From contig CP046866.1 of NCBI GenBank assembly GCA_009789175.1, positions 558,001 through 622,000 on the forward strand: DNA of 64,000 bases, written 5' to 3'. Of the stretch, positions 1 through 64,000 are shown in pieces. The notes beneath the pieces are model-generated. The model had not been told where the DNA came from. It did not search any database and was given only the letters and a program-made list of their open reading frames with translations. This DNA is from Salinibaculum litoreum (GTDB lineage Archaea; Halobacteriota; Halobacteria; Halobacteriales; Haloarculaceae). The stretch's first letter is position 1. Every line of letters begins with the position of its first letter. The position numbers were made by a program, and so were the translations under genes.

Positions 1-14
1 CGTGTTAGGACAGC

Positions 15-335
15 ATGGAACTGCGAGAGCACCTCACAACAGTCGTCAAGCGAGTTGATGACCGACTCCCTAAAAACTGTACGCGGGAGCACAGCGTCAT
101 CCTCATCGCCAAGACGATACGGCGACCCCTAGCTGTCATGGTGGCTGGGTTCTGGTTGGCACTGGGGATACCGCTGGTACTCTCTCGGTTCCCATTAGCA
201 TTCGCACCGATAGCGTGGCGGGTATTCCTCTGGGGCCTCGTGGTAGCACTCTTACTGACGGCATTCGTGTTGAGCCTCCAGGCTCTCATCATCAAAGCTC
301 GGTATCGCATTCACAACCGGACGGTGCCACGATGA
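15..335 (+). CDS. small two-helix membrane protein
   Basis: Unrecognised 106-residue protein. Two hydrophobic stretches (about residues 37-58 and 65-92) are separated by a short loop and followed by a basic tail, so it is probably an inner-membrane protein with both ends in the cytoplasm. It starts 14 bases into the window, so an upstream start cannot be excluded. It lies about 60 bases before the DnaK homologue on the same strand and probably heads the same transcript, which would put a membrane component next to the chaperone and the GxGD protease further down. No enzyme motif is visible. Confidence 0.5.
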   Translation: MELREHLTTVVKRVDDRLPKNCTREHSVILIAKTIRRPLAVMVAGFWLALGIPLVLSRFPLAFAPIAWRVFLWGLVVALLLTAFVLSLQALIIKARYRIHNRTVPR

Positions 336-398
336 CTGGCAGCCAATGTGGCCCCACACTACGGGGCAGCCAGCAAACGGACACAGGAGCAAGAACCT

Positions 399-2666
399 AT
401 GACTGATGGACCAATCCTCGGTATCGACCTTGGGACGACCAACAGCGTGATGACCGTGTATCAGGAGGACGGCCCGAAAGTCGTCCTGAACTCCCGACGT
501 GACCGCATTACGCCGTCAGTCGTCACCTATACTGATTCAGAGACGCTTATCGGGCAGCCAGCGGATAACGTTCGGAAGCGGTATCCCGGCAAGACACTGG
601 AGCAGGTGAAAAAAGATATCGGCAAGGACTGGGAAGACGACCGCGACAAGCGAGACAAGTACACGATAGATGGGAAGATGTACTCGCCGGTCGATGTCTC
701 TGAAGAGATTCTGCGGAAGCTCAAACGCGATGCTGAAGACTTCTTCCAGGACAGCATCTCACGGTGTATCATCACGGTCCCCGCAGGGTGGGGAAACGCA
801 GAGCGTGAGGCAACGAAGATTGCCGCCGAGCGGGCTGGGTTCGAAGTCGAACGTCTACTGCATGAACCGAGTGCGGCGGCGATTGCATATGGTATCGACA
901 TCTACGAGGAGCAGACACTGTTCGTCTACGATCTCGGTGGCGGAACCTTCGACGCGTCTGTCCTCGAGGTGGGCGGTGGTATCTGTGAGGCCAACGCGAC
1001 CGGAACAGCTGCTGTCGGCGGCAGCGACTGTGACGAGGCGCTCTACGAATTTGCGCTGGACGCCTTCGAGGAGGACCACGGCACGCGCCCCGCCGATGAT
1101 GACCACGAAGCCCGACAGCGGCTCCTCGAAGAGGTCCGCAAGAAGAAGCACGAGCTGTCGAACCGCGAGGAAGTGACCATCCGCATCCCGTTCTTCTGCG
1201 AAGACCAACAGGGTGAGCCACAGGACCTCGAAGTCGATGTGGACCGCGAGGAGTTCACAGGCCTCATCAGCGGCATCCTCTCGAAAACCCGGGAGAAGAC
1301 ACAGCAGGTCGTCGACGCCTCGGATTACGACTACCGTGATATCGACTCCGTCCTGTTAATTGGTGGCGCGACGCAAATGCCACAGGTTGATGACATCATC
1401 GACGGGATGTTCGAGTCGCCAGTCCAGGGTAACATCAACCCGGACGAAACGGTAGCACTCGGGGCAGGTATCCAAGCCGGCATCGAGAGCGGCTCGGTCA
1501 AGGATATGATGGTCATCGACGTGACGCCACTCTCATTCGGTATCAAGGTTAAAGGCGGACTGTTCGAGCGCGTCATCGAGCGGTCGACGCGCATCCCCAC
1601 GGAAGTGACACAGGACTTTACGACATCGGAGGACAACCAACGGCGTATCAGCGTCGAAGTCTATCAGGGCGAGCGCGAGATAGCCGACCACAATCACCAC
1701 GTCGGTGGGTTCGTCCTTAGCGGTATCCCGCCGGCTCCGGCTGGCGTCCCCAATATCAAGGTGCGGTTTAGCATCGACGACGACGGCATCATCTCTGTCG
1801 AAGCAGTGGACACCGGCACTGGAAACAGTCAGCACCTGGAAATCTCGGAAGGGCTCTCTCTGACCGGGCGGGAAATCGAACGACAGAAAGCAGAAGCCCG
1901 GCGACTCTCCGAGTACGACCAGAAGTATCGCCGGCACACGACCACCGTCAACCAAGCCGAGGAAGCCATCTCGCGTGCCCAGACGCTCATCAACAAGAAC
2001 AACGACATCATCTCCCCTGAGCTGGAGAACAAAATCCAGACGCACATCCAGACAGTCAGAGAGTCGCTGGACGACATCGATACCGTGACGCCACAATCCT
2101 TCGACGGGTCGATAGACGATGAAGCGCTATCGGCAGTCGAAGAAATGACCGAGGAACTGTCGCAGGTCCTCCAGGATGTTGGCGTCTCCGTCTATCTGTC
2201 CGAAGCGGAGGACACACTCGAGTACGCCCCCGGTGACGACCTAGCTGACGAGATTGGTGACCATGACGGTGGGATTAACCGACCCAACCTTGACGAAATC
2301 GTCACCGACAGCGATGTGGACACCACCGACGACCGCCCACCCGAGGACGCAAGCAATGGTGAGGCAGTCGGCAACGGCGCGGCCAGCGCCGGACAATCGC
2401 CGACGGACGCCCAGACTGCGACGAGCGAGGCGACCAGCGAGTGTGCTGATGATAACGGTGGGGTGTTCAGCGGCCTTAGCTCTGGAGACGACACTGCCCG
2501 AGAGGCGGACAATACCAAGGAGGGCAGTGGTGGCACCGAGACGGTCTCGTTCGGTGCGCCCGACGACGACAACGACACTGACGACCCCGACGGCAGCCAG
2601 CCCATCAGCATGACCCGGGGTGGACAGGATGTCGACGAGAACGACGACCCGACGGAGGCACAGTAG
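399..2666 (+). CDS. dnaK: Hsp70/DnaK-family chaperone with acidic C-terminal extension
   Basis: An ATP-dependent chaperone of the DnaK family, 755 residues against about 630 for ordinary haloarchaeal DnaK. Visible hallmarks are the N-terminal phosphate loop GIDLGTTNS (residues 7-15), the second phosphate motif DLGGGTFD, LIGGAT in the nucleotide-binding domain, VTPLSFGIK at the substrate-domain boundary (about 375), and a helical lid. The last 130 or so residues are extra: highly acidic, Ser/Thr/Gly-rich and probably disordered. The ATG at 399 was preferred over an upstream GTG (348) because the family begins just before GIDLGTT. No dnaJ or grpE is adjacent. The neighbours are membrane proteins and a presenilin-like protease, so this is likely a specialised paralogue rather than the housekeeping copy. 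Confidence 0.93.
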   Translation: MTDGPILGIDLGTTNSVMTVYQEDGPKVVLNSRRDRITPSVVTYTDSETLIGQPADNVRKRYPGKTLEQVKKDIGKDWEDDRDKRDKYTIDGKMYSPVDVSEEILRKLKRDAEDFFQDSISRCIITVPAGWGNAEREATKIAAERAGFEVERLLHEPSAAAIAYGIDIYEEQTLFVYDLGGGTFDASVLEVGGGICEANATGTAAVGGSDCDEALYEFALDAFEEDHGTRPADDDHEARQRLLEEVRKKKHELSNREEVTIRIPFFCEDQQGEPQDLEVDVDREEFTGLISGILSKTREKTQQVVDASDYDYRDIDSVLLIGGATQMPQVDDIIDGMFESPVQGNINPDETVALGAGIQAGIESGSVKDMMVIDVTPLSFGIKVKGGLFERVIERSTRIPTEVTQDFTTSEDNQRRISVEVYQGEREIADHNHHVGGFVLSGIPPAPAGVPNIKVRFSIDDDGIISVEAVDTGTGNSQHLEISEGLSLTGREIERQKAEARRLSEYDQKYRRHTTTVNQAEEAISRAQTLINKNNDIISPELENKIQTHIQTVRESLDDIDTVTPQSFDGSIDDEALSAVEEMTEELSQVLQDVGVSVYLSEAEDTLEYAPGDDLADEIGDHDGGINRPNLDEIVTDSDVDTTDDRPPEDASNGEAVGNGAASAGQSPTDAQTATSEATSECADDNGGVFSGLSSGDDTAREADNTKEGSGGTETVSFGAPDDDNDTDDPDGSQPISMTRGGQDVDENDDPTEAQ

Positions 2667-2719
2667 CTGACACAGAGGGGCGACCAGTGACAGCAACACC
2701 TCAACAGGAGTGGTAACGT

Positions 2720-3304
2720 ATGCTAACACTGTTTCAATGGTTGTTGGTCGGCGTCGGTGGGTTCTGTATCCTGCTAGGCCTGTTGAGTGCGTACAGCGAG
2801 GAGCTATGGCTCAGTCTGCGGTCCTTGCTTGGTCTCTCGGCATCCAACGCCCACGGTGGCACGGACCACGTCAACAGTAGCGACCAGCGTATCTCAGCAC
2901 ACCGCTCAGACATCGGCGCGGTCCATGCAACGCAGGAGACAGGTGACGAATCGTCCGGTGCTCTAGGCACCGCCAGCGGACAGGGGCAACCAGCAACGAC
3001 AAGGAGTGGACACTCTTCACAGATAGAAGCGGGTGCAGACACCGACAAGCAGACACTCCGTCGAGACGCCTGGTTTGCGTTTCCCGTACACCAAGCCGAC
3101 TACATCGCAGACCCGTTTGCCTCCGACCGCCTCCTCACAGCCACACCGGACGATGACCCGTTCCAGACCGACCGCGAGCCAGTTGTCGAGGACTACTTCG
3201 CGTCGTACGAGGTGAATAGCGATGGTGTGCACAGTGACAGCACCGCAGACGAACCGAATCAGCCAGCCTCTGATGGTGGGTCACAGCCCGACGATGCTGC
3301 GTGA
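2720..3304 (+). CDS. membrane-anchored acidic protein
   Basis: Unrecognised 194-residue protein. One N-terminal hydrophobic helix (about residues 4-24) is followed by a long hydrophilic, Ser/Asp/Thr-rich stretch that looks disordered, then a segment rich in DPF-type turns (about 125-165). The layout suggests an N-terminally anchored protein with a soluble tail. An SD-like GGAGTGG precedes the ATG. It lies between the DnaK homologue and the GxGD protease and overlaps the start of the latter, so the three are probably translated from one message. It might be an adaptor or substrate of one of them, but that is inference from position only. Confidence 0.55.
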   Translation: MLTLFQWLLVGVGGFCILLGLLSAYSEELWLSLRSLLGLSASNAHGGTDHVNSSDQRISAHRSDIGAVHATQETGDESSGALGTASGQGQPATTRSGHSSQIEAGADTDKQTLRRDAWFAFPVHQADYIADPFASDRLLTATPDDDPFQTDREPVVEDYFASYEVNSDGVHSDSTADEPNQPASDGGSQPDDAA

Positions 3305-4082
3305 GGCCCGGCGCGCGGTCGCACAGTTCAGTTCGTATCACGGCCGGGTAGTTGGGTTCGCGCTGCTCGTCACTGTCGGCATCGGCAGCCTCATCGCTGC
3401 AAGCGTAGACGACGTGGCTGTGACCGGCACCGCTGCACTCGCTGCACTCGTCACCGTCAGTGCCGTCAGCTACCACCGCTACGCCCAGCAGCGACACCTG
3501 TGGATTCACAATCTGGCGTCACTCGGTACGGCGATGGTCGGGGCGTTCGCACTCGGATCGGCACTCCCACCATGGGTGCTACTCATCGTGCTGGGGGTAT
3601 TTGCCTACACGGATCATGCACTCGTCGACATCGATGGCAACGGCCCGATGCAAACCTATGCACGAACACTCTTTCGGCGGCACCTACCAGCGCTGTTCAT
3701 CATCGCCGGGCCAGCAATCAATAATCCCGAGGCAAACCAGCCAACTACCTACGACCAAGTGCGAGCGGCCATCCTTGAAAACGAACCCACCACACATCCA
3801 ACCTTTAGCGTGCTGGGTATCGGCGATATCCTGTTCCCGGCAGCTTACTGCATCGCTGTCGTCCACACGCTCACTCCGCGTGCCCTCCACATCACCGACG
3901 TGCTGCTGGTTGGCCTATTCGGGCTCGCGGGTCTCATAGTCCAGGTCATCCGGCTGACGTGGGATACCCGAGAGCGAGATATAGCTGCCCTCTCCGTGAC
4001 CAGCGCTGGCGCACTCACTGGTGTCTTCCTCGCCGCGCTGGTTCTTCCAGCCGTCTCATTCGCAGTCGTTGTGGTCGGATAA
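3294..4082 (+). CDS. presenilin-like GxGD intramembrane aspartyl protease (A22-type) candidate
   Basis: A polytopic membrane protein of about 262 residues resembling archaeal presenilin homologues (PSH), which cut peptide bonds inside the membrane using two aspartates. The second aspartate motif is clear: LGIGDILFP, with Asp about residue 178. About 70 residues earlier, YTDHALVDIDGNG followed by a helix and RRHLPALFII has the spacing and flavour of the first-aspartate region of PSH (D-AI-VY-T-HM..LP), with candidate Asp107. Near the C-terminus, LPAV may stand for the PAL motif. At least seven hydrophobic segments are visible. I chose the ATG at 3294, which overlaps the preceding gene; a GTG at 3222 and an ATG at 3273 are alternatives. 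The YD form of the first motif is not perfect, so activity is unproven. Confidence 0.62.
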   Translation: MLREARRAVAQFSSYHGRVVGFALLVTVGIGSLIAASVDDVAVTGTAALAALVTVSAVSYHRYAQQRHLWIHNLASLGTAMVGAFALGSALPPWVLLIVLGVFAYTDHALVDIDGNGPMQTYARTLFRRHLPALFIIAGPAINNPEANQPTTYDQVRAAILENEPTTHPTFSVLGIGDILFPAAYCIAVVHTLTPRALHITDVLLVGLFGLAGLIVQVIRLTWDTRERDIAALSVTSAGALTGVFLAALVLPAVSFAVVVVG

Positions 4083-4181
4083 CCGTGGACTGCACCTTAG
4101 CGTCGACCACAGTGCCAGCATCCAGTGGCGCGACCTCAGGCTCGATTGCACGCTTTTGCATGTGGCCCTTGATTTTCGACT

Positions 4182-4203
4182 CATCACCGAAAAAATAGGT
4201 GGA
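4182..4203 (+). promoter_or_regulatory. leader motif CATCACC-N9-GGTGGA (copy 1 of 5)
   Basis: CACC (4185-4188) can pair with GGTG (4198-4201) across an A-rich loop. The GGTGGA arm lies 4 bases before the ATG at 4208, where a ribosome-binding site is expected. The same arrangement recurs before genes at 5403, 9653, 11665 and 13806. In this copy the base before GGTGG is A rather than G, so the pairing is four base pairs. Confidence 0.5.
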
Positions 4204-4207
4204 CAGT

Positions 4208-5266
4208 ATGTCAACACACGCTCCAAGTCATCCACGACAACCAGCGGCGACTGAGCCAACACCGACGGTGACCAGTCCCGCAAACGCGTTGATAGACGGG
4301 TTCAGCGCCGAGTTCAGTGAGAACATCTACGGTCGATTCGGTGGGTACGAGTACGACGACTTCGGAACCGACATGTGCTGGGTTACCGAGGGCGACATCG
4401 AAGGCTTTCTCGAAGACCACGTCTCCTGGAACCTGTCTCTCGACTGGGTACAAGAAACGGCAGCGACGCACACCCCGCCAGCGGGCATCTCGGTCGCCCA
4501 TGGGGACACAATCGCCACACGTCTAGATACCATCAAGAATGCACTTACCGCCGTCACAACCGACCCCGAGAAAGACACTATCAGCATCAGGCAGACGCGT
4601 GGTGACGCGCCACTGCTCGTTATGGGTCCTTGCGGGACCGTCGCCATCGGCGAGCACGAACTCCTCAGCCTGCCGTTCACGCCCGAGCAGGCCGACCACT
4701 TCCCCCACTACGACATTGCAGTCGATGGACAGTCGATAGCAGTCCCCGAATACAAGGCAGAGTATCGCAGCGGGCTCGCAACTATCTTGACAGCACTTGC
4801 CACCAACGACGACGCACCAACCCCCGTCTCTCACGTCGGGCTCGAAAACCTCACCATGAGAGAGCGGACGAACAGCCATGCCAGGAAGACCGCCCATGTC
4901 TTCGAGACCGCAGAGGGGACAACAGTGTACGTCCCGGGGGTAGCCTGCAACGAAGTTCACACCTTGACCCCTTCGGTGACCGACCTCCCGGCGTTCGACG
5001 CCCAGAGTGACGGCACCGTCACCGAAGGCCAGCGGAGCCCACCGTCACAGGATACTATCCAGACAGCTATCCCAGAGGATGCCGTCATCTGTGGCTTCAA
5101 CCAGTACAACGAGGATGTCGAAGGCAAAAACGAAACGAGGAAAGCTCCAACCGTTGAGGCCGGGGTCATAGAGACCATCGAAGAGCTGCCCTTCCACGAC
5201 GCTGTCTACGTCAACTACTGCACCATCGACATCAAGCGCTATCGGCCACAGAACAACTGGTGGTAA
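4208..5266 (+). CDS. hypothetical acidic protein
   Basis: Unrecognised protein of about 352 residues. A Pro/Thr-rich N-terminus (about 1-30) precedes a soluble, acidic, mixed alpha/beta body without membrane segments or an obvious catalytic signature. A stretch with HARKTAHVFE (about residues 225-235) and a C-terminus ending in a Trp pair are conspicuous. The ATG at 4208 is preferred over a GTG at 4199 because the leader motif GGTGGA sits directly upstream with normal spacing. It is the first gene after the chaperone/protease cluster and begins the series of genes with the shared leader hairpin. Confidence 0.6.
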   Translation: MSTHAPSHPRQPAATEPTPTVTSPANALIDGFSAEFSENIYGRFGGYEYDDFGTDMCWVTEGDIEGFLEDHVSWNLSLDWVQETAATHTPPAGISVAHGDTIATRLDTIKNALTAVTTDPEKDTISIRQTRGDAPLLVMGPCGTVAIGEHELLSLPFTPEQADHFPHYDIAVDGQSIAVPEYKAEYRSGLATILTALATNDDAPTPVSHVGLENLTMRERTNSHARKTAHVFETAEGTTVYVPGVACNEVHTLTPSVTDLPAFDAQSDGTVTEGQRSPPSQDTIQTAIPEDAVICGFNQYNEDVEGKNETRKAPTVEAGVIETIEELPFHDAVYVNYCTIDIKRYRPQNNWW

Positions 5267-5320
5267 CGCCCAGCGGCGATAGCCCCACAGCAACAGTATA
5301 TCGACAGGAAATTATCAGTT

Positions 5321-5342
5321 CATCACCCTGAAAGATGGGTGA
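5321..5342 (+). promoter_or_regulatory. leader motif TCACCC-N8-GGGTGA (copy 2 of 5)
   Basis: A perfect 6-bp inverted repeat, TCACCC (5323-5328) and GGGTGA (5337-5342), with an 8-base loop. Unlike the other copies it lies 60 bases before the PCNA-like gene at 5403, and the ATG inside it (5335) opens a 23-codon frame that ends across that gene's start codon. Confidence 0.5.
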
Positions 5343-5406
5343 GGTCACTCCCAGTAGTTGGGTTCTGACCGGTTCCGCTTCCTACACGCCAGTTCACAAC
5401 TTATGA
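5335..5406 (+). CDS. possible 23-codon leader ORF overlapping the PCNA-like start
   Basis: An ATG inside leader-motif copy 2 opens a frame encoding MGEVTPSSWVLTGSASYTPV plus three residues. It stops at TGA 5404-5406, which overlaps the ATG at 5403 in an ATGA junction. The overlap is the arrangement used for translational coupling, and the ATG sits in the loop-distal arm of the hairpin. A frame of this length can arise by chance, so this is a candidate only. Confidence 0.25.
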   Translation: MGEVTPSSWVLTGSASYTPVHNL

Positions 5407-6716
5407 GTTCGAACACAGCAGCTGCAACCGCAGACGAATCGCCCACGACCACCACCGCACCCTGGACGGCAGACGCAGTCATGGACATCTTCGGCATCCA
5501 GCGCAAGCCAGCCGAAGCCATTATCAACCACATCGACGACTGGTCAGAGTTCGAGTCCGCTATCGAATCCGACTCCGACTGGACGCTTCTGGATGGCGTC
5601 GGCCCTGCAACCGCCGACAGCCTCGACGAGACGGCAGGCGAACTCAATGCCTTCCCGCCGGCCCGCGGCGACGACCAAGACGAGGCCCAGGAGGCCGAGG
5701 ACGGAGAGGTCTCCGACGACGACGAGGACGAAGCCAGCGATGAGCCCGATGTGGCCCCCGAAGACAGTGACATGAACGACGACTCCGACGGTGACGAGGA
5801 GGACGACGAGATGGGCGAGGCCGAAGCCGAACCCGACACCGACGCGGACCCCGACGAAGCAGCAGAGGACGCTGACGACGACGCCACGACAGACGATGGT
5901 GACGGTGCAGAGAGCGACCGCCTGCCGACCTTCGAGAAGAAGCTGTCGAGTTTCGCAGCAGTGGTCGAAGCCGGGACACTCAAAGACATTGTCGGGCAAT
6001 ACACACCTATCGCAGACGAAGCCCGCATCCACCTGAGCGAAGGTGGCGTCCGAATCCTCCTCGTGGACCCCGCAAATGTCGTCATGCGCGACGGCGACTA
6101 CCCGGCCTCGCTGTTCGAATCCTACAACACAAGCGAGGGCCGTATCGGGATAGACCTGAACGACCTCCGCGATGTCATCAAGATGGCTGGCAGCGACGAC
6201 CTCATCCATCTCGAACTGGAGGCAGGCAAGCTGAACATCAGCATGGACGGACTGGAGTACACGCTCGCACTCATCGACCCCGAGTCCATCCGCGAGGAAC
6301 CGGAGCTGCCGGACCTCGAGCTGCCCGCGCGGTTCACCATCAAGCAGCGAGAGCTCAAGCGGGCAAACAAGGCCGCAGATATGGTTTCTGACCACGTCGC
6401 AGTCGAGGCCCGAAATCCGGCCGACGGCGAGAGAGCCATCATCGTCAAGGCAGACGGCGACACCGACGATGTCAAGCTTACCTGGACCGAAGACAAAGAC
6501 GACATCGAAGACGTCATGCTCCCCGCAGCGGGCGAAGCCTTCGACTCGCTGTTCTCGCTGGACTACATGAAAGACATCGTCCGCAACATCAGCGCCGACA
6601 CAGACATCGAAGTGGAACTCGGCGACGAGTTCCCCATCTGGCTCCGCCACAACATCGACGACGATGGCGAGACGGTCGTGAACACGATGCTGGCCCCGCG
6701 GATTCAATCGAACTGA
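5403..6716 (+). CDS. PCNA-like sliding clamp with N-terminal helix-hairpin-helix region
   Basis: About 437 residues, against about 247 for a normal archaeal PCNA. Residues about 20-85 form a small helical region with LLDGVGPATADSL, a helix-hairpin-helix (HhH) type DNA-binding signature. Residues about 85-185 are an Asp/Glu-rich linker. The remainder is a full PCNA fold: a KDIVGQYTPIADEARIHL start, LVDPANVVM, SLFSLDYMKDIV near the end and a C-terminal LAPRI. Clamps encircle DNA and tether polymerases and nucleases through PIP boxes. The HhH and long flexible linker would let this clamp touch DNA or another partner separately. A second protein of the same architecture is encoded at 53401. ATG 5403 is preferred to an upstream GTG because it follows the leader ORF. 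Confidence 0.9.
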   Translation: MSSNTAAATADESPTTTTAPWTADAVMDIFGIQRKPAEAIINHIDDWSEFESAIESDSDWTLLDGVGPATADSLDETAGELNAFPPARGDDQDEAQEAEDGEVSDDDEDEASDEPDVAPEDSDMNDDSDGDEEDDEMGEAEAEPDTDADPDEAAEDADDDATTDDGDGAESDRLPTFEKKLSSFAAVVEAGTLKDIVGQYTPIADEARIHLSEGGVRILLVDPANVVMRDGDYPASLFESYNTSEGRIGIDLNDLRDVIKMAGSDDLIHLELEAGKLNISMDGLEYTLALIDPESIREEPELPDLELPARFTIKQRELKRANKAADMVSDHVAVEARNPADGERAIIVKADGDTDDVKLTWTEDKDDIEDVMLPAAGEAFDSLFSLDYMKDIVRNISADTDIEVELGDEFPIWLRHNIDDDGETVVNTMLAPRIQSN

Positions 6717-6814
6717 CGGGCAACAGCGGTAGCGCCACGCGGCGCATTCACACGGCGACGTTCCCACCGGGGCCACACGGCAGACTCCGCCCGTAACAGC
6801 CGCCCGCCGTACCG

Positions 6815-7567
6815 ATGCCAATGACTTCATGTACTACCTATAGACACGGCGACCCACCACCGACAGCACAGGCTCCACGACCACCGCGGACACCGACGAA
6901 ACTGACGACAGCGGCCTGTCAGACGCTCACAACGCTTCAGACCAACCACGCGAAAAACTACGCTGTCGTCCCACTGGCTGTCGCCAGTTCCAGAGACACG
7001 ACAGCTACGCTGTTCGAGGTAGCTGGTGGCGAGGCACAGGCCGCTCGTGACGGCGCACAGTTGCTTGGCTTACTCAATGGGACTGCCCTCACCCCCGCTG
7101 GCCGAGCACTCCGTGACGCCGTCATCGACGCCCACGGATGCATCGAAAGCGGGCTCACCGTCTTCGAGGACCTCTACGGGCGGCAGACCAGACTCATCGA
7201 CGCCTGTCCAGCCGTCGCCAAGCCACTCTGGGAGGGCATCACCACGCACCCAGCGCTGGCCGCACTCCTCGAGATTCTCAGCAGCCATGGCCCGGTGCAG
7301 TTACCAGCACTCTACAGTGCGTGCCGCTACAGCCAAGTGGGCGTCCTCCAAGCCGCGCTGATCGCACCGTCCACGCCACCGCCGGCAGACGCTGGGGACC
7401 CGACGGAGACAGCCTTCTACGCCAGCGGGACCATCTCACACCTGAAGTCCGTCCTGTATCACGCCGGCGTCCTGACCGAACGGGGCAAGACGACGGACAG
7501 TCACGACCCGTGCAGTGACATGTGGGCGCTCGAACCAGCGTTTCAGAGGTGGTTCGATGGACGATAA
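6815..7567 (+). CDS. hypothetical protein, possible winged-helix fold
   Basis: Unrecognised 250-residue protein. After a Pro/Thr-rich N-terminus (about 1-35), the body alternates helices and short strands. The stretches LLGLLNGTALTPAGRALRDAV (about 82-102) and SHLKSVLYHAGVLTE (about 207-221) look like paired winged-helix DNA-binding units of the type common in haloarchaeal plasmid proteins. There is no catalytic motif. Its 3' end overlaps the start of the TGT/DpdA-like gene by 11 bases, indicating co-translation and perhaps a joint role in DNA modification or recognition. Confidence 0.55.
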   Translation: MPMTSCTTYRHGDPPPTAQAPRPPRTPTKLTTAACQTLTTLQTNHAKNYAVVPLAVASSRDTTATLFEVAGGEAQAARDGAQLLGLLNGTALTPAGRALRDAVIDAHGCIESGLTVFEDLYGRQTRLIDACPAVAKPLWEGITTHPALAALLEILSSHGPVQLPALYSACRYSQVGVLQAALIAPSTPPPADAGDPTETAFYASGTISHLKSVLYHAGVLTERGKTTDSHDPCSDMWALEPAFQRWFDGR

Positions 7568-8534
7568 AACGCTGCTCGAACTCCTCATCAGGACACAGCG
7601 TATCGGGGAGTTCCTAATGGCAGAAACCGACACGTCCAAAGCTGAAAAGCGATTGCGGCGGCTCATCGGCGCGAACAACGGTGGTGTGTGTATCTGGCTG
7701 GCCGGGCGATTCTCCCGCTATCAGTATCCACGACGGCTCGCCAACGCCAAGCAAGTGGACCAGGACATCCGCGACTCAGCGCTGGAACTTATCGTCGATT
7801 CTGCTATCGGAGACGAAGACGTCGGCAACGAGTTCACCCTCAAGAAGGCTCGCCGGTTCAACGCTGATTACGTCCTCCCAGCCGATACAGTACACGACGG
7901 TGACGCAACGCACGCTGCGAACGTGGACATGGTCGAACAGGCAAGCGAGCCGCGAGACCCCACTGTCATCCCAATCCTTCAGCCACCCTACGACGAGCAA
8001 TACACCGCCTACAGCGATTTCTACGACCAGTTCGCTGTCATCGCCCTTGGTGGTATCCGCAATTGCGACCCAGACACGCAAATCGCACATCTAGAGCAGG
8101 CCCGTGACCTCTTGCCGGGAAAGACACGACATGCCCTCGGTGTCGGCACGAAGCTAAAAGTACTCCACCGACTACGGCAGGACCCCGAGCTCGTTGACTG
8201 GGTCGATACCTCAACGCCAGAGCGCACCATCACGAACGGCGAGGTCCGTGACGCCGAATGGGACTGTCGGGACGAGCTAGTGTCTGGGTTCACACTCCCC
8301 AAAGGAGAAGAGAGTACCACCGTGCGAGCACGGTTCGCCTACAGCATGGCCGTAATGATGAACTATCTGTTGTCTCCATATGCTGACGGTGCTGTCTTTG
8401 ACCGGTTCGACGACCAGCAGACTATCGCAGACGTTAAAGAGAGAACACCCACGTCACTATCGCTGAAGATGGGCACAGAAAACAGCGATACGGCCACTAC
8501 GACACAGCAGACGCTAGGCGACGCCGCTGGCTAG
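7557..8534 (+). CDS. TGT/DpdA-like base-exchange enzyme (7-deazaguanine transglycosylase fold)
   Basis: About 325 residues resembling tRNA-guanine transglycosylases and their DNA-acting relatives (DpdA), which swap guanine for a 7-deazaguanine base. Signature-like stretches appear in family order: an N-terminal strand LIVDSAIGDEDVGNE; NADYVLPADTVHDGDAT (Asp110 as candidate catalytic or base-binding residue); IPILQ; VIALGGIRN (165-168); RHALGVGT (191-198); and WVDTSTPE (215-222). The zinc-binding C-terminus and the PUA domain of tRNA-acting archaeal enzymes are absent, which favours the DpdA-like or phage-type branch. The tail reads QQTLGD, resembling a PIP box but without the aromatic residue. 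The ATG at 7557 overlaps the preceding gene. The GNAT/Mom-like gene 1.5 kb downstream makes a DNA-modification role plausible. Confidence 0.62.
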   Translation: MDDKTLLELLIRTQRIGEFLMAETDTSKAEKRLRRLIGANNGGVCIWLAGRFSRYQYPRRLANAKQVDQDIRDSALELIVDSAIGDEDVGNEFTLKKARRFNADYVLPADTVHDGDATHAANVDMVEQASEPRDPTVIPILQPPYDEQYTAYSDFYDQFAVIALGGIRNCDPDTQIAHLEQARDLLPGKTRHALGVGTKLKVLHRLRQDPELVDWVDTSTPERTITNGEVRDAEWDCRDELVSGFTLPKGEESTTVRARFAYSMAVMMNYLLSPYADGAVFDRFDDQQTIADVKERTPTSLSLKMGTENSDTATTTQQTLGDAAG

Positions 8535-8669
8535 TCGCCGAGCAGCAGAGGACACCAAGAGGAGAAGGGGCAGCTATCCATAGATTCGTCACTAACTTAC
8601 GAGACACGTGTGGATGGTTCTGTTCTCTTGATAACTATTATTGCAGATACAGTCGAATTCCGGGGTGAT

Positions 8670-8759
8670 ATGTCACAGAGAACTACCGTCTGCAGCAGCG
8701 GAATCAAGCGGATAGAACAGCTCGAGACAATTGTCGGGGAGGTCATCACTCCTCGATGA
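8670..8759 (+). CDS. 29-residue small ORF coupled to the next gene
   Basis: A short frame beginning MSQRTTVCSSGIKRIEQLET and ending ITPR, whose TGA overlaps the ATG of the next gene in an ATGA junction. A GGGGTGA sequence just upstream is a good ribosome-binding site. The helix-like IKRIEQLETIVGEV resembles the short peptide IERTIREDINVL encoded at the start of the degraded second copy at 9082, which supports it being a real part of a two-gene unit. Confidence 0.45.
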   Translation: MSQRTTVCSSGIKRIEQLETIVGEVITPR

Positions 8760-9085
8760 CTCCCGAAGAAGACCGCCGAGTCTTCGCAGCGTGGCTCGCA
8801 TCCCTGACGGTCGTTATCCCGTGGGTGACTCGCTCACTGGGTGACACAGAGTTCGGTTTCGGAGAGACAGTCGAACTCGGCCGTCAGGCCGGCTGGACCC
8901 ACGATGTGGAGTACCACATCTGTGGGATGTGGGAAGGAGACTACGATGCCGAGAGAGTCCTCATTGCTGGCGTTGAGACTGGCCTGTCATGGGCTGTCTC
9001 GCCCAACTACATTCGTCAGCGACAAGCACGCTCGGCGGATGACATCGATGGCAACTCCAGTACTGCACAGGAGGTGGCCCCATGA
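8756..9085 (+). CDS. small membrane-associated hypothetical protein
   Basis: Unrecognised 109-residue protein. A hydrophobic helix WLASLTVVIPWVTRSLG (residues about 13-29) precedes a soluble region with HDVEYHICGMWEGDY. It is translationally coupled to the 29-residue ORF upstream. The next 400 bases contain a recognisable relative in broken reading frames (SLAGVVIPWLTRFIGYTDCG, then DEHYRVCGIYHPDG), so this gene is one of a tandem duplicated pair. The ATG overlaps the previous stop codon, and the 3' end overlaps the next short frame by 4 bases. No function can be assigned. Confidence 0.55.
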   Translation: MTPEEDRRVFAAWLASLTVVIPWVTRSLGDTEFGFGETVELGRQAGWTHDVEYHICGMWEGDYDAERVLIAGVETGLSWAVSPNYIRQRQARSADDIDGNSSTAQEVAP

Positions 9086-9546
9086 CTGCCATCGAGCGGA
9101 CCATCCGCGAGGATATCAATGTCTTGTTCTCGTAGGGGTGGCATCGCTGGCGGGTGTCGTCATTCCATGGCTCACAAGGTTCATCGGCTACACCGACTGT
9201 GGTGTCAACCAAAACTATCGACCTCTGTCGTGAGTTCGGTCTTGGCCCAGATGAACACTACCGCGTGTGTGGTATCTACCACCCAGACGGCCCGTTCAAA
9301 CCATCTTGCTTGCTGGAGCAGACGCTGGTCGGACCCAAGTCGTCGGCCCTGACAGTCTCGGAACTGCTCAGGATTCAACATGGCGACTTGCGAGAGTTTG
9401 TAGCAGCAAGCGAGACGATAGAGATTTTTCAACTTTCAACGACGAATACTGTGTCATCGAAGGATCAAGAATCTCTATCCGCGACAACTACTCCTCTGCA
9501 AAGCAATTACTCTAGTAAAGACCTCAATCACACCTCCTCTAGATGA
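9082..9546 (+). pseudogene. frameshifted tandem paralogue of the 8756 gene
   Basis: The ATG at 9082 opens a frame (MTAIERTIREDINVLFS) that stops at 9135. The sequence relating it to the 8756 protein then continues in a different frame (VASLAGVVIPWLTRFIGYTDCG, about 9140-9205). It returns to the first frame as TIDLCREFGLGPDEHYRVCG and continues to 9546. Two compensating frame changes (near 9120-9140 and 9200-9215) break an otherwise collinear duplicate. The 3' part lacks similarity to the first copy. A sequencing error cannot be excluded, but two nearby shifts favour decay. The downstream 130-residue frame could still be translated alone. Confidence 0.5.
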
Positions 9547-9622
9547 AACGGACACAGCCCACCAGCACTCCCTGCCACAGCGACTCGCTGCTCACGCCTG
9601 TGTACCAGCGATTATCATCACC

Positions 9623-9644
9623 CATCACCCCAAATATGGGTGGA
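9623..9644 (+). promoter_or_regulatory. leader motif CATCACCCC-AAAT-ATGGGTGGA (copy 3 of 5)
   Basis: CACCC (9626-9630) can pair with GGGTG (9638-9642) across a 7-base A/T-rich loop. The GGTGGA arm is 8 bases before the ATG at 9653. An out-of-frame ATG inside the motif (9636) opens a 15-codon frame. Confidence 0.5.
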
Positions 9645-9652
9645 TTGATACA

Positions 9653-10030
9653 ATGTCCTCTGAAGACAATACAGACCCAATAGACGAAACGCTCGCCGAA
9701 GTGCTCGGCATCCTCCGCGCCGGTGTCGATGAGTCTTACGGCGACCGAATCGAACGCAGTTCTACTGTCGTCGAAATACTCCACGACGAGGAGTTGCCCG
9801 GAAGTAGCGTGGTCACCTACCCCGGCGTCAGCCAACTCATCTGGCGGTATCAGCACCATGACGCCGAGACGGTCCGCAGGCGATTCGAAAACGAGCTCAA
9901 CCGGGCGGACGACCCCGATGTGACGGTCCAAGACATTGTCGACGCATTGGCCGTCGTTGCCGAGCGCCTGTCCGATGCCGAGACCGAGTGCGAGACGAGT
10001 CCGTCCAACAGTCACTCGATGAGCGCATGA
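9653..10030 (+). CDS. small acidic helical hypothetical protein
   Basis: Unrecognised 125-residue, strongly acidic, mostly helical protein without cysteines in a metal pattern, membrane segments or catalytic motifs. Its middle portion, VVEILHDEELPGSSVVTYPGVSQLIWRY, could form a small winged-helix-like unit. It carries the shared leader hairpin, which fixes the start. Its TGA overlaps the ATG of the GNAT/Mom-like gene (ATGA at 10027-10030), so the two are likely made together, and this protein may regulate or assist that enzyme. Confidence 0.6.
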   Translation: MSSEDNTDPIDETLAEVLGILRAGVDESYGDRIERSSTVVEILHDEELPGSSVVTYPGVSQLIWRYQHHDAETVRRRFENELNRADDPDVTVQDIVDALAVVAERLSDAETECETSPSNSHSMSA

Positions 10031-10824
10031 GCGCGGAGACACACCAGAAGGCTGACACACAGGCCAGCCAGCAGTTCCATCACGTCACTGGCAGCGATGG
10101 GTGTGACTGCCCGGTCCACCGCAGCGATGGTCACCCTACGAGCGTGCCACTGGGGTGGCAATTTGCAGACGAGGTATGCGTCAGGCCGATTGCAGCGGCG
10201 GAAGCAGCGGCCATCTACAACAAACACCACGCCTACGTGGATGACATCCCAGATGCAAACATCACCCATCATGGGATTTTCTTTCGTGGCGACCTTCTCG
10301 GTGCTATCACATGGCGAACGGGGCTGTGCCAGCATCGCAAACTCCGCTGGGATAGTGACGGCAACCTCCTCGCTCGCAGAGCCGCGAACTTGGCCTGGAG
10401 TGACCTGCCGGATAGCTACCACAGCCGAGCAGCAGACCTTATCGATTGCCCCACAGATGATGAGATAGCCAAGGAGCAAGTCGTCTCGGGTGGCCAATTT
10501 GTCAGGGCTTCGCGCATCTGTATCGCCATCGACGACTTCCCCAACCTCGCCAGTTGCGGGCTCGCCAAATCACAGGCCCGGTTCGTCCGCAAGCACTGCC
10601 AAGGCAGCGACTACGACTATCTAGTCACGTTCGTCCGCTGTGACTATCGCGGGTCAATGATAGCCGCGCTCCGAGGCCGTGGGTGGCGGTGTACCGGCTT
10701 TTCGACCCCAAGTACCCCTGGGAATCGAGAAATGCAAGACATCTACGACGACTGCAAATGGCGGTGGATTTGTCCTGTCGAGACAGTCACCGAGCAGTTG
10801 ACGATGGCCGACATCACCGATTGA
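10027..10824 (+). CDS. GNAT-fold protein related to phage Mom/XF1762-type enzymes (candidate)
   Basis: A 265-residue protein with a pattern typical of GNAT-like enzymes of the Mom/XF1762 group, which in phages act in DNA base modification. The elements, in order, are IYNKHHAYVDD (about 61-71), HHGIFFRGDLLGAITW (strands 1-2 of the fold), a long insertion, SRICIAIDDFPNLASCGLAKSQA (about 161-183, the strand and following helix), YLVTFVRCDYRGSMIAALRGRGW (about 199-221) and a C-terminal strand. An N-terminal CDCPVH may bind metal. The start overlaps the preceding gene. The TGT/DpdA-like gene nearby suggests a linked DNA-modification function. An ordinary acetyltransferase role is the main alternative. 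Confidence 0.5.
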   Translation: MSAETHQKADTQASQQFHHVTGSDGCDCPVHRSDGHPTSVPLGWQFADEVCVRPIAAAEAAAIYNKHHAYVDDIPDANITHHGIFFRGDLLGAITWRTGLCQHRKLRWDSDGNLLARRAANLAWSDLPDSYHSRAADLIDCPTDDEIAKEQVVSGGQFVRASRICIAIDDFPNLASCGLAKSQARFVRKHCQGSDYDYLVTFVRCDYRGSMIAALRGRGWRCTGFSTPSTPGNREMQDIYDDCKWRWICPVETVTEQLTMADITD

Positions 10825-10880
10825 ACGGCCGCAAACAGGACTAGCAACGAACCGATACGAGTTGACGACACAACAGACAC

Positions 10881-11591
10881 ATGTCACACCCCGACTTTCC
10901 AGTTCGAATCGACGACAGCGAGGACCGCTATCCGATTATCGACCGGCGAGACGCGCCAGAGGAACTCTTCAAACGACACCACCGGTACAAGCTGTCTCAC
11001 CAAGCCATCCCGAAAACTGTACCGCTGTACATCCGCGAACACCACCCGGACGCCAACGAGTACCTACGATTCCGGGCCTTCTTCGAGCAACTCCTGTGGG
11101 CAGCCAACTCAGCCGCCCGCTTTTACAGCTGGGAGAGTCCCTCCGAGTACGTCGAATGTTGGAGTCCAGGACTCGGTGTGCGAAAAGAAGCGAATATGTC
11201 CCCACCACGTGACTGGGAGGCCCACGTCGCGCTCGTCAAGGCCGTCGCCCTTGATGACGAGAACAGTTATCTCAGCTACCCAAGTTGGTCGTTCCATACA
11301 GAGAGCACAGAGTTCTTTGAGGCGATGCGAGACCTCGTGCAGTCGTTCGATAAATCGCTCACGGGCATCGGCGTACCCCCAGAGTACGAGAAACAGCGAC
11401 CCAGTTGGGAGCGGTGCGAATATTTCACAGGGCAGTTCTACCCGCAGACCGAAGAGCAATTCCACGCCGCGAAAGACTGCATCAACGACTGGGTTGACCC
11501 GCTCGCCGACGCGACCGTGCCAGCGGAGGCCCCACCGCTCCCGCCCAGGGCAGAGAACACAGGCAACGACTCACCCAAGGTCGATGGATAA
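10881..11591 (+). CDS. hypothetical protein
   Basis: Unrecognised 236-residue soluble protein. It is rich in aromatic residues (for example YLRFRAFFEQLLWAANSAARFYSW, about residues 55-78), mainly helical, and has a Pro/Ala-rich acidic tail. No nucleotide-binding, metal-binding or membrane motif is visible. It follows the GNAT/Mom-like gene by 56 bases on the same strand and precedes the Cas4-like nuclease, so it may belong to the same DNA-processing set, but the sequence itself gives no function. Confidence 0.55.
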   Translation: MSHPDFPVRIDDSEDRYPIIDRRDAPEELFKRHHRYKLSHQAIPKTVPLYIREHHPDANEYLRFRAFFEQLLWAANSAARFYSWESPSEYVECWSPGLGVRKEANMSPPRDWEAHVALVKAVALDDENSYLSYPSWSFHTESTEFFEAMRDLVQSFDKSLTGIGVPPEYEKQRPSWERCEYFTGQFYPQTEEQFHAAKDCINDWVDPLADATVPAEAPPLPPRAENTGNDSPKVDG

Positions 11592-11637
11592 GTCACCAGC
11601 AATGCGAGCAGTGGTATGGGACTTATGATTCCCACCT

Positions 11638-11660
11638 CATCGCCCGGAAATATGGGTGGA
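11638..11660 (+). promoter_or_regulatory. leader motif CATCGCCC-GGAAAT-ATGGGTGGA (copy 4 of 5)
   Basis: GCCC (11642-11645) faces GGGT, with a 7-8 base loop, and GGTGGA ends 4 bases before the ATG at 11665, as in copy 1. The internal ATG (11652) is followed after two codons by TAG, a minimal upstream ORF. Confidence 0.5.
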
Positions 11661-11664
11661 TAGT

Positions 11665-12492
11665 ATGACAGACTCTTCAGGCCCAGATATGCCCAGCATC
11701 CTCGAAAGTTCAGTGGATGTCTGGCACAACGCAGACAGTGACAGCCACGTCGAACCCGACCTCGAAACGTTCCACCCATCGCAGTTGGCGAGCGAGTGCA
11801 AACGCAACCCGCTCGTCAGCAAGCTCGGACTCGACGACAACAGCGACGCCGCAGGCTACTTCCTCCGGGGGGTGCTCATCCATGAGTTCTTCGAAGAGTG
11901 GGTCGGTGACGGACCCGTCGCCGACGAACTCGATGTCGACCTCAGCAACATCGAATTCGAAAAAGAACTGGAGGCCGACTTCGACGACATCCTCCTGACG
12001 GGTCGGTGTGACATCATCGACACCGAGAACGACATCGTATACGACATCAAAGTCCGCGGGGGGTGGCACAAGTTTAACCCGCCGGTGGACCGGCACCTCG
12101 ACCAGCTCCATGCCTACATGGGGCTCGCAGGAGCCAACGAAGGCGTCGTCATCTACGTCAACGCGAAGGACCCGGCAGACATTCGCACGTGGCCACCACA
12201 GAGTGACGGTCGGGACACCTTCGAGTTCGACCCGGAGCGATTCATGGGCCTCCTCGAGGACGCCCGCGAAATTCGGCAGGCGCTCAGTAACACTGGAATG
12301 CCCACGTCGAAGCACGAGATTCCGTACGACAAGTGTGGCTGCTTCTCCTGCCAGCAGGAAGACCTATCGTTCCCCGCCGACGATGCAGATATCGTGACCA
12401 AGCCACTCCCAGCGCGACACGACAACGCCGGCACCAGTGGTGAGAGCAGTGGCGATGGCGGCTCATCTAGCAATGGCTCCGCACCAGCATAG
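11665..12492 (+). CDS. Cas4-like PD-(D/E)XK nuclease with Fe-S cluster cysteines
   Basis: About 275 residues with the full Cas4/RecB-nuclease pattern: Cys45 (SECKRN), catalytic His73 (LIHEFFEEW), Asp116 (GRCDII), Asp127-Ile-Lys129 (YDIKV), the QxxxY motif at Gln147-Tyr151, and a C-terminal cysteine trio Cys224, Cys226, Cys229. With Cys45 these can hold a 4Fe-4S cluster. Such enzymes trim single-stranded DNA ends. There is no CRISPR array or other cas gene in the window, so this is a stand-alone Cas4-type exonuclease as found on haloarchaeal viruses and plasmids. The last 40 residues are a Gly/Ser-rich tail. The leader motif sets the ATG at 11665 rather than a TTG-type start at 11656. Confidence 0.85.
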   Translation: MTDSSGPDMPSILESSVDVWHNADSDSHVEPDLETFHPSQLASECKRNPLVSKLGLDDNSDAAGYFLRGVLIHEFFEEWVGDGPVADELDVDLSNIEFEKELEADFDDILLTGRCDIIDTENDIVYDIKVRGGWHKFNPPVDRHLDQLHAYMGLAGANEGVVIYVNAKDPADIRTWPPQSDGRDTFEFDPERFMGLLEDAREIRQALSNTGMPTSKHEIPYDKCGCFSCQQEDLSFPADDADIVTKPLPARHDNAGTSGESSGDGGSSSNGSAPA

Positions 12493-12518
12493 CACAGCCA
12501 GAACGCAGGGTCCTACCA

Positions 12519-13124
12519 ATGGCAGCAAGTGACGACAGCCGACCCAGTGTTGCACAAGCGTACCCCTGCCCGGACTGTGGCTCCGTCTACACGGTTCACC
12601 AACCGGGCTGTGAGTTCGACGGGACCGACCGCAGTTCCATCGAACGGGCCTACATCGACATCATCGCACCGTTGAGTGTGACAACGATTACGAAGCAGTC
12701 ACTGCAAGCTAAAGAAGTCCCAGAGTGGACTGACCTCCACGAGCGGGTCTTCGCGTATCTTACGGGCACCCAGCAGGTCATCGTTGAGGCTGACGGCACT
12801 GTTCGACTCGCCACCGAAGACGAGTCGGTCGCCCCGGACGAAGAGCCCCTGATAACCATCTATCGACAGGGGACCTATCCCGGCTGTCACGATAACGGCA
12901 TCTTCGCGCTCGTAGCCTACTTCTCGAATATGGGGCTATCGTGGCAGGAGACAAAATCCCAGATGCTAGACTGGTTCAACCGGACTGGCACATGGGACCG
13001 CGGTGGCTTCGAGGAAGACAGCCCCGAAGAAGTCATCGAACAGAAACGCCACGTCTGGGCAGAAGGCTACGGGTGGCAGCGGATGGGCAACCAGGCGAAA
13101 TCAGAAATCAAGCGCCGGAGCTGA
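12519..13124 (+). CDS. zinc-ribbon hypothetical protein
   Basis: A 201-residue protein. The N-terminus carries CPDCGSVYTVHQPGCEF (residues about 17-33), a likely zinc-binding CxxC...H..C site. The C-terminal part (about 110-200) has GTYPGCHDNGIFALVAYFSNMGLSWQET, followed by helices and acidic turns, somewhat like the helical domain found after primase-polymerase cores, although no catalytic core is present. It starts 27 bases after the Cas4-like gene and is probably co-transcribed. A nucleic-acid-binding accessory role is the most that can be suggested. Confidence 0.6.
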   Translation: MAASDDSRPSVAQAYPCPDCGSVYTVHQPGCEFDGTDRSSIERAYIDIIAPLSVTTITKQSLQAKEVPEWTDLHERVFAYLTGTQQVIVEADGTVRLATEDESVAPDEEPLITIYRQGTYPGCHDNGIFALVAYFSNMGLSWQETKSQMLDWFNRTGTWDRGGFEEDSPEEVIEQKRHVWAEGYGWQRMGNQAKSEIKRRS

Positions 13125-13173
13125 CCAAGTGGCCCTCGAGTAGGCACGCCAAGGTCAGACAGTCCGTGACGAA

Positions 13174-13674
13174 CTACGCCTCAAACGGCGAATAGGCCGC
13201 TGTCGGAGCGGTATACTGACAACCATCGCCGCCGTCATAAGCAGTACACCCCCAGAAGAACCCGTTAGTGCCTGACCGATGAACGAGGACAGACTCACAC
13301 TCGGGGCACAGCGGCGGTGACTGTGTCCACGACAGAAAGGTCAGCATCGTCGACCGGAGATTCTGTGCCCACCCAGTCGTGCGGTACAGTCGCTGTGTCG
13401 GTGCAGCCCGGTCCCCCGACGCAACATCGATAAACCGGAGCTTCATCGAATCGTTACCCTTCGGGCGGGCCTGCCCAGACTCAACGTCGACGGTCGTGTA
13501 CCAATCGACGTGAATATCACCAGGGTACGAGAGTTCGCCCGCATGGTAAACCGCTCGGTAGACGTATTGTGTAGCGTGGTCCAACTGCGGGTCGATGCGG
13601 GCAAACCCGAATGACCACTCCTCAAGCGCCATGCAAATGTCCTCGTGTGTGATGTCCGGGCTAGACTGCGGCAT
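13174..13674 (-). CDS. protein with topoisomerase-type C4 zinc finger
   Basis: Minus-strand protein of about 166 residues (an upstream start at 13710 would add 12). The N-terminal part is an unrecognised alpha/beta region containing VDWYTTVDVESGQARPKG. The C-terminal 40 residues contain CPECESVLVHRSGTNGFFWG followed by C and a later GC pair, the four-cysteine zinc finger that topoisomerase I and restriction-related proteins use on single-stranded DNA. It is the only minus-strand gene in the first 16 kb. It faces the preceding gene tail to tail and shares a divergent promoter region with the gene at 13806. Confidence 0.65.
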   Translation of the reverse strand: MPQSSPDITHEDICMALEEWSFGFARIDPQLDHATQYVYRAVYHAGELSYPGDIHVDWYTTVDVESGQARPKGNDSMKLRFIDVASGDRAAPTQRLYRTTGWAQNLRSTMLTFLSWTQSPPLCPECESVLVHRSGTNGFFWGCTAYDGGDGCQYTAPTAAYSPFEA

Positions 13675-13770
13675 CTGTTGCAGTGCGCGTACAGTCAACC
13701 AGACAACCAACCTACATTAACGTTGGGCAGGAGCGGTCCTCGCATAGCCGTGAATGCCCTGAATTGGACC

Positions 13771-13794
13771 CCCATCTCTGACAAGATGGGTGGA
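13771..13794 (+). promoter_or_regulatory. leader motif CCCATCT-N6-AGATGGG-TGGA (copy 5 of 5)
   Basis: A perfect 7-bp inverted repeat (13771-13777 with 13784-13790) and a 6-base loop. GGTGGA ends 11 bases before the ATG at 13806. The stem differs in sequence from the other copies yet stays paired, which argues that the hairpin itself is conserved. Confidence 0.55.
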
Positions 13795-13805
13795 CACATA
13801 AACTT

Positions 13806-14381
13806 ATGCCACCAGACATATCAGAACGAAGCGAGAATTGGTTACGAGACGTTCTAGCGGCGATTCGCACCGTAAGCATAGCCGCCAAAGAACACGACGA
13901 CAGCCTCGAAGGTGTCGGCTACTACGAATATCGACGCAACGCACTCTACGAGACAAAAGATCGGGCGCTCGCTGAGATAGCGACAGAAGCAGCAGCCGTC
14001 GAGCAGCACTCGAAGGGTGGGCGCAAGACCATCTGCCTGTACTTCGTCGACACGAACAGTGACCAGTGGGCGTTTCACGTCCCCACGGACAAACTCCCCC
14101 TCGAGCAGTTGGATTCTCGTCAGCGCGTCCGCGATATGGAACATAGACAGAATCCATCGACAGACCTCTCGGTGCGTGAAGCGCTTACCCGACTCCACAG
14201 AGAACTCGGCATCAACGCCAACGAGTTCGTCAAGAAAGAGCACGTGTGGGACGGTACCGAACGCCTGACCGTTACGTGGAGCTGTCTCCCCGACGCTGAA
14301 CAATCATCCGACAGCGACGGAACGGGCACACCAGCAGCGTCAGCAAGCGATACAGACGACGACACTACCACGACAGAGTAA
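13806..14381 (+). CDS. hypothetical protein
   Basis: Unrecognised 191-residue protein with a helical N-terminal half, a strand-rich centre (KTICLYFVDTNSDQWAFHVP, about residues 73-92) and a low-complexity Asp/Thr tail. The central part resembles a small alpha/beta domain, but no known motif is present. It carries leader-motif copy 5 and is followed after 5 bases by another acidic gene, so the two form a short operon. Confidence 0.55.
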   Translation: MPPDISERSENWLRDVLAAIRTVSIAAKEHDDSLEGVGYYEYRRNALYETKDRALAEIATEAAAVEQHSKGGRKTICLYFVDTNSDQWAFHVPTDKLPLEQLDSRQRVRDMEHRQNPSTDLSVREALTRLHRELGINANEFVKKEHVWDGTERLTVTWSCLPDAEQSSDSDGTGTPAASASDTDDDTTTTE

Positions 14382-14386
14382 CATCC

Positions 14387-14959
14387 ATGTCATCAACAGC
14401 AGCACCAGGCGTTCCCGACGTCCCGGACACAGACGACGGCACCGACTCCAACACCGACGAACTAGCGAGCCAGAAACATGCATCACAAACTGAATCCGTT
14501 CCACCGGACGACGGCAACCAAGCAGACCCGCAGACAAATGCAGCCGACGAGGTAGACGGCGAAGATGAAGATGAGATTGCACTCAGTGGGACCACTATCC
14601 AAGCAGAGTTCGGCGTCGACGACATCATCGAAGTCCCTGACACGACTGAAACTTCACTCGACGAGTGGGGGCTTGACGTCGGGCGGCAACGAGAGACGAA
14701 ATACGAGCAGGAAACGGCCAGCCAATTCGGCATCGACGACCGTGTGGAAAGCAGCGAGTCGAAGCAGACCGGCGAGCAGAGCAAACTGTTCCCCGATACC
14801 GACGACGAGCAACTCACGCTCACCGGTGAGAAAGCCAACCAGCAGAGTCTCTTCGAGCAGCGTGTACGCCGGCAGCAGCGCGAAGCCGAAGACGAAGAAA
14901 AATCAAAAGAAGACATCTGGCGGAGCGCCAAAGAAGACGACCAGCAAGAAACGTTGTGA
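14387..14959 (+). CDS. acidic, probably disordered hypothetical protein
   Basis: 190 residues dominated by Asp, Glu, Gln, Ser and Thr, with little predicted structure until a C-terminal coiled-coil-like helix (RVRRQQREAEDEEKSKED, about residues 158-175). Short hydrophobic islands (DEQLTLTGE, QQSLFEQ) could be peptide-docking motifs, though neither matches a full PIP box. Five bases separate it from the preceding gene. Composition is consistent with a haloarchaeal linker or scaffold protein. Confidence 0.5.
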   Translation: MSSTAAPGVPDVPDTDDGTDSNTDELASQKHASQTESVPPDDGNQADPQTNAADEVDGEDEDEIALSGTTIQAEFGVDDIIEVPDTTETSLDEWGLDVGRQRETKYEQETASQFGIDDRVESSESKQTGEQSKLFPDTDDEQLTLTGEKANQQSLFEQRVRRQQREAEDEEKSKEDIWRSAKEDDQQETL

Positions 14960-14999
14960 GGGGGCTACCGAACTGTCGGCCCAGCAGGACTTGACCTCC

Positions 15000-15021
15000 T
15001 CTCCGCCCTGAAGGACGGAGA
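15000..15021 (+). repeat. IS200/IS605 (IS1341-type) right-end-like hairpin
   Basis: TCTCCGCCCTGAAGGACGGA followed by GA forms a hairpin (one mismatch, TGAA loop) and is followed by ATCCCC. This is the characteristic sequence found at the right end of haloarchaeal tnpB (IS1341-type) elements. No tnpB gene lies within several kilobases, so this is a solo end or a MITE-like remnant. It may also act as a terminator for the 14387 gene. Confidence 0.5.
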
Positions 15022-15165
15022 ATCCCCGTTGGGAGTTTGCATACAGTCAGTGGGGTGTTCACAAGGTTGTAGGCGAAGTTATATTTTTGATTCTCAGGAC
15101 CCGTGTGGTGTGGGGTGGTGAGAGATAGGGAAATTACCAGACGGAACGGCTTCTGGGGGTGAAAC

Positions 15166-15177
15166 AATCTTTTAAGT
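15166..15177 (+). promoter_or_regulatory. archaeal promoter (TATA-like TTTTAA)
   Basis: A CTTTTAAGT box preceded by an A-rich BRE-like GAAACAA lies about 25 bases before the ATG at 15199, the spacing expected for a leaderless haloarchaeal transcript. Confidence 0.4.
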
Positions 15178-15198
15178 GGGATGTTGTTGTATATCTAA

Positions 15199-15990
15199 AT
15201 GGATATGGTAGACGACATGGTCCTCGGCCCCAACGACACCTCCGCAGTCAGCGAATTCGGGAGCAGTGCGTGCAGCGTCTGTGGGGCCAATGTTGGTCCT
15301 GGTGACGGTGTCTGTCGCCTCTGTGGCGACTATGCCGACTTGCCGCCCGTCGGTATCCCGCACCCGGCCCGCAAGTCCTTTGAACTCGGTGATGGGACAT
15401 GGTACTACGTCGGCGTCGTGACGGCCGCCGTGACGGCCACAAACGAGACGAGTGCGGTTCCGAAAGGGACAGCTGCTCTCCGGTTGTTCCTTGACCACGC
15501 GACTGACCTCCGCGTCCACCCGCTGACCAGCCTCGAGCGCCAGCGCCCACAGCACGTCACCGCCGAATGGGGCGACCTCCCAGCCCCGCTCCCGGCAGCA
15601 GCCGATGACGCGTCGGTGCTGTTCGACGCCGCAGTGGGGAGTGATCTGCAATTCGAGACCGCGACAGACAGTCCCCAGTCGCTGTTCGTCGGCGAGAACG
15701 GCGCGGTCCTGACAGCCGGGCAGCTGGCCGGCCTCCAAGCTACCGGCCCGGACGACGATGTCTGGCTAGTTCCAGCGCTGGCGTACCTGACCGACGACCG
15801 TCTCGACACCCAGACCGAGCGTGTGGAACGCCAGGCCGGTGAGCAGTCCCGAAAGGAGCTCACCTGCCCCAATAGCGGGCTGACAAAGAGTCACCGATTC
15901 GTCGAGCGTCGCCCAGTCAACGGGGATGGTGACCTCATCGAGGTCTGGGCCTGCTCAACGTGTGGGCAAGAGCAGTTCCACAGCGAGTGA
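15199..15990 (+). CDS. double zinc-ribbon hypothetical protein
   Basis: A 263-residue protein with an N-terminal zinc ribbon (CSVCGANVGPGDGVCRLCG, about residues 25-43) and a C-terminal ribbon (ELTCPNSG ... VWACSTCGQ, about 219-256). The central region is alpha/beta with no recognisable catalytic motif. Its own promoter lies just upstream, so it is transcribed separately from the genes before it. A nucleic-acid or protein-binding adaptor is likely. Confidence 0.62.
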   Translation: MDMVDDMVLGPNDTSAVSEFGSSACSVCGANVGPGDGVCRLCGDYADLPPVGIPHPARKSFELGDGTWYYVGVVTAAVTATNETSAVPKGTAALRLFLDHATDLRVHPLTSLERQRPQHVTAEWGDLPAPLPAAADDASVLFDAAVGSDLQFETATDSPQSLFVGENGAVLTAGQLAGLQATGPDDDVWLVPALAYLTDDRLDTQTERVERQAGEQSRKELTCPNSGLTKSHRFVERRPVNGDGDLIEVWACSTCGQEQFHSE

Positions 15991-16236
15991 CGGAGTCGCC
16001 ATCGTTTCTTTATACGCTGCTTTTTCCCTTCGTCGGTGGTGATGGGCGGTCCGGCTAGAGGTTGACCGCCGTGTCGCGGCGGCTGCCCGAGACTGGGACG
16101 ACCTGACTGTGTGACAGACCACATCTAAAACCCTGAGACAATTCTGGTGACAACGAGGAACAGAGCCGTCTACATGGTGTGACGCTCGGAATGCCAGTAG
16201 CTACACTCGAGAAGAAAGCAGCGCCAGGCGTGGTCG
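15991..16236. other. intergenic stretch between convergent genes
   Basis: 246 bases between the 3' ends of the plus-strand zinc-ribbon gene and the minus-strand acidic gene. It contains a TTTATACGC box and a T-run (CTGCTTTTTCCC) that may end transcription. No gene is visible. Confidence 0.4.
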
Positions 16237-16890
16237 TCAGAGTGGGTCGTCGATGTCGTCGTAATTGACGTAGTTGAACGGGTCTTCAGCGGCCGGGTCT
16301 ACGACATCCTCCTCATCGGCGGTCTCGGTCGACGCCTCCTCGTCGGAGTCATCGCCAGTGACCGCCTCGGCCACGCTGGTATCGTCGACACCGTCGGATG
16401 CGGTCGTCGCGGAACCAGCACTCGTATCCGCTCCGTCGGTGCCGGTGGCATCAACCGCTGTCCCGTCTGTCTGTGCGTCCGTGGCCGAGGTGTCGACGCG
16501 GGAGCGGCGGGCAGCAGCGTCAGCCGGCGGTCCGAACCAATGCGAGATGCCGCCACTCTCCAACTGCGTTGTCAGGGACTCAGCCACGTCACTGGCGATT
16601 TGGCCAGGGTCCTCGTTGCAGATAAATGCCGTATGTGCTATCAAGCGGGCGATATTGTCAATCTGGGCTTGTCGCTGGTCGACGTCGTCGGCAGTCAGCG
16701 AATAATGCTCGATATGCCCATCCTGGTGTAACAACCCCAGCGTCACGGCCGCTACCCCTTCGTGGTCGTCGAGTGCCTCATCGGGGGCCTCATCACCGGG
16801 GACGAGCAGGTCAAGCAGTTCCGGTGAGACATCATCAGCGTCGGTCACATCACCGCCCCCCAGTGTCGCTGTCGGGTCGGAATCGGCCAT
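16237..16890 (-). CDS. acidic hypothetical protein
   Basis: 217 residues on the minus strand. Residues about 40-125 form a compact helical region (VAAVTLGLLHQDGHIEHYSL, then IDNIARLIAHTAFICNEDPG). The rest is an Asp/Thr/Ala-rich disordered tail ending in FNYVNYDDIDDPL, a possible short docking peptide. It is divergent from the RPA-like gene and shares a promoter region of about 110 bases with it, which suggests joint control. No family is recognised. Confidence 0.55.
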   Translation of the reverse strand: MADSDPTATLGGGDVTDADDVSPELLDLLVPGDEAPDEALDDHEGVAAVTLGLLHQDGHIEHYSLTADDVDQRQAQIDNIARLIAHTAFICNEDPGQIASDVAESLTTQLESGGISHWFGPPADAAARRSRVDTSATDAQTDGTAVDATGTDGADTSAGSATTASDGVDDTSVAEAVTGDDSDEEASTETADEEDVVDPAAEDPFNYVNYDDIDDPL

Positions 16891-17002
16891 CGTATGCCCC
16901 TATTACCGGCGCACCCGTATGAGTATTGCTGTCCTGTGGCCTCTGATATACTCCTGTGCAATCCTGATGGTTACTTACCACTGGCGTTCAACCGTCCGGG
17001 TG

Positions 17003-18670
17003 ATGGTACCCGGCGCGAACCGTGATGGCCCGACAGATAGCACCGAGGCGGATGCAGACACACCAACGGGCGATGCATCTGCCGTCGACGACCGCTTTCG
17101 AGCACCGGCCCGGCAAGTTGCCAGCTTGCTGGAAGTAGCAGACGACCTCCCAGCTCCCGATGTTGCCAATCTCCAGGCGGCTATCCGGGATACGTTCCGC
17201 TCCGCAGACAAAAAGAGCGTCGACGACGCCGCGGCCGCTGTCCTCGAAGACTATCTTGACGGCTCGCCGTACACTGCCGGTGACTTATATCGGCGTGTCA
17301 CGTCGCAAGTCCTGGGCAACTTAGAGTCAAGCGAGACCGGGAAATGGGTAAGTGTCACCGCAACGGTCGTCACAGCCCGACCCGGAACCGATGCGGACAC
17401 GGCACAAGACATCGTACTGGCAGACCAGTCAGGGACCTGTCCCTGTGAAACAAAAGTGGCGACCGCACCCGGGCGCTTAGAACCAGGGGCAACCTACGAG
17501 TTACGGAATATCATCCATCAGGGGGCAGACGAGTTCAAACCGCGACGACTTGAGGTGAATCGCGCCTCGACGGTCATCGAAGTGGACGCCGACCCGATGC
17601 TTCCTGACACTGTGACGGTGACGGGCGTCATCAGCAGAGTCCTGTTCCCCGGTGGTGTCGTCCCGGTGTGTGACGAGGAATATTGCGTCGAGCCCGTGCT
17701 CGCGGGAGAGTGTCCGATCCACGAGACTGTCTCCACCCCAGACTATCGCACGCAGGCAACAGCCATTCTCGATACGTTCCGGCCACCGCGCAGGCAAGTT
17801 GTCGCTCTCGATGCTGATGCTGTCGCGGCCGTTCTCGAGCGGTCCCCGGTGACCATCCGCGAGGCTGTGGCCGAGACAGGCGCGCACCCATCACACGAAG
17901 CTCTTGGGTGGCGAGCGCTGAACAAGCGACTGGTTGGGCGGTCGGTCACGACGACCGGCTATCGGGGCGTCCACGCACTCCATCCAACCGCTATTGACCT
18001 CGGCACTGATGACGCCTGTCGAGCGCGACTCCCTCCAGCGGGAACGCCACCAGCAGACCACCCCCAAACACCACCAGCACCGGCGGTGCCAGCGCTTGTG
18101 GACGAGGTGGCCGATATTGCAGTCAAAGCAGCGGGGGAGCCAACGATACATACGACAGCCACCGAGGACACTGTTGACGATGTCCCACCGCTCCCACGGA
18201 CACGGAACCTCACTCCCGACGGTGGCGTCATCCTTCCGACGGGTGCGCGAGCCCGCGAGGTCCACACCGTTGGCACGGTCGATAGGACGCGAGAAACAGC
18301 GTACGATGTCGAAGTAGAAGTGGCCGGTCAGGACACTGTCGTCCCATGTTCTCTCTCGAAGAACAGTCGGCGAGCTGACCCAGACATCGGAGACGCGCTC
18401 GCTACTGGCAAGCGGGTGTATGTCATGGGAGTGCCGCTACCGGACACAGACAGTGAGAACTGTCGACTGCGTGTATCAGCACTAGCCCCCATCACAGACC
18501 CCACAGCGACACTCTGGGAGGACATCATCACCGCTGCGACAGTCCAGCGAGTAGACCAGTGGGACCCCCAGACAGATGAAATAGACCGGCGAGCAGTGGC
18601 CGCAGGCACAGGCGATGCAGAAAAGTATAAAAATCTGATAGAATCAAAGCGGTATAGCGGAACAGGATAA
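17003..18670 (+). CDS. RPA-like single-stranded DNA-binding protein (OB-fold, zinc site)
   Basis: About 555 residues. An N-terminal helical region (about 25-110) is followed by an OB-fold (GKWVSVTATVVTARPG ... DIVLADQSGTCPCETKVA), then a second OB-like region with a cysteine/histidine set (VPVCDEEYCVEP ... CPIH) as in RPA zinc ribbons. A C-terminal OB-like region (VHTVGTVDRTRETAYDVEVE) completes it. Proteins of this type coat single-stranded DNA during replication and repair. The frame is open from 16919, but the first 28 residues would be a hydrophobic helix unlike RPA, and a TATA-like GATATAC box lies about 60 bases before ATG 17003, so I chose that start. Confidence 0.68.
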   Translation: MVPGANRDGPTDSTEADADTPTGDASAVDDRFRAPARQVASLLEVADDLPAPDVANLQAAIRDTFRSADKKSVDDAAAAVLEDYLDGSPYTAGDLYRRVTSQVLGNLESSETGKWVSVTATVVTARPGTDADTAQDIVLADQSGTCPCETKVATAPGRLEPGATYELRNIIHQGADEFKPRRLEVNRASTVIEVDADPMLPDTVTVTGVISRVLFPGGVVPVCDEEYCVEPVLAGECPIHETVSTPDYRTQATAILDTFRPPRRQVVALDADAVAAVLERSPVTIREAVAETGAHPSHEALGWRALNKRLVGRSVTTTGYRGVHALHPTAIDLGTDDACRARLPPAGTPPADHPQTPPAPAVPALVDEVADIAVKAAGEPTIHTTATEDTVDDVPPLPRTRNLTPDGGVILPTGARAREVHTVGTVDRTRETAYDVEVEVAGQDTVVPCSLSKNSRRADPDIGDALATGKRVYVMGVPLPDTDSENCRLRVSALAPITDPTATLWEDIITAATVQRVDQWDPQTDEIDRRAVAAGTGDAEKYKNLIESKRYSGTG

Positions 18671-19169
18671 AATAAATTAGGGTGAGAGTCATGAGCCAGG
18701 AGTGCATATCAGTCGTCGTGAATATGGTTCCTTTATTCACTTAACCAGTGATAACGACTGCTCACTAACCTGCGAAGTACCTTTTTCCGCCTCGGGTGCG
18801 CTCGCTACGCTCGCCCACCTCTCGGCGCAAAAATCTACGCTAAAATTGCTGAAGCCGAACGAAGTGAAGCTTGTCAGTGAACCGCGCTCGCGTCGCTCGC
18901 GCGGATGCTTGCTGTTCACTCTGTCACCTGTATCAGGCACAGACGCACGAATAGAATTGCCGTATGCACAACCACTGATATCCGCAGTTGTATGGACGAA
19001 TATAGCGAGTATAGGATATAGTACAAAGCACATAAGGGTAAATAGAAAGGCACGGCAAGAAATTGAACGGCCATAAGCCTTAGATACAGTAATCTCCTAT
19101 ACATCAGACGAAGTCCCATTGCACAGCTCGCTAATCAGTAATGGATTACAGAGTTAATTACACCGTACT
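18671..19169. other. AT-rich 499-base gap with nested hairpin
   Basis: The region is AT-rich at both ends with a GC-rich island in the middle. The island repeats CGCTCGC/CGCTCG words and contains a strong nested inverted repeat: AGTGAAC (18876-18882) with GTTCACT (18914-18920), and inside it CCGCGC with GCGCGG. A 124-codon frame crosses it, but its composition is not gene-like. It may be a terminator, an attachment region or a small remnant element. Confidence 0.45.
18876..18920 (+). repeat. nested inverted repeat (hairpin)
   Basis: Outer arms AGTGAAC/GTTCACT and inner arms CCGCGC/GCGCGG enclose a CTCG-rich loop. Two nested perfect arms in a gene-free AT-rich gap suggest a structural or protein-binding role. 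Confidence 0.55.
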
Positions 19170-20006
19170 ATGAAATTGAAACCATATACGCGTGAAGAAG
19201 AAAACAAGTACGTATCGATTCGCCAGTCGGGGACAATTGGTATCTCTAAGGATGCAGTTAATACCTATCTTGAGGGGGTCAAGAACGTCGAGTTATTCTA
19301 CGACAAGGGTGAATCCATACTCGGCATCGCAGGCGCTCGTGGCGACCGTGACAACGAACAGACGTTCAAACTGCATCGGTCGGAAGGCACTGGGACGATA
19401 AATGCAGGAGCCTTCCTACGGGGGGTTGGTCTAGAGACCGAACAGACTGAGCGCTACGGGGTTGCCGAGGAGATTGTTGAGACGCCCTCTGGTGAACGAC
19501 GCATGCTTATAGCCAGGCTTCGTGGAGACCCTTGGTCGGTGTACAACGACGAAGAAGTCAAAAAGCAGGAATCACACGCCATCCCCGACGTTACAAGCGA
19601 GGCGTTAGCTGACAGTGATTATTTCGTCTCTGTCAGGCAATCCGACGCTATCGGCCTCTCGAAAAAGCTTGTCGACACGTATCTCGAAGACTACAAGCAC
19701 CTACGTGTCTGCTATCACGAAGCGACAAATGAACTTATCCTGACACCCGTTCCGCCGGAACGGGCAGATGAAGACGACGTGTACACACTTTCCCAAACCG
19801 GTGGGTCCGGAACGCTCACCCTCAAGCAGTTCATCGAGGAGAACGGCCTGAATCACGAAAGCACGAAACACTACCACGTCACAGTAAAGGATGTCCAATT
19901 GTGGCCAGACGAGCGTTGCTTGTATTTCGTCGTCCCACTCAAACAGGACTTCACCGATGTAAACGACATCCAAAACGGCCCAGACACCGTCAACGACGCA
20001 GCGTAG
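19170..20006 (+). CDS. two-repeat AbrB-like/haloarchaeal duplicate-domain protein
   Basis: 278 residues made of two copies of one domain of about 110 residues (about 13-124 and 149-260). Each opens with a [FY]VS[IV]RQS-x-[AT]IG[IL]SK-x2-V-x-TYLE block. It continues with a strand ending near LGI or LIL, a GSGT- or GTGT-type turn before [KN]xF[LI], and a Y[HG]V strand. The opening block resembles swapped-hairpin (AbrB-type) DNA-binding proteins. Similar single-domain proteins occur on haloarchaeal plasmids, to my knowledge without known function. It has its own upstream AT-rich region, and a T-run follows the gene (20022-20027). A DNA-binding regulator is the most likely role. Confidence 0.6.
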   Translation: MKLKPYTREEENKYVSIRQSGTIGISKDAVNTYLEGVKNVELFYDKGESILGIAGARGDRDNEQTFKLHRSEGTGTINAGAFLRGVGLETEQTERYGVAEEIVETPSGERRMLIARLRGDPWSVYNDEEVKKQESHAIPDVTSEALADSDYFVSVRQSDAIGLSKKLVDTYLEDYKHLRVCYHEATNELILTPVPPERADEDDVYTLSQTGGSGTLTLKQFIEENGLNHESTKHYHVTVKDVQLWPDERCLYFVVPLKQDFTDVNDIQNGPDTVNDAA

Positions 20007-20019
20007 CAGTCGTTGTGTG

Positions 20020-20030
20020 GTTTTTTATTC
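20020..20030 (+). terminator. T-run after the two-repeat protein gene
   Basis: GGTTTTTTATT lies 15-25 bases past the stop codon at 20006. Oligo-T tracts of this kind end transcription in haloarchaea. No hairpin precedes it. Confidence 0.4.
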
Positions 20031-20143
20031 ACTTAAGCAGCGAGATACTGTTCGATAACAGTAGTTGGTAATACGGTTTCTTTATTCAGAGTGGCTCTTG
20101 GAAATATAGCGTGATATGACACCTAGGCGAACTCCGCTGGCTT

Positions 20144-20536
20144 TCAATTCCTATAGCCGAAACCCACGACAATTCCAAGTGTGACAAGACCTACTGTTAT
20201 GACGTAAATTCCTCTCCAGTACCCCACCATTATGAGGTTCGTACCCGTTATGACCGTAATCATCAAACCCGCTTCAAAAATATGTTTGGCAGTTGTACTT
20301 ATGCCCTCTTTACCTTTCAGTGACTTCTCGTATATTGAGCCAGCAGAATGGATAGAAGCGACAAGAATACTGCCCCCGACAAGCAAGCCAAGCAAAAGGT
20401 CACGAGCCAGTAGTCCTTGAACGTGTAAATATCCTAGAATTGGAATGGTGAAGAGATACAACGTAGTAGATGTGTGATACAAAGAGTCGGCAGGTGCAGG
20501 GAGATGGTTCCCTGGCAAGTGGTTTGAATCAGTCAT
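20144..20536 (-). CDS. small polytopic membrane protein
   Basis: 130 residues on the minus strand with four hydrophobic segments (about 27-45, 48-66, 88-108 and 111-128). The N-terminus is His/Pro-rich and probably cytoplasmic. No motif is recognised. A TATATAAAT box about 25 bases before the ATG at 20536 suggests a leaderless transcript of its own. It stands between the two-repeat protein and the conjugation block, and its composition is AT-richer than genes further left. Confidence 0.6.
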   Translation of the reverse strand: MTDSNHLPGNHLPAPADSLYHTSTTLYLFTIPILGYLHVQGLLARDLLLGLLVGGSILVASIHSAGSIYEKSLKGKEGISTTAKHIFEAGLMITVITGTNLIMVGYWRGIYVITVGLVTLGIVVGFGYRN

Positions 20537-20557
20537 ACGCACAACTATATTATCGTC

Positions 20558-20568
20558 ATATATAAATC
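20558..20568 (-). promoter_or_regulatory. TATA box for the minus-strand membrane gene
   Basis: On the minus strand the sequence reads TTTATATATG, centred about 27 bases before the start codon at 20536, as expected for a leaderless transcript. Confidence 0.45.
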
Positions 20569-20765
20569 ATCAGAATGCATCTTTGGTTAACCTCTGTATT
20601 GACTCTCTCTCCTACTGTTGAGGTATGTACACTCACTTTCCCACTATGCACATTGAGCATAATTCCCGAAACAGTTTGAATGAATAAATTGTATTACTAA
20701 CTACTGATAAGCCTGCATGGGTAGCGTTGCACCAATTATATTTCTGAGAGCTGTCTCTTACAGAT

Positions 20766-21383
20766 ATGGCCCTCGCTAGCAGTCAGGTAGATGAGATCGG
20801 ACACTGGACGGGGAGACTCTTGGCGATTGCTGGCGTCCTGATATTCATCGAAGCTGCTAGCGGTGCCCTCAGTGATGTCCTACGTGGGATTCCGTTCGCA
20901 TGGCTTCTCACATCAGTTCCGTTTGGAATCGGGTTTGTCTTACTTCCGCTCGTGCTGCTTCGGTCGTATCAGTACCTCTCGGACCGGACACCGACAGCAG
21001 CTGTCGTCGGGGTTGCGCTCGTGGCGGCGCTTCCGGTTGGGAGCATCGTAATAGTAGCGTGGGCTGTTGCGGCTGACACCACTAGTCTTGTCCCCAACGT
21101 AACGGTCCTACCAGTCAAGGTTGATACGGTCTTCTTCACGCTCTTGGCCGTGTTCGCGTGTGGGATTGCGACATTCGGACTCTCTTTGCTTCGGTACGAC
21201 CGAACCCGTCTGCTCGGTGGGTCGTTGCTACTGTTTGGGTCAGCTTGGAGCCTCCCACTGATTGTCGTGGGACTCTCCGAAGTGTATCCGGGATGGCTAT
21301 CGCCGCTTCTCATCGCCTCAGTGGCAACAGCCATGATAGCCATCGGCTATTGCTTCCCGCTAGTCGAGCCTGAGAATCAATAA
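20766..21383 (+). CDS. polytopic membrane protein
   Basis: 205 residues with six likely transmembrane helices (about 15-35, 40-62, 77-100, 115-138, 145-167 and 173-195) and very short loops. No transporter, protease or enzyme signature is visible. It lies at the head of the conjugation-like block, so it may be a mating-channel component, but its sequence resembles many haloarchaeal membrane proteins of unknown role. Confidence 0.62.
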   Translation: MALASSQVDEIGHWTGRLLAIAGVLIFIEAASGALSDVLRGIPFAWLLTSVPFGIGFVLLPLVLLRSYQYLSDRTPTAAVVGVALVAALPVGSIVIVAWAVAADTTSLVPNVTVLPVKVDTVFFTLLAVFACGIATFGLSLLRYDRTRLLGGSLLLFGSAWSLPLIVVGLSEVYPGWLSPLLIASVATAMIAIGYCFPLVEPENQ

Positions 21384-21719
21384 GAACCAAACGTTGTACT
21401 ATATTACCAGCTACTGGTATTCACAACAACTACTAACCAATGCAACTTCAGCCAGATTTTTTGAACCCGTTGTTGTGGGGCCGGTAATCCTAGCTATCGC
21501 ACTCACTGCTTTGACATCACAGCGACCATCAAGAAGTATCAGAGTAGCACAGCACCGCAACAGTAAAGAGTATTCAGGGATTTGCTTTCGAGCAACAAGA
21601 GTGTGCCTAGGGACACGCTGCCTACCATCAACGATGGTCCAGTACAATGTTCAGGTCAAGAACGGAGTTGAGATGCAAGCAGTGACCACTCAGTGCCTGC
21701 GTCACAGGAGGAGCAAGTG
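21384..21719. other. 336-base gap before the conjugation genes
   Basis: A 108-codon frame crosses this region with a short hydrophobic stretch (VVVGPVILAIALTAL, about 21461-21505), but the rest is basic and not gene-like. In related operons a small pilin-like gene often precedes the TraC-like gene, and this could be a decayed one. A strong ribosome-binding site (GGAGG) lies at its end, before ATG 21720. Confidence 0.35.
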
Positions 21720-22757
21720 ATGGAGCAAGTCCCAGTCGCAGACAATATCATTGAGCAGAAACTGTTCGGCTTCCGCGTCAAGCGACTTCTCAAAGCGGTT
21801 GTCGTCCCGATGTCTCCCTTCCTGCTGACGATGGTTTTCCCGAACACGCCCATCCTCATTTCGATGGCCGCATTTCTGTTCGGGCTTGCTATCGGTAGTG
21901 TCGCCTTCTTCAAGACGCCACCAAGCCAGGAACCACATCTCTGGATTTGGAACGCCATCCGGCTGAACCTTACCGAGGGAGAGTACGAGCGCCAGCCGGT
22001 CGGTGAGGAAGTCACCTATCAAGACAACTACCAAGCTATCACGCCTGAAGACGGCACGAAACGGACCAAAACAGCGCCTGCACCACAAGATGTCTTCGAG
22101 CCACTAGATATGTTCGGAAATAGCACCAACACGCTCGATGTACTGGAGTTCGACCGGGTCGAAGATGACGGCATACTCGTGGCGGAAGACGAGTTCAAAA
22201 TGCTCGTTGAGATAGACCCACGGGACTGGCTGATACTCAGCAACGACGAACGGGCCAACGTATCACAGGCATACGCACGTGTCCTGAAAGGCGTCGAGTT
22301 CCCGTTCCAGGTCAAAGTCCTCCCGGTGGACTACCGTAACGAGGAATACGAGGAGCACCTCAAGCGAGCCCATCGCAAGCACGCTGACGACGAGCCAGAC
22401 ATCCTCACACACCTCCGGCAACAGCACCTGCAATGGTTAAATGCTGTCATCGAAACAGCAAGTGTGACCGAGCGAAAATACTATTTTATCGTCTCTATCG
22501 AACGCGAAGAAGAGAGCGTAGGGCTTCTTGATTCCTTGCTCTCTGGGGATAGCTCACTGGACGAAGACCTGTTGAAAAAAGAAGTATACGGCCGGGCAGA
22601 CGGACTGCAAAGTGACCTGACAAAAACGGGTGTTAGTGCAACGCTACTTGACAGTCGGAGCGAGGTCCTACGTGTCGTCTACTATGACATGCACGACGAG
22701 CTCCCAGAGTACGAGCCAGACCATGAACCCTTCACGACACTGGAGGAGGCGATGTGA
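21720..22757 (+). CDS. PrgI/TraC-like conjugation membrane protein
   Basis: 345 residues. Two adjacent N-terminal hydrophobic helices (about 28-47 and 50-65) are followed by a long soluble alpha/beta region (about 130-330) that resembles the N-terminal, ATPase-free part of TraC/VirB4 proteins. This arrangement (PrgI-like membrane domain plus VirB4-like N-domain) is typical of archaeal and Gram-positive conjugation operons, directly before the ATPase. The ATG at 21720 is set by a GGAGG 8 bases upstream. Three bases separate its stop from the next gene. It presumably anchors the VirB4-like ATPase to the membrane. Confidence 0.68.
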   Translation: MEQVPVADNIIEQKLFGFRVKRLLKAVVVPMSPFLLTMVFPNTPILISMAAFLFGLAIGSVAFFKTPPSQEPHLWIWNAIRLNLTEGEYERQPVGEEVTYQDNYQAITPEDGTKRTKTAPAPQDVFEPLDMFGNSTNTLDVLEFDRVEDDGILVAEDEFKMLVEIDPRDWLILSNDERANVSQAYARVLKGVEFPFQVKVLPVDYRNEEYEEHLKRAHRKHADDEPDILTHLRQQHLQWLNAVIETASVTERKYYFIVSIEREEESVGLLDSLLSGDSSLDEDLLKKEVYGRADGLQSDLTKTGVSATLLDSRSEVLRVVYYDMHDELPEYEPDHEPFTTLEEAM

Positions 22758-22760
22758 GCT

Positions 22761-24869
22761 ATGCTGGAATGGCTACTCGGTAGTGAAGATACGGACGAGT
22801 ACGAGAACGTCGCGGCTAGTGAACTCTCCGGGGAAGAGATGGAAGCCGTCATCGACCACCTCGAATCTATCGATGAGGAACCAACACAGGCGAACATCGA
22901 AACGTACGCCGCCGATGTCCTCGGTGGGGACGAAGAGCTTGTCTCACCGTTTGCGAACGCAGACCAGCGTGAGCGGATGGACAAGGAGATGGTCGCAGTC
23001 AACCACATCGAAGAAAAACAGGACCATCACGTCCGTGATGGCAAGTTCTCACGGATATTGACCGTCGCATCATTGCCCCGCACGGTCTCAGCAGGCTGGC
23101 TGGTCCCCCTAACACTCCATAAAGAGAACGTTCGCCTTTCGATGCACGTCCGACCCCGCGAGACCAAGGAGATGAAAGACAAACTCCAACAACGGGTCAC
23201 ACAGATGAAATCTGCGATCATGTTCAAGCAAGAGCGCGGACGCGTGGACGTGTACGAAGAGCAAGAGGAACAAAAAGAACTCGAACGCCTCCTCCGGCAG
23301 CTCATCGAAGGCACCACCGACCTGTTCGATGTCTCACTATATGTCGAGGTAATAGCAGACACGAAAGAAGACCTCGATGAAGCAACTACTGAAATCACCC
23401 GTGACGCCGCCCAGCAAGGGCTGAACCTGAACCCCGTCGAGAACCGACAGGTCGACGCACTCCAATCCGTACTAACAACTGGGACCGATACGATTCACAG
23501 CTCGAATACTATCCAGCTTGAGGCGTTGGCTACTATGTTCAATATGGTCGAATCGACCATCGACATGGAAGGTGGTGTCATCCTGGGGTGGGACGACAAC
23601 GGCCGCCCTGCCCGGATAAACCGCTACGGGATGGCCGGACACTCGAAAGCACTCTCAGGGGCAGTCGGGTCGGGCAAGACGTTTGCCCACAAGATGTCGC
23701 TCCTCCACCACAAGTACCAGGACAAGCCAATGGAAGTGTTGATGTTTGACCCACTCGGCGATGACTTCGTAGATTTCGCCGAAGCGATGGGAGGTAAGGT
23801 AATCAAATTCACTGACGAGACGACGATTAACCCACTTGCGATTTCCGCCCCTGATAACGTCGATACCGACGAAAACCCACTAATGACGAACGTCAGAAGT
23901 GTCCTGAGTCTACTGGATACGTTCTTTGCGACATTCTCCGATAGCGCCCTCTCTGCAGAGGAGCGTGGAACGCTGAAAATTGCTATTATCTACGCCTACC
24001 TGAAATACGGCATCACGAAGGACCCAGCAACATATGGCAATAAAAATCCCACCCTCGACGATGTCGACGAAGGACTGGCCATCCTCGCACAAGGTGGACT
24101 CAACGCTGGCAAAGTGGTCTCACCAGAGCAAACAGGGCAAGTACAGGCCATCTCCGACGGTGGCCAACTTTCTGACGAAACACAGCATAACCTACGACGG
24201 CTCCGGGACCCACCAGAAGAATTTGTTACCATCGCAGAGAAACTTCGTCCCAAATTCGAGAGCTTCAAACCCGGCGGTGTGAACTCGAACCTAAACGGTC
24301 GCACCAACATCTCGATGGGGGAAACTGACGTGGTCTGTTTTGATATGTCACAGTTCGCAGATACTGGCAAAATGCCCCTCATCATGCACGCGATGTTGAA
24401 CTGGGCCTACGACAAAGCCCGGCGAAACCCCAACAAGATAACCGACGTGACCTTCGAGGAAGCCCACTACCTCCTTGAGCGCCAAGGGAGTCGGTATCTC
24501 ATCAACCTGTTCATGAGACACCACCGACACTTCCGAACTGGTATCACGCTCATCACGCAGACAGCTGAAGAGTTCCTAAAGACCAAGGGTGCGCGCGAAA
24601 TCTACGACAACTGTAACACAAAGCAGCTGTTCCATCAGGAGAACGTCAGCGACTCTGTCGCCGAATATTTCAACCTTAACCCACACGAAAAGAGCTTTAT
24701 CACCGAGGCCGCACAAGGTGACGACGACGAAACGGACTATTCGGAGTGTCTAATTCACACCACGAATCACGGCCGGCGGACCCTCGAAATCATCGTCAGT
24801 CCACACGAACAGCAATTTATCGAAGGGAACCTCACAGCCGATGACCTTCGGCAAGGGGGTGGCATTTGA
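22761..24869 (+). CDS. VirB4/TraC-like conjugation ATPase
   Basis: 702 residues. The N-terminal half has the VirB4 pattern (a KFSRILTVASLPRTVSAGWL strand-helix block near 93-112). The C-terminal half is a RecA-like motor: Walker A GAVGSGKT (about 300-307), a VLMFDPLGDD strand, Walker B-like VTFEEAHYLL (about 563) and a downstream LITQTAEEF sensor region. Such hexameric ATPases energise DNA-transfer channels and pilus assembly at the cytoplasmic membrane. It is co-transcribed with the PrgI/TraC-like gene upstream and the VirB6/TrbL-like gene downstream, with which it shares one base. The gene itself looks intact. Confidence 0.88.
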   Translation: MLEWLLGSEDTDEYENVAASELSGEEMEAVIDHLESIDEEPTQANIETYAADVLGGDEELVSPFANADQRERMDKEMVAVNHIEEKQDHHVRDGKFSRILTVASLPRTVSAGWLVPLTLHKENVRLSMHVRPRETKEMKDKLQQRVTQMKSAIMFKQERGRVDVYEEQEEQKELERLLRQLIEGTTDLFDVSLYVEVIADTKEDLDEATTEITRDAAQQGLNLNPVENRQVDALQSVLTTGTDTIHSSNTIQLEALATMFNMVESTIDMEGGVILGWDDNGRPARINRYGMAGHSKALSGAVGSGKTFAHKMSLLHHKYQDKPMEVLMFDPLGDDFVDFAEAMGGKVIKFTDETTINPLAISAPDNVDTDENPLMTNVRSVLSLLDTFFATFSDSALSAEERGTLKIAIIYAYLKYGITKDPATYGNKNPTLDDVDEGLAILAQGGLNAGKVVSPEQTGQVQAISDGGQLSDETQHNLRRLRDPPEEFVTIAEKLRPKFESFKPGGVNSNLNGRTNISMGETDVVCFDMSQFADTGKMPLIMHAMLNWAYDKARRNPNKITDVTFEEAHYLLERQGSRYLINLFMRHHRHFRTGITLITQTAEEFLKTKGAREIYDNCNTKQLFHQENVSDSVAEYFNLNPHEKSFITEAAQGDDDETDYSECLIHTTNHGRRTLEIIVSPHEQQFIEGNLTADDLRQGGGI

Positions 24870-25982
24870 TGAGTGTTTTAGACCCTCTTGCCGGCTTGGA
24901 GCCTATTGTCCTCGATATCCCATCGCCAGTTGATATTGCTACAGCAATTGTAAATCTGGTACTCAAGACCATCGCATTCGCTCTTGAGGACCTCATGGAC
25001 AATTTCTTCGAAGTCACCCTCTATGATTTAGTTAAACTAACAAACCCACTGGGGATCGACGCAGCAATTCAGGCATGGGGTGACGTACTAAGCGTTGCAC
25101 TCGTTCTATTACCGATACTTGTTGCATTCGGAGTGTTGTCTATGCCATTTGAAACAGACAAGCAGGTCGGTCTCTTTGACCAGGCATGGCGACTCACCCA
25201 AGTCATCCTATTCATCTCGATTTCACAGGGTGCTATTGCATTTGGTGTTGAACTCCATAATGCAGTAGTTGATGAACTAACGCCGAGTTCACCCGGTTCC
25301 AGTTGGTTCCAGCCAAGCGGTGCTACGAATCCAGCGGACTACGCAAGTGGTCAAGGTCAAGGTAGCATTGGTAGTTATGCAGCTTACATCTATCTGTTTC
25401 CAGTGTATTTCGGGTTGATGTCTCTCGCTATACTCATCTCCTATCCATTATTTGTCGTCCGTGATCTTCTCGTAATCGTCGTCTTTATTTCCAGCCCATT
25501 GTTGGGTGCGATGTACTACCTCAACTGGGGGCCAGCAGAAGCAGTGGCCGGATATGCAGCGACCATTGGACGGTCGCTGTTGTTCAACATTTTAGCTGGG
25601 CCAATCCTTATCCTCATACTCCGGTCGTTTACAGTGCTTCATAATAGTTCATACACACCCACCGAGTGGTTCTCAAGCTCTGTAGCTGCTTCTTTCTTTG
25701 GCGATTTGATAATCATTATGCTGCTGCCATTTGTGCTAGTGGCATTTATCTGGAAAACCGTGAATCAAGTTGGTGAGGAACTCGGCATCGGAGACGCCGT
25801 CGACATGGCAGGGACGGCAGTAGCCGGTGCAGTAACAGCAGGTGTGGGTGCTGCTGCTGGCGGAGCCGCTGGCGGAGCCGCTGGCAGCGGTAGCAGCGGT
25901 GCTGCCGCTGGCGGCAGTGGGGGTGCAACTGGAAGCACGACAGCAGCAGCAAGCAGTTCTGGTGGTGGGTCAGGGGGAACAT
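24869..25982 (+). pseudogene. VirB6/TrbL-like membrane protein, 3' end cut by IS copy 1
   Basis: About 371 host-encoded residues remain. At least six hydrophobic segments (for example ALVLLPILVAFGVLSM, LFPVYFGLMSLAILISYPLF and FGDLIIIMLLPFVLVAFIW) give the layout of VirB6/TrbL channel proteins, followed by a long Gly/Ala/Ser-rich tail. The IS begins at 25983 and the frame then runs 31 codons into it before stopping at 26077, so a chimeric protein can still be made. Because the break lies in the low-complexity tail, some function may survive. The rest of the original gene and later conjugation genes are missing. Confidence 0.7.
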
Positions 25983-27357
25983 CAGTCGATCACATCGGGT
26001 TAGAGGAAGTGTCTGCTTTGGGAGGATGTGCAACAACCCGAAGCAGACAGCGAAATAGAGGAAGAGCACCTGCTTAATTTTGTCGTCAACAGCCTCGACG
26101 AAGAGCTTGCGATAGACCTCGGTGATGACGTCAAGGTCACGACAGAGACGTTGTACGAGGTCCTCGCCGGCGCCAGCGCCGGCGGGACCTCAATCAACCA
26201 CGTCTGCGAAACGACCGGCGACTCGCCACACGCCAATACCGTCCGGGGACATCTCACCGAGCAGTTTGAGCTTGACTCGGTTGAGGCAGTTGGGGACACG
26301 CTCCTGCAGCGAGATGCGCTTGCGACACTTCCAGATCGACCGGTGGAGGTCTGTGCAGACCTCCACCTCGATCCCTACTACGGCGACGAAGACGAGACAG
26401 AGGCGCTGTACTTCTCGCAGGCGAAACGAGGAACCACAACGTTTCATGCGTACGCGACGCTGTACGTACGAGTACGCAACAAACGATACACGCTGGCGGT
26501 GCGCCAGCTCGTCGCTGGCGACACCACCAGCGATGTCCTCGCTGAGTTTCTCGAACTGCTCGACGGCCTTGACCTCAGCGTCAAGGCCGTCTACCTTGAT
26601 CGTGGATTCTACAACAGCACCTGTCTCGGACTGCTGTACGCCCACAACTACGCCTATGCAATGCCGATTGTCAAGTGGGGCGAGACGATTCAAAACGAAC
26701 TCAACAGGGGCTGGAGCCGCGAGATCGAGCACGATCTCGCCGGCGAGGTAACGTTCCCTGTGTTCATCGATTGTGTGTACCAGCAAGGGCGGTACGATGA
26801 ACACGGAGTGGCGCGTCACGGCTACGCCGCTGACGCGCCGTTCATCGACACACCACGAGATGCTCGAGAGCACTACAGCAAGCGTTTCGGCATCGAGTCA
26901 AGCTACCGATTAGCCAAGCAGAGCCTCGCGTTCACCAGTTCTCAAGACGCTGGCCTGCGGCTAGTGATGTTTGTCGTGAGTCTGTTGCTGCAGAACAGCT
27001 GGCGGTATCTGCATTGGAGGTACGTGGCGGCGCCCCGCCGCGGGGGGCGCCGCCTCTGGAGATGGCCGTTCGCGGAGTTTTGTGAGATGGTGTTGCGGGC
27101 CGCTTGGACAGCGCTTGGTGTGCGTAGAGCAGTCCCAGCGAACCAGTCACTCGACGACCGGTTCTTCCGGTAGCTGTCCACCGATCCGGACAGCGGTCGT
27201 GAGTGGCGACACTGTCGCGTCGGCGGCGATCCGCCGCCGACAGCGACGGTCCATGCCGAAGATCCCGCTCACTAGCGCTTCGAAGACGCTCCACGACCAG
27301 TTCAATCTGATTCACCGCCATCAGACGAGGTTACGCGGCTGTCGATGTGATCGACTG
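25983..27357 (+). mobile_element. ISH3-family insertion sequence, copy 1 (1375 bp)
   Basis: The element is bounded by perfect 15-bp terminal inverted repeats CAGTCGATCACATCG and carries one transposase gene. It appears identical over its full length to copy 2 at 57098. The five flanking bases differ (AACAT on the left, AGGCT on the right), so there is no target duplication. On the left it cuts the trbL-like gene, and on the right it abuts a gene fragment, so DNA was lost or exchanged here. Confidence 0.93.
26028..27173 (+). CDS. ISH3-family transposase (copy 1)
   Basis: 381 residues. The N-terminal LLNFVVNSLDEE block, EVCADLHLDPYYGDEDETEA with the first acidic residues, VKAVYLDRGFY (second Asp) and RDAREHYSKRFGIESSYR (Glu of the DDE triad), together with the closing AVPANQSLDDRFFR, match haloarchaeal ISH3-type transposases. 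The enzyme cuts and joins the element's ends. It is full length and identical in translation to copy 2, so both are likely active or recently so. Confidence 0.93.
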   Translation: MQQPEADSEIEEEHLLNFVVNSLDEELAIDLGDDVKVTTETLYEVLAGASAGGTSINHVCETTGDSPHANTVRGHLTEQFELDSVEAVGDTLLQRDALATLPDRPVEVCADLHLDPYYGDEDETEALYFSQAKRGTTTFHAYATLYVRVRNKRYTLAVRQLVAGDTTSDVLAEFLELLDGLDLSVKAVYLDRGFYNSTCLGLLYAHNYAYAMPIVKWGETIQNELNRGWSREIEHDLAGEVTFPVFIDCVYQQGRYDEHGVARHGYAADAPFIDTPRDAREHYSKRFGIESSYRLAKQSLAFTSSQDAGLRLVMFVVSLLLQNSWRYLHWRYVAAPRRGGRRLWRWPFAEFCEMVLRAAWTALGVRRAVPANQSLDDRFFR

Positions 27358-27358
27358 A

Positions 27359-27688
27359 GGCTCGGTTTCCGTCCGGATCGAATCGATTGATGTCGATACC
27401 CGCCCGGCAATCGATCTCGAAGACCTTGCAGAAGGGGACAATGCAGCTGCGTACCTCGCTGACCTCCTGCTCGAAATCGAGAACGGTGATCCTCACGAAA
27501 CCTACAGCGAGGTAGTCGATGACTCGCTAGGCGCTGTACGGCAGACTCATAGTGCGAATGCGTACAACCCGCTCCGACGCGAAACCGACCTCGAAGATCC
27601 GGACGACGCTGACGCTATCGAGCATCTCGAACAGCAGGCACGGGTGCTGCTCGATACCCTACTCAGCCAAAAGGAGGGTAACGCATGA
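27359..27688 (+). pseudogene. 3' fragment of a gene preceding the YhaN-like ATPase (YhaO/Mre11-like candidate)
   Basis: An open frame of 109 codons enters from the IS end and stops at 27688, overlapping the ATG of the SMC-like gene (27685). It has no start of its own. Its composition (AIDLEDLAEGDNAAAYLADL, later EHLEQQARVLLDTLLSQ) is that of a real acidic helical C-terminus. Because YhaN-type ATPases are normally preceded by a YhaO/Mre11-like phosphoesterase, this is probably the tail of one. The catalytic domain is absent, so the identification rests on position. Confidence 0.6.
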
Positions 27689-30600
27689 CCAGGGACCCGA
27701 TCTGCTTCGAGGAAATCCAGATCGTCCAAGCTCCTGGGTTCGAAACTGGCGGCTTCTCTGTCGACGACCTGTGCTCCGGCATCAATGTCGTTCACGGGCC
27801 GAATGCGGCAGGAAAGACGACACTCGCTGAGTCGCTCGAATGGCTTTGCTGGCCCGAGACCGCCGACGAACGTGCATCCCTCGTGGGGCAGCTCTCACTG
27901 AATGGTGAAGCCTGGCGAGTCGAAGTCGACAATGGGTCCACGAGCTACCAGCGTGACGGCCAGGAGGCGAACGGTCCGAGCCTCCCTCCGGCCGATCAAC
28001 GCGACCGCTACCGTCTCTCCCTCCACGACCTCCTCCAGCGAGACAACAACAACGAGTCGTTCGCCGAGATAATCGAGCGAGAATCAGCTGGTGGGTACGA
28101 TCTCTCTGCAGCATACGACGAGCTCGGGTATTCGGATTCCCCGAGTCGGGCCAACAGGAACGTCGTCCAGAACGCCAAGGGAGCGATTCAGGAGTTACGT
28201 GAGGCGCGGAACGACGTTTCCGAACTACGCCAAGAGCAGACCGAACTCTCCCGCTTACGTAGTGAACTGGAGGCAGCCCGTCAAGCGCAACAGCGATCCG
28301 AGCTGCTCGAGCAGGCAATCGACTATGCACAGGCGAGAAACGAGCTGGAGCAGGCTGAATCGAGACTCGACGAGTTCCCCGATATCGTAGACCAGATCGA
28401 CGGAGACGAAATCGAGCGTGTTCGATCCCTCGAAGATGATATCGACGAGTGGACCGGCAAAAAAGACGAAGCCGAGGAAACGAAAACGGACGCTCAGAAA
28501 CGGCTTGATGAGGCCGACCTTCCTGAAGAGGGCCTGCCGACAGGCCGTATCGACCATCTGAAAGACCTTCGCGATGACCTCGATTCTGCGGAGGACCGGA
28601 AACGCGATCTCAAGGGAGATTTGGCTGACGCCCAACGACAGCGAGAAACTGCCCGAGAGGACATTCCCCTAGATGTCGATACCGAGGACCTCGTTGACCT
28701 GGAGCCCGTCACGTGGAAGACCGTCTCGAAGTTCGCCCGAGAGGCCGAAGAACTCCAGTCCGAGCGTGAAACCCGAGAGGCTGTCCAGCGACTACTGGAG
28801 GACGGGGAGCACCCTGACCCCGATCTACCCACGCTCCAGCGCGCGAGTCAGTCGCTGGAGGAGTGGCTGGCCGCGTCCGTTGCTACGGAGTCAAACGACG
28901 GTTCAGAGGCATTCCGAATCGCTGTGTTCTCGGCTGTCTCTCTCGCCTCAACGGGAATCGCGCTCGGTCTGCTGGTACATCCACTGTTGTTCTCCATCCT
29001 GGTCGTCGCCGCTGGTATCTTCTGGTATGGGCTGCGCGCTCGCTCACAGTCCCAAGACGGAGGAGGTTCACGAGAACCGCATCGCGAGTCGTTCGAGAAA
29101 ACCGGTCTGAACCCACCGACGGCGTGGACCGAAGATGAGGTCCGGTCCCGTCTGATCGGACTGTACGATGCGATCGCAGCGCACAAACTGGCCGAGCGAC
29201 GGTCCGAATGGCGCGATAGTCTGGCGACGGACTCAGACACACTTGAACAGAAAGAGCAGGATCTGGAGGAAACGCGTGCCAAACTTCAATATCAGTTGGG
29301 CGCCGCGCCAGATGCGTCCGATGTCGAACTCGCCGTGATATCCAAGCGAGTACTCGACTGGCAGGAAGCCCACGACGAAGTTGAAGGAATTCAAGAGAGC
29401 ATCGAAACCGTCGACGAGCAGATCGAGACGGCCCGCGAAGAGCTCCAATCCAAGCTCGATTCCTACGGCTACGACGCCGTCCAGAGTTCCGGCGAGGCGA
29501 CCGAGACCATCCGGAACCTCGACAGCCGCGAACAGAAACGCGAAACCGCACAGCGGGACCTCGACCAGGCTACTGAGACGATTCAGAAAGCGACCGACAA
29601 GATAGATGCGCTGGAGGACGAACGCGACGAAATCTTTGCGCATTTGAATCTCGACTCCGATGACCACGGTCAGTTGGAGGAACTCTGTGAGCAGGTCGAC
29701 GCATACGAATCGGCTGCAAAGGATGTACAAGAGGCCGAAATCAGGGCGAATACGGAGGCCGAAGAACTCGAAAGCTACCCAGAATTCGAACCGGACCTCA
29801 AGGAACAGGAGATTGCTGACCTCAGAGAGGACCTTCGTGAGGCGGAACGAACTGCCGAAGATTTCGAGGATTTGCAGTCACGGATTGCCGATATCAAGGC
29901 GGAGATTAGGCAGGCGAAGTCCGACGATCAAGTTGAAACGGCGCTTGCGGAGCGCGATAGGGCGCTAGATAATCTGAAAGACCAACTCGAGGACGACTGT
30001 GCTGCGATGGTCGGCGACGTACTGGTGGATCACGTTCAGGAGGCGACGATGGAGACGAGCCGCCCTGACGTCTTCGAGCGTGCTCGAGAAATCCTGACGA
30101 CGATCACTCGCGGCCGGTATCGGTTGGACTTCGATGAGGCCGAAGCCGAGTTCCGTGCGTTCGACGAATCCAAACAGAAGGGCCTCGCGCTCGACGAGCT
30201 TTCGAGCGGTACTCGGGTTCAGGTCCTGCTCGCCGTCCGAATTGCTTTCGTCGAACAGCAGGAACAGGGTGTTCGGATTCCACTTCTCCTCGACGAGACG
30301 CTCGCAAACACCGACGATCGCAGGGCGAAGACCATCATCGAGTCGACGATCGAACTCGCTCGGAACGGTCGGCAGGTCTTCTATTTCACCGCACAGGGCG
30401 ACGAAGTGGCGAAGTGGACTGCTGCACTGGAGAGCACGAACGGTGTCGACCACGAGATTGTCGACCTTGCGACGGTTCGCGATGTTGACGATTCGGTCCA
30501 CATTCCCGAACTGGAATCTGTCGAATCGTTCACTCCGAAAGCACCCACTCCCGACGGTCACGACCATGCCTCGTATGGGGACGAACTCGCGGTGGACTCG

Positions 30601-31161
30601 TTCAATCCGCATCGAGGCGTCGGGACAGCGCACCTGTGGTACGTGGTCGACGATGTCGAAACCCTCCATCAACTCCTGGAGCTCGGAATCGAGCACTGGG
30701 GACAGCTGAACAACCTGCTCCAGTGGGGCAACGGAGACCTTTCCTCCGTTGGTTCCGACCAGATAACGATAGTAGAGGAGAACGCTGCGGCGCTGAGCGA
30801 GTTCGTCGACGCTTGGAAGGTTGGTCGTGGCGAGCCCGTTGATCGAGAGGTTCTCGAAGCCTCTGGCGCTGTGAGCGGTAACTTCATTGACGAGGTCACT
30901 GCCCTTGCCGAATCGGTCAATGGGGATGGAAGACAGATCGTCGAAGCTCTGCACAATGGCGAGGTAAACCGTTTCCGTAGCGGGAAAGCGGACAAGCTGG
31001 AAACGTACCTCGAAGAGAACGGGTACATCGAACCTCGTGATACGCTGGACCAGGGCCAGATCCGTGCTCGCGTCATTGAGCGCTACGTCGACGAAGGCGT
31101 CTCTCGTGACGAGGCCAAAGACAGGACTGACGAACTGCTTTCACGCTTGGGTGAGAGCTGA
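27685..31161 (+). CDS. YhaN/Rad50-like SMC-type ATPase with membrane-like hairpin
   Basis: 1158 residues. Walker A GPNAAGKTT (38-46) opens the ABC head. Long coiled coils (about 160-370 and 470-790) are interrupted by two adjacent hydrophobic helices (about 412-449), a feature of bacterial YhaN. The head closes with the signature LDELSSGTRVQVLLA and Walker B IPLLLDETLANTDD. About 220 further residues carry helix-hairpin-helix-like repeats. Such proteins work with a phosphoesterase subunit on DNA ends. Here the probable partner gene is truncated by the IS, so the ATPase may be orphaned. The gene itself is intact. Confidence 0.85.
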   Translation: MTRDPICFEEIQIVQAPGFETGGFSVDDLCSGINVVHGPNAAGKTTLAESLEWLCWPETADERASLVGQLSLNGEAWRVEVDNGSTSYQRDGQEANGPSLPPADQRDRYRLSLHDLLQRDNNNESFAEIIERESAGGYDLSAAYDELGYSDSPSRANRNVVQNAKGAIQELREARNDVSELRQEQTELSRLRSELEAARQAQQRSELLEQAIDYAQARNELEQAESRLDEFPDIVDQIDGDEIERVRSLEDDIDEWTGKKDEAEETKTDAQKRLDEADLPEEGLPTGRIDHLKDLRDDLDSAEDRKRDLKGDLADAQRQRETAREDIPLDVDTEDLVDLEPVTWKTVSKFAREAEELQSERETREAVQRLLEDGEHPDPDLPTLQRASQSLEEWLAASVATESNDGSEAFRIAVFSAVSLASTGIALGLLVHPLLFSILVVAAGIFWYGLRARSQSQDGGGSREPHRESFEKTGLNPPTAWTEDEVRSRLIGLYDAIAAHKLAERRSEWRDSLATDSDTLEQKEQDLEETRAKLQYQLGAAPDASDVELAVISKRVLDWQEAHDEVEGIQESIETVDEQIETAREELQSKLDSYGYDAVQSSGEATETIRNLDSREQKRETAQRDLDQATETIQKATDKIDALEDERDEIFAHLNLDSDDHGQLEELCEQVDAYESAAKDVQEAEIRANTEAEELESYPEFEPDLKEQEIADLREDLREAERTAEDFEDLQSRIADIKAEIRQAKSDDQVETALAERDRALDNLKDQLEDDCAAMVGDVLVDHVQEATMETSRPDVFERAREILTTITRGRYRLDFDEAEAEFRAFDESKQKGLALDELSSGTRVQVLLAVRIAFVEQQEQGVRIPLLLDETLANTDDRRAKTIIESTIELARNGRQVFYFTAQGDEVAKWTAALESTNGVDHEIVDLATVRDVDDSVHIPELESVESFTPKAPTPDGHDHASYGDELAVDSFNPHRGVGTAHLWYVVDDVETLHQLLELGIEHWGQLNNLLQWGNGDLSSVGSDQITIVEENAAALSEFVDAWKVGRGEPVDREVLEASGAVSGNFIDEVTALAESVNGDGRQIVEALHNGEVNRFRSGKADKLETYLEENGYIEPRDTLDQGQIRARVIERYVDEGVSRDEAKDRTDELLSRLGES

Positions 31162-31326
31162 TTCTCTCTGGCTGCTCTCAGACTTCGTGGCCTGCTAGCG
31201 ACTGATTCTGGGATTTATCATACCCAAGGGGATGAGGAGAATCAGAGAGGGAGCGACGAAAACACATCCTGATAGCGAATCGGTGTGTCTCGAACGCATA
31301 CTCCAGTTCCTCCTCGGAGAACAACG

Positions 31327-32859
31327 ATGTCCAGTACTGTTGCCCCTGACCTGCAGGATCGTGTCCAGACCATCAGCGACGCATTTGCGGCGTTCGACGA
31401 ATCCCGAGTCGTCGGCGGAAGTGGCCCGACGTTCGTCCTTGACCAGCGCGATATCGAGGACCAACTGGAACGGATGTGCGCCTACCGAGTCCCGATGGAC
31501 GAGGCTGTTCGAACCGTCGTTCGGAAGGCCTGCACCGATGCCGACCTCGACCGAGACGATCTCACCGACGACCTCGCCAAACTGGCTGACTACGGCGGAC
31601 GTCCCCAGAAGGCCACTCGGACGATGCTCAACAGCATCGATGAGGCTGACAAGTGGGTCGACGTCGTCGCCGAAGTCGTCGAACTGTGGGAGCCCCGGAG
31701 CGAAAAGATAGCCCAGGTCGGACTGCTGGGCGACGAGTCCGGCCGACTCAAGTTCGTCGCGTGGGCCAGTGCCGACCTGCCCGAACTCGAAGAGGGGAGT
31801 ACCTACAAATTCGAGAGTGTCGTCACCGACGAGTACCAAGGCCGGTTCTCGGTGAGCTGCAATTCCGCCACCTCGATCAGCGAGACAGACCAGTCCGTCG
31901 AGGTCAGCGACGGCACGATCGAAGTCATCGGGAGCATCGTCGATGTCCAGGAGGGTTCGGGCCTCATCAAGCGTTGTGGACAGGATGACTGCACTCGAGT
32001 TCTCCGGAACGGCCGGTGTGCCGAACACGGACAGCGGGACGGCGACTTCGACCTCCGAATCAAGGCGATCCTCGACGACGGTGAGCGGTCGGTCAGCGTG
32101 CTGTTCAACGAGGAAGCGACGGAAGCGGTCTCCGGCATCTCGTTGGACGATGCGACGACCATGGCGATGGACGCACTCTCGACCGATGTCGTCGCTGACG
32201 AGATCAGTGAGCAACTCCTGGGTCGCCGGTTCCGACTCACCGGCAGCGTCTTCGGGACGTACTTCCTCGTCGACGAGGCTGAAGAGACCGACGCTGTGTC
32301 AGCCGGTTTGGATGCAGATGCAGTCGCACCCGCGCTCACCCAGCGCCAGCCAGCGACGCGGCTGTTCGCTGAGGAGCTCAACGCGACTACGCACACGTTC
32401 CAAGAATCCGACGAAGAGCGCGCTCCTGTGTACGGCCTGACGCCAACTGGGATCGGCATCAACCGGGTGTTCGTCGTCGGGACGCTTACTGAGACAGCTG
32501 ACGTCGGTAACGATTCGGAGTACTGGCAGGGGAAGGTGTTCGCAGCTAGCTCTCCCGTCTACGTCTACGCCGGCCAGTACCAGCCTGAAGCGATGGCAGC
32601 GCTCCGAGCTGCGGAGACGCCCACCTACGTCGCAATCGTCGGCAAGCTTCGGACCTACGAGTCGGGAGATCGGGTCAACGTCGCCATCGAGCCTGAGTCG
32701 ATCACCGAGGTTGATGAGTCTACTCGGGAAGCGTGGGTTGCCGAGACAGCCAACCAGTCCCGTGAGCGTATTGATGCATTTGAGACTAAGGAGGCACCCT
32801 TTGTTGACCGTTCTCTGGAGCACTACGACGATGATATAATTGAGAATATTGCTTTTTGA
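31327..32859 (+). CDS. rpa: replication protein A, OB-fold single-stranded DNA-binding protein
   Basis: 510 residues matching haloarchaeal RPA. There is an N-terminal helical region (about 1-100), and an OB-fold from about 115 (KWVDVVAEVVELWEP, then IAQVGLLGDESGRLKFVAWA). A second OB has the zinc site RCGQDDCTRVLRNGRCAEHG (about 217-236). A C-terminal OB-like region (INRVFVVGTLTETADVGND) is followed by a helical tail. It coats single-stranded DNA in replication and repair. ATG 31327 was chosen over a GTG at 31285 because the family starts close to the helical region. It follows the SMC-like gene by 165 bases and may be expressed with it. Confidence 0.85.
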   Translation: MSSTVAPDLQDRVQTISDAFAAFDESRVVGGSGPTFVLDQRDIEDQLERMCAYRVPMDEAVRTVVRKACTDADLDRDDLTDDLAKLADYGGRPQKATRTMLNSIDEADKWVDVVAEVVELWEPRSEKIAQVGLLGDESGRLKFVAWASADLPELEEGSTYKFESVVTDEYQGRFSVSCNSATSISETDQSVEVSDGTIEVIGSIVDVQEGSGLIKRCGQDDCTRVLRNGRCAEHGQRDGDFDLRIKAILDDGERSVSVLFNEEATEAVSGISLDDATTMAMDALSTDVVADEISEQLLGRRFRLTGSVFGTYFLVDEAEETDAVSAGLDADAVAPALTQRQPATRLFAEELNATTHTFQESDEERAPVYGLTPTGIGINRVFVVGTLTETADVGNDSEYWQGKVFAASSPVYVYAGQYQPEAMAALRAAETPTYVAIVGKLRTYESGDRVNVAIEPESITEVDESTREAWVAETANQSRERIDAFETKEAPFVDRSLEHYDDDIIENIAF

Positions 32860-32973
32860 CGCTTTAGCTAGTAACCGTTCCTCTCGGGCTTAGAATTACA
32901 GATTCCCCGAATTTGGGTATATATGAATTCTGATAATCTTGCCTCCTCGGTGTTTTTACCGACTCACTTGAAC

Positions 32974-33942
32974 TCATCGACGACGGTTTCGCTGTAGGGA
33001 TTCCTCTGCTTCCTCAAGTCCATCCTGTACATCTTCTTCTGTGACTTGTCGTTGAGAGCTTGTCTTTGATCTACTTCCTGAACCTGATAAAGAAGCAAGC
33101 AACGTGAATATTACCACAACTAAAGCGACAGCTCCACCTACAAGGGTAGAGAAAATATTGAACCCAGGAATCGAGGGTTTGCTGCCCGAATTTCCTTTTC
33201 CATCTTTACCTGCTGCCCCCACACCCTCTTCTGTCGGATTTGCGGGGTTAGACTCTGTCTTTTCGCTTGCTGTCACTTCAATATCATCCCACCATACAAT
33301 ATCCACACCCGCATCGAGTCGGAGGTGCGAGAAATCGGACTCAGCGGGATGGTGCGGCTTGCTGATGGTCCCTCGAGAGTCGCCATTTATCGTGTAGGTG
33401 AGTTCAACCGTTTCTCCCGACCGATCGTACTCTACGACGAGTTCGTTCCACGTTCGCTCGGCGTACTCACCGAGCGGTTCCGACCCAGGGCCACGTACAG
33501 TTCCGTCCGTTCTGAGTTCGACGAGTGACACCGACTCCGATTCCCCTGTGTGGAGCGACAGTCCAGCTCTCCTCGACGTACAGCCGTCCTGTCCTCGGTC
33601 GGTCGGGAACACATACACTTGGAAACGCGCCCAAGCGCGCCCCTGAAGATCCAGTACATGACTTGCGCCAACCGAGGAACACGAGTCGTCACTCCCGAAC
33701 ATCCCGAAGATTTTCGATCCTGCTACCGAGTTGCCTCCATCGGGTACGACGACCATTGCGACTCCTGTTCCCGATTTCGTCCAGTCGGATGGCCGAGTCC
33801 GCTCGGGAGCGTTCTCAAAGCTCTCCTGGAGAATCCGTTCCGTTCCCTGCGTTGCACTGCCGATGTTCGATGCTGATCCGAGTGCTATTACGGACGAGGA
33901 GGCGACTGCCAGCAGTCGCCGGCGGCTAGTCCTGTCGGCCAT
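32974..33942 (-). CDS. Tat-exported protein with jelly-roll domain and C-terminal membrane anchor
   Basis: 322 residues. A twin-arginine signal RRRLLAVASSSVIALGSA (about 6-23) sends it through the Tat system. Residues about 35-225 form a strand-rich domain with ILQESFENAP at the start and WWDDIEVTA at the end, the pattern of concanavalin/laminin-G-like sugar-binding folds. A Gly/Ser-rich linker, one transmembrane helix (about 263-287) and a basic, acidic-ended cytoplasmic tail follow. It is the last gene of the minus-strand HORMA/TRIP13 run, 67 bases after the preceding gene, and could be that locus's surface component or an independent gene. Confidence 0.7.
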   Translation of the reverse strand: MADRTSRRRLLAVASSSVIALGSASNIGSATQGTERILQESFENAPERTRPSDWTKSGTGVAMVVVPDGGNSVAGSKIFGMFGSDDSCSSVGASHVLDLQGRAWARFQVYVFPTDRGQDGCTSRRAGLSLHTGESESVSLVELRTDGTVRGPGSEPLGEYAERTWNELVVEYDRSGETVELTYTINGDSRGTISKPHHPAESDFSHLRLDAGVDIVWWDDIEVTASEKTESNPANPTEEGVGAAGKDGKGNSGSKPSIPGFNIFSTLVGGAVALVVVIFTLLASLSGSGSRSKTSSQRQVTEEDVQDGLEEAEESLQRNRRR

Positions 33943-34009
33943 CGTTTGTGTGGATTCCAGTCGCGGATAGCGCGTGTCTCATCATCTCGTGGTTTTCAGA
34001 GCCGCCCTG

Positions 34010-34486
34010 CTACCGCAGGTGGCTGATGTCGACGTTGACACCGGGGCCACCGAACGAATCGACGCCGAAACCGTCGCCGTCTGGCGTGTTGAAGACGTTT
34101 TGGCCGTCGATGACTGGGAGGATGAACGCCTTGTAACCGTCGTTGGTTCCGTAGTACGCGACCTCCTCTTGGACCGTCTCACGTGAGGGCGATGTAAGCT
34201 CGTAAAATCCGTTAGTATACGAGATGTCGAGTACCCACTCGTCGACGATGCGATTCTGCTGATCAACAATTACGAACCACACTTCGTCAAGCCGCTCCTG
34301 GTCGAGCCCCATCTCAAAGATGGTCTCCAAGACATCGCGGTTGTTCTCAAGGAAGTCATGTTTGACACCTGATTCCAGCCGGATCAACGAATACAGCTGT
34401 GCAATCTGGTTCTGTACCAGGGTCTTCGAGTGGGCTTTCGTCGTTTGCTGGGTGTTCGTTCCAGTGTTACTGAGGTTACGTGTCAT
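34010..34486 (-). CDS. possible third HORMA-like protein
   Basis: 158 residues, unrecognised in detail. After a Thr/Gln-rich start there is a long helix (VQNQIAQLYSLIRLESG), another (DVLETIFEMGLDQERL), then strands (VWFVIVDQQNRIVDEWVLDI) and a Gly/Asp-rich tail (PDGDGFGVDSFGGPGVNVD). The order of helix, strands and flexible C-terminus resembles HORMA proteins but is less convincing than in its two neighbours. Its ATG overlaps the stop of the 34483 gene by 4 bases, so it belongs to the same operon. An unrelated small partner is equally possible. Confidence 0.5.
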   Translation of the reverse strand: MTRNLSNTGTNTQQTTKAHSKTLVQNQIAQLYSLIRLESGVKHDFLENNRDVLETIFEMGLDQERLDEVWFVIVDQQNRIVDEWVLDISYTNGFYELTSPSRETVQEEVAYYGTNDGYKAFILPVIDGQNVFNTPDGDGFGVDSFGGPGVNVDISHLR

Positions 34487-34986
34487 AGAATGTGTTCATA
34501 CCGGGTGAGGTCGCACTGTCGGGCGGCGTCAATGTCCCATGTGGCCATGGTCGACGGGGCAGTCCGTGGCGTCGTTTCCACCCATCCGTCGATGGAGGGA
34601 GGTGATCGTCCGAGATCGTTTTCGTTTACGGTGCCGAGGAGAATCCGGTAGTCAGCAGTCGACGAGAGTGAGTCAAGAGTCTGAAACTCCGCCGCGAGTT
34701 CCTTGTGATATTGTTCGAAGTCCGCTACATGTCGTCGTTTCTTAGCGCTGTCACGGTCGTCCGAGGAAGTCCGCTCGAACGCGGCATCAAACCACTCAAT
34801 TGCGATGTCGTCGGCTTCCGGACCAAAGACTTCGACCCACACCGCCTGCAGATAATGCGAAGTAAGGTGCGTGTAAACCGCCGTTTCGTGAGTATCTCGC
34901 AGGTTCGCGAAGCGGTTGGTGTCCAAGCTACGATTCGCGAGATAATTGTGTACGGCGGTGACAGTGGAATTAGTGACGTAACTCAT
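34483..34986 (-). CDS. HORMA-like protein B (paralogue of the 35337 gene)
   Basis: About 167 residues. It is clearly paralogous to the 35337 protein: both have F-x-QY-x-K-[DE] (FEQYHKELAAEFQTLD against FNQYRKDVMEQLQDLD), DYRIL, ENDLG and a closing DGW. The fold order (N-terminal helix, helix pair, VWVEVFG strand, later strands, flexible tail after DGW) fits bacterial HORMA proteins, whose C-terminal belt closes on partner peptides and is opened by TRIP13. The start is probably ATG 34986. The frame is open to 35034, which would add 16 hydrophobic residues. It lies in the same operon as the TRIP13-like ATPase. Confidence 0.58.
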   Translation of the reverse strand: MSYVTNSTVTAVHNYLANRSLDTNRFANLRDTHETAVYTHLTSHYLQAVWVEVFGPEADDIAIEWFDAAFERTSSDDRDSAKKRRHVADFEQYHKELAAEFQTLDSLSSTADYRILLGTVNENDLGRSPPSIDGWVETTPRTAPSTMATWDIDAARQCDLTRYEHIL

Positions 34987-35040
34987 CGTCTTTAGATTCG
35001 CGGGCAACCTCACCGAGAGACAATACCACGACATCCTCGC

Positions 35041-35322
35041 TTACGATGTCTCCTCGGTTTCTGGTGCCCCACCACCCCCTTCACTGCTACTTCCGGTCAC
35101 CCGATCGTCGATCTCGCCGAGATCCATGACGCCGCCTTCGCGGGTCATCCGGTCGGCGTCCGCGAGGTTTTGGATGGTCGGTGGGCTCTCGGTGTATTCG
35201 TAGCCGAGTTGCTCGATTGCGTCAACGACTTCGTCGCCCTTTTGGTACACATCGTTGGGATGTGCGCCGTCGATTTCGACTTCGTGCTCGTCGCCGTCGA
35301 TGGTGAATTTGACTATTGGCAT
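35041..35322 (-). CDS. small beta-grasp-like protein with disordered tail
   Basis: About 93 residues. Residues 1-45 (VKFTIDGDEHEVEIDGAHPN, then a helix DVYQKGDEVVDAIEQLGY) could form a small beta-grasp-like domain, and the rest is Gly/Glu-rich and unstructured. It sits between the two HORMA-like genes with short gaps. In bacterial systems HORMA proteins bind short peptides in partner proteins, and a flexible tail like this is a plausible carrier, but no closure motif can be identified. The start is taken at 35322, and an in-frame start at 35349 would overlap the upstream gene. Confidence 0.5.
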   Translation of the reverse strand: MPIVKFTIDGDEHEVEIDGAHPNDVYQKGDEVVDAIEQLGYEYTESPPTIQNLADADRMTREGGVMDLGEIDDRVTGSSSEGGGGAPETEETS

Positions 35323-35336
35323 TACGTGGGGCCTCC

Positions 35337-35924
35337 TTAGCGAATCCACAGACTAGCGTCAGCGTTGATCGGCCCGGTGTTGACCGCGTCACCAAGGTTT
35401 TTCTTGTTCAGGTGGTCCGTTGACCGGGCAGACGTTGATGACCAACCGTCGACGTCCGGTTTCGGTTGGCCGAGGTCGTTCTCTGGCGCACACCAGATGA
35501 GGATACGGTAGTCAACGTTCGAGGGCAGTGTGTCGAGGTCCTGTAACTGCTCCATGACGTCCTTGCGATACTGGTTGAAGTCCTTGTCTTCCATCCGCTT
35601 CCGTTCCGATTGCGAGAGGTCATCCGGATCCTTGACTTCGAACGTGAGGTCAAACCGCTCGATTGCCTCGTCGGACTTATTCGCATCTTGCTCGTACACC
35701 TCAATGGACACTCTTCGCAGGTGTCGGGTGCTGATGTATGTGAAGAGGGCACTCTCAAGGTCCTCCCGCTTGTTGGTAATGCGATCAGTCCCCAGCCCAC
35801 GGGCTTGGGCATAATCGAACAGGAACCCAATTGTCGAAGCGACTACGAAGTTCGTGGATTGGACCCACGTCTTGTGCGTAACTTCCGTCCCGACGTCCGT
35901 GTGTACTCCCGATTTACTAGCCAT
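35337..35924 (-). CDS. HORMA-like protein A
   Basis: 195 residues. A long first helix (TNFVVASTIGFLFDYAQARG, about 24-43), DLESALFTYISTRHLRRVSIEVYE (about 55-78, helix and strand), RFDLTFEV, a helix pair and DYRILIWCAPENDLG lead to a tail starting at VDGWSSTSA. This order and the belt-like C-terminus resemble bacterial HORMA-domain proteins that control CD-NTases in CBASS and are remodelled by TRIP13-like ATPases. A TRIP13-like gene lies two genes upstream in the same operon, which strengthens the call. No cyclase is nearby, so the partner it senses or gates is unknown. Confidence 0.6.
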   Translation of the reverse strand: MASKSGVHTDVGTEVTHKTWVQSTNFVVASTIGFLFDYAQARGLGTDRITNKREDLESALFTYISTRHLRRVSIEVYEQDANKSDEAIERFDLTFEVKDPDDLSQSERKRMEDKDFNQYRKDVMEQLQDLDTLPSNVDYRILIWCAPENDLGQPKPDVDGWSSTSARSTDHLNKKNLGDAVNTGPINADASLWIR

Positions 35925-35992
35925 GAGTTACCTCCTTTGCGTCGCTTCGTCGTCGATTCACCTTACCGAGAGGGATGAGGCTACGCCACATC

Positions 35993-36859
35993 TCAGTTTG
36001 CCCTCTGTTCTACCTGCCAGTGCACTCTCTCTCCGTCGTACGGACTGGGGTCGCTACTGTTATCGATGCTCGATGAGTACTGTTTATTCTCGTATAATTC
36101 AATTTCAGCGTCGTACACATCATACGATTGTTTTAGGACAGTGACTACGTATCCCATCGTCTCATCGGGCGGGATTTCGGTGGTGTGCTGCTGGCCCTCC
36201 GGTCCAATGAGTGAGACCTTCACTGGATCAGCATCGGCCGAGTCCTCTTCTCGGCCGCCTGTCCCGTCCTGCCGGTCCGACTGCTTGTCTCCCGATGGTG
36301 GCGTGGGCTCGGTTTCTTTCCCAGGTTCCGGTCCAGCGTCACCCTCGGTTTCTTTCCCAGATTCCGGTCCAGCGTCACCCCCGGTTTCTTTCCCAGGTTC
36401 CGGTCCAGCGTCATCCTCGGGTACCACACCCTCAACAGTGACGTTTCCGGTCGTCGCCGATAGATCGATATCACGGTTTAGCAGGCAGTAGATGGTGAGG
36501 TCGTCCCCATCCTCCAAGATAGGAAGAGCGTCCGGGCTTGGGACCGTAAGGTTACGTTCGTCGCCGATTCCATACGCAATATCGACACGGATCAGTCCCT
36601 CGTCACCGGCGACGACGATCGCATCAAGTGCCTGCCCGTTTGCAATCGAAAACCACCAGTCCTCGTCGAGCGGGTCGGATAGTAGTGCCGTCTCCAGATC
36701 ACTGGCGTCCCGTCCCGCTGCCTCGACAGTACTCGTGATGAGTTCTGTGACCTCCTCTTGCAGGAGGCGATACGGCTGCCCCTCCAGTTGGTCGTACAGT
36801 GCGGTACGATTGTCGACGATGGTGTCGATGTCGTTGGTTCCGGTCGTGCCGTTGCTCAT
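35993..36859 (-). CDS. two-domain protein with repeat linker and ubiquitin-like C-terminal region
   Basis: 288 residues. The N-terminal domain (about 10-145) is alpha/beta (LIRVDIAYGIGDE, LTIYCLLNRDIDLS). The linker (about 147-185) consists of three 12-residue repeats of the GPEPGKETEGDA type. The C-terminal domain (about 210-285: VKVSLIGPEGQQHTTEIPPD, a helix TMGYVVTVLKQSY, then AEIELYENKQYSSS) follows the strand-strand-helix-strand order of small ubiquitin-like folds such as EsaB/YukD. There is no C-terminal Gly-Gly. Its start overlaps the stop of the TRIP13-like gene by 4 bases, so the two proteins are probably partners. Confidence 0.6.
   Translation of the reverse strand: MSNGTTGTNDIDTIVDNRTALYDQLEGQPYRLLQEEVTELITSTVEAAGRDASDLETALLSDPLDEDWWFSIANGQALDAIVVAGDEGLIRVDIAYGIGDERNLTVPSPDALPILEDGDDLTIYCLLNRDIDLSATTGNVTVEGVVPEDDAGPEPGKETGGDAGPESGKETEGDAGPEPGKETEPTPPSGDKQSDRQDGTGGREEDSADADPVKVSLIGPEGQQHTTEIPPDETMGYVVTVLKQSYDVYDAEIELYENKQYSSSIDNSSDPSPYDGERVHWQVEQRAN
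36311..36418 (-). repeat. three tandem 36-bp repeats inside the 35993 gene
   Basis: Units at 36311-36346, 36347-36382 and 36383-36418 differ at only one or two positions and encode a 12-residue Pro/Gly/Glu repeat. This is a length-variable linker, not a CRISPR array. Confidence 0.9.
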
Positions 36860-37875
36860 TCGATTGATCCCTCCTGATCGTTGGTATCGCTTGTGTCGTT
36901 AGGCTGGTCGGGGGTCGCTCCGAGCTGGATGTAATCATTGCCGGCGCTGTCGAGCATCTCCCGTTTGTGTTTGAACTCACGGAGCAATTGGTCTACGGAG
37001 AGCGTTGACGGATCCCGGACGGTTGACGCCTCCCGGGCGAGTGCCGAGAGGACGCTCTTCCGCATCCGCCGTCCGGAGAAGCCGGACGAAAGCGTGACCA
37101 ACGTCTTCAATTGTTCGTCCGTTGGCGATAGTTGTGTCTCGAACGTCTCCTTGAGGCTGGCCAAGATGTCTTTGAGGATCTGCCGCCGGTGTTTCGGATC
37201 CGGATTGCCAACGTAGATCTGCTCGTCCGTGCGGTCCACGAACGCGCTGTCTACGGCGCCTGGCTGGTTCGAGGTCGCGATGACGTAGATATTGTCGAGT
37301 TCAGATAACGCGTCCAGACAGTCGAGGGCAGTGTTGACCGCGCGGATGGCGTCCATCGGGTCGGTGTCACCGAGCAACCCGCGGTTCGCGAACAGTGACT
37401 CGACCTCGTCGAGCAGTACGACCTGGTAGGTGTGTCCCTGCTGACCACCCTTTATTACCCGGTCGAATGCCTCCTCGACGAGTTTCGGCGTATCGCCGTG
37501 GTCACTCGAGAATAGGTTCCGAATCTCGATTTGTTTGAACACGACGCGCTCGAGTCCAAGTGCCTCGCGGTCGATTTCCTCGGCAAGTTTGTAAGCCGCA
37601 CCCTTTGCGAGCGTGGTTTTTCCTGTTCCGGGTGGCCCAGACAGCAGGACTGTGCCGTGCCGGCTGAGGGTCATCTGATCAAACGACGCCGCCTGTAATT
37701 GTTGTTCCAGTAGACCAAAATTGATCAACTTCTGTTTGTCATTCTTGTCGATGTATATTCTATTCCAGTTTTCTTCCCAGTCAACCTCGGAGAGATCATA
37801 TCGACGTACGAAATCTCCCCCCGATACGTCTTCGTCATCAGAACGCGTTGCCCGACGAGCCATATTGCTTAACAT
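36856..37875 (-). CDS. Pch2/TRIP13-like AAA+ ATPase
   Basis: 339 residues. Walker A GPPGTGKT (80-87), Walker B VVLLDEVESLFANRG (152-166), DPMDAIRAVNTALDCLD (172-188), sensor-1 TSN (201-203) followed by GAVDSAFVDRTDEQIYVGNP, and sensor-2 SGRRMRK (267-273) match the TRIP13/Pch2 subgroup, in which DEVESL and A-x-DRAD-type segments are diagnostic. These hexamers unfold the N-terminus of HORMA proteins to open them. The HORMA-like genes in the same operon supply the expected substrates. An N-terminal region of about 70 residues precedes the AAA domain. A palindrome sits just upstream of the start codon. The start could also be the Met at residue 5. Confidence 0.87.
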   Translation of the reverse strand: MLSNMARRATRSDDEDVSGGDFVRRYDLSEVDWEENWNRIYIDKNDKQKLINFGLLEQQLQAASFDQMTLSRHGTVLLSGPPGTGKTTLAKGAAYKLAEEIDREALGLERVVFKQIEIRNLFSSDHGDTPKLVEEAFDRVIKGGQQGHTYQVVLLDEVESLFANRGLLGDTDPMDAIRAVNTALDCLDALSELDNIYVIATSNQPGAVDSAFVDRTDEQIYVGNPDPKHRRQILKDILASLKETFETQLSPTDEQLKTLVTLSSGFSGRRMRKSVLSALAREASTVRDPSTLSVDQLLREFKHKREMLDSAGNDYIQLGATPDQPNDTSDTNDQEGSIE

Positions 37876-37876
37876 G

Positions 37877-37890
37877 AATTGACATCAATT
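37877..37890. promoter_or_regulatory. palindromic operator candidate AATTGA-CA-TCAATT
   Basis: A perfect 6-bp inverted repeat with a 2-base centre lies 2-15 bases before the TRIP13-like start codon and directly beside an AT-rich TATA-like box (TAATAT). A repressor bound here would cover the transcription start. The divergent membrane-protein operon begins 125 bases further on. Confidence 0.45.
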
Positions 37891-38014
37891 AATATCTTAG
37901 GGTGCCAAGTCGGGAGGAACCCCCTACACATAAGAACTAATGCCTAGAACTCATCCAGTGCACTCGCCAATCATGAATGATCGAATATAAATCACATTCA
38001 AAAATGGATTCTAT

Positions 38015-38653
38015 ATGTCCTCTTCCCTGAGCCCTTTTGCGATGTGGTCGCTCGTTACAGTTGCTGGGGATGCTACCCAGGATTACGCAAAGGCAATCCT
38101 GTCATTGGATCTTAGAACCTTCATCAGAGGCGAATACCTTGCCGCGCACGGGTTCGGGTATTCGATCCTTGCTTTCTACCATTTGCTTAAGGCCCTATGG
38201 AGATACGGGTCAGCAGCCATGCGCGGTCACGAGAAGTCTGGATTACGGGTGATCGCGAAATTGTTGAGCAATTTTATACTCTCTATTATTGCTCTCGTTG
38301 CGAATTTCGTCATTCTGGTAGGTCCAGCGTATCTTTTGTGGGAACTGTTCATGGCAGCCGATCCAGTTGTCCTACCTCACGCCCTTGTCTATGGATTCCG
38401 GACTCTAGTTGACATTATGACTAATATCATCTCCTTTCTTCTTATTATCCTGATAATTTGGTTCTTCGTTGAGGAGTTTACTTCAGGGAAAAACCAGGTA
38501 TTTGAGCTAGATGACCTCCAACAGAATCACATTGCGAAACAGACTGAGTCAACTAATCGCCGGAAATCTAGGCGGGATGACCGTACGATTGAGGAAGATC
38601 AGCTCCAATCCAAACTTACTGAAATCGAAAATCAATTAAAGAATAATCGATGA
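38015..38653 (+). CDS. membrane protein M1 with FFVEEFTSG motif and coiled-coil tail
   Basis: 212 residues. Three to four hydrophobic segments (about 84-115, 125-140 and 128-152) end in LLIILIIWFFVEEFTSGKNQ, followed by a charged cytoplasmic tail with a short coiled coil (QLQSKLTEIENQLKNN). The motif FFVEEFTSG[KR]N and the terminal coil also occur in the convergent gene at 39803, so the two are related. The gene is AT-richer than its left-hand neighbours, as if acquired separately. It is divergent from the TRIP13/HORMA operon and overlaps the next membrane gene by 4 bases. The family is unknown to me. Confidence 0.65.
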   Translation: MSSSLSPFAMWSLVTVAGDATQDYAKAILSLDLRTFIRGEYLAAHGFGYSILAFYHLLKALWRYGSAAMRGHEKSGLRVIAKLLSNFILSIIALVANFVILVGPAYLLWELFMAADPVVLPHALVYGFRTLVDIMTNIISFLLIILIIWFFVEEFTSGKNQVFELDDLQQNHIAKQTESTNRRKSRRDDRTIEEDQLQSKLTEIENQLKNNR

Positions 38654-39012
38654 ACGAAGTACATTTCGTCTGGTTGCAAACACTGGTCGACGAATTCTTG
38701 GATATGCCTGGACCTTTTCAGATGCTTAACCCAGAAATCCTATTGATGTTAGGAATTGGGGCAATTGGGACGGCAGTCGGTCTACTCGCGATCTCCGTAA
38801 TGAACGCTCGAATGCCCGGTGATAACATGAATATGCAGCCGCGTATGCGATATCTGTTCGCACTATCATTTGGTGGAACTGGAATCGGTGGCATTCGATA
38901 TTCCTCTTTAATCGCGGATACCTACGGATATCTTTCATTTGCTCTGTTACTGTTGCTGCCGGTTGGTGTCTCTATTCTTATCATCAAAGAACTTGTGAGG
39001 GCGGATATATGA
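38650..39012 (+). CDS. small membrane protein M2
   Basis: 120 residues with three hydrophobic helices (about 27-48, 62-78 and 90-110). An acidic/aromatic N-terminus is followed by a loop rich in Met, Asn and Gly (GDNMNMQPRMRYLFALSFGG). Its start and stop overlap both neighbours by 4 bases (ATGA), so M1, M2 and M3 are translated as one unit. It may be a channel or pilin-like subunit. No family is recognised. Confidence 0.6.
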   Translation: MNEVHFVWLQTLVDEFLDMPGPFQMLNPEILLMLGIGAIGTAVGLLAISVMNARMPGDNMNMQPRMRYLFALSFGGTGIGGIRYSSLIADTYGYLSFALLLLLPVGVSILIIKELVRADI

Positions 39013-39806
39013 TTTCACGACTTATTCTGCAACTTGGCTTTCTAATTGATTCAGTCCCTTTATGGCTTGCTCCCCTCCTTGTCTTGCTTGGAGTTGAATT
39101 CATCCTTATCTGGCATATTGAGCAGAGTATCAACGTCGTTGCCAGTGAAAAACCCAATCAGAAATCTGGTGATAAAATAGCCATACCAACACGAGACTAT
39201 AAATTACTGGTTTCAGGAATGACGTTTGGTATCCTGTTATCAGCCATTGCAGTCATTCAAGAATTTCAGATATCGAATATTTACGCTATCCTCCTCCTAT
39301 TTTGCGGTCGGGCAATTGAGGGTGTTGCAGCAATCCGATTCTACAAGAAAGTATCGCGGTTCATTCGGACGCGTGAGTGGGGTGGGGATTTCCGAGCCAA
39401 GATGAAACATAAACTTACGATGCTTTTCATCGTGGTTGTGGGCTTTTACCTTATAGGGTACGCTATAGTTCACGGACCTTTCCTTCGTTCATTAGGATAT
39501 ACTATTCAGTTTGTCTGGACAATAACAACTCTACTCGTTACCGCTATTGGACTCCAGTGGAAACTTCGACCGGTGCGTGAGAAGTTTGACCGAAAGCTCA
39601 TCTTGGGGGTGATCTTATTCGTCACTGGTGCGGAACTGTTTAATTTCGCCTTCATTGGTCAATTAGTTGCAACGATAGCTGGCTCAATTGGTTATTCGAT
39701 TGGATTTTGGTTCGCTGCTGCTATACTAATCAGAGATCAGCAGGAGCCAGTGGTGATGGGGCTAAAGTACCGTATTCGGGACATCCGTATCTGGCTTCGA
39801 AGTTAA
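39009..39806 (+). CDS. polytopic membrane protein M3
   Basis: 265 residues with seven likely transmembrane helices and short loops. A basic stretch between helices (KKVSRFIRTREWGGDFRAKM, about 115-135) is probably cytoplasmic. No conserved enzyme signature is visible. It is co-translated with M2 through an ATGA overlap. Its stop codon overlaps that of the convergent gene at 39803 within TTAA, so the two operons terminate inside each other. Confidence 0.6.
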   Translation: MISRLILQLGFLIDSVPLWLAPLLVLLGVEFILIWHIEQSINVVASEKPNQKSGDKIAIPTRDYKLLVSGMTFGILLSAIAVIQEFQISNIYAILLLFCGRAIEGVAAIRFYKKVSRFIRTREWGGDFRAKMKHKLTMLFIVVVGFYLIGYAIVHGPFLRSLGYTIQFVWTITTLLVTAIGLQWKLRPVREKFDRKLILGVILFVTGAELFNFAFIGQLVATIAGSIGYSIGFWFAAAILIRDQQEPVVMGLKYRIRDIRIWLRS

Positions 39807-40471
39807 TTATTTTCCTCAAGTTCGGATTTGATCTGTTCCAGCTTTTTGTTAGCTTCGTCGGCGGAGAGATGACGGCTTCGTGTACGGCCTTCCTTTTTTC
39901 TTGTGCTTTTTTGTCTGTTTGAAGTATTAGGGTTGCCGAATACGTTATCTATAGCAGACTCCGTAATCTCCGCTGGTGTCTCTCCGAAATATTCCTTCAA
40001 ATCGATCGGCGGCTCGGTTTCGCTTGATTTGGCATGTGAAGGCCTATGCATATTCATACGCCGACGTTCTGCTTTTTCACCAAAAATTTTGACTATCACT
40101 TTGTTTCGGCCAGAGGTGAATTCTTCGACAAAGAATGCAATTCCTATTAAAGTTAAAATGACCCAAACAGGGGTTAGTAGATCTCGGAGAAGATATAGTA
40201 TTAGACCAGGAATTAATATAATGGAGATGTGCGCTATTGCACTTCCCAGGCCAACTAATGTAAAAAATCCGAGAGTAGAGATATTATAAGATGATTTATT
40301 AGATGAGCGCAGTTTCTGTGAAGAAACTTTTATGCATTGAAAGCCTGCTGAAATAGCGAGAGATAAACCACAAAAGAAGCCACCGATCGTCCATACAAAT
40401 CCCGCTAGTATCTTTTTTCTATTCCATGAGATGGCGCCACCATATAGGTACCTTGCCCCCGAAGTTGCCAT
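39803..40471 (-). CDS. membrane protein M4, paralogous tail to M1
   Basis: About 222 residues from ATG 40471 (the frame is open to 40609). It has three or four hydrophobic segments, then ILTLIGIAFFVEEFTSGRNK, the same motif as M1. It has a longer cytoplasmic region with PPIDLKEYFGETPAEI and a C-terminal coil (ANKKLEQIKSELEEN) matching M1 in position and style. The gene is convergent with M3 and overlaps its stop. M1 and M4 probably form related subunits of one membrane assembly. Confidence 0.6.
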   Translation of the reverse strand: MATSGARYLYGGAISWNRKKILAGFVWTIGGFFCGLSLAISAGFQCIKVSSQKLRSSNKSSYNISTLGFFTLVGLGSAIAHISIILIPGLILYLLRDLLTPVWVILTLIGIAFFVEEFTSGRNKVIVKIFGEKAERRRMNMHRPSHAKSSETEPPIDLKEYFGETPAEITESAIDNVFGNPNTSNRQKSTRKKEGRTRSRHLSADEANKKLEQIKSELEENN

Positions 40472-40653
40472 CAGTATTATCGGGGCGGCTTTTGCTGGTC
40501 TAAATACTCCCACACTGTGTCTATTGTAGTCTTTTGAATAACATATTGTTTGTGCATAAATTCTGTCTGCGCTTTCGATTGTTTGGAGCATGAATAGTTG
40601 ACGCAACATTGTTCTGGTTGATGAAGTGCGAGCATGACCATGACTGAATGATA

Positions 40654-40694
40654 GTTACCCCACAACTGACTTTATCCCGTGGTTGTGGGGTAAC
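40654..40694. repeat. 13-bp inverted repeat GTTACCCCACAAC / GTTGTGGGGTAAC
   Basis: Perfect 13-bp arms (40654-40666 and 40682-40694) are separated by 15 bases, 89 bases past the stop of the 40783 gene. The core GTTACCCCACA recurs three more times upstream of the same gene (42832-42936). It may be a protein-binding site, a terminator, or part of a replication or partition locus. Confidence 0.7.
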
Positions 40695-40782
40695 CACTTT
40701 GTCTCCAACTGACCCGCTAAGATGTTCGGAAAGAGGGGGTTAGAGTTCTAAGTCTCGGAGAGACTTCTTGTGCTACTTGGTT

Positions 40783-42711
40783 CTACGTCGTTCTCTTCAC
40801 CTGCTGTTTCGTCGCTGTCTCCGACGCAGTCGAACGATTCTGCGCAACTATTTCGACATCATCCTGCGCGAGCCACCAGTCGGGCATCCAGTCCGCGATC
40901 GGGAACACCCAGCTTTCGGATCCTCGCCAGTACGCGATTGGATTCCTCGGCACGGCTGTTCCGGTAATCGAGGGCTTCGATTTCCGGTGTGGTCTCGTTC
41001 GTCGTGACTCTACGGATGCGGTCTGCTGTGGCGTCGACGCTGATTCGTCGTCTGAATCGTCAGTCGACTGTTCGAGAATCGTGATTTCGCTATCACGTCG
41101 AGTCTCGAACGTTGCTTCGTTCCCGTACCAGCTCTTGTGGACGTTCTCGACACGCACGAGGTCACCGACCGCCAGTTCGGGGAACCGGTGTGATCGGATG
41201 AGCGTGCGGCCACCGAAGTCCGTCGGGTCTGGCGTCGGGCGCGTCTCGTCCCATTCAGACTTCTTCCAGATAGCAAAACGGATCGTCCCGGTCTCGTCCT
41301 GAAGCACGCCGGCCTGCTTGATTCCGGGGTGAGTGTTCTCGAAGAGGATCGAAACACGACCCTGCGTTGAGAACCGTCCCTTCGTCTGTGCAGTCGACAT
41401 ATATCGGACGTTGCCGATCTTCTGGACGTTCTGGGGATCGTTCGCTTCGTCTTCGGCCTGTCTGAGCAGCGCATTCGTCGGCTCGACGCCGCGGTTGACA
41501 CGCTTCGCGAGCGCGAGTGCGAGCGTCAGCGGACTCTTGCGCACCTCATAGACCTTCTCGAAGTCGTCACTCAGGAGTCGGTGCGCCATCGCACAGACTT
41601 CCTCGTGTTCGTCGGGATTCAGCTCGAGCAACGGGCGAAGGCGGTCCTTGTGGGCCTGCTTCGCTCGTTTCTCTCGGGCTTCGGCGAGTTCAGCTGCAGT
41701 GGGCCGGATCGCAGCGAGTTCGTCGAAGCGGTTGTTCAGCCACTTCGCGTGACCGACTAGCTCGACATCGTCGCTCAGCTCGCCAGGGTGGCAGATGCCA
41801 TCCGTGACTTTCCGTTTCTCGGCCTCCAATGCGAGTGATCGCTCGATAGCCTCCAGAGAGCTGCCTGCGAACTGCTCGGGCTCCGTGACCAGGTCACCGA
41901 GACGGACGTATTCGCCATCGGGGAGCAAGACCTCCAGATCGGCGGTCTCGAGTCCCGTGGTTGTCTCCGTCCGCTCAGCGTGGTCGTGGGTATCTGTGTC
42001 GTCCGGGCGGTCGTACGCTTGCAATCGGCTTTCGGCTGAACCGAGTGAAGCCGAACTCGAGTGGCGGCCAGTGGTCGTCACTCGGTGGTCGACAGCCTTC
42101 GAAGTGGGCGTCGACGGCGTATGTGCAGTCGTGCGGCCGGCGGATTCGTCGAGGCCACTGGCGACACCAACGACTTGTTCGCCGGTCGGATCGACGAACT
42201 TCGAGCTGGCGTTACCAGGATGCCACGATGCGAGATCGCCTGCTGAATCGGGCTCGATGAGCGCGTCAGCGGGCTGGCCGTTCGCGTTCGTTCGGGCTCT
42301 CATGAGCTGTCCTCGTTCTGGGACGATGGGGTAGCCATCAGACGTGTACCCGTACAGTCCATCGACGGGTTCTGCACGCGTCCCGAAGTCGGTCTTCGCT
42401 GCGGTCCGCTCCGTGTAGACGTCACCGTCTTCGCGCTGGTCCGTCGCGACCTCGGGGTCGATTCGGGAGTCAGCGTCGGATGGGGCGTCCATGAGCGCCC
42501 AGAGTAGTCCTGCCAGTCTTGCGACCAGCCGAGTTCTCGTCGTGGGCTCAGTGGTGGAGCGGCGCTGCTCCTGGTCCTCACGGTAGGTCCGGAAGTAGGG
42601 AGAGCGACCGTCTTCAGTCCGCGTCGTTGCGGTCCCATGTCGTTCGTTCGTCTGCTTCGTCGCCTCTATCGTCGCCGATAGGTTCTTATCCTCAGTGTTG
42701 CTACTGTTCAT
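40783..42711 (-). CDS. large plasmid protein with RPA-like OB-fold
   Basis: 642 residues. The N-terminal 270 residues are hydrophilic and low in structure. A helical region (about 270-410) has the composition of haloarchaeal RPA N-terminal domains. An OB-fold follows (about 440-545: GRFSTQGRVSILFENTHPGI, GVLQDETGTIRFAIWKK, LAVGDLVRVENVHKSWYGNE). The C-terminus contains PRNPIAYWRG and a Trp-rich segment. Single-stranded DNA binding in plasmid replication or maintenance is the likeliest role. GTTACCCCACA repeats lie on both sides of the gene, so it may bind or be controlled by them. No replication initiator gene is present nearby. Confidence 0.62.
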   Translation of the reverse strand: MNSSNTEDKNLSATIEATKQTNERHGTATTRTEDGRSPYFRTYREDQEQRRSTTEPTTRTRLVARLAGLLWALMDAPSDADSRIDPEVATDQREDGDVYTERTAAKTDFGTRAEPVDGLYGYTSDGYPIVPERGQLMRARTNANGQPADALIEPDSAGDLASWHPGNASSKFVDPTGEQVVGVASGLDESAGRTTAHTPSTPTSKAVDHRVTTTGRHSSSASLGSAESRLQAYDRPDDTDTHDHAERTETTTGLETADLEVLLPDGEYVRLGDLVTEPEQFAGSSLEAIERSLALEAEKRKVTDGICHPGELSDDVELVGHAKWLNNRFDELAAIRPTAAELAEAREKRAKQAHKDRLRPLLELNPDEHEEVCAMAHRLLSDDFEKVYEVRKSPLTLALALAKRVNRGVEPTNALLRQAEDEANDPQNVQKIGNVRYMSTAQTKGRFSTQGRVSILFENTHPGIKQAGVLQDETGTIRFAIWKKSEWDETRPTPDPTDFGGRTLIRSHRFPELAVGDLVRVENVHKSWYGNEATFETRRDSEITILEQSTDDSDDESASTPQQTASVESRRTRPHRKSKPSITGTAVPRNPIAYWRGSESWVFPIADWMPDWWLAQDDVEIVAQNRSTASETATKQQVKRTT

Positions 42712-42831
42712 TGCAATTCATCCAATTGCGCAGTGAGGCTCTAGTCAGCCTCACACTCTACACTGCGTAGCGGAGCATATGTATATCGCCGACTGAGTGG
42801 CTAGTCTCGGTGTTTTCCAGGGAATCCCCAC

Positions 42832-42936
42832 AGTTACCCCACACTCATGTTCTCGTTTCCACAGCGGATCTGTGCCTTCGAACTGACGCTGATGTTACCC
42901 ACAAGAACCTCTCGTTGTCGTACCTGTGGGGTAACT
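42832..42936. repeat. GTTACCCCACA repeat cluster upstream of the 40783 gene
   Basis: AGTTACCCCACA (42832-42843), GTTACCCACA (42894-42903, one C fewer) and the inverted TGTGGGGTAACT (42925-42936) lie 120-225 bases before the start of the OB-fold gene. The outer pair is a perfect 12-bp inverted repeat. With the pair at 40654 they bracket the gene. They resemble iterons or operators. Confidence 0.65.
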
Positions 42937-43017
42937 CTATCCTTGATTAGAACCGAATCCCAGGAAAAATCCATTAATGTGGAACCAGCCACTACGAGAT
43001 GGCAAGAGGCATATTCA

Positions 43018-43173
43018 ATGACTGGCGACGAAGATACTCCTACGAGTTCGCTTGAAGCGTTCCTGGATGGGTCTGGTATCGACCCAGAAACGCTCGGTGA
43101 GCCGCCGCTTCGGAATGGTGAAGATCCGCTGCTTTCACGCGACCGTGTCGAATTCAAGTCTGGCGACGAGTAG
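43018..43173 (+). CDS. 51-residue acidic small protein
   Basis: MTGDEDTPTSSLEAFLDGSG is followed by DPETLGEPPLRNGEDPLLSR and a short charged tail. Composition is typical of small haloarchaeal proteins, and the frame has no start nearby that is better placed. The GTTACCCCACA cluster ends 82 bases upstream, so its promoter may be governed by those sites. No function is known. Confidence 0.45.
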   Translation: MTGDEDTPTSSLEAFLDGSGIDPETLGEPPLRNGEDPLLSRDRVEFKSGDE

Positions 43174-43388
43174 GTACATAATATAAACTGGCTCAATAGT
43201 TCTGTTGAATATGTTGGGTTCTGACATGAGTGTCGTGCTAAATCCAAAGACTGTACTGTTCAATAGATATGCAAACTCCTCATTAGCAATCTCAACCGGC
43301 ACTACCCCCAAGAGAACCTTTATCCATCAGCCAACCACAAGGAAGGACAATAGCCGACCGTGACACATCACAAGAGAGGGATACGGAT
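43174..43388. other. 215-base AT-rich gap
   Basis: No gene is visible. Two CTGTT-AAT words (TTCTGTTGAATATG and TACTGTTCAATAGATATG, about 43200 and 43252) bracket about 50 bases and could be remnants of an element end, but the match is imperfect. The promoter of the next operon is probably in the last 80 bases. Confidence 0.3.
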
Positions 43389-44489
43389 ATGCAGATAGAG
43401 CAGGGTAGTTACACGCTTGAGCAACTCTGTCAGGAGGTCATAGACCACACTGAAAGCGCGTTTGAGCAGTACCACGTCAAGCATCTCAAGTTCTACTTCT
43501 ACATCGCAGACGAGGACTGGAGTTCGAACTTCCCAGACAGGTACGAAACACAGGATTATGGGGAGATGACGAAGGTTTCTGCCGAGTATACGAATCGGTT
43601 CGGAGCGGAAGATCGCGCGGACTTCTTCATCGGCCCATACGGCGATGAGAGCGAGATCATCACAATCCTGACTGCGGAGACGCAGGAGGCAGTCGATCAA
43701 GTTCTCCTACCCATGCTAGGCCGGAGGGACGACATCTCCCTCATGCCGATCATGCTGGAAGACTTCCAGCGCATGAACGAACTCGTACTGGAGCACAACG
43801 ATGTTCGAATTACCGAATTCAAGTCCGAGCGAGTCCCCGACTTGGCGGAGGCCGAGATCCGACCTAGCGTACAGCGCTCTATTGAGTACAAAGGCCGGGA
43901 CGGGAAGGAAGCAATTGAGGAGCTCCGAAGCGGGTATGGTGTCGTACCCGTCCGAATCCAGTACGAGCATCAGAACCTCTCCCTGAAAATCGACTCCCGC
44001 GGGAAGTTCACGCTGAAGAAAATGAACTCGAAGAACTTCGATCTCCTCTTCGAGCTTGTCGAGGAAGTCATCGAGAACGTTCTGGAGCTGAAAGAAATCA
44101 CTAAAGAGATCAGATTCACCGAGAAGGAGGTGGAATCGGGAAATTTGTCAATTACGGTGCCCAAAGTTGAAGCGGGTGAAGTCACCTTCGACCGTGAATT
44201 CACCCGCGTACTAGCGGAGGATTTTGTCGAGGGCACCAGAAACCGCGACCGGGTCGACTTCAGTTTCACAGATGTGACGATGCAGGCCGGTTCACTCGAC
44301 TTCTCCGCTCAGGTAGTCGACGAGAATCGGAACTCGTTCTTCAACATCAGCGCCACTGCGGACGAAATGCGGATCGTCCCCGAGACGAACTGCTCGTTTC
44401 CTTCCCTGATCGAGTTCTACTTTTGTGTGTTGCAGCTCGTCGACGGGAGCGCCGAGCTGGACCTGCACAATTCTCAGACTGCTTCATAA
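43389..44489 (+). CDS. hypothetical protein of a two-gene unit with a nuclease
   Basis: Unrecognised 366-residue soluble protein. The first 175 residues are alpha/beta (LKFYFYIADEDWSSNFPDRY, then DFFIGPYGDESEIITILTAE). The rest contains two related strand-rich parts: LSLKIDSRGKFTLKKMNSKN with a helix VEEVIENVLEL (about 197-237), and VDFSFTDVTMQAGSLDFSAQ (about 291-310). There are no catalytic motifs. The stop codon is followed directly by the ATG of the PD-(D/E)XK-like gene, so the pair is translated together. The arrangement, a large recognition-like protein plus a nuclease, is common in defence modules. Confidence 0.6.
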   Translation: MQIEQGSYTLEQLCQEVIDHTESAFEQYHVKHLKFYFYIADEDWSSNFPDRYETQDYGEMTKVSAEYTNRFGAEDRADFFIGPYGDESEIITILTAETQEAVDQVLLPMLGRRDDISLMPIMLEDFQRMNELVLEHNDVRITEFKSERVPDLAEAEIRPSVQRSIEYKGRDGKEAIEELRSGYGVVPVRIQYEHQNLSLKIDSRGKFTLKKMNSKNFDLLFELVEEVIENVLELKEITKEIRFTEKEVESGNLSITVPKVEAGEVTFDREFTRVLAEDFVEGTRNRDRVDFSFTDVTMQAGSLDFSAQVVDENRNSFFNISATADEMRIVPETNCSFPSLIEFYFCVLQLVDGSAELDLHNSQTAS

Positions 44490-45566
44490 ATGGTCAATAT
44501 CGAGCCTCCCTCTGACTTACCTGACCATCACACGAGTGAATTCAGAAGTGCATATCGAGAGTGCATAGTACCTAAGAACAGGGATTTCGACCGCGAAGGC
44601 TACAAGGATGACCTTGAGAACTTCATTGACCAGGAGCGAGAGCACCGGAGACTGATCAATTTCTGTGTCTTCCCGTTCGTGCAGTCTGCACCGGAGGGAT
44701 ACCAGTTTGTCCGTGCGGATCCGTTAGAGGAGTGTGGAGTCAAGAATTTCGACTTCCTTCTTCACGACTTAGAGGGGAAGGTCATCTTTGGAGAAGCCAA
44801 GGCCAGCCTCCCAACAAACGTTGGCAGTGAGATTAACGATCTCCTTGAGCAGCGAGAGACGGTCGAGGAGTGGCAAGACTATATCGAGGAGAACTACCTC
44901 GGACAAGAGATGGTGTTCGCAGAGTACGTGCTAGCGACGTACGATAACTACGCAACTACCGCATCTCGGAAAATGTTGGCGAGAGGTGAGGATGTGAAGG
45001 TCTGGGGCGTGAACAGAACGGAGAAAGAACTCAATCTCAAGAAGAGTCTGCCAGACGAAACCCCAGATAATCTCCCGGGTGACGACCCAATCGCCGAACT
45101 CTCTAAGCTAGCCAAACACTCCATTGGTCCACTCAACTCAGTACTAGAGAATTGTAGGACTGCGACGGGAGCAGTTAGCGTTTTACCCGAATCGGCAGAC
45201 ATTGACCAGCTCCGGGTGATCACTCGCGCCTATTCCTCAAGAGGGAGGGACACCTTCATCGATCGCTCAGACATCAGGCGTGAGATCAAGGCGGGTGCGC
45301 GGAACTACGGATCTGAGCGGATTGATGAGATCACCAACCAATTGATCGAATTGGGGCAAGAGGTCGGCCTACTTAGGGACTGGGGAGACGGTCCTGCAGA
45401 TTACCGAGTTGTCTCTCAGTACACTTCCAGAAAGGGTATCGAGAAGACGCTGAAGAAGAAGTGGAAAGAACACAAAGTCAAAGAGAGGTACAGCAAGATG
45501 CAGGAGGCATGCCGAGAGTACGCTCGGGAAGAGGTGGGTAAGCAGACGCAGCTGAGTGAGTTCTGA
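44490..45566 (+). CDS. PD-(D/E)XK-like nuclease with C-terminal PIP box
   Basis: 358 residues. NFDFLLHDLEGKVIFGEAKA (87-106) supplies Asp88, Glu102 and Lys104, the spacing of restriction-type PD-(D/E)XK nucleases, within a strand-turn-strand context. A downstream helical part (about 215-300) may be a winged-helix DNA-binding unit. The protein ends QTQLSEF: Gln352, Leu355 and Phe358 match the PCNA-interacting QxxLxxF box, as found at the extreme C-terminus of many archaeal replication proteins. Together these suggest a DNA nuclease tethered to a sliding clamp, and two unusual clamps are encoded in this window. It starts immediately after the previous stop codon. Confidence 0.62.
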   Translation: MVNIEPPSDLPDHHTSEFRSAYRECIVPKNRDFDREGYKDDLENFIDQEREHRRLINFCVFPFVQSAPEGYQFVRADPLEECGVKNFDFLLHDLEGKVIFGEAKASLPTNVGSEINDLLEQRETVEEWQDYIEENYLGQEMVFAEYVLATYDNYATTASRKMLARGEDVKVWGVNRTEKELNLKKSLPDETPDNLPGDDPIAELSKLAKHSIGPLNSVLENCRTATGAVSVLPESADIDQLRVITRAYSSRGRDTFIDRSDIRREIKAGARNYGSERIDEITNQLIELGQEVGLLRDWGDGPADYRVVSQYTSRKGIEKTLKKKWKEHKVKERYSKMQEACREYAREEVGKQTQLSEF

Positions 45567-45886
45567 GACTCTTCAAATACTCTACTCCTGCTCCCCCTCG
45601 CTTGTGCCTTCTCGGACAACTCGCCGCGGTAGTGTTTAGGAACGTATCGACTTTTGGTCTTCGTCGACGCGCTCAACCACGGAGAACTGAGCACCCCGAG
45701 ATCGCCCTCCAGTATGTGTTGATCGACGGCTACGCCGCTACCTTCGACGCTCTCTTTTCGACTACTCTCGATACTGCTTTTTCAAACCGTGAAGTGCCAT
45801 GATCAAGCCCTACTTCATGAAGCAGTACATGCGAACATCTTATGCGTCATGAGACGCTACATCCCCACAACATCAGGAAGGTCAGA
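45567..45886. other. 320-base gap, no clear gene
   Basis: A 66-codon frame (45602-45802) ends with ALQYVLIDGYAATFDALFST, which has a gene-like composition and could be the tail of a decayed transposase or other gene, but nothing in it can be identified. The last 100 bases probably hold the promoter of the toxin-antitoxin pair. Confidence 0.3.
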
Positions 45887-46198
45887 ATGAGTAGCAACGA
45901 TACCAAACATGTCCAAACTGAGTTGAACGAGGAGGAGTACGAGCGATTTCGAGAGTTCGCTGAGGAACACGGACTGTCGCTCAAAGAAGCCAGTCACGAG
46001 GCGTTGATTGAGTGGGTCGAACGCCAGCAACAGGCTGATCCGAACGATGCAGCCTTTACGGTTCTCGATGACCTCGATAATTCGTCGCTCCCACGGACAG
46101 CACAGACAGACGCTAGAGAAGAAGACGATCTCGTTGAGGAGTGGCACGGCAACGATGAATCGTTCGTTCTCGCTGAGGACCCCTCCTCAAACTCCTAA
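45887..46198 (+). CDS. antitoxin-like protein of a PIN toxin pair
   Basis: 103 residues. KHVQTELNEEEYERFREFAE (about 7-26) is a strand-helix start typical of ribbon-helix-helix antitoxins. A helix SLKEASHEALIEWVERQQ follows, then an acidic tail (about 48-103) that could wrap the toxin. It lies 5 bases before the PIN-domain gene, as in VapBC pairs. Such antitoxins repress their own promoter and neutralise the RNase partner. ATG 45887 was chosen over 45842 because the fold begins there. Confidence 0.7.
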   Translation: MSSNDTKHVQTELNEEEYERFREFAEEHGLSLKEASHEALIEWVERQQQADPNDAAFTVLDDLDNSSLPRTAQTDAREEDDLVEEWHGNDESFVLAEDPSSNS

Positions 46199-46203
46199 CT
46201 CTG

Positions 46204-46701
46204 ATGGCAGAACCAGTTGAGACACCGATTGGGACGGTAACCGCTGAACACTTTCGACCGGGTTCGATTCGACATCAGGTCGTCTGTGGTCCGAAGTTCC
46301 TCTATGCGCTGTTCAATCCGCAGGATCAGATGCACCCTGTCTCTCGTGCGTTCATGAATTTTGTCCGCGACGGCGATCTGCCATATCGACGATTGGTCGT
46401 GAACGACCATATCGTTGACGAGGCTGCAACCCGACTGAAAAAACAGGCATCGATGCGAAACGCCGCCACATTTCTGACGACACTCGATGAGAGTAACCTC
46501 TACCACCTCGAGTCAGTCACTCCAGAGGTATTCAACGATGCGACCGACACGTTCCTCGATTGGACAGACCTCGATGCTTCCCTGACTGATTTCATCGTCG
46601 CGTCACACATGGCCGAATTAGAGATCGATCACATCCTCACGTACGACCGACATTACGACGCCTTCGACGTGACGACGCTTCCCTATCGGAGACACGAGTG
46701 A
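46204..46701 (+). CDS. PIN-domain toxin (VapC-like), first acidic residue altered
   Basis: 165 residues with a PIN-like order: FLYALFNPQDQMHPVSRAF (33-51), VDEAATRLKK with Glu73, TDFIVASHMAEL with Asp129 and ILTYDRHYDAF with Asp148. PIN toxins cut RNA with three or four acidic residues and a metal. The first Asp, normally in a vDT-type start, is replaced here by CGP (28-30), so activity may be reduced or use another residue. It is preceded by an RHH-like antitoxin and its stop overlaps a GTG of the following HTH gene. Confidence 0.72.
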   Translation: MAEPVETPIGTVTAEHFRPGSIRHQVVCGPKFLYALFNPQDQMHPVSRAFMNFVRDGDLPYRRLVVNDHIVDEAATRLKKQASMRNAATFLTTLDESNLYHLESVTPEVFNDATDTFLDWTDLDASLTDFIVASHMAELEIDHILTYDRHYDAFDVTTLPYRRHE

Positions 46702-46706
46702 GAGCG

Positions 46707-47174
46707 ATGACTGAATCAACGCCACCCTCGCATCCGATGGAACGCGGACAACTTCGGGATGTGTCGACTCTTGTCGTGACGGTCAAATCGCCCGACGAGT
46801 TCCACGACGATGTCACTAACGGCCTCGAGTCATTGAAACACGGTGATTCAGTGGACGATATGCCGACGCTTTCGTTCACTAGCTACGACGATCTCATGGA
46901 GACGCTGACACCGCGTGTCCTCGAGCTCATCGAGGCTGTTCGTCAGGAGGCCCCCTCCAGTATCAACGAGACTGCCCGAGTTGTGGACCGTGACGTCAAA
47001 AATGTCCACGAGGAACTCAGTCGACTTGCCCAACTGGGAATTCTCTTCTTCGAGGAAGACGGCCAGAGCAAGCGTCCTGTCGTCTGGTTCGACGAACTCG
47101 TCATCACGCTCTCGTTCGAACCGGAATCTGAGGATACAGTGACTACAGCATCGGCGGGGGTGGATGACGCTTGA
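46707..47174 (+). CDS. MarR-like HTH protein (HVO_A0114-type)
   Basis: About 155 residues. The centre has SYDDLMETLTPRVLELIEAV, SINETARVVDRDVKNVHEEL and LAQLGILFFEEDGQSKRPVV, which is a complete winged helix with recognition helix and wing, as in the haloarchaeal HVO_A0114 family. That family is often found next to small toxins, so this may be a further antitoxin or a regulator of the PIN pair upstream. It follows the toxin gene without a gap and overlaps the small ORF at 47164 by 11 bases. Confidence 0.72.
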   Translation: MTESTPPSHPMERGQLRDVSTLVVTVKSPDEFHDDVTNGLESLKHGDSVDDMPTLSFTSYDDLMETLTPRVLELIEAVRQEAPSSINETARVVDRDVKNVHEELSRLAQLGILFFEEDGQSKRPVVWFDELVITLSFEPESEDTVTTASAGVDDA

Positions 47175-47268
47175 AGAAGCGGTTGAGAAAGCACTCGCTA
47201 AGTACGATATGTCCCGAAGTAAGGAAGCTGAGAAAGCAGGCCGAATGGCTACGATGCTCCAAGATTGA
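47164..47268 (+). CDS. 34-residue small ORF
   Basis: MTLEEAVEKALAKYDMSRSK followed by EAEKAGRMATMLQD. It is a compact amphipathic helical peptide overlapping the end of the HTH gene, so it is translationally coupled. It could be a small regulatory protein or the remnant of a longer gene. Confidence 0.35.
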   Translation: MTLEEAVEKALAKYDMSRSKEAEKAGRMATMLQD

Positions 47269-47401
47269 AGAGAGACCGTGCAGTGACCGAATAGGTGGTA
47301 CAACTGACTTTACCCGGAATATCTGAACCGGAAGCCATCTGAGTACATCATCGTTGAGGTGCCCCCGTGGTTTATTATCGCAGGAGCAACTGCATTCCAG
47401 T

Positions 47402-47524
47402 ATGAGCGCAAAGGGCCAACTTCGGCGGTTCGAGAATAAGGCGCAGCTGCTGCGCCATATCGCCGAGGAGACCGGCACAGATATCGATACGCTTTGGGAT
47501 GAATACGAATCTCAAGTCGAATAG
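47402..47524 (+). CDS. 40-residue small ORF
   Basis: MSAKGQLRRFENKAQLLRHI followed by AEETGTDIDTLWDEYESQVE. The frame has strong haloarchaeal composition with a basic first half and an acidic helical second half. It has no recognised family. It stands alone between the HTH operon and the SWIM gene. Confidence 0.4.
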   Translation: MSAKGQLRRFENKAQLLRHIAEETGTDIDTLWDEYESQVE

Positions 47525-47631
47525 AGGCCACTGCAGTTTTTGACGCGTGGATGACGGTACTGATCTCGATATCTCGTTCACTATCGCTTCTCAACCGATT
47601 CTCACTGAGTCCCATCGATGAATACGAAGTC

Positions 47632-48441
47632 TCACCCTTCGATTGCGGCTTGCAGATTCGATAACGCTCGCTCGAACTGTTCGCGATGGATATGTGACCC
47701 AAACTCGATTCGCTCGACCAGGAACTGTTCGTACGCGTCGTACTCAGTCGAGGAGAGGTCAGCTGCTGTGACGCATTCGACGTAGGCGTCTAAGCCGTCA
47801 CCGAAAACCCTTGCATAGTGGTCGTAGGCTCCATCGACGAGTTCGATGTTGTCGTCGATACCGGCCACGAGTCCACGATAGACCGCTGCGGCTTGCCGAT
47901 AGCGACCTCGATCTTGGTATCGTTCCCCGAGATCCGTGAATCGACTGAAATCGATTGCATCGATGACGACAGGGTACTCTCTGGTGTGTTCGTCAAACAG
48001 TTGGGAGACGTCGTCCCGATACGCTTCGTGAGATTTCCCTGACGTTGCATCGAACGTTGCGAAGAACCGATCCAGCATCGCGTCGTCACGAGCGAGTTCC
48101 TCGCGCACAAACGCCTGTAACTCGGTGGTGTCGATATCTTCGAAGACGGCGTCGAGACGCTCTCCCTCATCTTCCGGCAACTCGTCGATCAGCGACAAGA
48201 GCACGGCAACGACGTGTTTGCACTCCCCAGCCCCATCGTATGGACACGTACAGGATGGCTCGAAATCGGACTCGGCGAGTGAGAGCGTCACGTCGTACAG
48301 TCTCGATCCTTCGACTGTCGCAGTGATGATGTCGTCGACACGTCGTCGCTCGTGAACCTTGCCCTCGGCGTAGTAGTTCTGCCCACGGTCGAACACCGCG
48401 TCGGTACACAGCTCTCGAATGTTGGACTGAGTTATCGTCAT
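47632..48441 (-). CDS. SWIM zinc-finger protein
   Basis: 269 residues on the minus strand. The SWIM motif CxCx7CxH (Cys64, Cys66, Cys74, His76) is within SCTCPYDGAGECKHVVAVLL. The following helical repeats (about 95-260) resemble TPR-like scaffolds, including RYRQAAAVYRGLVAGIDDN. SWIM domains bind DNA or proteins and occur in recombination factors. ATG 48441 fits the family start (MTITQSNIRELC). A frame open to 48483 is less likely. Confidence 0.8.
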   Translation of the reverse strand: MTITQSNIRELCTDAVFDRGQNYYAEGKVHERRRVDDIITATVEGSRLYDVTLSLAESDFEPSCTCPYDGAGECKHVVAVLLSLIDELPEDEGERLDAVFEDIDTTELQAFVREELARDDAMLDRFFATFDATSGKSHEAYRDDVSQLFDEHTREYPVVIDAIDFSRFTDLGERYQDRGRYRQAAAVYRGLVAGIDDNIELVDGAYDHYARVFGDGLDAYVECVTAADLSSTEYDAYEQFLVERIEFGSHIHREQFERALSNLQAAIEG

Positions 48442-48582
48442 TGTGGATCTTACCAGAGAGATACGTCGTAGTTCCTCCGTCAATTTCCCGAAGGCGGATC
48501 ACTCAGAAAGGCGTTCATCCTCGATTTCCCTCCTTGTTCCGTAAATCCATCCGATGTACATTGGGTTCGTCTTCGACACCCG

Positions 48583-48605
48583 AATTTATCGACCCCGAAA
48601 GGGGT
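48583..48605 (+). promoter_or_regulatory. TATA box and CCCC-GAAA-GGGG hairpin
   Basis: AATTTATC (48583-48590) is followed at once by ACCCCGAAAGGGGT (48592-48605), a perfect 5-bp stem with a GAAA tetraloop. Its position between TATA and the start codon at 48618 makes it a candidate operator or leader hairpin, recalling the CACCC/GGGTG leaders in the first 14 kb. Confidence 0.4.
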
Positions 48606-48617
48606 GTGGAATAGAAA

Positions 48618-49115
48618 ATGCATATGCTCATCAGAGTCCTCGTTCCGGCGGTCGATAGCCCGGAGGCGGTTAGTACAGCTCGATACGCACTCGACCGCTT
48701 GACCGGAATCAGTGACGGGGCTTCGACGGCGTTCGACTACTACAAAACGCTAGATGAATCGACGGCTCGGTATCGAGATCATCCCCGCTATGGCGGCCTC
48801 GACCCAGCCCTGTCCCTGCAGTCGGAGACGGGAAAGCAATTCCTCGAAGACGCTGTCGAAGCACAAGAAGCGTGGTTCCATGAGACACTCGACAAACTAC
48901 GAGTGAAACTCGAATCCCTCGATTCTGAGTCCGTAATGGACGACGTCGATCTCACTCGGTTCGATTGTTATCGACTCGGCCAATTCGCCGGCCCCTCCGT
49001 CTGGATCTACGACCAATACGGCGCCGGCCTTCGCTCTCGGTCAGCGGTCGAACAGCATCTCGAACACAACAGTGATGACGAGTTCTGGGTGGTTCCCGCT
49101 GATGTCCACTACTGA
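48618..49115 (+). CDS. hypothetical haloarchaeal protein
   Basis: 165 residues, soluble, with an N-terminal strand (IRVLVPAVDSPEAV), a central helical part and a strand-rich end (VWIYDQYGAGLRS ... FWVVPADVHY). No motif is known. It probably forms a unit with the next gene. The promoter is visible: AATTTATC about 30 bases before the start, followed by a GACCCCGAAAGGGGT hairpin just before the expected transcript start. Confidence 0.55.
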   Translation: MHMLIRVLVPAVDSPEAVSTARYALDRLTGISDGASTAFDYYKTLDESTARYRDHPRYGGLDPALSLQSETGKQFLEDAVEAQEAWFHETLDKLRVKLESLDSESVMDDVDLTRFDCYRLGQFAGPSVWIYDQYGAGLRSRSAVEQHLEHNSDDEFWVVPADVHY

Positions 49116-49202
49116 GCCTTCTATCCGGATTTTATCTTCGACGAATCGGTGTGGGTCGTGTACTTCGGATCCGCTCACTCTGGAGTTCTCCGCGGAGGCT
49201 CG

Positions 49203-49730
49203 ATGAGCTTCTATGCGACAGTCGTCGGGTACATCCAGTATCGGAGCCAGACGTTCCTCGATGCCGCACTCGACAAGCTCCGATATGGAGGTTGGCTCGA
49301 CACCGAGAACCAGTGGAGGACTGACAGCCGGTCTGAAGGAGACCCCCATCCATCCTCGGTAGATTCCGAAAACCTACTCTTGGTCGTTCCGTCGAATCTA
49401 TACCGAAACCTCGCTCGGATTTCGACCAGCCTGTTCGTTGGAGCAACTAACGGCGTCCTCGTGATTAGCTCCGTGGATGGCTGCTTTGATGGGTGGGTGG
49501 AACGACCACTTCCTGCAGCCGCTGCTCCAGATCCCACGACAGACGCGATTACGAGTATCGAGGCAGTCGATCTCGAAGCGTTTGCTCGGGAATACGATCT
49601 TGGTGTGAAACGGTTCGGAGCCTCGAGCCCTGGCGAATACGCAGCTTGGCAGAATCGAGTTCTCCGCGCATTCCACCGCGAATTTGACCCGGAACTACCA
49701 CCCCACCTGGCAGGCCCCGACTTCGAGTAA
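49203..49730 (+). CDS. hypothetical protein
   Basis: 175 residues. It begins MSFYATVVGYIQYRSQTFLD and continues with a strand-rich middle (NLLLVVPSNLYRNL ... NGVLVISSVDGCFDGW) and a helical end. It shows no catalytic motif. ATG 49203 is preferred to an in-frame GTG at 49149. It is 87 bases after the preceding gene on the same strand, and both have a similar mixed alpha/beta character, so they may be partners. Confidence 0.55.
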   Translation: MSFYATVVGYIQYRSQTFLDAALDKLRYGGWLDTENQWRTDSRSEGDPHPSSVDSENLLLVVPSNLYRNLARISTSLFVGATNGVLVISSVDGCFDGWVERPLPAAAAPDPTTDAITSIEAVDLEAFAREYDLGVKRFGASSPGEYAAWQNRVLRAFHREFDPELPPHLAGPDFE

Positions 49731-49759
49731 TCCGCTTCCAGAGCTCCAATCGATCAACC

Positions 49760-50710
49760 ATGTCTACAGAATCATCCAGCGTCGCGACCAAGCACACTGA
49801 ACAGCCTGAGAGGAACAGTGTTGAGACTCACGAACGACTCACAACGACCGACCAGTGCCCCGAGTGCTCTGAGGTCCAGCTCAGACGAGACGGTACTGAG
49901 AGGTACTGTCCTGAGTGTGGGCTCGTCGTCGACGAGGATTGTATCGACTACGGTCCGGAATGGACGCCATACGATGCCGAAGAGCGGCGTCGCGTTGGTG
50001 GACCAGTGACGAATGCACGCCACGACTGGGGCATCTCTGCAGAGATCGGCCGGTATCGCGATGCACGAGGGCAGCAACTTCCGGCTGCGAAACGTCGGAA
50101 ACTGCACCGGCTTCGGCGATGGGACCGCCAAGCCCAGTTCGAAGGGAAGGCAGACCAGAACCTTGCACATGGACTTTCGGAGATCCGGCGGATCGTCGGT
50201 GCGCTCGACCTCCCCGAGAGCATCTGTACGCAGGCGTACGCCCTCTATCGGACTGCTGCGAACGGAGACCTCATCCGTGGTCGCTCGATTGAAGCAATGG
50301 CGGCCGCCGGCGTGTATGCAGCCTGTCGATGTTCGGGACTCCCTCGGACAATCGACGAGGTCGGAGAGGTGTCGACTGTCTCCAGAGAGCGGGTCAGCAA
50401 CGCGTACAGCGTGTTGAATCACGAACTCAATCTCCCGGCCGTTCCGATGGCTCCTGTTCAGTATGTCCCACGATTTGCATCGGACCTCGATCTCTCACGA
50501 GAAGTGCGCCAACGCGCCCTGGTGTTGGCGCGAGAAGCGTCCGAAGTTGGTCTCGGGAACGGCTGTCGACCAACCGGCGTTGCCGCTGCCTGCATCTACG
50601 AGGCTGCTCGTGAGGCTGAGGAGAACGTCACCCAAACGAGTCTCGCCGAGCTCGCGAGTGTCTCCGCTATGACGCTCCGTGAGCAATGGAAGAAACTTCT
50701 CTCGAAGTAA
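49760..50710 (+). CDS. tfb: transcription initiation factor IIB (TFB)
   Basis: 316 residues with the complete TFB pattern. The zinc ribbon Cys33, Cys36, Cys50, Cys53 is in CPECSEVQLRRDGTERYCPE, followed by the B-finger region, then two cyclin folds (about 118-205 and 215-310) with RSIEAMAAAGVYAACR and RPTGVAAACIYEAARE. TFB recruits RNA polymerase to TBP-bound promoters. Haloarchaea carry many tfb paralogues on plasmids that direct subsets of genes. This copy may serve promoters on this replicon. Confidence 0.95.
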   Translation: MSTESSSVATKHTEQPERNSVETHERLTTTDQCPECSEVQLRRDGTERYCPECGLVVDEDCIDYGPEWTPYDAEERRRVGGPVTNARHDWGISAEIGRYRDARGQQLPAAKRRKLHRLRRWDRQAQFEGKADQNLAHGLSEIRRIVGALDLPESICTQAYALYRTAANGDLIRGRSIEAMAAAGVYAACRCSGLPRTIDEVGEVSTVSRERVSNAYSVLNHELNLPAVPMAPVQYVPRFASDLDLSREVRQRALVLAREASEVGLGNGCRPTGVAAACIYEAAREAEENVTQTSLAELASVSAMTLREQWKKLLSK

Positions 50711-50782
50711 AAAACTCAGCCAATTCCACACGAGAAATGTACTATGCAAAACCATTATTTGACAAGGGGTTAATTTGATTTT

Positions 50783-51259
50783 ATGGGTTGGTTCACGGAC
50801 CTGATTGCAGAAGAGGCTAGTGGTGAGGCCATGGGAATGCCTCCTGGAATGACTACGTTCGCTCGGTTATTAGTGAATGATGAGTATTTTGAAGATAGCG
50901 TATATATCTATTATGATGGTAAGAGAAGAGATTTGCTTAAGATGTCCAAGGATGAGTTTATGGAGATCGCACTTGAAGCCCACAATAATGCCCGTGACAC
51001 ATTCAAGAAAGAAGAGCCAAATAAATTTGAGAAGATGTGCAACGATTCACCGACTGATGAAGGTGAGCGATTCTTCGTGACATCTGCAATCTTTAAAGAA
51101 ATGGTTGTACGGAAAGTTGGTACGACTTCGCTATCTGGAGTTGAGGAGGCAGAAGTTGTTGCTGAGCTTTTATCTCTCATGATCCATGGAGATCATCAAG
51201 AAAGGTGGACTCAGATGGAACCAGTAGTTGATTCTGCTGACCCCCACGACGTGGCGTGA
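50783..51259 (+). CDS. AT-rich hypothetical protein
   Basis: 158 residues, soluble, mainly helical, with no recognised motif. Codon use is clearly AT-richer than in the TFB gene before it and the HTH gene after it, which suggests separate acquisition. The central part (EDSVYIYYDGKRRDLLKMSK) is strand-turn-helix and the C-terminal half contains VRKVGTTSLSGVEEAEVVAE. It has no obvious operon partner. Confidence 0.55.
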   Translation: MGWFTDLIAEEASGEAMGMPPGMTTFARLLVNDEYFEDSVYIYYDGKRRDLLKMSKDEFMEIALEAHNNARDTFKKEEPNKFEKMCNDSPTDEGERFFVTSAIFKEMVVRKVGTTSLSGVEEAEVVAELLSLMIHGDHQERWTQMEPVVDSADPHDVA

Positions 51260-51390
51260 ATTCTCATAATCACGACTCTGTGCTGAGACACATATCTGCC
51301 ATATGGTGGTTAAAGTCAATGTTTTATCATATAACTGCTTCACTCGAGCTACTGGACTCTCTCCCCCATTGTAAACAGAAAACCAGAAAC

Positions 51391-51400
51391 ATATTTATAC
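51391..51400 (+). promoter_or_regulatory. promoter of the HTH/nucleotidyltransferase pair
   Basis: A purine-rich BRE-like CAGAAACA precedes TATTTATAC, centred about 30 bases before ATG 51425, which implies a leaderless or nearly leaderless transcript. Confidence 0.55.
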
Positions 51401-51424
51401 GAATCGGCTCTATTATTTACAAAG

Positions 51425-52375
51425 ATGCTAACGAAGGCCAGCCTTGCACTGCTAGACGCGCTTAGCGCTGGCCGCGAGGCGACGCCAGACGAACTCGCGA
51501 CCGAAACTGAGTATTCGCAGGACCACATCTACGACGTCCTCGATGAGTTGCTCGAGGACGGCTTGCTCACTGAAGCCCGTGGTTCGAAGAACCGGCGTCT
51601 CGTCCGAGTGACTGACCATCCAGTCGTCGAGGCGTATCGAGACCTCCGTTCGAACCTCGGGCACGTCGACTGGACTGAGATACTCTCACCAGCGACGCTG
51701 CGGGTGTGCTGGTACCTCGACGAACCACGTCGAGCGACCGAGATCGCAGAGCGACTCGACATCACCCGACAGGGCGTCCACAACGCGTTGTCACCGCTCA
51801 AGCACCGTGCGATGCTGTCGCCGTCTGGACCCGAATACGCGTTGACTGATGACCTCTCGCCACTGCTGACGTTCGCACGAGAAGTCGTGACCCACGAACA
51901 TCGCTCGCGAGCTCGCAAACTCGCTCCAAGTGCGACTATCGAGTGGTGCGACCCAAAGCGAGCACTCGTTCGCGTCCAGACGTCGGAGGATACGACGGCG
52001 CTAGAGTCGGCTGTTGACTGGCGGGTGACTGGACTCGCACGATTCCAGGAGTACGGCTTGCAGTTCTTCCTCGCCGGTGAACCCCCATTTTGGTACGCTC
52101 CGGATGAAGAACTCACGCCCTCGGAGGTCGTGTGCCACACCCTCGTCCTCGATAGCGGCTCGCGACGCGTCAGTTATTCGATGCTGCTGATCGAGAAACT
52201 GGATATCGATCAGGAGACCCTCATAGAAACGGCAACGTGGTACGATCTGGAGACAACGGTGGCTGCGATGTACCGACCCCTTCACGGAGAGTTCGAGGTT
52301 GCTGAGGACCTCCCGGTCTTCCTCCCGAGTGAATCAGAATTTATCGCTCTCAAAGAGCAATACGGTGTCTCATGA
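51425..52375 (+). CDS. double winged-helix regulator (antitoxin candidate)
   Basis: 316 residues. Two winged helices are visible: residues about 1-70 (LALLDALSAGREATPDELAT, then a recognition helix QDHIYDVLDELLEDGLL) and about 88-155 (TLRVCWYLDEPRRATEIAER, then ITRQGVHNALSPLKHRAML). The C-terminal half is alpha/beta. It overlaps the nucleotidyltransferase gene by 4 bases. HTH plus nucleotidyltransferase pairs are known as AbiE-type or related toxin-antitoxin systems, in which the HTH protein represses the operon and counteracts the enzyme. Confidence 0.75.
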   Translation: MLTKASLALLDALSAGREATPDELATETEYSQDHIYDVLDELLEDGLLTEARGSKNRRLVRVTDHPVVEAYRDLRSNLGHVDWTEILSPATLRVCWYLDEPRRATEIAERLDITRQGVHNALSPLKHRAMLSPSGPEYALTDDLSPLLTFAREVVTHEHRSRARKLAPSATIEWCDPKRALVRVQTSEDTTALESAVDWRVTGLARFQEYGLQFFLAGEPPFWYAPDEELTPSEVVCHTLVLDSGSRRVSYSMLLIEKLDIDQETLIETATWYDLETTVAAMYRPLHGEFEVAEDLPVFLPSESEFIALKEQYGVS

Positions 52376-53241
52376 CGGTGTTCAAAGGTGGAGATGCGAT
52401 CAGAGCGTTCCTCGAAGAGTTTGACAGCTGGCTCTCGGAATCCGTAGACGTGTATCTCCTCGGCGGCTCGGCGATGACGGTTCGCGGGCTGAAAGATCAG
52501 ACCGAGGACATCGACCTTGCGCTGGGTGTCGTTTCCGAGTTCGAGCACGTCTACCAGGCGCTTCAGGCACAAGGGTTCGCGGTGGTTGACGAGCCGACGG
52601 AGTCGTTCGAGGGTGTCGGGAAAACCATTGAGCTCCATCACGAAGACCGCGGATTTCAGATCGACCTCTTCGAGCGGCAAGTCGTCGGAAAGGTGTGGAT
52701 CACCGAGCGAATGCATGACCGGGCCGAGGAATTCTGGACCGGCGACCACGCGACGGCGTTCATCCTCTCGGACGAGGATATGTTCCTATTGAAAGCGGTC
52801 TCTGGTGGTGACCTGGCGAGTGGTCGCCGGCGCGACATCGAGGACATGCGGAAGTACGCCCAGCGTGGCCTCGACTATGAGTCGATTCTGACCGAAATCG
52901 GTGAACAGCGTCCGTTCAACACGGGGTCGACTGAAGCACGACACATCCGCGACCGTTCCCATCCGCTGTTCACTATCGAGATGGCGGTCAATTCACTGTC
53001 GGGCCTCCCGAATTCGTTCACGTCTCGTATCTCAGATTTCGCGACAGAGTTCGAAGTCGAGTACACCGTCCTGGGTGCGGTCGATGATGGACTAACTGAT
53101 ATCGAGAAAATTCGCGACCGCGTTCTCTCGAACGTGAGAGCGCTTTCTGACGACCAGATGGACGCTGTTGACGATGCGATTGCTCGGTTAGTCGAAAAAC
53201 AGATTCTAGAGCGCGAGGAGACCACAGTCCGACTTCAGTAA
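52372..53241 (+). CDS. nucleotidyltransferase (DUF6036/AbiEii-like toxin candidate)
   Basis: 289 residues. The nucleotidyltransferase core is clear: LLGGSAM (29-35), DIDLAL with Asp46 and Asp48 as metal ligands, and FQIDLFE with a third Asp98. LLKAVSGGD with the following helix and a C-terminal helical/winged region (about 200-285) complete the fold. Enzymes of this type in bacterial AbiE/MenA systems transfer nucleotides to tRNA or proteins and stop growth. The paired double-HTH gene upstream fits a toxin-antitoxin unit. Confidence 0.75.
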   Translation: MTVFKGGDAIRAFLEEFDSWLSESVDVYLLGGSAMTVRGLKDQTEDIDLALGVVSEFEHVYQALQAQGFAVVDEPTESFEGVGKTIELHHEDRGFQIDLFERQVVGKVWITERMHDRAEEFWTGDHATAFILSDEDMFLLKAVSGGDLASGRRRDIEDMRKYAQRGLDYESILTEIGEQRPFNTGSTEARHIRDRSHPLFTIEMAVNSLSGLPNSFTSRISDFATEFEVEYTVLGAVDDGLTDIEKIRDRVLSNVRALSDDQMDAVDDAIARLVEKQILEREETTVRLQ

Positions 53242-53400
53242 CTCCAGACCGCTTGTTGTACTTCTCGCGTCGTGAGCCGTATCTTGGCGGTTACTCCCGA
53301 GTCGAAATTTATCACCTCTGAAGAGACTGAGGGGAAGGCGAGTTGACTCAACGATCGCCCGTCGGACTCGTGCTTTCACTCAATCGCGCCATAGAATCCC

Positions 53401-54507
53401 ATGAGTATAGAAACATCCACAGACCGTTCTGACGAAGAACAGACTGAGAACAGTCGTTCAGATGCGTCTGCACGACCTGGGACTGTCGCGGAACCCTCCG
53501 AACAACTACCAGATTTCGTCGACATCTCTGGTCTCGACACGGAACAAGCGGCGAGTCTGCGCGAACAGGGAATCAAAACGATCCAGGCTCTCGAAGCCGC
53601 TGACTCCGAAACAATCGCGGAGTTTGCAAACGTCAGCGTGGAACAGGCTGTAGACTGGCTGGAGCAAGCCCGAGATCTCGAATCCGAGACAGAGGCAGAA
53701 CCAGAGGAAGATGTCGATACTGATGGGGAGGAAGCAACGGATGAGATTCCTTCAAAGCCGCCGTCGACGTTCCGAGCAACCATCCAATCGAGCCCTCTCA
53801 AGGCTATCCTCAAAGCACTTCGCGCGAACGTCGACGAAGCCCGATTCAAGATCGACGAATCCGGGATTCGCGTCCGTGCAGTCGATCCCGCCAACGTCGC
53901 GATGGACGATCTCACTCTGAATGCCTCAGCATTCGAGTCGTACGATGCTACCCCGGGGGTCCTCGGTCTCGATCTGGACCGCTTCGCCGATCCCGTGAAC
54001 CTCGCAAAGAAAGACGATCTGGTCCAGTTCAGTCTCGATAGAGAGACACGCAAGCTGGTTGTCTTCGTCGACGGCATCGAGTTCCGAATGGCTTGCCTCG
54101 ATCCAGCGACCATCAGAGCAGAGCCGACGCTTCCTGAGCTGGAACTCCCAGCGAGCGCTACGCTCGACCGCGACGTCCTCCAGCAAGGGGTCAAAGCCGC
54201 AGACCTCGTTGCCGACCACGTCGGCTTCCGGATGGACGCCGACGATGAGGTCCTCAGAATCGAGGGGGAAGGCGATACCGACGCTGTCGACTTCCAACTC
54301 GATGAGGAGGAACTCGACCAAGCCACGTTCGCCGAAGCGTCGTCGCTGTTCAGCCTCGACTACATGAAGAAGATAGTCCGAACTATTCCGAAGGGGGCTA
54401 GCGTCACAGTCGATTTCGGGAGTGAGTTCCCCATCATGCTCTCGTACGAGCTTGACGATGATGCAGGGTCGATGACCCGGATGCTGGCTCCCCGTATCGA
54501 GACCTGA
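53401..54507 (+). CDS. second PCNA-like clamp with N-terminal HhH region
   Basis: 368 residues. About 37-85 is a helix-hairpin-helix-like unit (VDISGLDTEQAASLREQGIK, then TIAEFANVSVEQAVDWL), followed by an acidic linker (86-115). The PCNA domain follows (about 118-368) with VDEARFKIDESGIRVRAVDP, SLFSLDYMKKIV and the C-terminal LAPRIE. It has the same architecture as the protein at 5403 but a shorter linker and a clearly different sequence, so the two are not a recent duplication. A TATA-like AAATTTATC lies about 90 bases upstream. Clamps may assemble as hetero-rings with the host PCNA. Confidence 0.9.
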   Translation: MSIETSTDRSDEEQTENSRSDASARPGTVAEPSEQLPDFVDISGLDTEQAASLREQGIKTIQALEAADSETIAEFANVSVEQAVDWLEQARDLESETEAEPEEDVDTDGEEATDEIPSKPPSTFRATIQSSPLKAILKALRANVDEARFKIDESGIRVRAVDPANVAMDDLTLNASAFESYDATPGVLGLDLDRFADPVNLAKKDDLVQFSLDRETRKLVVFVDGIEFRMACLDPATIRAEPTLPELELPASATLDRDVLQQGVKAADLVADHVGFRMDADDEVLRIEGEGDTDAVDFQLDEEELDQATFAEASSLFSLDYMKKIVRTIPKGASVTVDFGSEFPIMLSYELDDDAGSMTRMLAPRIET

Positions 54508-54535
54508 CGGAGCTGTTTGAGCTTTGATAAACGAT

Positions 54536-55438
54536 CTATGCGGTCGTCTCGTTCATGGATTTCTTGAGTACAGTATTCGTAGCCGTTCTCATTCTTCTCA
54601 GCGATGGAACCTCTAGTTCGTCTCGGTCGAGTAGCCCTTCAATGTCCTCTCCCTTGTCGGGATGCTTGATCCTGTTCACCATTTCCCGCCAAGCCTGTGC
54701 GTCATCCACGCTCAGGATTGTGCTGTCCGCAACGCGCTGATCTTTATCTCCACGTCTCCCAGAAGAGAGTAGGTTCTCACAGACGAAATACAAGTTTGTC
54801 ATAGCTGTCCAAATATCAGAGGATAATGCGTCGTCGTACATATGGAGGGCAACACGAAGATCCATCTCAGCATCTGTCTCAATTTGTTTTGACCTGTATT
54901 CTCTCACGTCCTCGTAGACCGATATCACGTCGTCGGTAATCTTGATTTCATCTGGTATCTCGTTCAACCCGAGTAATGCCGTGGCGATGTTTCCTGGCGA
55001 GAGATCGTCCCGGTAGTCTAGTGCACCTCTACTGTAGGAGTACGCGCCTCCAGTTACTTGACCGGGGTTCTGGGAGAAGAATACTGGATCCTCTGTGCAT
55101 AGGTTGATAGCAATCAGAAAATCAAATACATCTGCGTGCTCCCGGAGAGGGGGGTCGGTGTTTTCTAATAGACCGTGGGCGATGATCCACCAGTGGCGTT
55201 CGGGATGATCGACCGTTTTGTCGACGCGAATTTGTCGGTTACTTGTAACCACTTGCTTCCCGTTGTAAGCTTGCTTATTAACCCAGAGATTGACCGTCTC
55301 CTGTTGTTCGAACTCTAATTCCTCGATATTGGGGCAACTGACGAGATCTACGTCATCCGTCTTCTGGTCAACCCCAGAGTGAGTACCCGTGCGTGTTTGG
55401 CTCAACGGTCGAAGATAAGAGGGGATATAGGTCGTCAT
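54536..55438 (-). CDS. hypothetical protein, possible HEPN-like C-terminal region
   Basis: About 300 residues on the minus strand. The first half is mixed alpha/beta. The second half is helical, with IWTAMTNLYFVCENLLSSGR and WREMVNRIKHPDKGED (about 250-265). This R-x3-N-R-x2-H arrangement recalls HEPN/Apea-type RNase domains, though the canonical R-x4-6-H spacing is only partly satisfied. The gene is AT-richer than its neighbours and stands alone, convergent to the PCNA-like gene. Function unknown. Confidence 0.55.
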   Translation of the reverse strand: MTTYIPSYLRPLSQTRTGTHSGVDQKTDDVDLVSCPNIEELEFEQQETVNLWVNKQAYNGKQVVTSNRQIRVDKTVDHPERHWWIIAHGLLENTDPPLREHADVFDFLIAINLCTEDPVFFSQNPGQVTGGAYSYSRGALDYRDDLSPGNIATALLGLNEIPDEIKITDDVISVYEDVREYRSKQIETDAEMDLRVALHMYDDALSSDIWTAMTNLYFVCENLLSSGRRGDKDQRVADSTILSVDDAQAWREMVNRIKHPDKGEDIEGLLDRDELEVPSLRRMRTATNTVLKKSMNETTA

Positions 55439-55596
55439 TTTCACCAAATATTTCGTCTGGTCGTAAAGTCATTAGTACGCCTTGTTAGAGATTAGCAATG
55501 CCAAGGGTACGCCAAAATTTTCGAGAATAAATACGCCAGCGCGGCCTTGTATTCGACCACTAAATCTAATTTATCTGTAATAATTGATTGAGTTCT

Positions 55597-56460
55597 ATGA
55601 AGACTAGCTACTCACAGTCGAGGCACCGAGCGCGGCGATATCGCGGAGAACGCACACTTGGGGGCTGTCTCGTCTACGCCGGCGACGATCTTCTTGACAA
55701 ACACCTAATGGTACATTCAGTGTCGCCGGGCGGGTTCGATTGGGGTCTGGATGCGGCTCCAGAGCGCGCTTGCCAACTCGCTATCGCCCTGCTCGCGTCC
55801 GCTCTCGGGGTCGAAGTCGCAATCGATGACTATCACCTGTTCGCAGAGAACTTCGTCAGATGCGAGCTGAGCGGTGATGAATGGTCGATTCGTCTGCAGG
55901 ACCTCCGCGAGTCGAGCTTTCGTGAACAGTACCTTCACAGGGACTATCCGGACAACACCGCTCCACAACCGGACGATGTCGACATCGAAACAGTCGATCT
56001 GGACTCGATCAGTTACGCTGACGAACTTGCTCTGGTCCGACGATACGACGAGGTCCTCTGGAAGAAGGGAGATACCAGAGGGAACTTGTATCGACTTCAG
56101 GAAATCCGATTGGGGAACCGTGATCCTGCTGCCGAATCCCTGTCGAAGCAGTGGCTCTCAACGCATAGTCGACTGACTTCCGCTGCTGCCAAGCGGGCCA
56201 TCGCTGAGGAGTTCGAGACGATGGGCGAGTTTGCAGCCTGGGCCTGCTACGCCACGACGCTCAGGACTGTCGACCACGTCGGCGAATCGACTGAGGAAAG
56301 CATTCGACGTCTTCGGCCGACGCTCATCCGCTGGTTCGGCGGTGAAGAATATATCCCACGCTACGACGACGATCAAGAGACGCTCCTGAGTGAGGATACT
56401 GGCGAAGATGAAGAGCAAATAGGTACAACAGGAGATCCATCGGCATCCGCTTCGGGGTAG
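55597..56460 (+). CDS. DUF6166-type protein
   Basis: 287 residues. The N-terminal RYRGERTLGGCLVYAGDDLL ... SPGGFDWGLDAAPERACQLA (about 14-70) matches the DUF6166 pattern, a small domain of unknown function frequent on haloarchaeal plasmids. The rest is helical with an acidic tail. ATG 55597 is chosen over a TTG at 55588. It sits about 110 bases before the gene interrupted by IS copy 2. Confidence 0.6.
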   Translation: MKTSYSQSRHRARRYRGERTLGGCLVYAGDDLLDKHLMVHSVSPGGFDWGLDAAPERACQLAIALLASALGVEVAIDDYHLFAENFVRCELSGDEWSIRLQDLRESSFREQYLHRDYPDNTAPQPDDVDIETVDLDSISYADELALVRRYDEVLWKKGDTRGNLYRLQEIRLGNRDPAAESLSKQWLSTHSRLTSAAAKRAIAEEFETMGEFAAWACYATTLRTVDHVGESTEESIRRLRPTLIRWFGGEEYIPRYDDDQETLLSEDTGEDEEQIGTTGDPSASASG

Positions 56461-56568
56461 TACCGGATGAGAAAGCGCCGCCCCATTTTACCATCCTCAA
56501 TCGGGTGAGGGGAAGACTCGTCGGGTGTCCACGACGACTGGCCTCGACTGTTTCCCATCTGATTCGCC

Positions 56569-57097
56569 ATGTCGACACATACACAGTCAGAAGCGAGCCG
56601 CGAGCGAGAGAACTCCACGTCGAACTCCCGTTCAGGCGAGGATAACCATCAATCAGTTGCTGCATCCATGTCGGTCCTCGACCTCCTGGATCAGGAAGCA
56701 ACGCACGCGTTTGCAGGGTTGACGCCGGCAGACGACGCGGAGTATCCAGACGCTGTTTCACCAGAAACGGGGTGTCTCGATCCGAATCCTCGATCCCTGA
56801 AAGACGTTCTCAGCGTCCTTCCCCAAGCGAGTTCGGGTGAACTCTGGGCCACAAACGAGTTCGTCGGTGTCGACGGGACCATCGACATCGAAGCTCTCCG
56901 CAACGTCGATGGTCTGGATATCGATACGCTGGAGACGGCGACCGGTCAGTCCCTCTCGGAGATCGCCACAGACTCGTCGTCCGACCCGTTGGTTCGTGTT
57001 CGAGATCACAAGGATATCGTCGACGAACGCCGCAAGGCGCTGTGTGCGCTGGGCTTCGATGTCAAGTTCCGCTGGCAGATCGCCTCGGATCGATACT
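56569..57097 (+). pseudogene. hypothetical gene interrupted by IS copy 2 (5' part)
   Basis: 176 residues of an acidic helical protein (MSVLDLLDQEATHAFAGL near 34, later DERRKALCALGFDVKFRWQI) end at the IS. After removing the IS and one copy of the ATACT duplication, the frame continues without a shift through 58478-58611 and ends with a hydrophobic helix (GVAYGVLGILGLLIYMAQK), giving an ancestral protein of about 220 residues. As it stands the frame runs 31 codons into the IS. The family is unknown. Confidence 0.65.
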
Positions 57098-58472
57098 CAG
57101 TCGATCACATCGGGTTAGAGGAAGTGTCTGCTTTGGGAGGATGTGCAACAACCCGAAGCAGACAGCGAAATAGAGGAAGAGCACCTGCTTAATTTTGTCG
57201 TCAACAGCCTCGACGAAGAGCTTGCGATAGACCTCGGTGATGACGTCAAGGTCACGACAGAGACGTTGTACGAGGTCCTCGCCGGCGCCAGCGCCGGCGG
57301 GACCTCAATCAACCACGTCTGCGAAACGACCGGCGACTCGCCACACGCCAATACCGTCCGGGGACATCTCACCGAGCAGTTTGAGCTTGACTCGGTTGAG
57401 GCAGTTGGGGACACGCTCCTGCAGCGAGATGCGCTTGCGACACTTCCAGATCGACCGGTGGAGGTCTGTGCAGACCTCCACCTCGATCCCTACTACGGCG
57501 ACGAAGACGAGACAGAGGCGCTGTACTTCTCGCAGGCGAAACGAGGAACCACAACGTTTCATGCGTACGCGACGCTGTACGTACGAGTACGCAACAAACG
57601 ATACACGCTGGCGGTGCGCCAGCTCGTCGCTGGCGACACCACCAGCGATGTCCTCGCTGAGTTTCTCGAACTGCTCGACGGCCTTGACCTCAGCGTCAAG
57701 GCCGTCTACCTTGATCGTGGATTCTACAACAGCACCTGTCTCGGACTGCTGTACGCCCACAACTACGCCTATGCAATGCCGATTGTCAAGTGGGGCGAGA
57801 CGATTCAAAACGAACTCAACAGGGGCTGGAGCCGCGAGATCGAGCACGATCTCGCCGGCGAGGTAACGTTCCCTGTGTTCATCGATTGTGTGTACCAGCA
57901 AGGGCGGTACGATGAACACGGAGTGGCGCGTCACGGCTACGCCGCTGACGCGCCGTTCATCGACACACCACGAGATGCTCGAGAGCACTACAGCAAGCGT
58001 TTCGGCATCGAGTCAAGCTACCGATTAGCCAAGCAGAGCCTCGCGTTCACCAGTTCTCAAGACGCTGGCCTGCGGCTAGTGATGTTTGTCGTGAGTCTGT
58101 TGCTGCAGAACAGCTGGCGGTATCTGCATTGGAGGTACGTGGCGGCGCCCCGCCGCGGGGGGCGCCGCCTCTGGAGATGGCCGTTCGCGGAGTTTTGTGA
58201 GATGGTGTTGCGGGCCGCTTGGACAGCGCTTGGTGTGCGTAGAGCAGTCCCAGCGAACCAGTCACTCGACGACCGGTTCTTCCGGTAGCTGTCCACCGAT
58301 CCGGACAGCGGTCGTGAGTGGCGACACTGTCGCGTCGGCGGCGATCCGCCGCCGACAGCGACGGTCCATGCCGAAGATCCCGCTCACTAGCGCTTCGAAG
58401 ACGCTCCACGACCAGTTCAATCTGATTCACCGCCATCAGACGAGGTTACGCGGCTGTCGATGTGATCGACTG
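57098..58472 (+). mobile_element. ISH3-family insertion sequence, copy 2 (1375 bp)
   Basis: Same ends (CAGTCGATCACATCG inverted repeats), length and apparently sequence as copy 1, in the same orientation 31115 bases away. It is flanked by a perfect 5-bp direct repeat ATACT (57093-57097 and 58473-58477), the target duplication left by simple transposition. Confidence 0.95.
57143..58288 (+). CDS. ISH3-family transposase (copy 2)
   Basis: 381 residues, identical in translation to the copy at 26028, with the DDE-type motifs EVCADLHLDPYYGDEDETEA, VKAVYLDRGFY and HYSKRFGIESSYR. It is full length and in a complete element with target duplication, so it is presumed functional. Confidence 0.93.
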   Translation: MQQPEADSEIEEEHLLNFVVNSLDEELAIDLGDDVKVTTETLYEVLAGASAGGTSINHVCETTGDSPHANTVRGHLTEQFELDSVEAVGDTLLQRDALATLPDRPVEVCADLHLDPYYGDEDETEALYFSQAKRGTTTFHAYATLYVRVRNKRYTLAVRQLVAGDTTSDVLAEFLELLDGLDLSVKAVYLDRGFYNSTCLGLLYAHNYAYAMPIVKWGETIQNELNRGWSREIEHDLAGEVTFPVFIDCVYQQGRYDEHGVARHGYAADAPFIDTPRDAREHYSKRFGIESSYRLAKQSLAFTSSQDAGLRLVMFVVSLLLQNSWRYLHWRYVAAPRRGGRRLWRWPFAEFCEMVLRAAWTALGVRRAVPANQSLDDRFFR

Positions 58473-58611
58473 ATACTACATCTATCGAGACACAGCGAAG
58501 CGTAATCTCTCCTCGCCAAAAATCCGAGGAGTTGCATACGGTGTGTTGGGAATACTCGGGTTGCTAATCTATATGGCTCAGAAATCGAGGGGCGAGGCTA
58601 ACACTACGTAA
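58473..58611 (+). pseudogene. 3' remnant of the gene interrupted by IS copy 2
   Basis: Begins with the second ATACT copy. In the frame set by the 5' part it reads YYIYRDTAKRNLSSPKIRGV, then a hydrophobic stretch, and stops at TAA 58609-58611. The open frame after a precise excision supports that this is the original 3' end, although 44 open codons could occur by chance. Confidence 0.45.
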
Positions 58612-58637
58612 GTCCCCTGAACTTACCGTTCCTTCAC

Positions 58638-58844
58638 TCAGTCTATCGCAAATTCTCCCCATTGTTGAAGGATAGCGAGGCCAATCAGCGTTAACGCAAG
58701 TCCACCAATTACCCCGGCGATATTGGCAATCCCAGAGAGGCTTGTCCACGCATATGACGCCCCGAGAAGGGCGCTGACAGATGACCCCAACGTCAGTATG
58801 CCGAGAATCAATGCAGGAAGGCCCATTGCACGCGGGTTCTCCAT
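58638..58844 (-). CDS. 68-residue two-helix membrane protein
   Basis: MENPRAMGLPALILGILTLG, a short loop, then SGIANIAGVIGGLALTLIGL. There are two hydrophobic helices and almost no loops, typical of small haloarchaeal membrane proteins. It is convergent with the IS-interrupted gene. Function unknown. Confidence 0.55.
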   Translation of the reverse strand: MENPRAMGLPALILGILTLGSSVSALLGASYAWTSLSGIANIAGVIGGLALTLIGLAILQQWGEFAID

Positions 58845-59031
58845 AGAAGGACGTTCAAGCCATTTATGGAAAGGAATGCCGGTGTGAGGTAACTTCCCTG
58901 TATCGAACGATTCGCTCCCCTACGAATGAGGGTATGCGAACCGTTGTATGACACCCTTTAGAGTCTACTAGATTCGCTGTAGATTCTTTCCCATGGACGC
59001 TTGTCAGATGCGGGCCCCCGAGTACTGAGAG
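58845..59031. other. intergenic region
   Basis: 187 bases between two minus-strand genes. No further gene is visible. The part nearest 58845 is presumably the promoter of the small membrane gene. Confidence 0.4.
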
Positions 59032-60021
59032 CTACGTGTCGCTCCCCGAAGGCGTGTGGAATTTCTGGCCGGACGAAAACTCGGTGAGTTCCTCGATGCG
59101 GTCTTCAAGCGCTTCAATTTCGTCACGCAATTCGTCGGCTTCGGGATCGTCTGCTGAAGCGAGTTGATCTTTCAGGCCTTGGAGTCGCGTCTCTTTGCGC
59201 TCTTCATCTACCTCCGCTTTCCGGACGTACTCACGCTCGTCAATCTCGTAGACGTCGTCGGGTGCGAGTTCGGTCACCTCCAGCGCTTCATCGACCTTAC
59301 TGCTATCGACGGTTGTCACACGCTCGCGGTCGATACCCGCATCTTCTAGCGTGGCCAGTACGTCTTCGTCGTCTTCGAGCGAGCGATATTCCCGACTCGT
59401 CCGCTGAACAGAACCGAACTGCGCATGAACCGGCTGGTCGTGGTGGACGCGGTCAAGCAGGAGGTCAGCCACCTCTTTGCGCAGATCATCCGTGCCGCGC
59501 TGGACATCGGATAACAGCGTGTAGAGGTTGACTAGTCCGGGCGTCTCCAATGCGTCGAGGTCATCGACGCCGTGACGTTCCATCGCATCGACGAGCAACA
59601 GCAGGTCGGCGTAGACTGGCCGGTCGGGTTCTGCCCGCTCGTCCGTGGCGGTGCTCTCGTCGCTGGCACGGATACGTTGGGAGCTGCTCGGCTCATCAAT
59701 GGCACGAATCACGCCATCCTGTTCGTCGATTTCAAAACGTGGATGCAGCGTCAATACGGCCGCATAGGGGTCCGCATCTGGTGGGAGGCGATCCAGATCG
59801 AAGCCGTCCGCAGTATCTTCGACACGACCGATCAGCGTTTCGAACTGCTCACGCTGGAGTGGCTGACTGTCGCCACTGTCGTGGAATCGAATGACGATCC
59901 GCGGGTCTTGGACGCTCGTGATAGTGAGTTGCGTGCCTGAAAGCGGTGTCAGGAGCGTCGCCTCATCGTCAAGCGCGTCACACTCCTCACGGAGGTTCTC
60001 CCAAGTCGCCCCTGCAGCCAT
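59032..60021 (-). CDS. hypothetical protein with C-terminal coiled coil
   Basis: 329 residues on the minus strand. The first 110 residues are strand-rich (LLTPLSGTQLTITSVQDPRI, VIRFHD). The centre is helical (LLLLVDAMERHGVDDLDALE). The last 70 residues are an acidic coiled coil (EADELRDEIEALEDRIEELT). There is no motif of known function. Its start lies 130 bases from the end of the upstream minus-strand zinc-ribbon gene. A structural or DNA-organising role would fit the coil but is not shown. Confidence 0.6.
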   Translation of the reverse strand: MAAGATWENLREECDALDDEATLLTPLSGTQLTITSVQDPRIVIRFHDSGDSQPLQREQFETLIGRVEDTADGFDLDRLPPDADPYAAVLTLHPRFEIDEQDGVIRAIDEPSSSQRIRASDESTATDERAEPDRPVYADLLLLVDAMERHGVDDLDALETPGLVNLYTLLSDVQRGTDDLRKEVADLLLDRVHHDQPVHAQFGSVQRTSREYRSLEDDEDVLATLEDAGIDRERVTTVDSSKVDEALEVTELAPDDVYEIDEREYVRKAEVDEERKETRLQGLKDQLASADDPEADELRDEIEALEDRIEELTEFSSGQKFHTPSGSDT

Positions 60022-60151
60022 ACTCGCCCCTACGCCCGACTACTACAAGATTGCTTGGAGAGATGAGGAAAATTGTTCACGGCTCTGCGTTCTGAGGATA
60101 CCGACGACGCCGCCATCACTGACATAACGCAGAGTTCGAGTATCCGATGAG

Positions 60152-60307
60152 CTATTCTGGTATTTCGTAGCGAGAGAACTCTGTTGCCCCACAGTCCGGA
60201 CAAGCTTCAGTCCCCGGCGAGACGCTCGTTCCACAGTTTCGACACTCGACGACGACGTGTGACCCACCTCCTGGAAGTAGCCGAGTGATGACTGTGCGGA
60301 CTCCCAT
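60152..60307 (-). CDS. 51-residue zinc-ribbon protein
   Basis: MGVRTVITRLLPGGGSHVVV then ECRNCGTSVSPGTEACPDCG and a short tail ending EIPE. Two CxxC pairs (residues 22-25 and 36-39) make a complete zinc ribbon of the type common in haloarchaea. The gene overlaps other frames but its cysteine pattern is unmistakable. Function unknown, possibly nucleic-acid or protein binding. Confidence 0.7.
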   Translation of the reverse strand: MGVRTVITRLLPGGGSHVVVECRNCGTSVSPGTEACPDCGATEFSRYEIPE

Positions 60308-60471
60308 CGTCTGTCAGGCTACAGGTGACGGTGGATTAACCCTAACGGACGAGTCGTTTCAACGGAAACCCGGTGTGGGCACAACACACTCGTGCCGAAA
60401 GCTTACCTTCGAAGACGCCACAGAACTGAACGGGAGGACCATTGTCACACGCTCCTTCCATTTCCCGTTCC

Positions 60472-60624
60472 ATGACTGCCGACGACTCGACTCTTGGTCG
60501 GTGTCCGGACTGTGGCGAGTCTATCTCCAACGCGTGGCTCTTAGTCGAGTACGAGAAGGCCGACGGCACTGAAAGCGTGTGGGCTGAGTGTCCAGCGTGT
60601 GAAGACGTCGTCGCGCCGGAATGA
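60472..60624 (+). CDS. 50-residue zinc-binding protein (DUF7837-like)
   Basis: MTADDSTLGRCPDCGESISN ... WAECPACEDVVAPE: two CxxC pairs separated by a strand hairpin (AWLLVEYEKADGTES). It resembles the small haloarchaeal zinc-binding proteins I know as DUF7837. It is divergent from the zinc-ribbon gene at 60152, with about 160 bases between them. No role is known. Confidence 0.65.
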   Translation: MTADDSTLGRCPDCGESISNAWLLVEYEKADGTESVWAECPACEDVVAPE

Positions 60625-60752
60625 CGGGTCAATTATGCCAACGTACCCACTTTTTTGTGCGAGACTTCTGATTTGGTCGTCATGAAGAGGCAAATTGGAT
60701 GTCGCTGAGCAACGCACACAGACCGTCAAATACACGCGAACGGTACCGGTTG

Positions 60753-61299
60753 ATGGCTGACGCTGCGTCCCGGCCGTTTGCGGTCGGTGCTGTCGCCATC
60801 CCACTATTGCTTCCTGTCTTGGGTTATCTCTCAGGTGACGTACGACTCATGTTCACCGTCCATCTGTTCCTCGGTGCATTCTGGTTCGGGACTGCAGTGC
60901 TTGGGGCAGTCGTGCTCGGCCCGGTGATGGGGGGTCTTTCCGAGGAAGCCAACGCCGAGTTCGCCGAGGGATTCGTTCCAAAAATGAACTTGCTGATGGA
61001 ACCAGTCTCGCTCGGCGCGATTGGCTCCGGCATTGGCCTCGCCGACATGATGGGACTGTGGATAGCACCGACACCGTCACTGTGGGGCAGCACTTGCTAT
61101 CGCAGCTGCGCTGCTCGTCCTCGGGTTCGGTCCACTCCACAAATTCACGGCTGGAATGTTCGACGAAATCGCTGCCGACGACACTGACCACGACCGTCTC
61201 GCCTCCCTGAACAAAAAATACGGGATGCTGAGTCTGGTTGAACTCGTCTTGATGATCGCTATCGTGCTCACGATGTCCGGTATCCGGTGGGGATTCTAA
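60753..61299 (+). pseudogene. frameshifted four-helix membrane protein
   Basis: Residues 1 to about 108 (VGAVAIPLLLPVLGYLSGDV, GAFWFGTAVLGAVVLGPVMG, SLGAIGSGIGLADMMGLWIA) read in one frame. Near 61075-61095 the frame must change by one base to continue as AIAAALLVLGFGPLHKFTAG ... NKKYGMLSLVELVLMIAIVL and stop at 61299. Both halves have the same hydrophobic, gene-like character, so one gene has suffered a single-base indel (or sequencing error). The intact form would be a DUF2269/CopD-like membrane protein of about 180 residues. Confidence 0.75.
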
Positions 61300-61490
61300 C
61301 CGTCGAATTCGCGTCGAAGGTGATTCTCCCTCCCCCAATTGACTACTTTTTGCGCTGCCTGAGAGTGACACAGAACAGGTACCGTAGCCACCAGTCCACA
61401 CAGACTGAATCGCTCGATACAGAGAGTTTAATCAGCACAGACGGCAGAAGAACGGTGGGGTTTTCCGTTCAACAGTGGAATCCGTCGATC

Positions 61491-61751
61491 ATGGCCGAAT
61501 TGCCCTCCATTCCAGAACCAGGTCCGGTATCCAGCTACATCTCTGACGGTGTGCGTATCGTTGCGATTCTATTGGTATGGGGTGTCATTGCAGCATTTTT
61601 CACATATGTTGTGAGTGACATCGGTTCGACGGGAGGCCTCCTTGAGTCGCTTGGGCCACAAATCGGTGAAGTGATTGCACTCGCTGGTCTTCTCAACACT
61701 CTTCTGTATATTCTGTACCGAGCAATCGATTATTGGCATCAGTTCTCGTGA
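61491..61751 (+). CDS. 86-residue membrane protein
   Basis: MAELPSIPEPGPVSSYISDG, then two hydrophobic helices (about 22-42 and 55-75). ATG 61491 is preferred over a longer in-frame start at 61287, which overlaps the preceding gene and gives non-gene-like residues. Function unknown. Confidence 0.5.
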   Translation: MAELPSIPEPGPVSSYISDGVRIVAILLVWGVIAAFFTYVVSDIGSTGGLLESLGPQIGEVIALAGLLNTLLYILYRAIDYWHQFS

Positions 61752-61915
61752 CGGGTTGTTTCTACTATCTCGTTACGACTGAGCAGAGATTCTAAGCCAG
61801 TCCTGAAAATCTCATGTAGTGACTGAACAGTAAGCTTGCATATAGATTGTCCGGGGGGCCGGTGACTTTATATGTCATGCCAATATAACTTCTTAGAGGT
61901 ACTTCTTTGTTGACT

Positions 61916-62314
61916 ATGAATTCAGATTCTTCTCAAGCAACAGAGAGAGACAGAGACGAGGCTTGGGAGACGACGGTCTTGCTGGTCGATGATGAACAAC
62001 ATCTCAGAGAGGCGTACGCAGACTTACTCGAAAAGAGATTTACCGTACTTACAGCAGCGGATGGGGAGGCGGCACTTGCAGCGATGACTGATAATGTTGA
62101 CGTGCTATTATTAGACCGCCGGTTGCCTGGTCTCGATGGTGCTGATGTGCTGGACGAACTCCGCAAAAATGGCTACGACAGGCCTGTCGTCATAGTATCC
62201 GCGGTTGACCCCCTGCTCCAGGAAATTGAACAACACGTTGAGGAATATCTGTTCAAGCCTGTCAACCGAGATGAACTCATCGAGGCTGTCGAGCAGGTGA
62301 CACCACCGCAGTGA
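61916..62314 (+). CDS. stand-alone response-regulator receiver
   Basis: About 132 residues with a complete CheY-like receiver: acidic pair Asp25-Asp26, phospho-acceptor Asp67 (LLLDRRLPG), Ser95 in IVSA and Lys114 (FKP). There is no output domain. The DRRLPG form is typical of haloarchaeal single-domain receivers, which relay phosphate from multi-PAS histidine kinases. A similar receiver lies on the other strand 140 bases downstream, and a PAS protein follows. Confidence 0.9.
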   Translation: MNSDSSQATERDRDEAWETTVLLVDDEQHLREAYADLLEKRFTVLTAADGEAALAAMTDNVDVLLLDRRLPGLDGADVLDELRKNGYDRPVVIVSAVDPLLQEIEQHVEEYLFKPVNRDELIEAVEQVTPPQ

Positions 62315-62456
62315 ATATTTCTCTCTTCCTGATAGAACCTCGCTGTGTGACTGTATCGGCTGATTCGAGCAGCCCTGATTCTGACACTCCACAGTGACCG
62401 ATACGCGCCCTGTATCGAGCAATCCAGTCCATGTGGTCTGCGCCCTCTTGTAGATG

Positions 62457-62867
62457 CTATCCCGAGTGTGATTCCTGCATTGCAACCGGGTCTGAGACGT
62501 GCTGTTCGACACACGCAATCAAGTCGCTCCCGGCAACCGGTTTGGTGAAATATTCAGTAAGACCGTCTGGTAAATCCACATCAGAATCAACCGCGGAGAC
62601 CATTACGAATGGAACCTCGATACCGTGATTGCGGACTCGGGCAAGAAGTTCATCACCGGACGTGCCAGGCATACGCCGGTCACTAAAAACGATATCAATT
62701 TCGTCGTCAATTAGTCCGAGGTCAACGTCTCCATCACTGGCAGTTTTCACTTGGTACTGTTGCTGAAGGCGGAGTTCATATATATCCCGAACATCAGGTT
62801 CGTCCTCAACGATTAGGACAGTGGCAGATGCAGACGGAGTGTCTGAATCTGGTGAGGCTCGTGTCAT
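62457..62867 (-). CDS. stand-alone response-regulator receiver
   Basis: 136 residues: Glu21-Asp22 (VEDEPD), phospho-acceptor Asp63 (SDRRMPG), Ser91 and Lys109 (FTKP). It has no output domain. It is convergent with the receiver at 61916 and divergent from the PAS-domain gene at 63256, which is a plausible sensor partner. The C-terminal helix carries one cysteine (LIACVEQH). Confidence 0.9.
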   Translation of the reverse strand: MTRASPDSDTPSASATVLIVEDEPDVRDIYELRLQQQYQVKTASDGDVDLGLIDDEIDIVFSDRRMPGTSGDELLARVRNHGIEVPFVMVSAVDSDVDLPDGLTEYFTKPVAGSDLIACVEQHVSDPVAMQESHSG

Positions 62868-63255
62868 TAATTCTTGTTACTCATATGGGATGTATCAATA
62901 CAAACCCTAACTAGTGGGGTTAGTTGGGAAGGCCGCAGCCTTCTCTGAACTGCCAACCGCTCCATTGCTCCAATGCCGACGGCTGATCCGGTAAATCGCC
63001 TCATGATCGCGCCCCGTAGCATCCACCTTGACTACCCGTGAATCGCTTGACTCAGGCGAGTTAGTGACCGATGAGACGCGTATCCCATCAGAAGTGCTGT
63101 GCAGGATACAGGGTGCGAGTCTCACATGAGGAGCCATCCCACCAAAGCCGAAGATTTGAATCATACAAACTATTCGGGTTTGGATGCTGCTCGGTACCGT
63201 CGTAGTTTACAGGCCTCACCACGGGGTTTTTCCATATCCATGCTGATTGTCAACT
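62868..63255. other. 388-base divergent intergenic region
   Basis: The region lies between the minus-strand receiver and the plus-strand PAS gene. An 85-codon minus-strand frame lies inside it, with composition that does not stand out, so I do not call it. The region probably holds both promoters. Confidence 0.35.
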
Positions 63256-64000
63256 ATGAGCGGGGGATCGTCGGACTCCGAAAAACAAGACTCTGACCAT
63301 GAGTACGGAGACACTCTCCGGCCCGACGACTACCAACAGTATGTTGATTTCTTTGAGAATGCCGCAATACCTATGCATTGGGTCGGACCGGATGGGACCG
63401 TCATCAACGCTAATACCGCAGAGTTGGACGCACTTGGATACACTCGTGAGGAGTACGTCGGCAATCACATCGCCGACTTCCATGCGGACCAGGATGTGAT
63501 CGACGACATTCTCGAACGGTTGCGGTTAGGTGAGGAGTTGCAGGAGTACGAGGCACGGATGGTGCGCAAGGATGGTTCCATTCGACACGTCCTGATCAAC
63601 TCAAGCGTGAACTGGCAAGACGGTGAGTTCGTCAACACACGTTGTGTCACGCGCGATATCACCGAACGCAAGGAGTACAAACGGGAACTTGAACGGCAGA
63701 ACGACCATCTGGAAGAGGTCTACGGACGGATCTCAGATGCGTTTTTTGCACTTGACAAGGACTGGCAGTTCACATATCTCAACAAGCAGGCCCACGACGT
63801 GATCAATCCGGACGGCCGCACACTCGAAGGCAAGAACGTTTGGGACGAGTTCCCGGCTGCGACTGAGCGGAAGTTCAAGCCGAAGTATGAACAGGCCATG
63901 TACGACCAGCAGACTGTCTCCTTCGAGGAGTATTATCCCGACCCGCTTGAGGCGTGGTTTGAAGTGCGAGCCTATCCGTCCGAGACGGGACTTTCCGTGT
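63256..64000 (+). CDS. PAS-domain sensor protein (5' part, runs off the window)
   Basis: At least 248 residues. The first PAS domain (about 25-140: YVDFFENAAIPMHWVGPDGT ... INANTAELDALGYTREEYVG) ends in the PAC-type VTRDITERK. A coiled linker (YKRELERQNDHLEEVYGRIS) leads to a second PAS (from about 155: DAFFALDKDWQFTYLNKQAH). Haloarchaeal proteins of this layout are histidine kinases or bacterio-opsin-activator-type regulators. The output domain lies beyond the window end. The two receivers next door suggest a kinase. Confidence 0.82.
   Translation, partial: MSGGSSDSEKQDSDHEYGDTLRPDDYQQYVDFFENAAIPMHWVGPDGTVINANTAELDALGYTREEYVGNHIADFHADQDVIDDILERLRLGEELQEYEARMVRKDGSIRHVLINSSVNWQDGEFVNTRCVTRDITERKEYKRELERQNDHLEEVYGRISDAFFALDKDWQFTYLNKQAHDVINPDGRTLEGKNVWDEFPAATERKFKPKYEQAMYDQQTVSFEEYYPDPLEAWFEVRAYPSETGLSV

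Follow-up and report, generated by a model that had tools for sequence, protein, structure and literature searches.

The window, that is, the whole 64,000-nucleotide stretch of DNA that was analysed, corresponds to C1:558001-622000 (window position = C1 position - 558000) in a haloarchaeal genome of 3.73 Mb on three contigs. Five genes in the window are headed by a shared sequence motif that recurs along the contig, and the interval that holds the motif is bracketed by a pair of IS copies, each 1383 bp long, identical and inverted, at C1:552039-553421 and C1:709558-710940. The element carrying the motif is one large integrated mobile element of the haloarchaeon. Its motif-bearing portions, at about C1:553-573 kb and 626-709 kb, encode a PCNA-like clamp, a Cas4-like nuclease, Orc1/Cdc6, ParA, DNA methylases, a DpdA-like enzyme and Hsp70, together with a RepH-like replication protein (phrog_17376, 1e-117). 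The protein encoded by the first motif-headed gene (4208) has no convincing relative among 392 genomes, and the motif-headed PCNA at 5403 carries a long acidic N-terminal extension. The Hsp70/DnaK-like gene on this mobile element lies at window 348-2666 (PF00012, 5e-155), window 9988-10824 has a below-threshold match to the Mom family of DNA-modification proteins (PF25680, 3e-4), and the DpdA-like protein, of the 7-deazaguanine DNA modification family, is encoded at C1:707917-709131 near Orc1/Cdc6 and a DNA methyltransferase.

Megablast of the motif-bearing DNA (36 kb tested) against 72,556 plasmids gave no close relative, whereas the motif-free middle belongs to a different plasmid. This segment, at window positions of about 38000-57000 and with IS copies nearby, shares 93-95% DNA identity across 44-49% of its length with Halosimplex, Natrinema and Haloarcula plasmids. 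The resemblance of the middle to other plasmids, set against the lack of close relatives for the motif-bearing parts, gives the region the appearance of two or more replicons fused together. ORFs with the same length as those of the bracketing IS copies were also seen at C1:505602, 513734, 584028, 615143 and 770000, and the motif-free segment encodes another PCNA-like clamp (window 53401-54504), which has a helix-hairpin-helix domain at its N-terminus.

Relaxed whole-genome searches with AAAWATGGGTGGA formed the first pass, and gave a marked pile-up of + strand matches at C1:562-707 kb. An iterated, two-block weight matrix was then run on C1:500-780 kb plus 120 kb of control chromosome (400 kb in total); the fine scan thus covered 400 kb, and the whole genome was covered by pattern. 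The position-weight search returned 26 copies of the form [RATT]–N~7–YCATC(R)C–N3-4–(R)AAWAT–N–GGTGGA, spanning C1:557.0-706.3 kb, with five of them in the window (see table); a weaker site near C1 626690 was excluded. The copies score 19.6-34.7 bits, compared with 15.1 for the best site in control host DNA and 18.2 for the best site in the plasmid records examined. A 22-mer form of the motif matches twice in the window against 0.01 expected from shuffles. CATC, AA, AT and two core Gs are invariant or almost so, and the AAWAT 'loop' is better conserved than the arms that flank it.

Table. Motif copies and motif-headed genes (window positions unless marked C1).
Feature	Position	Strand	Details
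Motif copy, 32.4 bits	4171..4203	+	GATT box 4171-4174; CATCACC..AAAATAGGTGGA 4182-4203; end 4 nt before ATG 4208
Motif copy, 26.9 bits	5310..5343	+	AATT box 5310-5313; CATCACC..AAGATGGGTGAG 5321-5343; ATG 5403 59 nt on
Motif copy, 34.7 bits	9610..9644	+	GATT box 9610-9613; CATCACCCC..AATATGGGTGGA 9623-9644; end 8 nt before ATG 9653
Motif copy, 32.4 bits	11627..11660	+	GATT box 11627-11630; CATCGCC..AATATGGGTGGA 11638-11660; end 4 nt before ATG 11665
Motif copy, 30.3 bits	13762..13794	+	AATT box 13762-13765; CATCTCT..AAGATGGGTGGA 13773-13794; end 11 nt before ATG 13806
Motif-headed gene, orphan protein, 352 aa	4208..5266	+	without Pfam/PHROG match
Motif-headed gene, PCNA-like sliding clamp, 437 aa	5403..6716	+	PF00705 8e-5; phrog_947 9e-21
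Motif-headed gene, uncharacterised protein, 125 aa	9653..10030	+	Pfam/PHROG searches
Motif-headed gene, Cas4-like PD-(D/E)XK nuclease, 275 aa	11665..12492	+	PF12705 1.8e-6; phrog_1706 2.6e-16
Motif-headed gene, uncharacterised protein, 191 aa	13806..14381	+	Pfam/PHROG searches
CATC starts, copies 1-6	C1 557023, 562182, 563321, 567623, 569638, 571773	+	
CATC starts, copies 7-14	C1 626775, 626845, 628003, 629976, 631612, 633598, 636830, 637766	+	
CATC starts, copies 15-22	C1 639805, 640920, 641395, 644121, 650465, 651198, 653438, 658281	+	
CATC starts, copies 23-26	C1 691548, 692099 (TATC), 698914, 706347	+	

A first-pass annotation had described a hairpin leader of the form CATCACC-N-GGGTGGA before the genes at 4208, 5403, 9653, 11665 and 13806. 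A shared element is indeed present at all five, far beyond chance, and its family proves to be about five times larger than the five copies described. Taken literally, the pattern fits only the 9623 copy; the others read CATCACC..TAGGTGGA (4182), CATCACC..GGGTGAG (5321), CATCGCC..GGGTGGA (11638) and CATCTCT..GGGTGGA (13773).

The placement of the copies is highly constrained. All 26 lie on the + strand (p about 3e-8 under free orientation), and in 18 of them an ATG opening at least 90 codons follows 0-13 nt after the end of the motif, as against 4.7% of random positions (p about 1e-18); five abut the ATG directly (0 nt). The 5321-5343 copy is followed by an in-frame TTG at 5358, 14 nt past its end. 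Copies mostly occupy short gaps after co-directional genes and head short co-directional runs, and many motif-less genes closely trail the gene that precedes them.

The motif is also exclusive to the element. CATCRC-N4/5-AAWAT-N-GGTG has 11 exact copies genome-wide, every one on the + strand and inside the element, while in 391 other genomes of the order the same pattern gave scattered single matches, never two. The GGTGGA-ended pattern occurs eight times here and not at all in 145 other genomes of the family. The motif was absent from those plasmids and genomes that carry genes for homologues of the Cas4-like, PCNA or RepH proteins. A search of genome contigs returned only remote RepH relatives, all without the motif. 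In viral contigs, the pattern search gave single chance-like copies only and protein searches found no relatives. Thus, extending the motif search beyond the window, as had been proposed, yielded more copies within the element and none in related plasmids, and no related element in which conservation of the repeats could be tested was found among viral contigs, genome contigs or plasmids. A gapped 4-mer search for analogous arrays in related plasmids was dropped because its power was insufficient even when applied to this element. On sequence grounds, this is a real and large regulon motif that is private to the element; the proposed regulon with a shared cis element is thereby supported and extended.

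The position of an AT-rich box upstream of the core gives an indication of how the motif may work. In 13 of the 26 copies, RATT starts at -30 to -26 relative to the first G of GGTGGA, against a background of 2.2% (p about 3e-15, an optimistic value because the window for the box was picked after the copies had been inspected). When the copies are aligned on this G, AT frequency peaks at 0.81 at -27 and is 0.69 at -25. This spacing equals the haloarchaeal TATA-to-start distance. RATT is missing from the -30 to -26 window in half of the copies and makes a poor TATA box, and upstream of the motif there is no enrichment of canonical AT-rich hexamers (12%, vs 16% at random positions and 49% for host genes); the haloarchaeal consensus TATA is itself merely TTWT plus a WW -10 element (PMC4983044). 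A leaderless promoter with its transcription start at the ATG was rejected, as the AT peak is not aligned at -27 from the ATG.

From these features we infer promoter function, the position of the transcription start and an element-specific factor. The reading to which we give about even credence is that the motif is an element-private, DNA-level transcription signal, either a core promoter or an activator or operator site overlapping a promoter, at about 26 gene starts. A narrower form, which we put forward only tentatively, is that the copies constitute a private class of weak-TATA archaeal promoters, for which the element encodes its own initiation or activator protein, specific for YCATCRC and AAWAT-N-GGTGGA. 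The RATT box would then sit about -28 from the first G of GGTGGA, with YCATC(R)C at about -16 to -10 and AAWAT at -6 to -2. The first transcribed base would be either the purine that follows the invariant T or the first G of GGTGGA. The resulting short-leader mRNAs would begin with about GGUGGA, with translation from an ATG 0-13 nt downstream, and a protein would recognise the weak dyad (CCATC/GGTGG) as part of its site. As the spacing of the AT box would place the start at GGTGGA, the left arm may lie outside the mRNA and be untranscribed. The rarity of 6-19 nt leaders in Haloferax volcanii counts against this promoter reading (PMC4983044).

The closest precedent for such a promoter class is the set of class I repeats of halovirus HF2, which are tested promoters with a TATA box from -26, a start at a conserved G and the highest conservation at -7 to +1 (PMC8707807). 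Both sets of repeats belong to a haloarchaeal mobile element, are unique to it and depend on orientation; both occupy intergenic gaps (of early and middle genes in HF2) and are most strongly conserved around the transcription start, which in the present motif is a proposed one (PMC8707807). An AT box some 26 nt ahead of a conserved G is a further resemblance, though here the box is weak and confined to half of the copies. They differ in that HF2 has seven copies of 56-58 bp, of another sequence, with a clear TATA box (CTTTAAGT) and reporter proof (PMC8707807), whereas the copies of the present motif number about 26, are shorter and have a weak RATT box.

No cognate factor for the motif was found. 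The window encodes a complete TFB (49760-50710), with a zinc ribbon and two cyclin folds, adjoined by an HVO_2833-like HTH regulator (51425-52375). This TFB shares 94-96% identity with TFBs encoded on three unrelated plasmids of haloarchaea, and only 41-51% with those host TFBs that were compared. It sits in the motif-free segment and was set aside as the cognate factor because Halosimplex, Natrinema and Haloarcula plasmids carrying a 94-96% identical TFB lack the motif.

The same DNA-level features can be read in terms of silencing rather than initiation. An element-encoded repressor could bind the asymmetric site as an oriented operator or stoperator within short gaps, and so silence transcription or its elongation. 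The cluster A stoperators, for example those of L5, likewise comprise more than 20 asymmetric, intergenic sites, correlated with the direction of transcription and lying in short spaces of a single element (PMC9283540), and the 26 or so copies here, oriented with transcription in short gaps beside start codons, share each of these properties. Moreover, the general absence of a strong TATA box near the motif fits read-through transcription. L5-type stoperators differ in being 13-bp sites bound by a known repressor (PMC9283540), whereas the present motif is a bipartite core of roughly 23 bp plus an AT box. A pure operator would not be expected to have an AT box at the distance of a TATA box, no gene for a repressor was recognised, and the location of 18 copies within 13 nt of an ATG is tighter than a roadblock needs. 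Overall, we regard this explanation as unlikely.

The interpretation originally offered was that the hairpin masks the ribosome-binding site. More broadly, an RNA-level element, either a 5'-leader hairpin or a protein-binding site, could control the start of translation, and the single orientation and the position directly before start codons would suit it. The consensus is foldable, with a mean fold energy of -5.3 kcal/mol vs -3.1 for column-permuted copies (only 1% of permutations are as good), and its Y and R positions, facing G and U, remain pairable. Against arm-shuffled copies the fold energy is not convincingly better (p = 0.085). Covariation was assessed in two registers and over all column pairs, with arm shuffles and slid controls. 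For the YCATC/GGTGG register the paired share of cells is 90%, vs 89.7% after arm shuffling (251 of 500 shuffles reach the observed value), and right arms dealt randomly among the copies pair equally well (4.5 vs 4.49 of 5 pairs). In the register proposed originally (T-C-R-C/G-T-G-R plus inner pairs), no pair rises above shuffles. Neither register therefore shows compensatory change beyond shuffles, and an RNA hairpin is not supported by this measure.

Stems do form, as had been claimed, yet the predicted folds fall into at least three registers among the copies and one copy is unfolded; the differing stems at 5321 and 13773, described as perfect pairings of different sequences, represent differing registers without covariation. 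As arm-shuffled copies pair equally well and registers differ, the consensus appears only weakly dyadic, with no sign that pairing itself is selected. The right arm is also a poor match to a Shine-Dalgarno (SD) sequence. The anti-SD ATCACCTCCT and the 16S 3' end motif GGATCACCTCCT were both found in the host genome, and the match of the right arm to the anti-SD is merely 0-5 nt; the five copies that touch the ATG are too close for an SD. The upstream ORF proposed to begin in the right arm is ruled out as a conserved feature, as its ATG is present in only 14 of the 26 copies, sometimes in frame with the gene. Rfam gave no match in the window, and haloarchaeal transcripts are mostly leaderless, with structured leaders rare (PMC4983044). 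Hairpin masking of the ribosome-binding site is thus not supported by these sequences, and the broader RNA-level reading seems quite improbable. The shared DNA operator, offered at the time as a fallback, is the better-supported half of that proposal.

A tag adjacent to start codons, of the kind found in cluster K mycobacteriophages, could aid translation through rRNA or an element-encoded factor without any hairpin. The SAS/ESAS repeats of cluster K resemble the motif in being many, asymmetric, in one orientation, a few nt before starts and absent from the host, and ESAS adds an imperfect inverted repeat that, comparably, is without covariation support (PMC3203893). SAS carries AGGAG, which can pair with 16S rRNA (PMC3203893), whereas the motif has the core GGTGGA with no SD core, and an additional AT box upstream. 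This explanation is very unlikely, as GGTGGA pairs poorly with the host anti-SD, and it would leave RATT and CATC, the blocks further upstream, unexplained.

How haloarchaeal plasmids and proviruses are regulated is almost unmapped, and here a single motif defines a regulon that spans the whole element, with about 26 start sites. The finding bears on whether archaeal mobile elements hold a private promoter code or a counterpart of phage stoperators and SAS, and it is a caution against calling a repeated dyad ahead of start codons an RNA hairpin. If the private promoter class is real, the element's entire gene set would be switched on together.
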